Virus record (IMG/VR): IMGVR_UViG_3300008120_000150
Span: 1-35,928 of that record
Length of the DNA stretch: 35,928 nt
DNA from: a virus
Direction: 5' to 3' (one strand)
In this document: positions 1-35,928 of the stretch, in pieces
How the letters are laid out: every line of letters starts with the position of its first letter
How positions within the stretch are numbered: position 1 is the first letter of the stretch
Made by a program: the position numbers and the translations under genes
Notes under the pieces: generated by a model
Databases searched by the model: none
Seen by the model: the letters and a program-made list of their open reading frames with translations, nothing else
Told to the model about the DNA's origin: nothing

Positions 1-206
1 CCAAATGGTATTTTGGAACTGTTCATAGTTCCATCAAAATCAATTAATTCATCCAGCTCTTTTTTTGGTTCCTTTGATTTTGAAACATATTGTTTGTGAC
101 TTTTGCAAGGCATATAGACCTCACCGTGTTTGTGAGTTCCTTCACAACCGAGTTCTTTTGCCTTTTTTTCGGCTGTTGTTACTGACTTATATCCCTTAAG
201 TTTCAT
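1..206 (-). CDS. Partial small Cys/His-rich phage protein (3' end beyond window)
   Basis: An open reading frame runs leftward from the ATG at 206 (complement) off the window edge, giving at least 68 residues that begin [20 protein letters not shown]. It continues with a pattern of C-x4-H-x-H, then PC-x2-H (Cys20, His25, His27, Cys35, His38), spaced like a small zinc-binding knuckle. I recall similar LGC-x-H-H...PC-x-H segments in hypothetical or structural proteins of marine T4-like phages, but cannot name a function. The start is fixed by the ATG and by a TGTATTTAT element (222-230, complement) 15 bases upstream, which matches an element before other genes here. The gene is divergent from the LamG/PT protein at 233. 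The tail after residue 40 is Lys/Glu-rich and probably flexible. Confidence 0.7.
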
Positions 207-221
207 TAAGTTTTTTTATCT

Positions 222-230
222 ATAAATACA
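222..230 (-). promoter_or_regulatory. AATATTTAT-type element (TGTATTTAT) before the left-edge gene
   Basis: The minus strand reads TGTATTTAT 15 bases before the ATG at 206. The same bases read on the plus strand contain TATAAATA (221-228), which equals the T4 late-promoter consensus, so the direction of action is ambiguous. The minus reading agrees with seven other genes in the window. Confidence 0.4.
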
Positions 231-232
231 AG

Positions 233-2527
233 GTGAGATGTATTTATTTTAAAAAAGAAGCCGTGGGAATACAAAATATCCGAAATCATTCCAACAACTC
301 CATAAAATTGAGATTGGATACTTCTGAGTACTATGATTTTTATCTGTCTAACGATGAGATTGAGTACGATCAGGAGACCGTATTTTCCACAAATTTAATC
401 GGCTTTGATGACGGAAATGTATTACCTGTTAATATTAGACTTTGGGATCCCGATTGTTCTCCTCAATTTGAATTATATTATGATGATTTTGAAAGTGACA
501 ATAATGTAGTGTCAGATAAATTTTATCCTTTTCCTGATTTAGTTGATGTGTCTTGTTACTCCTTGAGTGGAATTTGTGATGTTGGATTAACAGGAATTGA
601 CAACGGGCTCACAGACAGAATGAGTGGTGAAACACTTTACTACACAAGAGGATTATTAGATTCAATCAACAAATTTGACAGATTATCATACGACAGACAC
701 CTAAAATTAATCTCTGTTACATCAAATGTAAGATCACCCAACTCAAGATTTTCAGGTATAACGGCAAACACCCTTTATAATATAGTTTCAAAACAAGAGG
801 CGGGTATAGGTTACTACCAAGAATTATATGGTGGTTTTTATCAAGGTTTTTACAAATTATACGAATATGATTGGCAAATATTACCCGAAAGATATGAACT
901 CGGATGGTCTATGGAGACGGTAATCAAGCCAAGGATATACGATGAATTTGAACCCGGTGCAGGTGAGACCACTCTAAACGAAATCTATCCCAACAACGCA
1001 GGAATTTTCTTCTATATGGGGACAAGGGCGGAAGATAAATTTTATCACTACGCAACCGGTCATCCTGAAAGTTACACGGCTTATACACGAGTAACTGAAG
1101 AATTAAGTTGTTTAAAAACTTGTTCTTGTACTCTTACGGCGTTCACTTCGGATTGTTACAATGTCTACCCAATATCAGGTGATACCTATCAAGGAACGGA
1201 TTGTACTGTATGTGGAAACGCCTGCGAACACAAAGTGGTTGCCATACCACCCAAAGATCCAACGATAGATGTATTATCAAATTCATTTGCTATACGATTA
1301 TCGGGTGACCCAAAAAACCCAAAAATTAATATAAGGACAATTACCATCACGGGTGCGTGTCAAACAACTGCGGATTGTGAAACACACGAATATTACTTAA
1401 CAGGGTATACAATCAACAACATTTATTCCGATATTGGAATTTACGATTTTTGTTCGGGAAGTACCAATCAAACCGACTTCTTAAACACGGAAAAATGGTT
1501 ACAGGTTGATGTGGTATTCAAACGATATACTTTCTACGAGGGGTGCGACTTACTTTATGAGGGCGGAATTGGGGAAATGAGTTCCTTAATTTACCCTGCA
1601 ACTGAAAGAGGTGACACCTTAAGTTTAATTCAACCACCTTACACTCACGACCAAGAAAAAGAATACCCCGTCCAAAGAGTTGTAATGAATAGAGATTTTA
1701 TTGACTCAAAAGATAAACGACTTGGATCTTTGAAAATATATCTCAATGGTTATTTGTTTATGATCGTAGAAAACTTTGAGGAAATTATTCCAAGACCTTT
1801 GAATACCGAAAAAGAAAAACAAATCGGTGTAAGTTATTCAATGTCGTGGGGTGGTGGTACTCAAGGACTAAGGGAAAATCTAACATTTAATAGTTGTACC
1901 GGAACTACCTACCAACAAGATCCTGAATTATTTCCCGATACAGTTTTGTCAGGAACATCACTTTCACAATTAGAGACGGGTATTTTATTGGAAAAATACT
2001 TTGGTGGAACTTTTGATGGTGCCATTTCAGAATTTAGATTTTATGCGGAACCATTGAATGGTGGACAAATTCAACATAACAACAGAATTTTAAGAAATAC
2101 TTATGATCTCTTTGATTATTTCTGCTTGGATTGTGAAAATTTTGAACCTTTACCAAGTCCAAGTCCAACACCAACCCCTACAGTAACTCCTACGGTCACA
2201 AAAACACCAACTCCAACACCTACTATAACATCAACACCTACTTTAACTCCTACAAACACTGCAACACCAAGTGAAACACCAACAAATACACCAACACCAA
2301 CTGAAACACCAACAAATACACCAACACCTTCAATAACACCGTCGGTCTCTGTGACACCTGGTTTAACACCCACTGCGACTCCGTCTCAAACACCGACTAT
2401 GTCCCCAACCGTAACTCCAACAACTACTATCACACCTAGTGTTACACCATCAATAACACCTTCAATATCAGAAACCCCTACCGCTTCAGGTATAAGAACA
2501 ATTTTTGTCAGATTTAATCCTTTATAA
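233..2527 (+). CDS. LamG-like fibre/structural protein with C-terminal Pro/Thr-rich stalk
   Basis: The protein has 764 residues if it starts at GTG 233. A second in-frame GTG at 263 (product VGIQNIRN...) is an equally plausible start, and no ATG lies near either. Residues about 1-420 are beta-rich with many Tyr, Asp and paired Cys. Residues about 423-630 look like a concanavalin/LamG jelly-roll: a [12 protein letters not shown] strand, a later [16 protein letters not shown] strand, then a helix-like end. Residues about 641-751 are a low-complexity stalk of TPTxTPT units, followed by a short hydrophobic tail. LamG domains bind glycans and are common in phage fibre and virion surface proteins, so a role in host or surface binding is inferred. 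The following protease gene begins two bases after the stop, suggesting co-transcription. It has no recognised signal peptide. Confidence 0.82.
2152..2487 (+). repeat. PT-rich coding repeat, stalk of the LamG protein
   Basis: The codons alternate ACA/ACT/ACC (Thr) and CCA/CCT/CCC (Pro) in three-residue units. A 27-base segment at 2272-2298 recurs exactly at 2302-2328, encoding ETPTNTPTP twice. Outside this copy the Thr and Pro codons vary freely, so the pattern is kept at protein level as well as by recent slippage or recombination. Confidence 0.85.
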
Positions 2528-2529
2528 AA

Positions 2530-3750
2530 ATGGAAAACAACATTTTATTACAATCAATTGAAAATTTGAAAGTAGAATATAACAACGATTCAATTTGTTT
2601 GGGAAAAAAAATCAAAAATGGCGTGGTGACTGATGAATTATCTATAGTTTTTTTTGTTGATGAAAAAAAACCACTAGAAAATTTAACTCAATCTGAGTTG
2701 ATCCCAACAAGGATAAATGTAAATGGTGTTATTATGAAAACCGATGTGGTTGAAAGTGTTGACGCACGTATCAATCCATGTCCGTCTGAATTTAACAGTA
2801 GTTGTATTTTTAGTCCAGTACCGAATAAAAGTTATATAAGACCAATTGTTGGTGGAATATCTATACGAAAAACCACAGATGGGATTGGTACTCTCGGGTT
2901 TTTAGCAAAACATACTGAAACAGGATCATTGGTTGGGGTTACTAATTTACATGTTGCATTAAAAACACATTTTTTAGCGGGTAGTTTATGTCAGACATCT
3001 CCCTGTACATTTGATTATAATTCACTGATAGAACAAATTTATCAACCAGGTGAAAATTCAATTTATGAGACTGATTTTTATAATTTAGGTAGAGTTATGT
3101 ATTGTCATCTTTTAACCTCAAATGTGGCAGCAGAAATTGATTGTTGTTTAATCGGGTTAAAAGAAAGTGTCATCTCAAATAGTGAATCTTTTAAACAATA
3201 TGGACTGAGTTTTACTAATGTGCCTGTTTTTGCCACAACGGCTGAAATAGACTCAATATTGACTGATAATATTGAATTAGCGGCATCAGGAAGATCGTCG
3301 GGTCCAAAGGAGGGGTCATTATGTGGTTTAAAGGCTTTATATAGTAACTACAATGTTGGTGTTTGGGGTTATATGAAAAATAATGATGGGTTTGAGTATA
3401 GAAAAAGTTTTACTAATCAAATTGCTTATACAAGGACAAATGTTGATTGTCCAGACCCATCAATAGCCGGTGATTCGGGATCAGCGGTCTTAGGTAAATT
3501 TAACGGAGTTTGGAAAATCGTTGGATTAAATTATGCAGGTGGAACTTTTGGTTCTGGAATTGAATTCGGAGTGTTCAACCGAATCGATAGAGTTGCATCT
3601 TTGATGGGTATAGAGGCGTGGGATGGATCAAGTTTAAACTTTATTGATTTGAATAACGTAGAAACATACCAAGTTCAAGGATTTAGTCCTGACTTAACAG
3701 TATCTGTTGGGGGTGAAACTTATTGGCAAGCAGGAATGATAAATAGTTAA
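2530..3750 (+). CDS. Chymotrypsin/trypsin-fold serine protease
   Basis: The protein has 406 residues and a recognisable S1-type catalytic triad: His141 in GVTNLHVAL, Asp204 in EIDCCLIGL and Ser316 in AGDSGSAVLG. The GDSGSA motif with following IVGLNYAGG strand is typical of trypsin-like peptidases without the exact GDSGGP of digestive trypsins. Residues 1-100 form an extra N-terminal domain with a KKIKNG...FFVDEKKPL segment, like the region before the protease domain in some bacterial and plant NAL1-like proteins. The last 55 residues are a C-terminal extension. No signal peptide is seen, so action inside the infected cell or within the virion is more likely than secretion. It directly follows the LamG/PT protein by two bases. 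It could mature fibre proteins or cleave host surface proteins; neither is shown by the sequence. Confidence 0.85.
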   Translation: MENNILLQSIENLKVEYNNDSICLGKKIKNGVVTDELSIVFFVDEKKPLENLTQSELIPTRINVNGVIMKTDVVESVDARINPCPSEFNSSCIFSPVPNKSYIRPIVGGISIRKTTDGIGTLGFLAKHTETGSLVGVTNLHVALKTHFLAGSLCQTSPCTFDYNSLIEQIYQPGENSIYETDFYNLGRVMYCHLLTSNVAAEIDCCLIGLKESVISNSESFKQYGLSFTNVPVFATTAEIDSILTDNIELAASGRSSGPKEGSLCGLKALYSNYNVGVWGYMKNNDGFEYRKSFTNQIAYTRTNVDCPDPSIAGDSGSAVLGKFNGVWKIVGLNYAGGTFGSGIEFGVFNRIDRVASLMGIEAWDGSSLNFIDLNNVETYQVQGFSPDLTVSVGGETYWQAGMINS

Positions 3751-3757
3751 TATTTAC
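3749..3757 (+). promoter_or_regulatory. AATATTTAC, near match to the AATATTTAT element
   Basis: An eight-of-nine match to the element found before other genes lies 54 bases upstream of the GTG of the glycosylation operon. It overlaps the stop codon of the protease gene. It may be the operon promoter. Confidence 0.3.
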
Positions 3758-3775
3758 CTATTTCAAACTTGATTT

Positions 3776-3806
3776 ATGATTTGAATAAAATAAATTTTCA
3801 AATCAT
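3776..3806 (+). promoter_or_regulatory. Perfect 10-bp inverted repeat just before the glycosylation operon
   Basis: ATGATTTGAA (3776-3785) and TTCAAATCAT (3797-3806) are perfectly complementary with an 11-base AT-rich loop. The repeat ends five bases before the GTG at 3812. There is no U-run after it, so it is not a classical terminator. It could be a protein operator or an RNA hairpin that limits access to the start codon. Confidence 0.5.
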
Positions 3807-3811
3807 TAATA

Positions 3812-5056
3812 GTGACCATATTCGTTCAAATAGCATCATACCGGGACCCTGAACTAGAAAATACAGTTAGGGATATGATATCAAACGCAGATAGACCCGA
3901 AAAATTAAGGTTTGGTATTGCAAGACAGTTCAGAGAAGAGGATGGTTTTGATAAATTAGAGGAATTTAGAGATGATAGTAGATTTAGAATCTTAGATATT
4001 CCTTACGAAGAATCAAACGGAGCTTGTTGGGCTAGACACCTTATCCAACAATTATATAAAAATGAAACCTACACCCTTCAAATTGATTCCCATATGAGAT
4101 TTGAAAAGGGTTGGGATACCACTTTGATTGATATGATCGATCAACTTCAAGAAGATGGACATGAAAAACCACTTCTTACGGGTTATGTGAGTTCATTCGA
4201 TCCCGATAACGATCCTGCGGGGAGAGCAAGAGATCCTTGGCAAATGGCGTTTGATAGATTTATTCCTGAAGGAGCGGTATTTTTCCTACCCGAAACAATT
4301 CCAAATTGGACAGAATTAACTAAACCAGTTCCAGCGAGATTCTACTCCGCACACTTTTGTTTTACTTTGGGACAATTTTCAAAAGAAGTTCAACACGATC
4401 CCGAATATTATTTTCACGGTGAAGAAATTAGTATTTCAGCAAGAGCGTATACTCACGGATATGATTTATTCCATCCTCACAAAGTAGTTGTATATCACGA
4501 ATACACCAGAAAAGGACGAACCAAACAATGGGATGACGATAAAAAGTGGGTTGAAAAAAACAATCACTCACACAAAAGGAACAGACAACTCTTTGGTATG
4601 GACGGGGAAGAAATGATTGACTTAGGTCAGTTTGGTTTTGGATCAGTAAGAACTTTAAGAGATTATGAAAAATATTCGGGATTACTTTTCAGTAAGAGAG
4701 CAATTCAAAAGTATACATTAGATAAAGGATACCCTCCAAATCCGTACAATTACGAAACAGAAGAAGATTGGATCAATTCATTCACAAAACAATTTAAACA
4801 TTGTATCGATGTTGGATATGATCGTGTACCTGAAAAAGATTATGATTTTTGGGTTGTTGCATTCCACGATCATAAAGATGAGACGATATACCGCAAAGAT
4901 GCGGATAAACATGAAATTCAAGGATTTTTCAGAGATCCTGACGGGTATTGTAAAGTTTGGAGAACTTTCAATGCAGAAGAAAAACCAGCATATTGGGTGG
5001 TTTGGCCACACTCTGAATCTAAGGGGTGGGGTGAAAGAATGATTGGTAACTTATGA
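3812..5056 (+). CDS. GT60-like GlcNAc transferase (polypeptide/Skp1-type glycosyltransferase)
   Basis: The 414-residue protein belongs to the GlcNAc/GT60 glycosyltransferase family (Pfam GlcNAc). Visible family hallmarks are the N-terminal VQIASYRDPEL strand, ARHLIQQLY helix, the metal/sugar-nucleotide motif LQIDSHMRFEKGWD (Asp92-Ser-His94), and YYFHGEEISISARAYTHGYD followed by HPHKVVVYHEY. Eukaryotic members transfer alpha-GlcNAc from UDP-GlcNAc to Thr of mucins (Trypanosoma cruzi) or to hydroxyproline of Skp1 (Dictyostelium). About 110 residues after the catalytic core form an extra Trp/Asp-rich C-terminal domain that I do not recognise. The GTG start is chosen because the conserved first strand begins at residue 3. 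It opens a tight operon and overlaps the next gene by four bases (ATGA). It likely glycosylates phage proteins or surface glycans. Confidence 0.85.
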   Translation: MTIFVQIASYRDPELENTVRDMISNADRPEKLRFGIARQFREEDGFDKLEEFRDDSRFRILDIPYEESNGACWARHLIQQLYKNETYTLQIDSHMRFEKGWDTTLIDMIDQLQEDGHEKPLLTGYVSSFDPDNDPAGRARDPWQMAFDRFIPEGAVFFLPETIPNWTELTKPVPARFYSAHFCFTLGQFSKEVQHDPEYYFHGEEISISARAYTHGYDLFHPHKVVVYHEYTRKGRTKQWDDDKKWVEKNNHSHKRNRQLFGMDGEEMIDLGQFGFGSVRTLRDYEKYSGLLFSKRAIQKYTLDKGYPPNPYNYETEEDWINSFTKQFKHCIDVGYDRVPEKDYDFWVVAFHDHKDETIYRKDADKHEIQGFFRDPDGYCKVWRTFNAEEKPAYWVVWPHSESKGWGERMIGNL

Positions 5057-5493
5057 TATTAATTTCACACAGGGGGAACATATTTGGGAAAAATGATTTA
5101 TTGGAAAATGATCCTGAATACATTGATATTGCCATTAATCAAGGATACGATGTAGAAATAGATGTTTGGAAGATTGATGACTTGTTTTTTCTTGGTCATG
5201 ATAACCCAATGTATCAGATTGATATAAAATGGTTTACCGATAGAATCGAAAAACTTTGGATTCACTGTAAAAACATAGATGCTTTGTTATTCTTTAAAAA
5301 TAGTAATAGTAACTATAATTTTTTTTGGCATCAAACTGATGTCCTCACCTTAACAAGTTTGAACTATGTTTGGGTTTTTCCAGGTTATCAACCAATTTTC
5401 AATAGCATTGCGGTTCTTCCTGAATTGTATAATGAAAATATAGAAAATTGTTTAGGTATTTGTTCTGACCACATAGAAAATTATAAAAAATGA
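5053..5493 (+). CDS. Short GDPD/PLC-like phosphodiesterase-family protein
   Basis: The 146-residue protein opens with ILISHRGN, followed by an Asn/Asp-rich loop, GYDVEIDVW and LFFLGHDNP. This His-Arg...Glu-x-Asp...GHD arrangement is that of glycerophosphodiester phosphodiesterase-like TIM-barrel proteins (His6/Arg7, Glu36/Asp38, His49). Enzymes of this family hydrolyse glycerophosphodiesters. Close relatives of this shorter kind occur in polysaccharide biosynthesis clusters with unknown substrate. At 146 residues it is shorter than a full eight-stranded barrel (about 220-250), so activity is uncertain. It overlaps both neighbours by ATGA, which implies translational coupling between the GT60-like gene and the nucleotidyltransferase gene. 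It may act on a phospho-linked sugar substituent. Confidence 0.7.
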   Translation: MILISHRGNIFGKNDLLENDPEYIDIAINQGYDVEIDVWKIDDLFFLGHDNPMYQIDIKWFTDRIEKLWIHCKNIDALLFFKNSNSNYNFFWHQTDVLTLTSLNYVWVFPGYQPIFNSIAVLPELYNENIENCLGICSDHIENYKK

Positions 5494-6857
5494 TTAAAGT
5501 AATTATTTTTGATTTAGATGGAGTTTTGGTCGATGCCAAAAATATTCACTTTGAAGCCCTCAATGAGGCATTAGGGCCCAAATATGAAATTAACTGGACG
5601 GAACACCTTTCAACATACGATGGATTAAAAACAAACCAGAAATTAAAAATGTTGACAGAACTAAAGGGGTTACCGATCGAATCACATAAAGATGTTTGGA
5701 ATAAGAAACAAGAGATCACAATTCAAAAATTAAAATTAGTAAAACCTGATCAATCTTTACAATTAGTGATGAGTGCACTATCTGAACATGGATACAAAAT
5801 TGCGGTTTGCTCCAATTCCATAAGAAAAACAGTTCTAACAGTACTTTCAAAGTTAGAGATCATAGAGTATATGGATTTAATTGTATCAAACGAAGACGTT
5901 AATAATTCTAAGCCACATCCAGAAATGTATTGGAAGACAATTTCAAAGATGGGTGTTTTACCTGAAGAAACTTTAATTGTTGAAGATTCCCCATATGGTT
6001 TACTTGCTGCGTCAAGAACAAACGCCAACGTGTTAAGAGTTAAAAATCCTAACGAGGTAACTTTGGATAATATAAACAATAAAATACAAGAAATAGAAAT
6101 GAAACAAACCAAAACAAATCCAAAATGGGTAGATAATAAATTGAATGTGTTAATCCCTATGGCTGGTGCGGGTAGTCGATTTGAAAAGGCGGGATATACG
6201 TTTCCAAAACCATTAATAGATGTTAATGGTAAACCTATGATTCAAGTAGTTGTTGAAAATTTAAATATTGATGCAAATTTTATTTACGTCGTTCAAAAAT
6301 CACACAGAGAAAAATTCAATTTAGACACTTTACTCAATCTCATAACTCCAAATTGTAAAATTATAGATGTTGATGCCTTAACTGAAGGAGCGGCTTGTAC
6401 TGCGTTATTGGCTAAACAGTATATAAATAATGATAATCCTCTCTTCTTTGCAAACTCAGACCAATTTGTAGAATGGGACTCGAATGAGTTCATGTATAAA
6501 ATGAATGAAACAGAGGCCGATGGAGGTATTGTAACTTTTACGGCAACACACCCAAAATGGTCTTTTGTTAAAGTAGATGAAAAAGGATTAGTCACCGAAG
6601 TGGCGGAAAAGAATCCAATATCAAATATCGCAACGGTTGGATATTATTATTGGAAACATGGATCGGATTTTGTTAAGTACGCTGAACAGATGATTGATAA
6701 TGATATTCGAATAAATAATGAATTTTATGTGTGTCCTGTTTTTAATCAAGCCATTAAAGATAATAAACAAATTAGAATATTTAACACATTAGGAATGTGG
6801 GGTCTTGGTACTCCTGAAGATTTGAACTATTATATAGAGCACTACAGTAAAAAATAA
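5490..6857 (+). CDS. HAD phosphatase / sugar-nucleotidyltransferase fusion
   Basis: Residues 1-200 are a HAD-IA hydrolase: motif I DLDGVLVD (Asp8, Asp10), motif II VCSNS (106-110), motif III Lys in NSKPHP (Lys141), motif IV IVEDSP (163-168). Residues about 217-455 are a GT-A-fold nucleotidyltransferase: LIPMAGAGSRF with G-x-G-x-R (226-230), FPKPLI (Lys240), and FANSDQFVEWD supplying the metal-binding Asp. Similar fused proteins occur in surface polysaccharide clusters, where the transferase makes an NDP-sugar and the phosphatase acts on a sugar phosphate. The exact sugar cannot be read from the sequence. A methionine at 204 between the domains (at 6099) could permit independent translation of the second half. 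It probably supplies an activated sugar to the glycosyltransferases downstream. Confidence 0.88.
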   Translation: MIKVIIFDLDGVLVDAKNIHFEALNEALGPKYEINWTEHLSTYDGLKTNQKLKMLTELKGLPIESHKDVWNKKQEITIQKLKLVKPDQSLQLVMSALSEHGYKIAVCSNSIRKTVLTVLSKLEIIEYMDLIVSNEDVNNSKPHPEMYWKTISKMGVLPEETLIVEDSPYGLLAASRTNANVLRVKNPNEVTLDNINNKIQEIEMKQTKTNPKWVDNKLNVLIPMAGAGSRFEKAGYTFPKPLIDVNGKPMIQVVVENLNIDANFIYVVQKSHREKFNLDTLLNLITPNCKIIDVDALTEGAACTALLAKQYINNDNPLFFANSDQFVEWDSNEFMYKMNETEADGGIVTFTATHPKWSFVKVDEKGLVTEVAEKNPISNIATVGYYYWKHGSDFVKYAEQMIDNDIRINNEFYVCPVFNQAIKDNKQIRIFNTLGMWGLGTPEDLNYYIEHYSKK

Positions 6858-6863
6858 AAAATC

Positions 6864-7025
6864 ATGAATTCAAATAACAAATATACACAAATACAATTAA
6901 ACGAATATAATCGTTTATTTAGTCTTTGGTCTGAACAAGATAGAGATTTGTTAGTTGATTCTTTCGATAAACATAACATTTGGGTAAATAATGAATTTTT
7001 TTTAAAAAATGAAAAAAGTAATTAG
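6864..7025 (+). CDS. Small hypothetical protein (53 aa)
   Basis: An ATG at 6864, six bases after the preceding stop, opens a 53-residue frame beginning MNSNNKYTQIQLNEYNRLFS and ending at TAG 7025. It fills the only gap in the operon almost exactly and overlaps the next gene by 17 bases. Composition is polar with Asn, Asp and Trp. No family is recognised. Its position and A-rich initiation region support it as real, but chance cannot be excluded for this length. Confidence 0.5.
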   Translation: MNSNNKYTQIQLNEYNRLFSLWSEQDRDLLVDSFDKHNIWVNNEFFLKNEKSN

Positions 7026-7647
7026 TTTTTCTCTATATGGTAATGATGTTAGATATACAAATGGTGCGATTTGCAATGCCGAATTGGGTGCCATCATATA
7101 TCCTGATTGGATATGTAGGTTTTACTGTGGTAATTCAGTAAGTGAGGAAATAACAAACAAACTTGAAGATTTTAGTAATACTGAAGTCATACATATGGAA
7201 GAAGATGAAAATTATTCTTATATGATGTGGAGATTTTTATCCGTTGACGACAGTGATGTATCCGTAACCTTGAGTCGTGATGCCGATTCTCGATTATCAA
7301 TGAGAGAAAAGGAATGTGTTGATTTATTTATGGAATCAGATTTTTTATTTCACTCAATACAAGATCATTCGTGTCATGACAATGTAATGGGTGGTATGTG
7401 GGGTATGAAAAAAAACGATAGAATAAATATGCAACAATTAATAAATGAATGGTACGGAGGGTTGGGATACTTTTCTGATCAATTATTTATGAGAGAAATA
7501 ATTAAACCAAAATTTTTAGATTCGACACTGACACACTGTTCTCACTATCTGAATAATTTCCCAGTCCCGCCAAACAGAGATAATTTTTTTGTCGGTGAAA
7601 TTTTTACAGATAATAGAGGTAAACCATATAATCATGTTTTTTATTAA
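7009..7647 (+). CDS. Putative glycosyltransferase (GT-A-like, capsule-cluster type)
   Basis: The 212-residue protein opens ISFSLYGNDVRYTNGAICNA, continues with an IYPDWICRFYCG strand, and has a candidate nucleotide-sugar/metal motif LSRDADSRLSMRE (Asp85, Asp87 region). It then carries FHSIQDHSCHD and MGGMWGMK. I recognise this signature from uncharacterised proteins in bacterial capsule and O-antigen clusters that are treated as glycosyltransferase-like. The acceptor and donor are unknown. It has no membrane segment. It lies in the operon five bases before the next gene. Confidence 0.7.
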   Translation: MKKVISFSLYGNDVRYTNGAICNAELGAIIYPDWICRFYCGNSVSEEITNKLEDFSNTEVIHMEEDENYSYMMWRFLSVDDSDVSVTLSRDADSRLSMREKECVDLFMESDFLFHSIQDHSCHDNVMGGMWGMKKNDRINMQQLINEWYGGLGYFSDQLFMREIIKPKFLDSTLTHCSHYLNNFPVPPNRDNFFVGEIFTDNRGKPYNHVFY

Positions 7648-7652
7648 ACAAA

Positions 7653-8522
7653 ATGAACTCTGACAAATTATCATTACTTATTTATACTAATGAAACTTTT
7701 TTACCAATTGCCGAATTATCAACATTCGAATATGATAAATATTTTTCCGATATTGATATAAAAAAATATTTAGTATCTAATAATTTCCCTGAAAATGATT
7801 TATTGAATTATAATAATTTTATAAAAATTAATTCAGAAATACCTTTAGAAAATGAAGGTAGGCACTTTGCAAAAGTTCTTATTAAGGCATTAAAAAAAAT
7901 AGATACAGAATTTGTACTTTTTACGTTAGATGATCTTTTTATTATAAATTATATAAAAAAAAATAATTTACAACTTCTGATTAATTTTATGGTTAATGAA
8001 AATGTTGATCATTTGTCTTTAATGTCATATGGTCATAATTGGGACGTTATGAACATTAATTATAAGGAATATGGAATACCCGACAATTATTTTTTGAATT
8101 TTAACACATCATATTGTCATATGATAACACTCCAACCTATGATTTGGAAAACTTCTTCATTTATTGAATTATTAAATTACAATTTAAATATTTCCTTAAA
8201 AGAATTCGATACCAGTAATTTTAAAAATAAAAAAGGAGAAAATAGAAGTGGTTTTAGTAGTTACGGATATTATGAGATTGATAATAATTTTTGGGATTTT
8301 GGTTTTAAACATTGTTGTTTTAATAGATTTTACGAAAATACACCATACTCCTTTGATGATAGACCTCTTGATGGTGATTATTTTTTATTTTTATGGACTG
8401 AAGTAATCGCTGGAGGTAAATTTAACTTTAACAGAGGGCATAATTGTAAAATTTACTTAGAAAAGTATTTACAGGAAAAAAATATAAATCGAAACAATAA
8501 ACTCTATCAAAATTTTTTCTAA
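7653..8522 (+). CDS. Putative glycosyltransferase, GT-A-like
   Basis: The 289-residue protein begins with a beta strand (LSLLIYTNETFLP), then has a helix ending before TEFVLFTLDDLFI at about residue 88. This is placed like the DxD region of GT-A enzymes and resembles the LDDFFL motif of other capsule-cluster transferases. The C-terminal half has a Trp/Asn/Phe-rich patch and ends with an RGHNCKIYLEKYL helix. Family membership is inferred from layout and context; I cannot name a CAZy family. The gene is very AT-rich and Asn/Lys/Ile-rich compared with the polymerase or tail genes, consistent with acquisition from another source. The next start codon immediately follows its stop codon. Confidence 0.55.
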   Translation: MNSDKLSLLIYTNETFLPIAELSTFEYDKYFSDIDIKKYLVSNNFPENDLLNYNNFIKINSEIPLENEGRHFAKVLIKALKKIDTEFVLFTLDDLFIINYIKKNNLQLLINFMVNENVDHLSLMSYGHNWDVMNINYKEYGIPDNYFLNFNTSYCHMITLQPMIWKTSSFIELLNYNLNISLKEFDTSNFKNKKGENRSGFSSYGYYEIDNNFWDFGFKHCCFNRFYENTPYSFDDRPLDGDYFLFLWTEVIAGGKFNFNRGHNCKIYLEKYLQEKNINRNNKLYQNFF

Positions 8523-9416
8523 ATGAAGCTTTTGATTCAATTAACTTTTAGTAATGGATTAGGTAATTTATACTGTGGAGTTATTGAAATTTTAAATTTT
8601 GTAAATTATTATAAAAATATAGGATATACATGTGAATTAATTTTTGCATCAAATGGTGACGGTATGGGAAACAAATTTATAAATTATTGTAATTTTGAAG
8701 AAGTTTTTGATTTAGACTCATTTAAGATATTTGAAAGAATTAGAAATGTCGAACATTCGATTAAAACAAAAATTTTTGAGGATTATACCTACCATTCAAC
8801 TCAATATGGTCCAGACAGACCTGGTGTTCATTGGTGGGATGTTTTTTTTAATGAATTACCCGAAAAGACATTTCCCAAATATGATTTCAACATGGAAACT
8901 CTTTTATCTAATAAACACATACCAATTTTCTTACCAAAATTTAATAAGAAGGTTTATGAGAGAGTCGACAATTTTGAATTGGGTACAATTAAAAAATCAA
9001 TACAGATACGGTTTTTTGATTATACTTTAACACCAACAGAAGATTTTAGTCAATTTGTAGAAGAGTTACACAATAAATTGGTAATATCAAACTCTAAATT
9101 CTATTTCACATCCAACAATAAATTTATTTTAGATAGAGTAAAATTGTTACCAAATATTATAACATATAAGTATGAAAACTTAGAAAAATTACCAAACGAT
9201 CATGGATACTATTTCTACAATAAAAATTTTAATAGGGAATTACTGTTAGACCGTTTATACGATAATTTAGCAGAAATGGTGATTTTATCCAAATTTAAGG
9301 AAATTTACTATTATACTTCTTTTAGTTGGAACTCTACTTTTTTATATTATTCAAAATCTCATAATCCAGATCAACAAATAATAAATATAAAAAAAAATTT
9401 GGAATTAATAACATGA
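8523..9416 (+). CDS. Putative GT-B-like glycosyltransferase (fucosyltransferase-like layout)
   Basis: The 297-residue protein begins LIQLTFSNGLGNLYCGVIEI, a strand-glycine-loop-helix start reminiscent of GT-B enzymes, including GT11 and O-fucosyltransferase relatives with an N-terminal GLGN motif. Near the end, LLLDRLYDNLAEMVILSKFK followed by YYYTSFSWNSTFLYYSK resembles the C-terminal nucleotide-sugar-binding segment, where a helix is followed by a Ser-rich loop. Sequence is strongly AT-biased. It overlaps the next gene by ATGA at 9413-9416. The specific activity is unknown, and the family call is weak without a profile search. Confidence 0.5.
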   Translation: MKLLIQLTFSNGLGNLYCGVIEILNFVNYYKNIGYTCELIFASNGDGMGNKFINYCNFEEVFDLDSFKIFERIRNVEHSIKTKIFEDYTYHSTQYGPDRPGVHWWDVFFNELPEKTFPKYDFNMETLLSNKHIPIFLPKFNKKVYERVDNFELGTIKKSIQIRFFDYTLTPTEDFSQFVEELHNKLVISNSKFYFTSNNKFILDRVKLLPNIITYKYENLEKLPNDHGYYFYNKNFNRELLLDRLYDNLAEMVILSKFKEIYYYTSFSWNSTFLYYSKSHNPDQQIINIKKNLELIT

Positions 9417-10363
9417 AATTGACTGTATCATATGATGTGCTTTACAACGACTGGTATGCTGGTGAGTTCTACAATAAATTCTTTAATTATTTAAAAGATG
9501 TAAAAAGGATAGATGTAGAATACATTTCTTCGAATGAATTAGCCAAAATACATGGAAGTAAGGTTGATTATAACAATGGGTATCCATCTGTATTTCACCC
9601 ATTGAATTTAATAATTCAAAACAAACTTAATGGAAAAACATTTATTCATAGTTGGCATGATTATGCACCTGCAATTTTAGAATTTGGAAGTGGTATTGAA
9701 CATTTTGATGTTGTAAAATTTTCGTGTGTGTCACGATTGGATCAAGATATAATTAACAGATATTGGGGGAAAATTGATATCCAACCATCGATTTATTTAT
9801 TAGAAAATACTTCAGAATTAAATTTGATTGAAAAAAATAGAAAGAATAATAAAATATATAACAAGGTGTATATGAATGCATTATGTTACGATGTTAGAGA
9901 AAGAATTATCGACGTACTGAATACTAGTGAATTTTTTAATTTGAGAAAAAAAAACAAGGGTGATTTTTTAACAAAAAATAAATATTACGAAGAATTTTCT
10001 AAATATAAGTTTTCACTTAGTTTGGATGGCGCAGCTAAAATATGTTACAGAGATTTAGAATCATTTGGTTTAGGATGTTTATTATTACGAGAAAAACTTG
10101 ACGTACTCACTTATGATCCTTTAATAATAGATAAACATTATATTGAATTAATTGATGACGACATCAAATCAAAAATTTATTTAGATAATCATATTTCATA
10201 TATTGTTGAAAAAGTAGAAAATAAAATAAATGAAATAGTTACTTCCGGTTTTGATAAATTTATAATTAATGAGTCTAGATTGTGGTATGAAAGAAACTGT
10301 ATTCCTGATAATCAGATGGAAATAATTTATTCTTTTTTTGAAGATTTAGAAATTTTTAAATAA
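9413..10363 (+). CDS. Putative GT90/CAP10-like glycosyltransferase
   Basis: The 316-residue protein has a recognisable segment at about 196-230: YYEEFSKYKFSLSLDGAA, KICYRDLESFGLGCLLL. It resembles the GT90/CAP10 and related LpsA glycosyltransferase core, where a Gly/Ala-rich loop is followed by Arg and a Glu helix that binds the nucleotide sugar. Residues 1-120 hold a Rossmann-like first half with FIHSWHDYAPAIL. The C-terminus is helical and ends near the YERNCIPDNQME segment. The role is probably glycan elongation; donor and acceptor are not visible. It ends 48 bases before the large fusion gene. Confidence 0.55.
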   Translation: MKLTVSYDVLYNDWYAGEFYNKFFNYLKDVKRIDVEYISSNELAKIHGSKVDYNNGYPSVFHPLNLIIQNKLNGKTFIHSWHDYAPAILEFGSGIEHFDVVKFSCVSRLDQDIINRYWGKIDIQPSIYLLENTSELNLIEKNRKNNKIYNKVYMNALCYDVRERIIDVLNTSEFFNLRKKNKGDFLTKNKYYEEFSKYKFSLSLDGAAKICYRDLESFGLGCLLLREKLDVLTYDPLIIDKHYIELIDDDIKSKIYLDNHISYIVEKVENKINEIVTSGFDKFIINESRLWYERNCIPDNQMEIIYSFFEDLEIFK

Positions 10364-10411
10364 TTTAAGGTAAGTTTTCATTTGATAATAAAAAAAGAAT
10401 AGTTTGAAATA

Positions 10412-12796
10412 ATGAACATAGAGAGTAAAAGAATATTCGAAAATATATATCAAAATTATGGTTTTGGATCTACGGAATCCAAAAGTGGACCAGGTAGTAC
10501 ACTTTCATCTACTGAAAACCTCATAAAAAAATTAAAGTTAGTATTAAAGGAATATAGTATTAATTCTGTTACTGATCTACCTTGCGGTGATTTAAACTGG
10601 ATTCAGTATTTGTTCAGTGATATTCAAAGATATATTGGTTGCGACATCGTAGAAGAGTGTATTGAAGAAAATAGAAATAAATACCCATATCATGAATTCT
10701 ATTGTATAGACTTAGCCACTGATAAAATTCCCGAATCTGACTTATTGATTGTTAGAGATGTAATTGGTCATCAACCGATCGAAGTAGGTATTCAGATGGT
10801 TGAAAATATTTTAAGATCTGATTGTAAATATTTACTTTCTACAACATGGGCATTGAAAAAGGAAGATGGTTGGTCACCACCTTTAAAAGATTCAATAGAT
10901 CGAGAGAACGAAGGGGTTGATTACGGGAGGTTTTACCCTGTCAATTTGATGTCATCACCATTTAACTTTCCCGAACCGGAATTATATATTGAGGAAGACG
11001 TACATGTAGATAATTTTGAGAGTGGTAATAGAAAAACTTTGTCCTTGTGGAATTTATCTAAACTCAAAAAATATTTTTTAGAAAAAAAAATGGTCGATTC
11101 TGAAAAATCAAATAAAAATTTGAATAAAATAACTTTAGTAACGGGATTATGGGATATTGGTAGAGTTAATCTTGAGGAGGGTTGGTCTCGATCTTATGAA
11201 CATTACTTGAAAAAATTTAAGGAATTTCTTCATATACCTGAAAATTTAATTATTTTTGGTGATTCTGAACTGAAATCATTTGTCGAAAACAATAAATCTC
11301 ATGATAGAGTTCAATTCATTGAAAGAAATTTAGATTGGTTCAAAGGTGATTTTTATGATAAAATTCAAAAAATAAGAACTAATCCCGAGTGGTTTAATCA
11401 AAAGGGTTGGTTAAGTGAGTCAACTCAAGCACGTCTTGAGATGTATAATCCTTTGGTTATGCAAAAAATATTTTTATTGAACGATGCGAAAATCATGGAC
11501 CAATTTGATTCCAAATATATGTTTTGGATCGATGCTGGAATAACAAACACCGTTCACGGAGGATATTTCACACATGATAAAGTATTAGATAAATTACCCA
11601 AGTTTATAAATAAATTTTCTTTTATCTGTTTTCCCTATGATGCCGATGGTGAAATTCATGGATTTAATTATGATGAAATTTGTAAATTATCGGGTGCTCA
11701 GGTCAAAAGAGTCGCTCGTGGTGGTTTCTTCGGTGGTCCTAAAGATCAAATATCTGACGCTATGAACATCTATTATGGTATTACAAATGATACGATTAGT
11801 CGAGGTTTTATGGGTACAGAAGAAAGTATTTTTTCAATTATGGTTTACAAACATCCACAACAATTTGATTATTTTGAAATAGAGTCAAATGGTTTATTGG
11901 GTAAATTCTTCGAAGATTTAAAAAATTCTAATCTCAAAATTAAAAACGAAAGTAGGATATCAAATAAAAATATGAATTTGGACTTGAATAAAACTTCGGT
12001 TTATGTTATCACGTTTAACAGTCCAAAACAATTTGAAAAATTGTTAAATACTTTTATTCACTATGATGATGATTTTATTGAAAAACCAAAAAAATATTTA
12101 CTAAATAATTCAACAGATAGAAGTACCGATGAACTTTATGATGAACTTTGTGAGGAATATGATTTTATTCAAATTAAGTTCCCTGAAAATTTAGGAATTT
12201 GTGGTGGTAGACAATATATTGCCGAACATTTTGAAAACAGTGACTCGGATTTTATGTTTTTCTTTGAAGATGATATGTTTTTTTATGGAGGAATGGAGGA
12301 TTTTTGTAAAAATGGTTTTGGTAGAAAAGTTTCACAAATCTATTCTAAGTCATTAGAAATTACCAAAAACGAGGGATTTGATTTTTTAAAGCTTAACTTT
12401 ACTGAATTTTACGGTGATAACTCAACTCAATGGTCTTGGTATAACGTACCTCAGGATTTTAGAAATCAAAATTGGCCTGAGTATAACAAACTACCAACTC
12501 AAGGGTTAGATCCAAACGCACCAAGAACTAATTTCAAAAACATTAAAAGTTATAAGGGTATTCCTTATGCCATCGGAGAAGTTTATTATTCTAACTGGCC
12601 TCAAATTGTAACCAAAGAAGGTAATAAAAAAATGTTTTTGGAAACTACTTGGTCATATCCTCATGAACAAACTTGGATGTCACACATTTACCAAGAAACA
12701 CTCAAGAATAGAATATATCCTGGTATACTTCTCTTAACACCAACAGAACATAATCGTTTTGATCATTATGATAGTAAATTAAGAAAAGAGTCATAG
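10412..12796 (+). CDS. Triple fusion: SAM methyltransferase, HtrL/YibB-like domain, GT2-like glycosyltransferase
   Basis: The 794-residue protein has three parts. Residues 1-225 are a class I methyltransferase with motif I VTDLPCGDLNW (53-63), YIGCDIV and a later LIVRDVIGHQP, a type found in glycan-methylating proteins. Residues about 240-510 match the HtrL/YibB family: ITLVTGLWDIGR at the start and the FWIDAGITN strand supplying the acidic residue of a GT-A-like site. Residues about 526-794 look like a family 2-like glycosyltransferase: SVYVITFNSPKQFEKLL, LGICGGRQYIAEHF and the acidic FFFEDDMFF (about 616). It closes the operon. The order suggests addition of sugars and capping by methylation in one polypeptide. 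Linkers are Asn/Lys-rich. Confidence 0.8.
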   Translation: MNIESKRIFENIYQNYGFGSTESKSGPGSTLSSTENLIKKLKLVLKEYSINSVTDLPCGDLNWIQYLFSDIQRYIGCDIVEECIEENRNKYPYHEFYCIDLATDKIPESDLLIVRDVIGHQPIEVGIQMVENILRSDCKYLLSTTWALKKEDGWSPPLKDSIDRENEGVDYGRFYPVNLMSSPFNFPEPELYIEEDVHVDNFESGNRKTLSLWNLSKLKKYFLEKKMVDSEKSNKNLNKITLVTGLWDIGRVNLEEGWSRSYEHYLKKFKEFLHIPENLIIFGDSELKSFVENNKSHDRVQFIERNLDWFKGDFYDKIQKIRTNPEWFNQKGWLSESTQARLEMYNPLVMQKIFLLNDAKIMDQFDSKYMFWIDAGITNTVHGGYFTHDKVLDKLPKFINKFSFICFPYDADGEIHGFNYDEICKLSGAQVKRVARGGFFGGPKDQISDAMNIYYGITNDTISRGFMGTEESIFSIMVYKHPQQFDYFEIESNGLLGKFFEDLKNSNLKIKNESRISNKNMNLDLNKTSVYVITFNSPKQFEKLLNTFIHYDDDFIEKPKKYLLNNSTDRSTDELYDELCEEYDFIQIKFPENLGICGGRQYIAEHFENSDSDFMFFFEDDMFFYGGMEDFCKNGFGRKVSQIYSKSLEITKNEGFDFLKLNFTEFYGDNSTQWSWYNVPQDFRNQNWPEYNKLPTQGLDPNAPRTNFKNIKSYKGIPYAIGEVYYSNWPQIVTKEGNKKMFLETTWSYPHEQTWMSHIYQETLKNRIYPGILLLTPTEHNRFDHYDSKLRKES

Positions 12797-12805
12797 TATA
12801 TTTAT
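12797..12805 (+). promoter_or_regulatory. AATATTTAT-type element (TATATTTAT)
   Basis: It starts immediately after the stop codon of the triple-fusion gene and ends eight bases before the ATG of the 1514-residue fibre protein. The spacing would leave almost no leader if it acts as a -10 element. Confidence 0.4.
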
Positions 12806-12813
12806 AATATATT

Positions 12814-15800
12814 ATGATAAGTTTTTTTATAAAAAAATCTTCAAGTTTACCTTTATTACAGGTTGATCTCCTATTGGATGGTAGGAACCTATATAACATA
12901 TCCGAAAGTACCCTAACCGGATCAACTGTTTATTTTTCTATGTATGATGAGGAAACTGGTATCAAAAAAATATTAAAAGATCCTGTCATCGTTGTTTTAT
13001 CGGATGAAAAGATAGTTTTGAAATATCAATTCAATAAAAATAAAATAAAAAAAACAGGTAATTTTATAGGTGAATTTTTTATAACAAATAGTCGTGGTGA
13101 TGAAATAATACCAATATATGATAAAATTTATATTCATGTTATAGAATCAATATTTAATGAAGATTATGTAGAATGTTGTGGTCCCGATCAAAATATTATT
13201 GTGATTCCATCACAAACACCAAGTTTGACACCAACAATAACACCAACAAACTTAGCGTCTAATACTCCAATACCTACATCTACACCCACCAAAACACCCA
13301 CTACAACACCCACCAAAACACCTACCAATACCCCTACAAGTACCACCACTCCTACACAAACACCTACAAATACGGTCACACCTACTAATACTCCAACTCA
13401 GAGTGTAACTCCCACATTTACGCCGACAAATACATTTACACCGACAAACACAATTACTCCGACTCGTACTCAAACACCAACCGTGACACCATCTGTCAAT
13501 TGTAATGTAGTTGGATTAACAGTATTAAGTGTTAAAAACCCAAGTTTTTTTGGTGATTATTCTCAAATTGATGTTAGATGTTCAGGTCAAACAGGAACTT
13601 GGACGGTTAACCAAATTATTGCAAACACAGGATCTGGCGATATAACTTTGAACCCTAATACGGATTATATTACAGAATCAAACACCGGATCTACACCAAC
13701 TATCGAAACAATTATATCAGGATCTAGCATTTTAACATATGGATATACATATACTTTGTACTTCCTATCACCTTTCGGTTGTATTGAAACTCAATCCGTA
13801 ACATTTATAACACCGAGTCAAACACCAACAACAACACCAACAAGAACGGTTACTCCGACTTTATCTCCAACCACAACGGTCACAACAACTCCTACGAACA
13901 CAATTACACCAACAAATACTCTTACACCAACAAATACTCAAACACCGACAAATACTCAAACGCCAACTGTTACACCAACAGTGACCAACACTAAAACACC
14001 AACACCAACTAAAACTTCTACCCCAACACCTTCTCCTTTAACTGAATTAGAAATTAAATTTGGTTCCGAATATAGTTCGGGTTCATTGAAATCCATTTAT
14101 ACCTTTACTGCCTCTACAACTTATTCTCAAGACATTACTATTTCTTTTACTAATAGATTATATGATGAAGTCAGATCAGAATATGTTGATATACAAACTG
14201 GTGTAACAATAAGTCGTAACACTTTGACAGGAACGACCACCGTTATCTTACCTAGTGAGACTTATAGTAATTTTTTACCATACTTTTCGGAATTTTCAAA
14301 TATTACATCAACAAGACCAAATACCACATATGACAAGTATGCAAAAGTCACATTTGTAGGTGATTCTCCAATATATATAACTTGGAATTTTAGAACTTGT
14401 TGTGAGGGTGAGTCGGGTCCTGATATTTACATCCAAACAACCAGTACCGATTGGTTAAATAATGATGGTGGAATTGTATATAATGGTATATGTTATAAAC
14501 CGGTATCATTTGGATCAACCGGTGTTTTTGCCGGTACTTATTTGGGTGCTGATTTTTATGGAGATTGTAGAGATTATTATGAATGCTCTTGTTATACCGC
14601 GCCAACACCTTCCGAAACTGCCACACCAACAAGAACTCCAACACCAACAAGAACACCTACAAGAACTCTTACACCTACTATTACACCAACAACAACCGTT
14701 ACTCCAACAATAACATCAACACCCGCTTGTACTGCGGACTTGGGATGTTTTGCCGAAGGTGTTATCTGTGATTTGGGTTGTTACTCCAATTTAGTTTTCC
14801 TTACACCAACACCAACACCTACTAACACTGTAACACCAACCGTAACACCTCTTACATTACCTTTCTTCAGGGGTTGTAACACAGGGAATATTTATATTCT
14901 ATTCGATGGTCCCTTTGGTATTGGAAATGAGATTTATGGTAATTTCGGACAAACTTATTATGTACCGGAAATACAGGATGCGGGATATTTGGATGTTTGT
15001 GTAACTGTTGTTAACCAAACTGCTGATTATTTTATTTATAATGTGAATCAACCATCCTCTGTTTCGGGATGTTTATTCTCGGGTTGCACGATTACGGATG
15101 TCATAACATTACAAGCATGTTGTTCTGGTGAAAAGTACAATTTCTTGATTGTTAATATATTTGATTTCAATAATCCTGGACAAGTTTTAACACCATCAAT
15201 TGATGAAATTATTTTTACTAATATTTCTTCTGATGATAGTTTTATCAAACTATGTTTACAACGTGTAGATTTTGATCCGACCGCACCGTTCTTTGGTGAT
15301 GTCACATTCCAAGCATCGCTCTACGATGATTGTTACAACTGCACTATATATACTGCCGAAGAAAATTGTTTTATAGGTCATAGATTGGATGCTTGTTGTG
15401 AGGGACTTTATCCCGATATCAATGGATGGTTGCCTCCATATATAACTGAAGGTGATTTCATTGTAGCTGACGGATTAGCCTATTTTGTGGGTGGACCATT
15501 CACCGGTGATGTTTATTTTACAACTATTGAAACAGGATTCGTAAACTGTAATGAAGCGATTGCAGCATCGATTACCGTAGATTGCGTCTATCCACCAACA
15601 CCTACGGTAACTCCAACCTTAACTGTGACACCAACCTTAACTGTGACACCCACAGTCACTACAACACCAACAATTACAACAACACCTTATTACAATCTTG
15701 TAACATTTGAAGAGTGCTGTACTGGTGTCCGTTATAATTTCATTATTACCAATATTTTCAGTTTCGCAAATCCATCACAGAATCTACTACCATCTATAGG

Positions 15801-17358
15801 TGAAATTATGTTTACAAATAATTCAAATAATGCCAATTTCATTAAGAATTGTTATGAACGAGTTGAGTTTGATGTCACGGCACAAATTCAATCTTCTGTG
15901 ACATTTGAAATAACCCTTTACGATAATTGTTATTCATGCACACTTTATTCTGATGCGGATAATTGTTTTGTAGGTCGAAGATTGGATTCATGTTGCGATG
16001 GTTTATATCCTAATATAAATGGATGGTTACCTGATTACATCACAGAAGGGGACTTTATCGTTGCTGATGGAATTGCATACGAAGTTGGTGGTTTATTCCC
16101 CGGTGATGTTATTTTTGACACTATTGAAACAGGATTTATTTCTTGTGTCGACGCAGTTGCGGCTTCGGATGCTCCTGGATGTGTGGCAACCCCAACTCCA
16201 ACACCAACTTTAACAAAAACACCAACTCCGACTGTTACCAAAACACCAACTATTACTCCGACAAATAGTACTTTCACACCAAGAATACTTATCAGATGCT
16301 GTACAGATGGTCAAATAAATGCAATGTTACCACCTGAATTGATACCCGGTGATATTATTGAGTACGAATTCGCTGGTATTTTGAGGTGTTGGACCGTAGG
16401 TGGTATTGCACCAACCAACTCAAATTTTGTTAACAGTTATGTTTTACATAATAATTGTTTACAATGTGCAGCATGTATTGGTGAGATTGATGTTAACTGT
16501 AACCCAAGTGATCCAGGATATTTCTGTGGAACACCAACACCAACACCAACTACCACCCCTACAATAACACCAACAAAAACCACCACACCAACACCGACAG
16601 TTACTAGTACACCTGATCCAATATATTCTTTCGAATCATGTGCGTATAATCATAACTCAAACTTTGCAAATATTGGTTACAATACACATACATTCAATAA
16701 AATAACAACACAAACATATAATATTGGTGATACCGTTAGAATGTTGATACCTATAACATCATTCGGAAATACTTTCAATATTGAGGAGTGTTACAAAGTA
16801 ATTCCTTACAATAGCGGTCTTCCGTTTAACACAACATATGTTGAAAACGGTACTTTACTTTGTGGTCAAGGTAAATGTGCTGTGACATATGTTGGATTGA
16901 CAAACTGTGCAACCAATAAAACAATTGTGGCGTCTTTTGATTATCTCACAAGCGAATTCCAATCAGCCTCAGTTGGTGACGAGATATACGCACCATATCT
17001 TTTAAATGAACAAAACGCATTGATTGGTCCGAATGATAGTATTTGTTGGACAATTGCATCACCTGGATCAACAATAACGACGGCTCAGAATGGTGATATT
17101 TTCACATATTGGGATGAGTTGGTTGATCCTGTTGCTAGTTGTTTAGATAGTACTTGTTCTAATTGTAAAAGTGGATTTACATTAACAAATGTCTCTGGTT
17201 CCATTCAGACATTCTCCTATCAATCTTGCACGGGTACGAATTATTCTGTAACTCTTACTGATAATCAATCTACCACAATCAATATTTGTGTCAAAGTAAA
17301 TAAACTATTCCATGATTATGGTGTGTTAATAACCATAACAGGAGGAAATGCTTGTTAA
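12814..17358 (+). CDS. Giant modular fibre-like protein with PT stalks and Cys-rich domains (1514 aa)
   Basis: Residues 1-115 form a domain shared with the separate 124-residue protein at 19820 ([17 protein letters not shown]...[12 protein letters not shown]...GEFFI). Then Pro/Thr-rich linkers (about 132-228, 333-408, 596-638, 664-680, 926-959, 1126-1154 and 1240-1268) separate globular domains rich in paired Cys. Two tandem homologous domains occupy about 766-926 and 965-1125: CCxGxxYNFxIxNIF near the start, RRLDxCCxGLYPxINGWLP and [18 protein letters not shown] later. The last about 75 residues ([13 protein letters not shown]...TINICVK) resemble a domain inside the 569-residue protein at 18106. 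The layout is that of a long, flexible phage fibre or surface adhesin. The first domain may anchor it to the particle. No enzymatic motif is seen. Confidence 0.85.
13207..13497 (+). repeat. PT-rich coding repeat, first stalk of the giant fibre protein
   Basis: About 97 residues of TPTxTPT units follow the anchor domain. Inserted residues between the TPT units are Lys, Asn, Ser, Gln, Val and Phe. This is the longest stalk of the protein and contains no Cys. Confidence 0.85.
13810..14037 (+). repeat. PT-rich coding repeat, second stalk of the giant fibre protein
   Basis: It joins the first Cys-paired domain to the beta-rich domain that begins [10 protein letters not shown]. Near-identical TPTNTQTPT blocks at about 13930-13970 show local duplication. 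Confidence 0.8.
14600..14726 (+). repeat. PT-rich coding repeat with Arg (TPTRTPTRT), third stalk
   Basis: Unlike the other linkers, this one is dominated by [13 protein letters not shown], which adds positive charge. It lies between CSCYTAP and the short Cys-rich segment [11 protein letters not shown]. Confidence 0.75.
15591..15690 (+). repeat. PT-rich coding repeat between the two duplicated Cys-rich domains
   Basis: It contains a perfect tandem 18-base duplication (15613-15630 and 15631-15648, unit CCAACCTTAACTGTGACA, encoding PTLTVT in the protein frame), which points to a recent slippage event. Confidence 0.8.
16189..16275 (+). repeat. PT-rich coding repeat after the second Cys-rich copy
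   Basis: A short linker with Lys between units ([14 protein letters not shown]) joins the second duplicated domain to the domain containing [15 protein letters not shown]. Confidence 0.7.
16531..16617 (+). repeat. PT-rich coding repeat before the last domains of the giant fibre protein
   Basis: A Thr-heavy version ([21 protein letters not shown]) precedes the final two globular domains. Confidence 0.7.
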
Positions 17359-17370
17359 TTATTTTTAAAA

Positions 17371-18093
17371 ATGCCAACTAATATAGAAATAGGAATGACA
17401 AATGAAATTATCGGAATTACATCTTATGATGTTTTCGTTAGTGAATGCGTTCAACCACCGGTTTGGCAACAAGTTGGAAATGATTTGTCTTTTGATGACT
17501 TTCCTGTGATCTTGGATTTAGAACAATATATTACAATAACTAATAATTGTTATTTATATTATATTTCGGGTGATACTGGTTGTTATTGTGAGCTAACAGG
17601 GTCGACAAATCCACCAACAGTCACACCCTCAAATACACCAACAATTACACCAACAAACACCGTAACACCATCAATAACACCAACAATTTCTTTAACACCC
17701 TCCATAACACCAAGTGTATCTATAACTCCTTCAATAACACCAAGTATTTCATTAACACCGACCGTAACACCGACCGTAAGTAAGACGCCAACAATGACAC
17801 CCACACCAACAAATACACCGACCAAGACTCCGACACCGACTTTAACACCAACACCAACTAAAGCATGTACGGCAGTTGTCTTGAATTGGACTTTTGATGG
17901 TGGTCAAGCATGTAGTGGCGGATTTACAAACACAAATACTTATTATGGACAATCCGTTTTACAAAACGGGGGTTATTTATATCAAGACTCAAGTTGTTCA
18001 ACACCAGTTCCAGCAGGTAGATTTTTACTTCAGGGTGGATTAGTTTTTGAAGTTGTTGGATTACAGGGTCAGATTTTTGAAGTTATATGTTAA
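17371..18093 (+). CDS. PT-stalk protein, short paralogue (domains B-PT-C)
   Basis: The 240-residue protein has an N-terminal domain of about 80 residues (MPTNIEIGMTNEIIGITSYD, SECVQPPVWQQV, CYLYYISGDTGCYCE). A Pro/Thr-rich stalk of about 86 residues follows, then a C-terminal domain of about 70 residues (LNWTFDGGQACSGGFTNTNT, YYGQSVLQNGGYLYQDSSC, PVPAGRFLLQGGLVFEV). Both ends are closely matched by the next gene, which carries extra domains between them. The ISGDTGCYC segment with paired Cys may form disulfides, or bind metal. Function is unknown; architecture suggests a virion surface or fibre component. It begins 12 bases after the giant fibre gene and likely belongs to the same transcript. 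Confidence 0.8.
   Translation: MPTNIEIGMTNEIIGITSYDVFVSECVQPPVWQQVGNDLSFDDFPVILDLEQYITITNNCYLYYISGDTGCYCELTGSTNPPTVTPSNTPTITPTNTVTPSITPTISLTPSITPSVSITPSITPSISLTPTVTPTVSKTPTMTPTPTNTPTKTPTPTLTPTPTKACTAVVLNWTFDGGQACSGGFTNTNTYYGQSVLQNGGYLYQDSSCSTPVPAGRFLLQGGLVFEVVGLQGQIFEVIC
17608..17865 (+). repeat. PT/Ser-Ile-rich coding repeat in the short paralogue
   Basis: The units here are mainly TPSITPS and TPTxT, so Ser and Ile are more common than in the other stalks. The pattern [20 protein letters not shown] recalls the end of the LamG protein's stalk ([15 protein letters not shown]). Confidence 0.8.
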
Positions 18094-18105
18094 AAATTAA
18101 TTGAA

Positions 18106-19815
18106 ATGCCAACAGTAGTACAAATAGGAATGAATGGACAAATCGAAGGTAATACCTTTGATGTTTTAGTTAGTGAATGTGTTCAACCACCTAACTGGGT
18201 TCTGGTCGCTGACGATTATTTGTCATCTCAATTTCCAATTTTTGTAGATCTTGATTCATTTTTGAATTTAACCACTGATTGTTTTCTTTATTATATTTCC
18301 GGTGATACTGGTTGTTATTGTTCTGAAACAGGTTCAACAATACCACCCACTCCAACACCAACTGTTACACCAACAAATACTCCGTCAAACACACCTACAA
18401 ATTCTGTAACACCTACTAATACCGCAACACCCACTGTTACACCAACAGTTACACCAACAAACACAAAGACACCAACCCCAACCCCAACTCCAACCTCATT
18501 ATGTCCAATTAACTTTACATCTTATTCTTCGGACACCATAAATTGTTTTGGTGAATATTATTCCTATGCCTATGATACACCACCAGATGACATCATAAGT
18601 ATCTGTGAATTACTTCTTGGTGGAGCAGTAGGTGTTGATGAGATTAACGGTAAATTCAACACAAACAAAATAAATTGTACTCTTTATACTTGTAGTGTGA
18701 ATTGTGACACAGAAGTTGTTGTTTATAATAGTCAATCACAAACAATAACTTACGATACTTTCATTGATACGTGTCTTCAAAACAATCCAAGTACACCACA
18801 AACTTCAGGTTTACCTTGTTACGCATATAACTCATCACAAGATCAGATTTACTACATCAGTTATTCCGGTTATAACCCGAACATCGTTCCAACCGGGAAT
18901 GAATTGGTTACGATACAGAAATATGTTAATTGCCAAAGTTATCATGATATTTTTGTAACACTCGATGGTGGTCAATGGTCTCTTAACGGAGTTACAGGTA
19001 ATCCAACAATTACACTATGTCCTGAAATAACATATAGATTCCATGTTTATACAGGAGCAACGGGTGCGGGTGCGGAATTCGTGCTAGGTAGAGACAGAAC
19101 AGAACTTGGTGTTACTTGTGTGAATGGTAACCAAACACCCTGGAATGCTTACTGTGGTGAAATAATTTATGGTAATAATAACACTTTCAACGAAGCGTTC
19201 TATACTACAGTATTCAAACCCTGGTCTTCAGGTCCGAACTCAGATTACACTTCTAGTCCCGAAAACGCTATGTTCTACAAGGACATAAATGACGAAACTA
19301 ATTACGGATACATCAACATTGTTTCAAGTGCTTGTTGTCAAAGTGGTATTACAGTTACTAACACATCCACAAGTCAATCTGTCACATTTACCTACGTTGG
19401 ATGTAACTCTACCGTGTATTCGTCAAGTGTCCCAATCGCATTCCCCGGTACCACAGCATCAACAAGTATTAACCGTTGTATTTACAGAAATTCAATTACA
19501 TTTACAAGTGCAAATCAGGGAACCGTAGATACTACGAATATTGGTTACTGTACTGGTTGTACAGATAGTTCAGCAGTTATTGCTCAGTGTAATCAATTAT
19601 CTTTGAATTGGACAACTGATGGTGGTCAAGCTTGTTCTAATATTTTCACAAATACTAGTACCTATTACGGACCTACAGTTCTTCAAGATGGAGATCATCT
19701 CTATATAGATTCTTCCTGTATCATACCAGCGCCTGTCGGAAGATTTATAGGTCAGAGTGGAAATGTTTTCGAAGTCATTAATACTGATGGGGAGTTAAAT
19801 CTAATCATATGTTAA
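18106..19815 (+). CDS. PT-stalk protein, long paralogue with inserted domains (B-PT-inserts-C)
   Basis: The 569-residue protein starts MPTVVQIGMNGQIEGNTFDV, SECVQPPNWVLV, FLYYISGDTGCYCSE and ends LNWTTDGGQACSNIFTNTST, YYGPTVLQDGDHLYIDSSC, APVGRFIGQSGNVFEV. These match the two ends of the preceding protein. Between the stalk and the C-terminal domain lie about 350 extra residues with several Cys-paired beta-rich domains. One (SGITVTNTSTSQSVTFTYVG...INRCIYRNS) resembles the C-terminal domain of the 1514-residue protein. Such constant ends with a variable centre suggest domain exchange. A fibre or adhesin role is inferred. It is followed by the anchor-like protein after four bases. Confidence 0.82.
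   Translation: MPTVVQIGMNGQIEGNTFDVLVSECVQPPNWVLVADDYLSSQFPIFVDLDSFLNLTTDCFLYYISGDTGCYCSETGSTIPPTPTPTVTPTNTPSNTPTNSVTPTNTATPTVTPTVTPTNTKTPTPTPTPTSLCPINFTSYSSDTINCFGEYYSYAYDTPPDDIISICELLLGGAVGVDEINGKFNTNKINCTLYTCSVNCDTEVVVYNSQSQTITYDTFIDTCLQNNPSTPQTSGLPCYAYNSSQDQIYYISYSGYNPNIVPTGNELVTIQKYVNCQSYHDIFVTLDGGQWSLNGVTGNPTITLCPEITYRFHVYTGATGAGAEFVLGRDRTELGVTCVNGNQTPWNAYCGEIIYGNNNTFNEAFYTTVFKPWSSGPNSDYTSSPENAMFYKDINDETNYGYINIVSSACCQSGITVTNTSTSQSVTFTYVGCNSTVYSSSVPIAFPGTTASTSINRCIYRNSITFTSANQGTVDTTNIGYCTGCTDSSAVIAQCNQLSLNWTTDGGQACSNIFTNTSTYYGPTVLQDGDHLYIDSSCIIPAPVGRFIGQSGNVFEVINTDGELNLIIC
18340..18507 (+). repeat. PT-rich coding repeat in the long paralogue
   Basis: About 56 residues of Pro/Thr units separate the N-terminal domain from the variable centre. 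The stretch is shorter than the stalk in the 240-residue paralogue and has more Asn (TPTNTPSNTPTNS). Confidence 0.8.
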
Positions 19816-19819
19816 AACT

Positions 19820-20194
19820 ATGGAATTCTTTATCAATAAAAACTCCAATCTTCCCCTCCTTAAAGTAGAACTTACTAAGGATGGGGTAACGATGTTTACT
19901 GACTTTATGGATGATCTTGAAAAGGCAACCATTTTCTTTTCTATGAATGATGTTGCTACGGGAACCAAGAAAGTCGTAAATCAAAGAGCGTTTATAACTG
20001 CAAAAGAATTTACTGAACCTGAAACAAATACCGAATATTATATTTTTTATAAATTCAGATCTCAGGACACAAACAGGGTTGGAAGATATGAAGGTGAATT
20101 TTTTATTTCTATACCCGGAAAAGGTGTTTTAAAAACTCCAATTCGTGAACCTTTATTTATTAATGTCAAGGACTCAATTGATTTAACGGTCTAA
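19820..20194 (+). CDS. Stand-alone anchor-like domain, paralogue of the giant fibre N-terminus
   Basis: The 124-residue protein MEFFINKNSNLPLLKVELTK...ATIFFSMNDVATGTKKVV...GRYEGEFFISIPGKGVLKTPI...LFINVKDSI aligns through its length with residues 1-115 of the protein at 12814. Shared positions include FFI-K-S-LPLL-V-L, FSM-D-TG-KK and G-GEFFI. It lacks any PT stalk or Cys. A structural role, perhaps as the capsid- or tail-bound base for fibres, is inferred from its being the first domain of the fibre in the other gene. The module brackets the fibre block: it begins the first gene and forms the last. Confidence 0.78.
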   Translation: MEFFINKNSNLPLLKVELTKDGVTMFTDFMDDLEKATIFFSMNDVATGTKKVVNQRAFITAKEFTEPETNTEYYIFYKFRSQDTNRVGRYEGEFFISIPGKGVLKTPIREPLFINVKDSIDLTV

Positions 20195-20220
20195 TTGTTT
20201 TATGTTTTTCAAAAGGTAAA

Positions 20221-20237
20221 TGTCGGATGACCCGACA
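20221..20237 (+). promoter_or_regulatory. RNA hairpin upstream of the DNA polymerase start
   Basis: TGTCGG (20221-20226) and CCGACA (20232-20237) form a six-base-pair GC-rich stem with a five-base loop (ATGAC). It lies 23 bases before the ATG at 20261 and has no U-run, so it does not look like a terminator. In T4 and RB69 the polymerase represses its own translation by binding a hairpin in the gene 43 leader. This hairpin is in a comparable place, but the sequence alone cannot show binding. Confidence 0.45.
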
Positions 20238-20260
20238 GCTAATAAACCATTTGAAAAACT

Positions 20261-22975
20261 ATGAAAGAAGCACCATCACCCGACGTTATCAAGTCCTTCC
20301 TTGAGGGAAGTGACCCCGAAGAACATATCGTTTCCGTTGAATTTGATTTCGTAAACGACTGTATATATAAAATCAAAGAAGTACCTGGTAGGGGTAAAAC
20401 AATCCAAAGGGATACATTTATTCCCTTCGCTTGGGTTGGAGATTTAAGATCTCTAAAGTTCTATAATGGATCCAAAGAACTTCAACAAAAAGCAATTAGT
20501 GAACACAAAATCGTTATTGAAAAACTCGAAACCCATGACAACGAGCGATTGGAGAAGGGGTTGACCTTTATGGTTAAATGTCTCAATGGTTATCGTAGTT
20601 TGATTAAATTCTTCCGTGACGGAGGAATTGATCCTTATGGTGAAAAAGGTAAGGATAAGATTATGATCCTTCCACCTGTGGAACAATATCTAATCCAAAG
20701 AGAAAAAAGGTTGTTCAAAGGTTTTTCTGAATATAACGAGATCACCCGTTTTGTATTTGACTTGGAGACGACCTCTTTGGAACCGAAGGACGGTCGTATC
20801 TTTATGATCGGTATGAAAACCAACAAAGGTTATCATCGGGTTATTGAATGTCATGACGATGAAACCGAGAAGAATGGTATTATTGAATTCTTCAAGGTAA
20901 TCAATGAACTCAAACCCTCCATCATTGGATCATATAACGGATTCAACTTTGACTGGTTTTGGATCTTTGAAAGGTGCAAAATCTTGGGATTGGATATCAA
21001 ACAAATCTGTATATCCCTTAACCCTGAGAGAAAGATTTCTCAAAGGGAAAATATGTTGAAACTCGCCAACGAGGTGGAGAAATATGTTCAAACCTCCATT
21101 TGGGGGTATAATGTGATTGATATTATCCATGCGGTGAGAAGAGCTCAAGCGATTAACTCCGATATTAAATCGGCAGGTCTTAAGTATATTACCAAATATA
21201 TCGGAGCGAACAAAGAAAATCGTGTGTATATTGATCACACAGACATCGGACCGTTTTATCGTGATAATGAAAACTTTTGGTTAAATATCCAAAACGGAAA
21301 TTGGAGAAAAGATAAAGAAGAGTTTAAGGATTTGGATGTTCGGTTTCCCGGTGTTTACCAAAAGGTGACGGGTATGGAACTTGTGGAGAAATATCTTGAT
21401 GGTGACTTGGAGGAAACGATGGTTGTGGATGAAGAATATAATCAAGCATCATTCCTTCTTGCGTCCATGCTTCCCACCACTTATGAAAGGGTTTCAACGA
21501 TGGGAACGGCAACCCTGTGGAAGATGCTTATGCTCGCATGGTCTTATAAACATAAGCTTGCCATTCCCGCAAAAGAAGAAAAAACCAACTTCGTGGGAGG
21601 ATTGTCACGACTAATTAAGGTGGGTTATTCTGAAAATGTCTTGAAACTTGACTTCTCTTCTCTTTATCCTTCCATTCAACTTGTTCATGATGTTTTCCCT
21701 GAATGTGATGTAACCAATGCGATGAAGGGGATGCTTAAGTTTTTCCGTGATGCGAGGATCCAATATAAACAACTTGCTGAAGACCATTATTCTACCAATC
21801 CGAAGTTGTCATCACAATATAATAGAAAACAACTTCCGATTAAGATCTTCATCAACTCCATGTTCGGCGCTTTGTCAGCTCCTCAAGTATTCCATTGGGG
21901 TGATATGTATATGGGTGAGCAGATCACTTGTACAGGAAGACAATACTTGCGTCAGATGATCAAGTTTTTTATGGACAAAGGATTTGACCCCCTCGTTATG
22001 GATACCGACGGTGTGAACTTCTCTTCACCACCCGATGTCGAGGACTATGAATATATCGGAAAGGGATTGAACTGGAAGGTTCAAAAGGGAAAGGTATATA
22101 AGGGTACTGAAGCTCACGTGGCTGAGTATAATGATATCTATATGAGGGGAGAGATGGCTTTGGACACTGACGGGGTTTGGCCTTCTTGTATCAATGTGGC
22201 GAGAAAGAACTATGCTCTTGTAACGGCAAAAGGAAAAATCAAACTTGTGGGAAATACTATTAAGTCAAAGAAACTTCCGATCTATATTGAAGAATTTATT
22301 GACAAGGGATTGAGAATGCTTCTCGCAGGTGATGGTGAAGGGTTTGTCGCATATTACTACGACTATATAGATCAGATTTATAACCGTCAAATTCCTTTGT
22401 TAAAAATTGCAAACCGAGCAAAAGTAAAACTATCTATTGAAGATTATGTCAAAAGGTGTGGTATGAAAACTACCGCAGGAAATCCGATGTCACGTATGGC
22501 ACATATGGAACTAGCAATTAAAGAAAACCTGAAGGTAGATCTTGGTGATGTGATTTATTATGTAAATAATGGAACCCGCCAATCTCACGGGGATGTTCAA
22601 AAGAAAAAAGATGAATTAATCATCAATTGTTATCGTTTGGATTCTCAAGATATTGAAAACAACCCCGATAAGGTGGGTGAATATAATGTTCCAAGAGCAA
22701 TCAATACGATCAACAAACGAATTGAACCTCTTTTGGTTGTGTTTGATGAAATTGTTCGTGATAACCTTTTGATTGATAATCCAAAAGATAAGTATGTGTT
22801 CACAAAAACACAATGTAAACTTATCAATGGTAAGCCGATCAAGGAAACTGACCAAGATTCTTTGGAAGAGGTTTTGACTATTTCAGATCAGGAACTCGAA
22901 TATTGGAGAAAGAGGGGACTTTCACCAAACTACATCTACGAACTTGCGGATTTGGAGTTGGTTAGTCCCACTTAA
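20261..22975 (+). CDS. gp43: Family B DNA polymerase with 3'-5' exonuclease (T4 gp43-type)
   Basis: The 904-residue protein replicates phage DNA. The exonuclease domain has Exo I FVFDLETTSL (Asp167, Glu169), Exo II SYNGFNFDW (Asp231) and Exo III YLDGD (Tyr378, Asp382). The polymerase domain has motif A LKLDFSSLYPS (Asp464), motif B KIFINSMFG (Lys528, Asn532, Gly536) and motif C VMDTDGVNF (Asp581, Asp583). Motif C has Gly where most family B enzymes have Ser (DTDS). Length equals T4 gp43 (898). No intein or split is seen. Its G+C content is visibly higher than that of the glycosyltransferase block. Its 3' end overlaps the convergent gene at 22962 by 14 bases. Confidence 0.95.
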   Translation: MKEAPSPDVIKSFLEGSDPEEHIVSVEFDFVNDCIYKIKEVPGRGKTIQRDTFIPFAWVGDLRSLKFYNGSKELQQKAISEHKIVIEKLETHDNERLEKGLTFMVKCLNGYRSLIKFFRDGGIDPYGEKGKDKIMILPPVEQYLIQREKRLFKGFSEYNEITRFVFDLETTSLEPKDGRIFMIGMKTNKGYHRVIECHDDETEKNGIIEFFKVINELKPSIIGSYNGFNFDWFWIFERCKILGLDIKQICISLNPERKISQRENMLKLANEVEKYVQTSIWGYNVIDIIHAVRRAQAINSDIKSAGLKYITKYIGANKENRVYIDHTDIGPFYRDNENFWLNIQNGNWRKDKEEFKDLDVRFPGVYQKVTGMELVEKYLDGDLEETMVVDEEYNQASFLLASMLPTTYERVSTMGTATLWKMLMLAWSYKHKLAIPAKEEKTNFVGGLSRLIKVGYSENVLKLDFSSLYPSIQLVHDVFPECDVTNAMKGMLKFFRDARIQYKQLAEDHYSTNPKLSSQYNRKQLPIKIFINSMFGALSAPQVFHWGDMYMGEQITCTGRQYLRQMIKFFMDKGFDPLVMDTDGVNFSSPPDVEDYEYIGKGLNWKVQKGKVYKGTEAHVAEYNDIYMRGEMALDTDGVWPSCINVARKNYALVTAKGKIKLVGNTIKSKKLPIYIEEFIDKGLRMLLAGDGEGFVAYYYDYIDQIYNRQIPLLKIANRAKVKLSIEDYVKRCGMKTTAGNPMSRMAHMELAIKENLKVDLGDVIYYVNNGTRQSHGDVQKKKDELIINCYRLDSQDIENNPDKVGEYNVPRAINTINKRIEPLLVVFDEIVRDNLLIDNPKDKYVFTKTQCKLINGKPIKETDQDSLEEVLTISDQELEYWRKRGLSPNYIYELADLELVSPT

Positions 22976-23297
22976 TTCCGTCGGAACCCAAGATATACCA
23001 GTTTCCACCCATAAATTGGAAATGAACTGCGGTTCCTTTGTTGATTTCTAATTCAGAATACTCTTCATCAATCAATCCTTTGTCGGGTCTGATAATGGTT
23101 TTGGTTAAGGATTTCACAACGATATTGTCTGTTGTTGTGGAATCCAAAGTCAAAATACAAGTGTCAACTTTTTTCACCAAAAGAACTCCCTCCCCATTGG
23201 TTGAATAATCTTTTTCAGAAATTATTGAAATCTCTGATGTTTTTACGAATTTTCCGCCGACGAATTTAAAGACGGGTGTAGATTTTAAAATACTCAT
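22962..23297 (-). CDS. Small beta-rich hypothetical protein, probably structural
   Basis: The 111-residue protein starts MSILKSTPVFKFVGGKFVKT and ends with HFQFMGGNWYILGSDGIKWD. Strand-forming segments alternate with short turns (SIISEKDYSTNGEGVLLVKK, CILTLDS, TIIRPDKGLI). The GNWYILGSDG end is like that of small fibre or decoration proteins in tailed phages, but I cannot assign a family. It follows the neck-like gene with one base between stop and start, so it is the last gene of the minus-strand operon. It overlaps the polymerase tail-to-tail. Confidence 0.65.
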   Translation of the reverse strand: MSILKSTPVFKFVGGKFVKTSEISIISEKDYSTNGEGVLLVKKVDTCILTLDSTTTDNIVVKSLTKTIIRPDKGLIDEEYSELEINKGTAVHFQFMGGNWYILGSDGIKWD

Positions 23298-23298
23298 A

Positions 23299-24417
23299 TT
23301 AAATGGTGAAGAATGAATAGGGGAATGCTCTGTATTGAAGTGATTTATTTAAGTTTTCCGCTTCAAGAGCTTGTCTTTCCATCATTTTATCGGGTCTTAA
23401 TCTTTCAAGTCTTAATGTTAACTCTTCTAATAATTTAGATTTTTCATCTTTTGCCTCAGTTAGAAGAGAATCGTATTCAAGTTGTAGTTCGGAGTCAGGA
23501 GTTTTTAAATTACCACTGAATTTACCTCTTACCCTACCTAAAGTTTCTTTTACATAGGCTACGAACCATCTTCTCACCCAAGTTTTGGAAGGTGTGTTAA
23601 GTTCATCCCAAGTAACTACATCTATCGGAATATCTGATGGTAATTTTACTATATCGGGATTGTTGGATAAACAAGCGTCTCTGTCTTTATTGTGTGTATC
23701 ATAATACCAATACCAAACTCTATATTGGTTTCTTTGAATATTTCCGAAGTCAAAGGTACCACCAGGAACGTTATAGAGGTGTAATGCCTTCTTTCCATCA
23801 GGAAGTGCTGTTACTCTATAAGTTAATTCTCCTCCGATCAATCTTTGTTTGATATTTCTGTCCTGCATTCTCAAAAGAATATCGAAAGAAGGCATCAAGA
23901 AATAGTTTCCTTGAACACCAAACTGAGCGTATCCTGCCGGTCCACCAAGACCCATACCTCCGAATCCACCGAATCCACCCAAGAATGGATCAATAAATCC
24001 TCCGTTTAATTCTGCTACGGTAAACCAAAGTAATTCGTTGATTTCACGACCTGCGGGTATTTCATATATTTGTTGTCCCGCAACCAAATCTACATAATCT
24101 TTTTCTAATACCCAATCTCCACCGGTTTGTAATCCTACGATTTTGGAGTAAGCGTAGGTATATTGTGTTGCCCAATCTAAATTTCTTGTAATAAATGCTT
24201 TTGTGAGTGATTGTTCATCAAGGTTTAGTCCATAAAGTGATGTCCACTGTGATTCAATCAACCACTCGTTGATGTATTGAGAGTAATCCTGAATAGAGAA
24301 CTCCAATAAAGAGTCCATCTGTTCTTCTTCTATTTCAATACTACGGAGGGGAGCCCCGAGCAAGTGAAGAACTCTTTTGTATAAGGTTTCCCTTTCTGAT
24401 TGACTAATTCCTGCCAT
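23299..24417 (-). CDS. Probable virion structural protein, neck/head-completion type
   Basis: The 372-residue protein begins with ETLYKRVLHLLGAPLRSIEI, EEEQMDSLLEFSIQDYSQYI: a helical N-terminus with an acidic DEQ-like segment, as in neck or head-completion proteins of T4-like marine phages. A central region holds a Gly/Phe loop (FLGGFGGFGGMGLGGPAGYA, residues about 141-160). The C-terminus contains TPSKTWVRRWFVAYVKETLGRVRGKFSGN followed by a long Glu/Lys/Leu coiled-coil-like helix. The assignment to the gp13/gp14 neck function is by resemblance and context, not by a firm motif. It sits third in the minus-strand operon. Confidence 0.6.
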   Translation of the reverse strand: MAGISQSERETLYKRVLHLLGAPLRSIEIEEEQMDSLLEFSIQDYSQYINEWLIESQWTSLYGLNLDEQSLTKAFITRNLDWATQYTYAYSKIVGLQTGGDWVLEKDYVDLVAGQQIYEIPAGREINELLWFTVAELNGGFIDPFLGGFGGFGGMGLGGPAGYAQFGVQGNYFLMPSFDILLRMQDRNIKQRLIGGELTYRVTALPDGKKALHLYNVPGGTFDFGNIQRNQYRVWYWYYDTHNKDRDACLSNNPDIVKLPSDIPIDVVTWDELNTPSKTWVRRWFVAYVKETLGRVRGKFSGNLKTPDSELQLEYDSLLTEAKDEKSKLLEELTLRLERLRPDKMMERQALEAENLNKSLQYRAFPYSFFTI

Positions 24418-24430
24418 TTATCTTTTTTAC

Positions 24431-24439
24431 ATAAATATT
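24431..24439 (-). promoter_or_regulatory. AATATTTAT element before the neck-like gene
   Basis: An exact AATATTTAT on the minus strand lies 13 bases upstream of the ATG at 24417 and overlaps the last codon of the SOD-nuclease gene. The next base is G, giving TATTTATG. Confidence 0.42.
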
Positions 24440-25964
24440 ATAGTTCAACCTTATTTTCTTCTGGGAACCTATATTTACCTGTTGAAATATCCATATTGTT
24501 GGTTTTGAAGATCAAAACCTCGTCTCTTCTTGAAATAAATCCCATCAGATCTGTGTTGTATTTTTTCACCGCTGCGGTTTTATCAATAACATAATAACCT
24601 TCTTCATCAATATGATATCCGTCAAAAGGTTTGATCTGAATGGACTTCTTTCCGTCTCCGAAATCTATATATGCGTCAATTCCATAAAAATCTTCTCTAT
24701 TTCCAAGACCACTTACAAGTTCAACGGTGACTCTTCCGTTACTTTTTTCTTCACACACCTTTTTGAATCTGTTTTCTGTTGCCTGACCTTTTTCGTGTTG
24801 TTTCTTTAAAACATCGAGTATCTTTTCCATCACCCAATCTTGGGTAATTTCATCTTTGAAGGCTTTTAACATCCCCAAAAATCTGTTGAAATTTTTATCA
24901 AAGGTTGCGTTGTCTTCTGATTTTAGATTTAAATTCTCCCATCCCTTCTTTTTTGCGATTTTGTTCATCATAAGAACAAGAAAACACATAAGGGTGTAGT
25001 TTGTGTTTGCGTAACTCAACACAGATCTTCCGGGTTGTTCTATATCATAAAACCCTGACTCAATACCTTGTGATCTATCGGTCTCTTTCCAATTGGAAGA
25101 GTACTTGTGTCTAAAAACATCAAAGATAAGTTTGGAGTAGTTCAACTTTTGGTTTCTTGACAATCTGTTGTAAACCACCATTTTAAATCTTGTTCCTTTA
25201 CAAGGGTCAACCGAGTCTTGTTCAGTCAAAATTCTTGATTCTTTGATCTGTTCTTTGGGTTCTTCTTTCTTTTCTCTGTTAATTTGGTCGTTGTATAACT
25301 TATTTACAAACTCCCAGTTCACTACTTTCCAAAAGTTTTGAACATATTCATCCCTTTTGTTTTTATATTTGAGATAATACGCATGTTCCCAAAGATCCAA
25401 CCCAAGAAGTGGATAACCACCGTTTTTGATGATATTCATAAGGGGATTATCTTGGTTTGAAGTACAGATAATCTTCAAGGTGTTTCTTTTGGTGAGAACA
25501 AGCCAACACCACCCTGATCCAAATTTTCTTGTTGCAGTGCTTACAAACTTGTTTTTGAAATTTTCATAAGATCCAAAGTCTTTTCTAATCCTTTTTAAAA
25601 TTTCTCCGTGAATATTCTGTTTTTCTGGAGTTAACATCTTCCAAAACAAGGCGTGGTTAAATGCACCCCCTGCGTTATTTCTTACTGTTGTGTTATATCT
25701 TGATATATTTTTTACAATCTTCTCAAGATTAACATCGTCTTCCCCTAACTTTTTCAATGCGGAGTTTAGGTTCTTTACATAACCCTTGTAATGTTTGTTG
25801 TAGTGAACATTCATAGTCTCGGGATCAATAAACTTCCTTAAAGATGTATAACTGTAAGGTAAATTCTCAATCCCGATGGATTTCATTTCTGTTAAGAGTG
25901 GGTCTCTCTGTTCGGCTAAGATGATTTGGTTTTTTAAAACATCGGTTTTGGTTTCAATAGACAT
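24438..25964 (-). CDS. Superoxide dismutase (Mn/Fe) fused to a probable PD-(D/E)XK nuclease domain
   Basis: Residues about 30-225 are a complete Fe/Mn superoxide dismutase, which converts superoxide to oxygen and hydrogen peroxide. Metal ligands are His54 (NVHYNKH), His104 (AFNHALFW), Asp190 and His194 (LGLDLWEHAYYL); the gateway residues His58 and Tyr62 are present. Gln171 in SNQDNPL sits where MnSODs carry their outer-sphere Gln, suggesting manganese. After a charged linker (229-250), residues about 250-508 form a second domain. There Glu397, Asp430 (YGIDAYIDFGDG) and Gln443-x-Lys445 (SIQIKPF) fit the E-D-(E/Q)xK pattern of restriction-fold nucleases. Typical SODs have about 200 residues, so half of this protein is extra. 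It lies between helicase and neck genes. Confidence 0.85.
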   Translation of the reverse strand: MSIETKTDVLKNQIILAEQRDPLLTEMKSIGIENLPYSYTSLRKFIDPETMNVHYNKHYKGYVKNLNSALKKLGEDDVNLEKIVKNISRYNTTVRNNAGGAFNHALFWKMLTPEKQNIHGEILKRIRKDFGSYENFKNKFVSTATRKFGSGWCWLVLTKRNTLKIICTSNQDNPLMNIIKNGGYPLLGLDLWEHAYYLKYKNKRDEYVQNFWKVVNWEFVNKLYNDQINREKKEEPKEQIKESRILTEQDSVDPCKGTRFKMVVYNRLSRNQKLNYSKLIFDVFRHKYSSNWKETDRSQGIESGFYDIEQPGRSVLSYANTNYTLMCFLVLMMNKIAKKKGWENLNLKSEDNATFDKNFNRFLGMLKAFKDEITQDWVMEKILDVLKKQHEKGQATENRFKKVCEEKSNGRVTVELVSGLGNREDFYGIDAYIDFGDGKKSIQIKPFDGYHIDEEGYYVIDKTAAVKKYNTDLMGFISRRDEVLIFKTNNMDISTGKYRFPEENKVEL

Positions 25965-25981
25965 AATGTGATAGTTTCTTA

Positions 25982-25990
25982 ATAAATATT
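25982..25990 (-). promoter_or_regulatory. AATATTTAT element before the SOD-nuclease gene
   Basis: An exact minus-strand AATATTTAT lies 17 bases before the ATG at 25964. It overlaps the stop codon of the helicase gene. Confidence 0.42.
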
Positions 25991-27749
25991 AAGAGAAGTG
26001 TTCCGTAATTAAATTTAAGATTTCTTCAGCCACACTTCCGTCATCAACATTATCCCCCATGACGGTTTCAAAAATATCTTTTTTCTTGGTCAGAATATCA
26101 TAAATCGCACCTTCAATCGTATTTTCAAAGATCGGATAATAAACGCTGACTTTGTTGTTTTGTCCAATCCTGTAAGCCCTGTCTTCAGCTTGAGAATGAT
26201 CTGACGGGACAAATGATAGGTCGTTCATTATCACCACCTCTGCGGCGGTTAAGGTAATACCAACACCTGCCGCTTTTAAATTTCCAACAAAAACTTTGAC
26301 ATTTTCATCGTTTTGAAATTTGTCCACCGCTTCTTGTCTCTTTGTTTTGGAACAAGATCCATCAAGATAAACACAATCTTTTTTGTAATAATCCACAAAC
26401 TGATTCAAAGTGTCGGTAAAATTGGTAAAGATAATCACCTTTTTTTCTTGATCTATCGCCGAGTTTGCAATTTCTATTGTATTTTGTATTTTTTCTTGTG
26501 CAATTATCTGTCTAACCTTCATAAGTTTTGAAAACTGAAGTGCCAAAGATTTGGATTCCTCACTATTTCTATACCACTCATAATATTCCCCCATCAAACT
26601 CTTATATAAGTTGGATTGTAAATTCAAATAGACGGGTGTTCTGATTTTATCGGGAAGATCCAAGATGTCTTCTTTTAATCTTCTTAAGATGGTGGGTTGA
26701 GTTCTTTCTCGGAGTTCTTCAAGATTTGATGCTCCGTTTACATTCCATATCAACCTGTTTCCTGCTCTGAATTGGAATCCGTTACAATACCTTCTTACAT
26801 ATGCCATCCAATTTTGAGCAACGGAAGAGTCAACCAACTCCAAAAGGTTAAAATAGTTAATCGGTCTTGAGGTAAGTGGAGTTCCTGTAAGCAACCAAAC
26901 CCGACCAATTTTTTCTGCCACATCATTACAAAGTTTGGTTCTCGCTGCTTTTTTATTTTGAATATAATGTGCTTCATCAATAATAACCAAATCAAAGTTT
27001 TCTTTAAGAATGGTAGAGTTTTCTCTATTTGATTCATCGTGGAAGTTTTTGATGATATCATAATTTACAATTACATAATCAGCACTTTCCCACTTTTTCC
27101 CTTCAACTATTGATATGGTTTTATCGGTATAGTTTTTAATTTCTCTATACCAATTGATCTTCAAAGAGGCGGGACAAATAATCAAAACCTTCTTGGATTC
27201 AACTTCCAAAGATGCAATTACTGTTGAGGTTGTTTTTCCAAGACCCATATCGTCAGCCAAGATAAACTTATCATTAGAAACCAATTTTTCGATTGCGATT
27301 TTTTGGTGTTCCATAGGTGGTCGGACAGAATACTTATCATAGTCTATTTTTACCTCTTTTTGTTTCTTCAACAAACTGGCTTTTGGTAAATAGAAGTCGT
27401 GTAAATCTTCACTTTCAAAAAACTTCCCCCACACATGAAACGCCTTATCACCTTCAACCAATAGTTTTTCAATATAAACTTGTTTTGGTGGTTCGGATAA
27501 TAATTTATCAAGAAATATTTTCTCTGAAAAATAAAAATCAATATCAACCCATTTTCTGGCAACTTTTGGGGTTTTGTCGTGGTTTTCTAGAATATATGTT
27601 GCTTGGTTTTTGGAGATCTTAAAGTTCTTTTGATTTTTGGAACTTTTTTTTAATTTCAGGATATAATTATTGGAACCCTCATAGGTGTCCAAAATTGACA
27701 TCGCCTTGACTTCGGGCAAATTTTGTGTCTTGGATGAAGTTTCTCCCAT
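25989..27749 (-). CDS. SNF2-family DNA helicase/translocase
   Basis: The 586-residue protein is a superfamily 2 ATPase of the SNF2 type. After a 140-residue N-terminal region come motif I ADDMGLGKTT (165-174, Walker A Lys172), motif Ia ICPASLKINW, motif II DEAH (258-261), motif III LLTGTP (286-291), motif IV VIIFTNF, motif V VGNLKAAGVGITLT and motif VI QAEDRAYRIGQ (520-530). The compact size and RIGQ ending resemble SMARCAL1/HARP-like phage and bacterial translocases that remodel branched DNA. In phages such enzymes assist replication fork repair or recombination. It is the first gene of the minus-strand operon, divergent from the tagged small proteins at 27793 by 43 bases. Confidence 0.93.
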   Translation of the reverse strand: MGETSSKTQNLPEVKAMSILDTYEGSNNYILKLKKSSKNQKNFKISKNQATYILENHDKTPKVARKWVDIDFYFSEKIFLDKLLSEPPKQVYIEKLLVEGDKAFHVWGKFFESEDLHDFYLPKASLLKKQKEVKIDYDKYSVRPPMEHQKIAIEKLVSNDKFILADDMGLGKTTSTVIASLEVESKKVLIICPASLKINWYREIKNYTDKTISIVEGKKWESADYVIVNYDIIKNFHDESNRENSTILKENFDLVIIDEAHYIQNKKAARTKLCNDVAEKIGRVWLLTGTPLTSRPINYFNLLELVDSSVAQNWMAYVRRYCNGFQFRAGNRLIWNVNGASNLEELRERTQPTILRRLKEDILDLPDKIRTPVYLNLQSNLYKSLMGEYYEWYRNSEESKSLALQFSKLMKVRQIIAQEKIQNTIEIANSAIDQEKKVIIFTNFTDTLNQFVDYYKKDCVYLDGSCSKTKRQEAVDKFQNDENVKVFVGNLKAAGVGITLTAAEVVIMNDLSFVPSDHSQAEDRAYRIGQNNKVSVYYPIFENTIEGAIYDILTKKKDIFETVMGDNVDDGSVAEEILNLITEHFS

Positions 27750-27776
27750 AACGTAATAAAAAATAGTTTATTTTTG

Positions 27777-27785
27777 TGTATTTAT
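27777..27785 (+). promoter_or_regulatory. AATATTTAT-type element (TGTATTTAT)
   Basis: It lies seven bases before the ATG at 27793, within the 43-base divergent gap. The first nine bases are identical to the element before the left-edge minus-strand gene. Confidence 0.42.
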
Positions 27786-27792
27786 CAATAAT

Positions 27793-28191
27793 ATGAAAGA
27801 CCTGATCAAAAAAATATTGAAGGAGGAAACATCAGATCTCAAACCCGCATTGATCAAAGCATTCTATGGTTTTATGGAAATGGAGAAACAAGGTTATGAG
27901 ATTTATACGGACACTCCTGAAAATAGATTTAAGCACTCACCTGAGTCAATTTGGATTGTAAATCCAAAGACAAAAGAATGGGTAATAGGTTTAAAAAAAT
28001 CAGGAGAACTTTTTTATTATTACAAATTTTACGAAAATTTTTCAACGTGGTTTAATGAGGGACAATCTGTATTCGAACAACTTATAACGATGTGGGTGGA
28101 GGATGTTTTCAATAGAGAGGTATCAACAACGGCAATGATGCCTATTTGGGCTGTTCCAGCGAGTGGAGGATTTTTTCAAGAGATGAATTAA
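27793..28191 (+). CDS. Hypothetical protein with MKDLIKKILKEE N-terminal tag (132 aa)
   Basis: The first 13 residues, MKDLIKKILKEET, are identical to those of the next gene, although five of the codons differ synonymously. The tag is a short Lys/Leu/Ile amphipathic helix ending in Glu-Glu, like the capsid-targeting sequences of T4 internal proteins. The remaining 119 residues include EMEKQGYEIYTDTPENRF, a PKTKEWVIGLKKSGELFYYYKF beta-hairpin-like stretch and a hydrophobic end (MMPIWAVPASGGFF). No family is recognised. Six bases separate it from the next gene. If the tag is a packaging signal, the protein could be carried in the head. Confidence 0.7.
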   Translation: MKDLIKKILKEETSDLKPALIKAFYGFMEMEKQGYEIYTDTPENRFKHSPESIWIVNPKTKEWVIGLKKSGELFYYYKFYENFSTWFNEGQSVFEQLITMWVEDVFNREVSTTAMMPIWAVPASGGFFQEMN

Positions 28192-28197
28192 AATATC

Positions 28198-28671
28198 ATG
28201 AAAGATCTAATCAAGAAAATATTAAAAGAGGAAACAGAAGAGGTGTTGTTAATACCTGGTTTTGGTATTTTCCCTGATGGTGAAAGTGGATTCCTCAATT
28301 TTTTAAAAAAACACGGACACAAAAATTGGTCATTCGAAGGTAATTTAGATTTTTTCAAGAGAAGAATTCTTCATACTCTTTTTTTTAGTTCTGAGGACTT
28401 AAAATGTTTTAATAATTTGGTTGAGGTTTACGGAAATCTTGATCTTTATGATGCTAAAAACCTGAAACATTTGAATAGTTTGAAGAGTGTGGATGGTGAT
28501 TTGGATATTCGTAACACTGCGGTCACATCCTTAGAGAGTTTGGAATATGTTGGCGGAGCTTTAAAGGTTAATTCAGATATTTTTAATTCAGTTCTCGAGC
28601 AAATAAAGTCAGGAAAACTTAAAGTTGGGGGACTATATCATTATTTCGACCAAGTACCACTACCCGAATAA
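28198..28671 (+). CDS. Tagged protein with short leucine-rich-like repeats (157 aa)
   Basis: It opens with the same MKDLIKKILKEET tag as its neighbour. Residues about 70-125 hold repeats spaced 20-23 residues apart: CFNNLVEVYGNLDLYD, HLNSLKSVDGDLDIRN, SLESLEYVGGALKVN. This L-xx-V-x-G-x-L-x-I/L pattern is the bacterial leucine-rich/receptor-L-like repeat that forms a curved beta sheet and often binds protein. Three or four repeats make a small solenoid. The region between tag and repeats contains GFGIFPDGESGFLNFLKKHG. The role is unknown; a head-packaged or host-interacting protein is an inference from the tag. Confidence 0.72.
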   Translation: MKDLIKKILKEETEEVLLIPGFGIFPDGESGFLNFLKKHGHKNWSFEGNLDFFKRRILHTLFFSSEDLKCFNNLVEVYGNLDLYDAKNLKHLNSLKSVDGDLDIRNTAVTSLESLEYVGGALKVNSDIFNSVLEQIKSGKLKVGGLYHYFDQVPLPE

Positions 28672-28684
28672 AAAACTTATTTTC

Positions 28685-28693
28685 AATATTTAT
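28685..28693 (+). promoter_or_regulatory. AATATTTAT element
   Basis: Exact match five bases before the ATG at 28699. It is the closest element to a start codon in this window. Confidence 0.42.
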
Positions 28694-28698
28694 AGTGT

Positions 28699-29211
28699 AT
28701 GAATAGAAAAGTACCTATAAACAGGCTTTCAAAATTTTTTGGTGATAAAGATTTTTCTTTAGAATTAGAGATGGGTCAAGAATGGCTCTATGGTGATATG
28801 AACTTTACATTAGTTCTATATCAAATAGATCAGTCCAAAACAAAAAAAAGTAATGTTTACGGTGAAGTAGAAGAAGATGGAATTGTTTATAAAACACCCG
28901 TTGAATTCAAAGGTTATGTAAGAGTTATGGAACCCCAAAATGAAAACTTGGGATCCACCAAACTCAGAAACTTAGAACCTGGAAATATTCAAATATCTGT
29001 TTATATTTCAGAACTCGAAGAGTTGGGTATAGATATAAAATATGGTGATTATATCGGTTATTATGAAACCGAATCAAGAGTCAGATATTATACTGTAGTA
29101 AACGACGGAAAAGTAACTTCAGACAATAAACACACTTACGGAGGAGTATATCCTTATTATAGGACAATTATTGCTTCACCCGTTAAGGACAACGAATTTA
29201 GAGGAAACTGA
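28699..29211 (+). CDS. Probable neck/head-tail joining structural protein (170 aa)
   Basis: The protein is beta-rich. Residues about 30-48 read LYGDMNFTLVLYQIDQSKT, then VEFKGYVRVMEPQNENLG, IQISVYISELEELGIDIKYG and DYIGYYETESRVRYYTVVN. The last segment, a DYIGY strand followed by RYYTV and a His/Tyr-rich GGVYPYYRT loop, is like that of small head-closure or joining proteins. There is no firm family match. It precedes the tail-completion candidate and overlaps its ATG by one base, and lies upstream of the sheath, as neck genes do in T4-like phages. Confidence 0.6.
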   Translation: MNRKVPINRLSKFFGDKDFSLELEMGQEWLYGDMNFTLVLYQIDQSKTKKSNVYGEVEEDGIVYKTPVEFKGYVRVMEPQNENLGSTKLRNLEPGNIQISVYISELEELGIDIKYGDYIGYYETESRVRYYTVVNDGKVTSDNKHTYGGVYPYYRTIIASPVKDNEFRGN

Positions 29212-30248
29212 TGGGATTTCCAAAAAAGATAAAGAAGAAAATTGATTTAGTTCCTGATAAGATACTTCTTGATAGGAGGGAACAACTTTTGGATTATATT
29301 ACTGAAGATGGAACTTATCTTCCCAAAAGTATTTTACACGAAGATCTTGATTTGGGGATGTTGGAGTTTGTTAAGAATGATCTTTCAACCGTTGTTTCAG
29401 GAAAAAAAATACCCACCATTGATATTATAATCACTACTCAGAATTGGGCACAATTTGCTGAAACTTGGAATTTCACGGATTTGGATGAAAATATAAATCC
29501 ACCTTTTATTGCCACCGTTAGAAATCCCGATGTAAAATTTGGATCTAATCCTGCTTTGAAATATAACATTCCCAACAAGAAAATGTTTTATTACGCTAAG
29601 GTTCCGACATGGGATGGGAACAGAAAGGGGATGGATATTTACAAAATACCCCAACCTGTTCCTGTTGATATTACTTTTAATGTAAAAATTTTCTGTAATA
29701 GAATGACTGAATTGAACGCATTCAATAAAGTCGTTGTTTCTAAATTTGCTTCACGACAGGCTTATACATTTATTAAGGGTCACTATATTCCGATTATATT
29801 AGAAAATGTTTCGGATGAATCTGTTTTGGATTTGGAAAAAAGAAAGTACTATATTCAAGATTATAGTTTTACAATGCTTGGGTTTTTGATTGATGAAAAA
29901 GAATTCGAGGTCTATCCCGCTATCAATAGAATCCTACAAATGGTTGAGGTAGTACCTGCGAAAAGGAAAAGACAAAAATTTGTTGTTCCTGATTTAAGAG
30001 ATACTGACTTTTCTTTTAGTTATTTAAATGGTCTTACAACTTTGAGTCAAAAGTTTGATTTCAATGCCGATCTTACATTTGGTGATTTAATTAATGTTGA
30101 GAGTTATTATGTCTACGTCAATAACGAGTATTTTGGTGAAAATTCACCTTTAGTTTTTGTCAATAATGGTGATACCGTTTTAATAACAATAAGAAAAGTT
30201 GACAGTAATGAAGATAGTAAAATTATGGTGACATCAAAGTTGATTTGA
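29211..30248 (+). CDS. Probable tail-completion/neck protein upstream of the sheath (345 aa)
   Basis: Residues about 60-250 carry a recognisable structural core: IDIIITTQNWAQFAETWNFT, a VPVDITFNVKIFCNRMTELN strand-helix, FNKVVVSKFASRQAYTFIKG, IPIILENVSDES and KRKYYIQDYSFTMLGFLIDE. The sequence DITF-x-V-KIF-x-NRM-x-LN...YYIQDYSF resembles tail terminator or completion proteins (gp15/gp3-like role in T4) in uncultured T4-like phages. The last 70 residues form an extra domain ending VLITIRKVDSNEDSK. Position directly before the sheath gene supports a role at the tail's head-proximal end. Confidence in the exact T4 equivalent is low. Confidence 0.65.
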   Translation: MGFPKKIKKKIDLVPDKILLDRREQLLDYITEDGTYLPKSILHEDLDLGMLEFVKNDLSTVVSGKKIPTIDIIITTQNWAQFAETWNFTDLDENINPPFIATVRNPDVKFGSNPALKYNIPNKKMFYYAKVPTWDGNRKGMDIYKIPQPVPVDITFNVKIFCNRMTELNAFNKVVVSKFASRQAYTFIKGHYIPIILENVSDESVLDLEKRKYYIQDYSFTMLGFLIDEKEFEVYPAINRILQMVEVVPAKRKRQKFVVPDLRDTDFSFSYLNGLTTLSQKFDFNADLTFGDLINVESYYVYVNNEYFGENSPLVFVNNGDTVLITIRKVDSNEDSKIMVTSKLI

Positions 30249-30389
30249 TCATTCACCATATATGTCTTTCTTTTTTTTACAATTATCAGTTATTAATTTT
30301 TCCACAAATTTGTGAATTTTAATACCATTCTTCATACAATAATTTTTTAATACTAAATGATGTTCTTCTGATATTTTTATATTCTTCAT
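30249..30389 (-). CDS. 46-residue minus-strand protein, ribbon-helix-helix-like
   Basis: Reading the minus strand from ATG 30389, a 46-codon frame starts MKNIKISEEHHLVLKNYCMK and ends at TGA directly against the stop of the preceding plus-strand gene. The layout is a short beta strand (KNIKIS), then helix (EEHHLVLKNYCMKN), turn (G) and helix (IKIHKFVEKLITDN). That is the form of small CopG/ribbon-helix-helix proteins common in phages, many of which bind DNA. It would be the only minus-strand gene in the tail gene block. A Lys-rich tail (KKKKD) could contact nucleic acid. Confidence 0.6.
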   Translation of the reverse strand: MKNIKISEEHHLVLKNYCMKNGIKIHKFVEKLITDNCKKKKDIYGE

Positions 30390-30497
30390 ATAGAAAATAT
30401 ACGTTATTGATGTTTTAAATCAAGGATAAAAAAGTATGAAAAAATTATCTTTTTTTGAAAATTTGTTTTGTTACCTCATTCTTTTGAGATTTTCCAT

Positions 30498-30506
30498 AAT
30501 ATTTAT
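30498..30506 (+). promoter_or_regulatory. AATATTTAT element before the tail sheath gene
   Basis: Exact match 34 bases upstream of the ATG at 30541, in an AT-rich leader that has no gene. The rest of 30390-30540 contains no clear signal apart from this. Confidence 0.45.
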
Positions 30507-30540
30507 GAAAAAATAAAAGTAAAGAATTTTTAATCAAAAA

Positions 30541-33500
30541 ATGGCAACAGCAAATTCAGTATTCGTATCTCCTGGAGTATATACTTCAGAACGAGACTTA
30601 TCGTTTGTGGCTCAAAGTGTGGGTGTTACCACGTTGGGTCTCGTCGGTGAGACATTACAGGGTCCCGCATTTGAACCCGTCTTCATCAAAAATTTCGATG
30701 AATTCCAATTGTATTTTGGAGGAACCAATCCAACCAAATTTGTAAACACTCAAATCCCAAAATATGAGGCAGCTTATATTGCTAAAGCATATCTTCAACA
30801 ATCCAACCAACTTTTCGTTACAAGAATTTTGGGTCTTTCTGGTTATGATGCTGGTCCTTCTTGGTCAATCAAAACCATTTCTAACCCTGATGTAGACACC
30901 GTTGCATTGTCCTCTAACTTAGGTACTTTTGGTTTCACTTTTGTGGGTACGACAGCTTCTACAAGTAGCGTCTCTATTACCCTTTCAGGTGGTGGTGCTA
31001 GTTCATACATTTCAAGTGTCACAGGTAATACTGTAACTTTTGCAAATGGTACTACTTCTACTGTATTAGATGAAATCGAGGGTTTTGCTTTTGATATTAT
31101 TTCAGACAATACTTTGTCAGGAGATACTGCTTATGTATATGGTTCTTTATCCGCAGGTACATTCAATGCACTTACAGCTGCTGGTTTCACAGAACTTGTT
31201 AACGTGTTTGGTTGTGATAATTTGAACGCATCAAGTGCGGATTTAACAGCGGTAAGTAACGATACATGGTATTATAGTTTGTTTGAGTTAACCAATGATA
31301 CTTACACTGGTTTGTCCTTCACATCAAGAATAAGTACATTGACGACTAACGGAACTGGTTCTTACACAGGTACTTGTGTCGGTTTTGTTAACTCTTATAC
31401 AGCAGATACTTACTCTGATTCTCATAACTTAGTTGTTGGTACTTTCAGATCAAGAGGTGTTTCACTATATAATGATAACAATAACCCAACCTACGAAGTA
31501 ACAGGAACTACCGATGTTGTTATGTTAGATAACTTGAATGGTATTTCACAAAATCCTTTCAATAACTTCACAGTTTCTGGTATTACAAAAGATTCGGTTA
31601 CATTCAGTTTCCAAACTTCATTCCAGTCATCTAATACTGATTTTGTTGGTAAGGTGTTTGGTAGATCCAACTTCAACAAAGATAGAACGGAAGTTCCTTT
31701 GTTCATTGAAGAAGAGTATTCAGGTCTTATGGCAACACTTTACAATCAAGGTAAAATTAGAGGTCTTTCGACAAGTTTGGTTTCTTTTGATTCCGCACAA
31801 AGTTTAGATCCTGATACTATTGGTTGGTACTGTGAACAATATCAAACACCATCTACACCTTATGTTGTCTCTGAACTTCGTGGTGATACAGTTGAAAGAT
31901 TGTTCAGATTTATTTCTATCTCCGATGGTAATAACGCTAACAGACAAATCAAGATTTCTTTGGTTAACATGTCTTTCGCAAACAACAACTTTGATATCTT
32001 GGTTCGTGATTTCTACGATACAGATGAAAATCCTGTAGTTTTGGAAAGATTTGCGAATTGTACTATGGATGTTTCAAGTCCAAGTTACATAGCTTTGAAG
32101 GTTGGTACCGCTAATGGTGAGTACGAATTGAAGTCAAAGTATATCATGCTTGAGATTGTCGAGGGTCACCCCGTTGACTCTCTTCCCTGTGGTTTCGAAG
32201 GATATATCTCAAGAAATTATTCAACTAACATTTCTCCCTTCTTGGTTTATAAAACACAATACTACACACCAGGACAACTTGTTTATACACCCCCATTTAA
32301 TACACCCGTATTAACAGCAGGTGGTGGAGCTTCAAGTGTTAGAAGTTCAGGTGATAAAGTTAGAAGAACTTACTTGGGTCTATCTAACGTACAAGGTTAT
32401 GATGCGGACTTCTTCTCATACAAAGGAAAACAATTACCTGATAACATTGCAACTGATACAACATCAGCTGACTGGACTTACTTGACTCAAGGTTTCCACA
32501 TGGATATTAACGCAAGTGCTATCACGATTCCAAGTATATATGTAACTTCGGGTCAATCAGCATATCAGTGTGGTGTTGCTACTTTCCAAGCGGAACCAAC
32601 TTCATCAACAAGTCCTTACTATAAAATTTACTCACGTAAATTTACTCTCTTACCTGCTGGTGGATTTGATGGATGGGATATCTACAGAGAATACAGAACC
32701 AACGCAGATGCCTACCAACTCGGAGATACCAAATATCTTCTCGGAGCAGCGGCGACGGCACAATTCCCTGACGCTTCAGGATGGGGAGCATTCAAGAAGA
32801 TCACCGATGGTGAGAACACTGAATGGGCAAACACGGACTACTACGCATACCTTAAGGGTTTCCAAACATTTAATAACCCTGCGTCTGTTAACATCAATGT
32901 GTTTGTAACACCAGGTATCGATTATGTTAATAATTTAGCTCTCGTTCAAGATGCTATTGATATTGTTGAACAAGATAGAGCTGACTCAATTTACATCACA
33001 ACCACACCTGACTATGATATGTTTGTAGCGACTACTTCAGATCCTGAGGACTTCATTTATCCTACAGATGCTGTTGTTAATTTAGAAGATAGTGATATTG
33101 ATTCTAACTACACCGCAACTTACTATCCCTGGATTTTGGTTAAAGATAGTGTTAACAACACAAATCTTTGGATACCACCTACATCAGAAGTTGTGAGAAA
33201 CTTGGCACTTACAGATAATATTGCATTCCCCTGGTTCGCATCAGCAGGTTACTCAAGAGGTTTGGTAAATGCTGTTAAAGCAAGAAGAAAACTTACACAA
33301 GAAGATAGAGACATCCTTTATCAAGGAAGACTCAACCCAATTGCTACCTTCTCTGATGTTGGTCCAGTTATCTGGGGTAACAAAACACTTCAGGTACGTG
33401 AGTCAGCTCTTGACAGAATCAACGTAAGAAGATTGTTGTTACAAGCTCGTAAGTTGATTTCCGCAGTTGCTGTTAGACTTCTCTTCGAACAGAACGACCA

Positions 33501-33723
33501 ACAGGTAAGACAGGATTTCTTGGATGCCGTCAATCCAATCTTAGATGGTATCAGAAGAGACAGAGGTCTTACTGACTTCAGAGTAACTGTGTCAAGTTCC
33601 CCTGAAGATATTGATAGAAACCAATTAACAGGTAAGATTTATATCAAACCAACAAGATCTTTGGAATTTATTGATATTGAATTTGTAATCACACCAACAG
33701 GTGCATCGTTTGAAAATATCTAA
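30541..33723 (+). CDS. gp18: Contractile tail sheath protein, enlarged (1060 aa)
   Basis: The protein forms the contractile sheath around the tail tube. Conserved N-terminal segment: VFVSPGVYTSERDLSFVAQS, VGETLQGPAFEPVFIKNFDE. Later comes a sheath core segment, FRFISISDGNNANRQIKISL and FDILVRDFYDTDENPVVLER (about residues 458-500). The C-terminal domain contains NVFVTPGIDYVNNLALVQDA, PWFASAGYSRGLVNAVKARR, QEDRDILYQGRLNPI, RRLLLQARKLISAVAVRLLF and FVITPTGASFENI. T4 gp18 has 659 residues. Much of the extra length lies in a Thr/Ser/Gly-rich insertion at about 120-430, probably a surface-facing domain. It is followed by a strong terminator. Confidence 0.93.
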   Translation: MATANSVFVSPGVYTSERDLSFVAQSVGVTTLGLVGETLQGPAFEPVFIKNFDEFQLYFGGTNPTKFVNTQIPKYEAAYIAKAYLQQSNQLFVTRILGLSGYDAGPSWSIKTISNPDVDTVALSSNLGTFGFTFVGTTASTSSVSITLSGGGASSYISSVTGNTVTFANGTTSTVLDEIEGFAFDIISDNTLSGDTAYVYGSLSAGTFNALTAAGFTELVNVFGCDNLNASSADLTAVSNDTWYYSLFELTNDTYTGLSFTSRISTLTTNGTGSYTGTCVGFVNSYTADTYSDSHNLVVGTFRSRGVSLYNDNNNPTYEVTGTTDVVMLDNLNGISQNPFNNFTVSGITKDSVTFSFQTSFQSSNTDFVGKVFGRSNFNKDRTEVPLFIEEEYSGLMATLYNQGKIRGLSTSLVSFDSAQSLDPDTIGWYCEQYQTPSTPYVVSELRGDTVERLFRFISISDGNNANRQIKISLVNMSFANNNFDILVRDFYDTDENPVVLERFANCTMDVSSPSYIALKVGTANGEYELKSKYIMLEIVEGHPVDSLPCGFEGYISRNYSTNISPFLVYKTQYYTPGQLVYTPPFNTPVLTAGGGASSVRSSGDKVRRTYLGLSNVQGYDADFFSYKGKQLPDNIATDTTSADWTYLTQGFHMDINASAITIPSIYVTSGQSAYQCGVATFQAEPTSSTSPYYKIYSRKFTLLPAGGFDGWDIYREYRTNADAYQLGDTKYLLGAAATAQFPDASGWGAFKKITDGENTEWANTDYYAYLKGFQTFNNPASVNINVFVTPGIDYVNNLALVQDAIDIVEQDRADSIYITTTPDYDMFVATTSDPEDFIYPTDAVVNLEDSDIDSNYTATYYPWILVKDSVNNTNLWIPPTSEVVRNLALTDNIAFPWFASAGYSRGLVNAVKARRKLTQEDRDILYQGRLNPIATFSDVGPVIWGNKTLQVRESALDRINVRRLLLQARKLISAVAVRLLFEQNDQQVRQDFLDAVNPILDGIRRDRGLTDFRVTVSSSPEDIDRNQLTGKIYIKPTRSLEFIDIEFVITPTGASFENI

Positions 33724-33736
33724 ACAACTATTTAAT

Positions 33737-33767
33737 AAAAGGGGGAGAAAAGGTCTCCCCCTTTTTT
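33737..33767 (+). terminator. Rho-independent terminator after the tail sheath gene
   Basis: AAAAGGGGGAGA (33737-33748) pairs with TCTCCCCCTTTT (33754-33765) across a five-base loop, followed by a run of T residues. It lies 13 bases after the sheath stop. The next gene starts only five bases downstream of it, so some read-through may be expected. Confidence 0.88.
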
Positions 33768-33772
33768 AAAAA

Positions 33773-34636
33773 ATGAAACTACTACGAAAAATAATATCAG
33801 AATATGTAGAGGAAAAATTCCTCTCTGAAGGTTTTGGTGAAGACTTGACTCCTGATTCAAAGTATTACGCTTTTGATTGGGACGATAATATTGTTTATAT
33901 GCCGACCAAAATATTGGTGTTATCAGATGACGATAGAGAGGTGGGTATGGGTAGTGAAGATTTTGCAAAATACCGTGAACAGATCGGGAAAGAACCCTTT
34001 ATTTATCACGGACTCACTATAGTAGGTTTCGCAAAAGATCCTTTTAGACATTTTTCAGTTGCAGGGGATAAACAATTTGTGATTGATGCTCTCACCGCAC
34101 CTCCCGGTCCATCATGGAACGACTTTGTAGAGTGTTTAAATGGTGGATCTATATTTGCAATTATTACGGCGAGGGGTCACTCACCAAAAGCTATTCGTGA
34201 AGCTTGCAAAAATTATCTATTGATGAATTATAATGGATTAAATGGAAATGTTTGTTACGAAAATCTAAAAAAATACCGTGAATTAACTGGTGAAGTCACT
34301 AACTCTTCAAAAACCCAAATGATCGACGAGTATCTCAACTTGTGTAAATTTTATCCTGTGACATATGGAGAGGGAAGTGCTCAAAACCCCGAACAAGGTA
34401 AAATTAACGCTTTAAGAGAATTCATAGGATATGTAAAAGAAATGTCTGCAAAATTAAATAACAGAGCATTTTTCAAGAATGATGTAAAGAATTTTTTTGT
34501 ACCCCAAATAGGATTTTCCGATGACGATCTTAGAAATATAGAAAAAATCAAAGGATTTCTAGAAAAAGAATATCCGGAAGAAAGTCCAGTAAAAGTTTTT
34601 GCAACACATGGAGGACAAAAAAAAGAAATAAAATAA
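33773..34636 (+). CDS. HAD-like phage protein with tag-like N-terminus (287 aa)
   Basis: After a Lys/Leu/Ile/Glu-rich N-terminus (MKLLRKIISEYVEEKFLSEG) the sequence has YYAFDWDDNIVYMPTKI, a HAD motif I with Asp35 and Asp37-equivalent residues in DWDD. IFAIITARGHSPKAIREACK carries the motif II Thr and helix. MIDEYLNLCKFYPVTYGEGS and PEQGKINALREFI follow; a motif IV acidic pair is not obvious, so enzymatic activity is uncertain. HAD-fold phage proteins are usually phosphatases of nucleotides, sugars or polynucleotide ends. The N-terminus resembles the tags at 27793 and 28198 and might target it to the head. It separates the sheath and tube genes, which are adjacent in T4. Confidence 0.75.
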   Translation: MKLLRKIISEYVEEKFLSEGFGEDLTPDSKYYAFDWDDNIVYMPTKILVLSDDDREVGMGSEDFAKYREQIGKEPFIYHGLTIVGFAKDPFRHFSVAGDKQFVIDALTAPPGPSWNDFVECLNGGSIFAIITARGHSPKAIREACKNYLLMNYNGLNGNVCYENLKKYRELTGEVTNSSKTQMIDEYLNLCKFYPVTYGEGSAQNPEQGKINALREFIGYVKEMSAKLNNRAFFKNDVKNFFVPQIGFSDDDLRNIEKIKGFLEKEYPEESPVKVFATHGGQKKEIK

Positions 34637-34643
34637 AAACTAG

Positions 34644-34652
34644 AATATTTAT
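34644..34652 (+). promoter_or_regulatory. AATATTTAT element in the tail tube leader
   Basis: Exact match 73 bases upstream of the ATG at 34726, just after the stop of the HAD-like gene. The 89-base leader also contains a small inverted repeat, CTAGT...ACTAG (about 34669-34684). Confidence 0.42.
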
Positions 34653-34725
34653 TATTAAAATAAACTACCTAGTGAACTAACTAGATAAAGAAATAAAATA
34701 AACTGAATAAAAGTAAATAGAAAAT

Positions 34726-35214
34726 ATGGCAGACTTACTAATGAAAATGCCGGTTCCTTATGAACCCAAAAGAAAAAATAGATTTATCCTCAGATTTCCT
34801 TCATCTTTGGGTATAAATGAGTGGTTTGTTGAGTCAACCTCAAGACCACAAATTACAATCAACCCCGTTGAAATTCCATTTTTAAATACCTCTACCTATG
34901 TTGCAGGAAGATTTAATTGGAATACCATCAATGTTACCTTCAGAGATCCAATCGGACCATCAGCGTCACAAGCACTTATGGAGTGGGTTAGACTTCATGC
35001 TGAATCTGTCACAGGTCGTATGGGTTATGCTGCGGGTTACAAGAAAGACATTGACCTTGAACTTTTAGATCCAACCGGTGTTGTGGTTGAAAAGTGGATT
35101 TTACAAGGTACTTTCCTTTCTGATGTTAACTTTGATTCGTTAGGATATAGTGAAGATGGTCTCGCAACCATCACAGCAACACTTCGTCCTGATAGATGTA
35201 TTCTTGTCTACTAA
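34726..35214 (+). CDS. gp19: Tail tube protein (T4 gp19-type)
   Basis: The 162-residue protein matches T4 gp19 (163 residues) in length and pattern. Features include YEPKRKNRFILRFPSSLGIN near the N-terminus, FVESTSRPQITINPVEIPFL, NTINVTFRDPIGPSASQALM, EWVRLHAESVTGRMGYAAGY, LDPTGVVVEKWILQGTFLSD and the end SEDGLATITATLRPDRCIL. It polymerises into hexameric rings inside the sheath through which DNA passes. The start is fixed by the conserved MADLLMKMPVPYEPKRK. The downstream gene probably overlaps its last 19 bases. Confidence 0.95.
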   Translation: MADLLMKMPVPYEPKRKNRFILRFPSSLGINEWFVESTSRPQITINPVEIPFLNTSTYVAGRFNWNTINVTFRDPIGPSASQALMEWVRLHAESVTGRMGYAAGYKKDIDLELLDPTGVVVEKWILQGTFLSDVNFDSLGYSEDGLATITATLRPDRCILVY

Positions 35215-35928
35215 TTTACGGACAAGAAAATTTTAACTTACCACACGATGTGGTCCCATTACCATCACAAGGTAAATTTTATGCTTCGGGAAAGAAAGCG
35301 TTAAAGGTGGGGTATCTAACAGCCTCCGATGAGAATGTTTTGATGAGTCAAAATCTCAAAGATGTTAACAATATGATTTTAACTCTCTTGAGAAGTAAAA
35401 TATATGAACCTGATATCCAACCTGAACAACTTTTAGAAGGTGATGCGGAAGCCATATTGGTTTTTTTGAGAAATACGGCATTTGGTCCACAATACAAAAT
35501 TAAAACAACTGACCCCAAGACAAAACAGGTTTTTGAAACGGATATTAATTTGGATGAACTAAATTTCAAGAAATTAGAAAAAGAACCGGATCAAAATGGT
35601 CACTACACCATCAAACTTCCAAAGGCGGGGAACGAAGTGAAAGTAAAATTGTTAACTTGGGGTGACCAATTTGCTTTGAGGAAAATAAGAGATTCCTATC
35701 CTAATGGTATGGTCGCTCCAATAGTAACAAAAAGATTGGAGATGAATATTGTTTCTGTTGACGGAAATGAAGATAGAAGTGATATTTCGAGATTTGTAAG
35801 TATGTTACCTATCGCTGACTCCAAATTTTTGAGAAATGAGTTGGACAATTTGGAACCGAGATTAGACCTTAAACAAACAATTTTAGCCCCGTCAGGAGAA
35901 GAGGTACAGATCAATGTATCCTTTGGGG
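35196..35928 (+). CDS. gp26: gp26/T4_baseplate-like protein, partial (runs off right edge)
   Basis: An open frame from ATG 35196 continues to the window end without a stop (244 codons so far). After a short start (MYSCLLIYGQENFNLPHDVV) come PLPSQGKFYASGKKALKVGY, LTASDENVLMSQNLKDVNNM and LLEGDAEAILVFLRNTAFGP. The PLPSxGxFY...YLTAxDExxLxSQNL...LLxGDxxAIL pattern is that of the T4_baseplate family (T4 gp26 type), usually located shortly after the tube gene. The Cys-pair zinc ribbon of some relatives is absent (KTTDPKTKQVFETDINLDEL here). The role is baseplate hub assembly. A start downstream of 35196 is possible since the first 10 residues lie over the tube gene end. Confidence 0.8.
   Translation, partial: MYSCLLIYGQENFNLPHDVVPLPSQGKFYASGKKALKVGYLTASDENVLMSQNLKDVNNMILTLLRSKIYEPDIQPEQLLEGDAEAILVFLRNTAFGPQYKIKTTDPKTKQVFETDINLDELNFKKLEKEPDQNGHYTIKLPKAGNEVKVKLLTWGDQFALRKIRDSYPNGMVAPIVTKRLEMNIVSVDGNEDRSDISRFVSMLPIADSKFLRNELDNLEPRLDLKQTILAPSGEEVQINVSFG

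Follow-up and report, generated by a model that had tools for sequence, protein, structure and literature searches.

A probable hypervariable island of modular, baseplate-attached host-binding proteins in an uncultured contractile-tail phage

Our analysis of the window (the whole 35,928-nucleotide stretch of viral DNA, IMG/VR record IMGVR_UViG_3300008120_000150) identifies positions 12814–19815 as what is likely a hypervariable island of an uncultured contractile-tail phage, one that encodes modular proteins for host binding, probably attached to the baseplate, and that changes by exchange and by module shuffling. Four genes, B, C, D, and E, lie on one strand, just 5′ of a family-B DNA polymerase gene (20261–22975), and threonine-proline (PT) linkers are present in B, C, and D. 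The PT-linked proteins beside the polymerase probably constitute a host-binding island. Tail sheath, tube, and baseplate hub are encoded at 30541–35927, downstream of the island, and by this gene content the window is a fragment of a contractile-tail phage. In the sheath protein (30541–33723, 1060 aa), the sheath-family match is confined to residues ~747–1058, and a long N-terminal part is present besides. On the other side of the island, positions 10412–12796 encode a 794-aa protein with a methyltransferase-like front followed by HtrL_YibB and GT2-like parts; its match in the closest relatives starts at residue 237, the front being absent or different there. In the plan that we propose, each island protein would carry at its N-terminus a small, conserved domain for attachment, which is BppU-N-like for B and E and FN3-like for C and D; a PT spacer and variable, mostly cysteine-rich β modules would follow. 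The features of the island are as follows.

12814–17358, + strand: gene B, 1514 aa; anchor, PT linkers, and modules; putative fusion, gene-1 anchor joined to gene-2 body
12814–13200, + strand: B anchor domain, residues 1–129; E paralogue with predicted BppU-N-like fold (modelled on E)
13201–13503, + strand: B first PT linker, residues 130–230; holds the putative fusion junction
13504–13794, + strand: B module X, residues 231–327; 55% identical to L085 gene 2
13795–14052, + strand: B PT linker 2
14053–14586, + strand: B module S, residues 414–591; found in gene 1 of L005/L007 and in gene 2 of L085
15097–15573, + strand: B module, residues 762–920; copy 1 of an internal duplication
15574–15693, + strand: B PT linker separating the duplicated modules
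15694–16164, + strand: B duplication copy 2, residues 961–1117; 62% amino acid identity to copy 1; single copy in L085
17164–17307, + strand: B C-terminal stretch, residues 1451–1498; like D module M2
17371–18093, + strand: gene C, 240 aa; N-domain, PT, and C-domain; putative shortened copy
17371–17592, + strand: C N-domain, residues 1–74; putatively FN3-like by analogy with the D model
17593–17877, + strand: C PT linker, residues 75–169
17878–18090, + strand: C C-terminal domain, residues 170–240
18106–19815, + strand: gene D, 569 aa
18106–18315, + strand: D N-domain, residues 1–70; weak FN3-like fold
18316–18522, + strand: D PT linker, residues 71–139; the sole one in D
18523–19290, + strand: D module M1, residues 140–395; its homologues are the bodies of those L085/L005/L007 genes that share the D N-domain
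19327–19575, + strand: D module M2, residues ~408–490; like the end of B
19585–19812, + strand: D C-terminal domain, residues 494–569; joined to M2 without PT
19820–20194, + strand: gene E, 124 aa; an anchor domain standing alone; marks the island's conserved right border

Comparison with close relatives recruited through the polymerase gene (L005 and L006, which are identical over 22.7 kb and count as one, L007, L008, and L009) reveals that divergence is restricted to the island. In particular, the window and L005/L006 are 95.9% identical in DNA over 8310 bp from position 19820 (E) onward, whereas 8% of the 6 kb upstream of 19820 aligns. Between L005 and L007, identity is ~94–95% across ~68 kb upstream of the island, except for indels of accessory genes and one stretch at 44–47 kb that varies more mildly, and is 67–74% for the island genes, where alignment is partial. 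That second, milder stretch (L260; L005 contig, positions 44046–47721; 78–80%) contains a short PT segment. In the same comparison, dS is 0.31 for the polymerase, 0.34 for E, and 0.30 for the gene-1 anchor, and ranges from 1.1 to saturation for the other island modules; this local near-saturation of synonymous sites argues that the island has been exchanged and is not merely fast-evolving.

Amino acid divergence climbs from the N-domains to the distal modules: the N-domains of genes 2, 4, and 5 are 92, 79, and 65% identical between L005 and L007, their distal modules are 33–59% identical, and the gene 1 anchor is 93% identical, against 86% and 61% for the rest. The greater conservation of the anchor relative to the distal part is the pattern of modular receptor-binding proteins (RBPs). 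The gradient would also fit point mutation under strong diversifying selection without any exchange, an explanation that we consider highly improbable, because synonymous sites are near saturation too (dS 1.1–2.5 vs 0.3), which selected point mutations would not be expected to bring about locally, and because gene number and gene order differ.

The islands of L005 and L007 each have five genes: one of B type, one whose N-domain is different (MATQ...), one for a PT-free protein of 735/769 aa, and two that carry the C/D N-domain. The PT-free protein (L005 3541–5748, L007 3803–6112) is absent from the window and is 38–41% identical between L005 and L007, genomes otherwise ~95% identical. In a further relative, L085, the island comprises three adhesin genes and one methyltransferase-like insert, a 184-aa gene at 9417–9971 between gene 2 and gene 3. 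In L009 (3360–3760) the island has collapsed to a truncated anchor, which stops after 107 aa, a 24-residue PT remnant read in a different frame, and an intact E; if this collapse is real, the island is dispensable for that phage. The initial annotation had suggested modular diversification at this locus, and the relatives make a stronger case than was claimed: gene numbers and module orders vary between flanks that are 94–96% identical, and collinear domain sets in all relatives are not what is seen.

Only four islands are near complete, and as all were assembled from metagenomes, some joins could stem from repeats. We nonetheless regard it as very unlikely that the architectural differences are largely artefacts of assembling PT repeats from short reads. 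Such artefacts would fit the facts that every sequence is a metagenome contig, that the L085 linkers contain long perfect tandem repeats of 30 and 54 bp, and that the contigs of L008 and L085 terminate within the island or close to it. Against this, L005 and L006, which are differently numbered records (possibly from the same sample source), are identical including the island; the window linkers share at most 19 nt of exact sequence; and the module sequences themselves differ, which misassembly cannot produce.

The positions of the exchange edges suggest a first route of change, in which whole or partial islands would be replaced through homologous recombination with relatives. Specifically, the left edge falls near codon 80 of the anchor, ahead of the PT linker, and the right edge falls in the interval from the last stop codon to the start of E; the window and L005 are 95% similar where B begins and 68% similar over the next 60 bp. 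With edges located in conserved flanking genes (B start and E start), it is apparently through these flanks that blocks are exchanged. The pattern extends to wider relatives with polymerase identity above 80%, where many pairs align over 0–55% upstream of E and mostly over ~100% downstream; the pairs L011–L048, L076–L080, and L016–L030 have a conserved upstream region.

A second route is suggested by the architecture of B: modules may be gained, lost, duplicated, or moved onto another anchor. B residues 1–129 match L085 gene 1 (57%), while B residues 177–969 correspond to the L085 gene 2 body (50% over 796 columns). L085, L005, and L007 keep a gene-2 N-domain, 71–92% conserved among them, that the window lacks. 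The linker at 13201–13503 aligns with the L085 gene 1 linker over 258 nt (74%) and with the L085 gene 2 linker over a 27-nt stretch (96%). Most simply, B would be a gene-1 anchor fused to a gene-2 body, with the junction inside this PT linker; parsimony with L085 as outgroup suggests the direction of the change. Module S is likewise located behind the gene-1 anchor in L005/L007 and behind the gene-2 N-domain in L085, so that one module occurs on different anchors in two instances, module S and the B fusion. B also contains an internal module duplication (62%), which L085 lacks, and L005 gene 5 has one additional module, with PT linkers on both sides, that is missing from L007 gene 5.

The two reading frames in which the variation was initially recognized, C (17371–18093, 240 aa) and D (18106–19815, 569 aa), are both present and are paralogues. 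Their N-domains are 56% identical in amino acid sequence over 78 residues and their C-terminal domains 60% over 72; D carries a central extra segment of ~355 residues (140–493) that is missing from C; and D residues ~408–480 (M2) resemble the end of B (residues 1451–1498; 39% over 54, E 9e-5). The shared domains, the extra residues, and the likeness to B thus stand as initially described; near-identical PT DNA beside each domain does not. D has one linker, and M1, M2, and the C-domain adjoin directly with no PT between them, so the right edge of the extra segment does not lie at a PT repeat. M1 and the bodies of the corresponding L085, L005, and L007 genes are homologous (hhalign 85.5%, E 5.7e-6), and the D C-domain also terminates a cut-off gene preceding E in L008 (89%). 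We rejected D as an expanded copy, since M1 is homologous to the relatives' bodies; by the same homology, C is more simply the shortened copy. D would thus keep the inherited layout with the addition of M2 and the C-domain, and C would most simply be a tandem copy of a gene running from N-domain and PT to C-domain, a copy that has lost its middle.

Searches with these domains returned few further sequences. The D N-domain alone as query gave no matches, and the N-domain alignment as query gave one further relative, L085; searches with the C-domain, module S, and the gene-2 N-domain gave only the same few contigs, and D and E had no match among phage records. No receptor-binding or depolymerase domain of known type was detected by Pfam or PHROGs. 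The structure model of D is mostly of low confidence (pLDDT 44), the usable parts being the N-, M2-, and C-domains, and the FN3-like match of the N-domain in this predicted model is weak (Z 5.3).

The likeness of the linkers at the DNA level is almost wholly forced by their amino acid pattern. The local alignment score of the C and D linkers, 54, was matched by 105 of 200 synonymous-codon shuffles, which rules out near-identical DNA. Across all ten window linkers, no exact run in common exceeds 19 nt, the longest; longest shared runs average 13.8 nt, compared with 12.8 nt in shuffles (range 12.2–13.6).

The further suggestion that the PT repeats are recombination points holds in part, in that some junctions do fall in PT and the main exchange edges fall elsewhere. 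A strong form of it, in which PT-coding repeats are dedicated hotspots that actively swap domains between paralogues, we judge unlikely. It would be in keeping with the junction in the first linker of B, with the PT remnant in L009, with the PT-flanked module of L005 gene 5, and with an L011 gene whose similarity to L015 and L029 ends at or in a PT stretch. It is contradicted by linker DNA likeness at codon-shuffle level, by the placement of the main exchange edges outside PT, and by junctions without PT, namely those joining M1, M2, and the C-domain in D (including its right junction), the left edge of the B duplication, and the island edges. Moreover, a disordered spacer would gather surviving junctions through selection alone.

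A further point concerns the PT-tailed protein A (233–2527, 764 aa, with a constant 12-aa tail), whose homologues in L005 and L007 have a 163-codon PT linker that is 99% identical although the islands of the two differ; PT repeats alone therefore do not cause divergence and are ruled out as its sufficient cause. Change in PT linker length is common: the A linker has 117 residues in the window and 163 in L171, a difference of ~46 codons. We considered A as a further case of module exchange and rejected this, as the window, L171, and L180 share the 12-aa tail and only the linker length differs; the gene following A is more diverged in the same comparison. Our preferred reading is that PT spacers look like permissive joints where cuts survive, as distinct from proven hotspots, and that second-route junctions would often lie in PT linkers because linkers tolerate cuts and length change.

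Several glycosyltransferases are encoded between PT protein A and the island, including a GlcNAc-family enzyme at 3812–5053 (PF11397, E 3e-77), which is often 65–76% conserved over the wider phage group. This enzyme could, as a prediction, modify PT linkers. It is unlikely that the proteins are mucin-like adhesins in which PT forms dedicated interchangeable shuffling joints that are O-glycosylated by the phage's own predicted glycosyltransferases. Co-occurrence of glycosyltransferase and PT was not significant (p 0.11). Literature searches turned up no account of phage baseplate proteins with PT linkers.

E is a paralogue of the B N-terminus (32% identity over 120 positions, covering the first 113 residues of B), and this anchor domain belongs to a family for which viral metagenomes hold over 500 members. 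The anchor had no match in cultured phages (50,697 phage records), none in a genome collection of 84,980 species at the sensitivity used, and no sequence match in Pfam, PHROG, or PDB; for Pfam BppU_N (PF10651) there was no significant match, with one of 82 anchor members at E 0.12. An AlphaFold model of E is a confident β-sandwich (pLDDT 83) with an Ig-like, BppU-type fold, and structurally it comes closest to baseplate proteins from three phages: 80alpha (6v8i_AJ, Z 8.4), TP901-1 (4v96_AL, Z 8.3, 104 residues aligned, 4.0 Å), and NF5 (9m8o_P, Z 8.0; Foldseek E 1.2e-4), a margin of ~1 Z over unrelated Ig folds (Z 7.3). Given the small Z margin and the lack of a profile match, we name the domain BppU-N-like and infer baseplate attachment of the anchor proteins from the model. 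The term "fibre" used in the initial annotation is accordingly better replaced by "baseplate-anchored adhesin", on the strength of the predicted anchor fold. The 138 distinct anchor ORFs include 82 stand-alone and 52 long ones; a PT linker directly follows the anchor in 37 of the 52, and any PT is present in 267 of 1781 background ORFs.

The island is the likely host-recognition locus of a large phage group in which the anchor has no cultured relative. With flanks ~95% identical and islands that differ, these phages offer a clean natural system for separating allele exchange from module shuffling in phage adhesins, and island types could be matched with host range in samples from the environment.

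The island proteins resemble several known systems in strategy. TP901-1 BppU has a 122-residue N-terminal domain and connects the Dit core to receptor-binding proteins (PMC3893620), and 80alpha FibL and FibU both have BppU-like N-domains with different shafts (PMC7048315). As in these lactococcal and staphylococcal proteins, an N-terminal Ig-like attachment domain of ~120 aa is predicted here from the fold match of the E model; as in 80alpha, paralogues share an N-domain and differ in what follows, B and E sharing theirs. Unlike BppU, FibL, and FibU, the anchor has no detected sequence similarity to them, E stands alone, the window phage is contractile-tailed, and the spacers are PT-rich, not coiled coil or collagen: the anchor is followed by a PT linker in B, with no helical coiled-coil shaft, and E ends there. 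Distal tail-fibre genes of T4-like phages are mosaic (PMC2993671), and the adhesin genes here are similarly hypervariable and mosaic in genomes that are otherwise similar. Unlike T4-like fibres, the proteins are unrelated, are encoded by several tandem multi-domain genes, and have PT linkers at joints.

In tailspikes and other RBPs, the general pattern is a constant N-terminus with exchange of the distal part. As in a published treatment of tailspike and RBP modularity (PMC10408124), a constant anchor is combined with a variable receptor module, binding being predicted; unlike tailspikes, no tailspike family was detected, and each chain carries many small cysteine-rich modules. Modular Ig-like adhesins occur in varied combinations in gut myoviruses and crAss-like phages (PMC13370021), and the island proteins are likewise probable multi-domain Ig-like surface proteins in varied combinations, unlike those adhesins in that Pfam detected no BACON, PKD, or Big domain in B, C, or D. 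Unlike targets of diversity-generating retroelements, the island changes at synonymous sites generally, and no reverse transcriptase was found among the window proteins scanned, a subset of the ORFs. The island is a known strategy, a constant anchor with variable receptor modules, in a new protein setting, in which the proteins would function as host adhesins.
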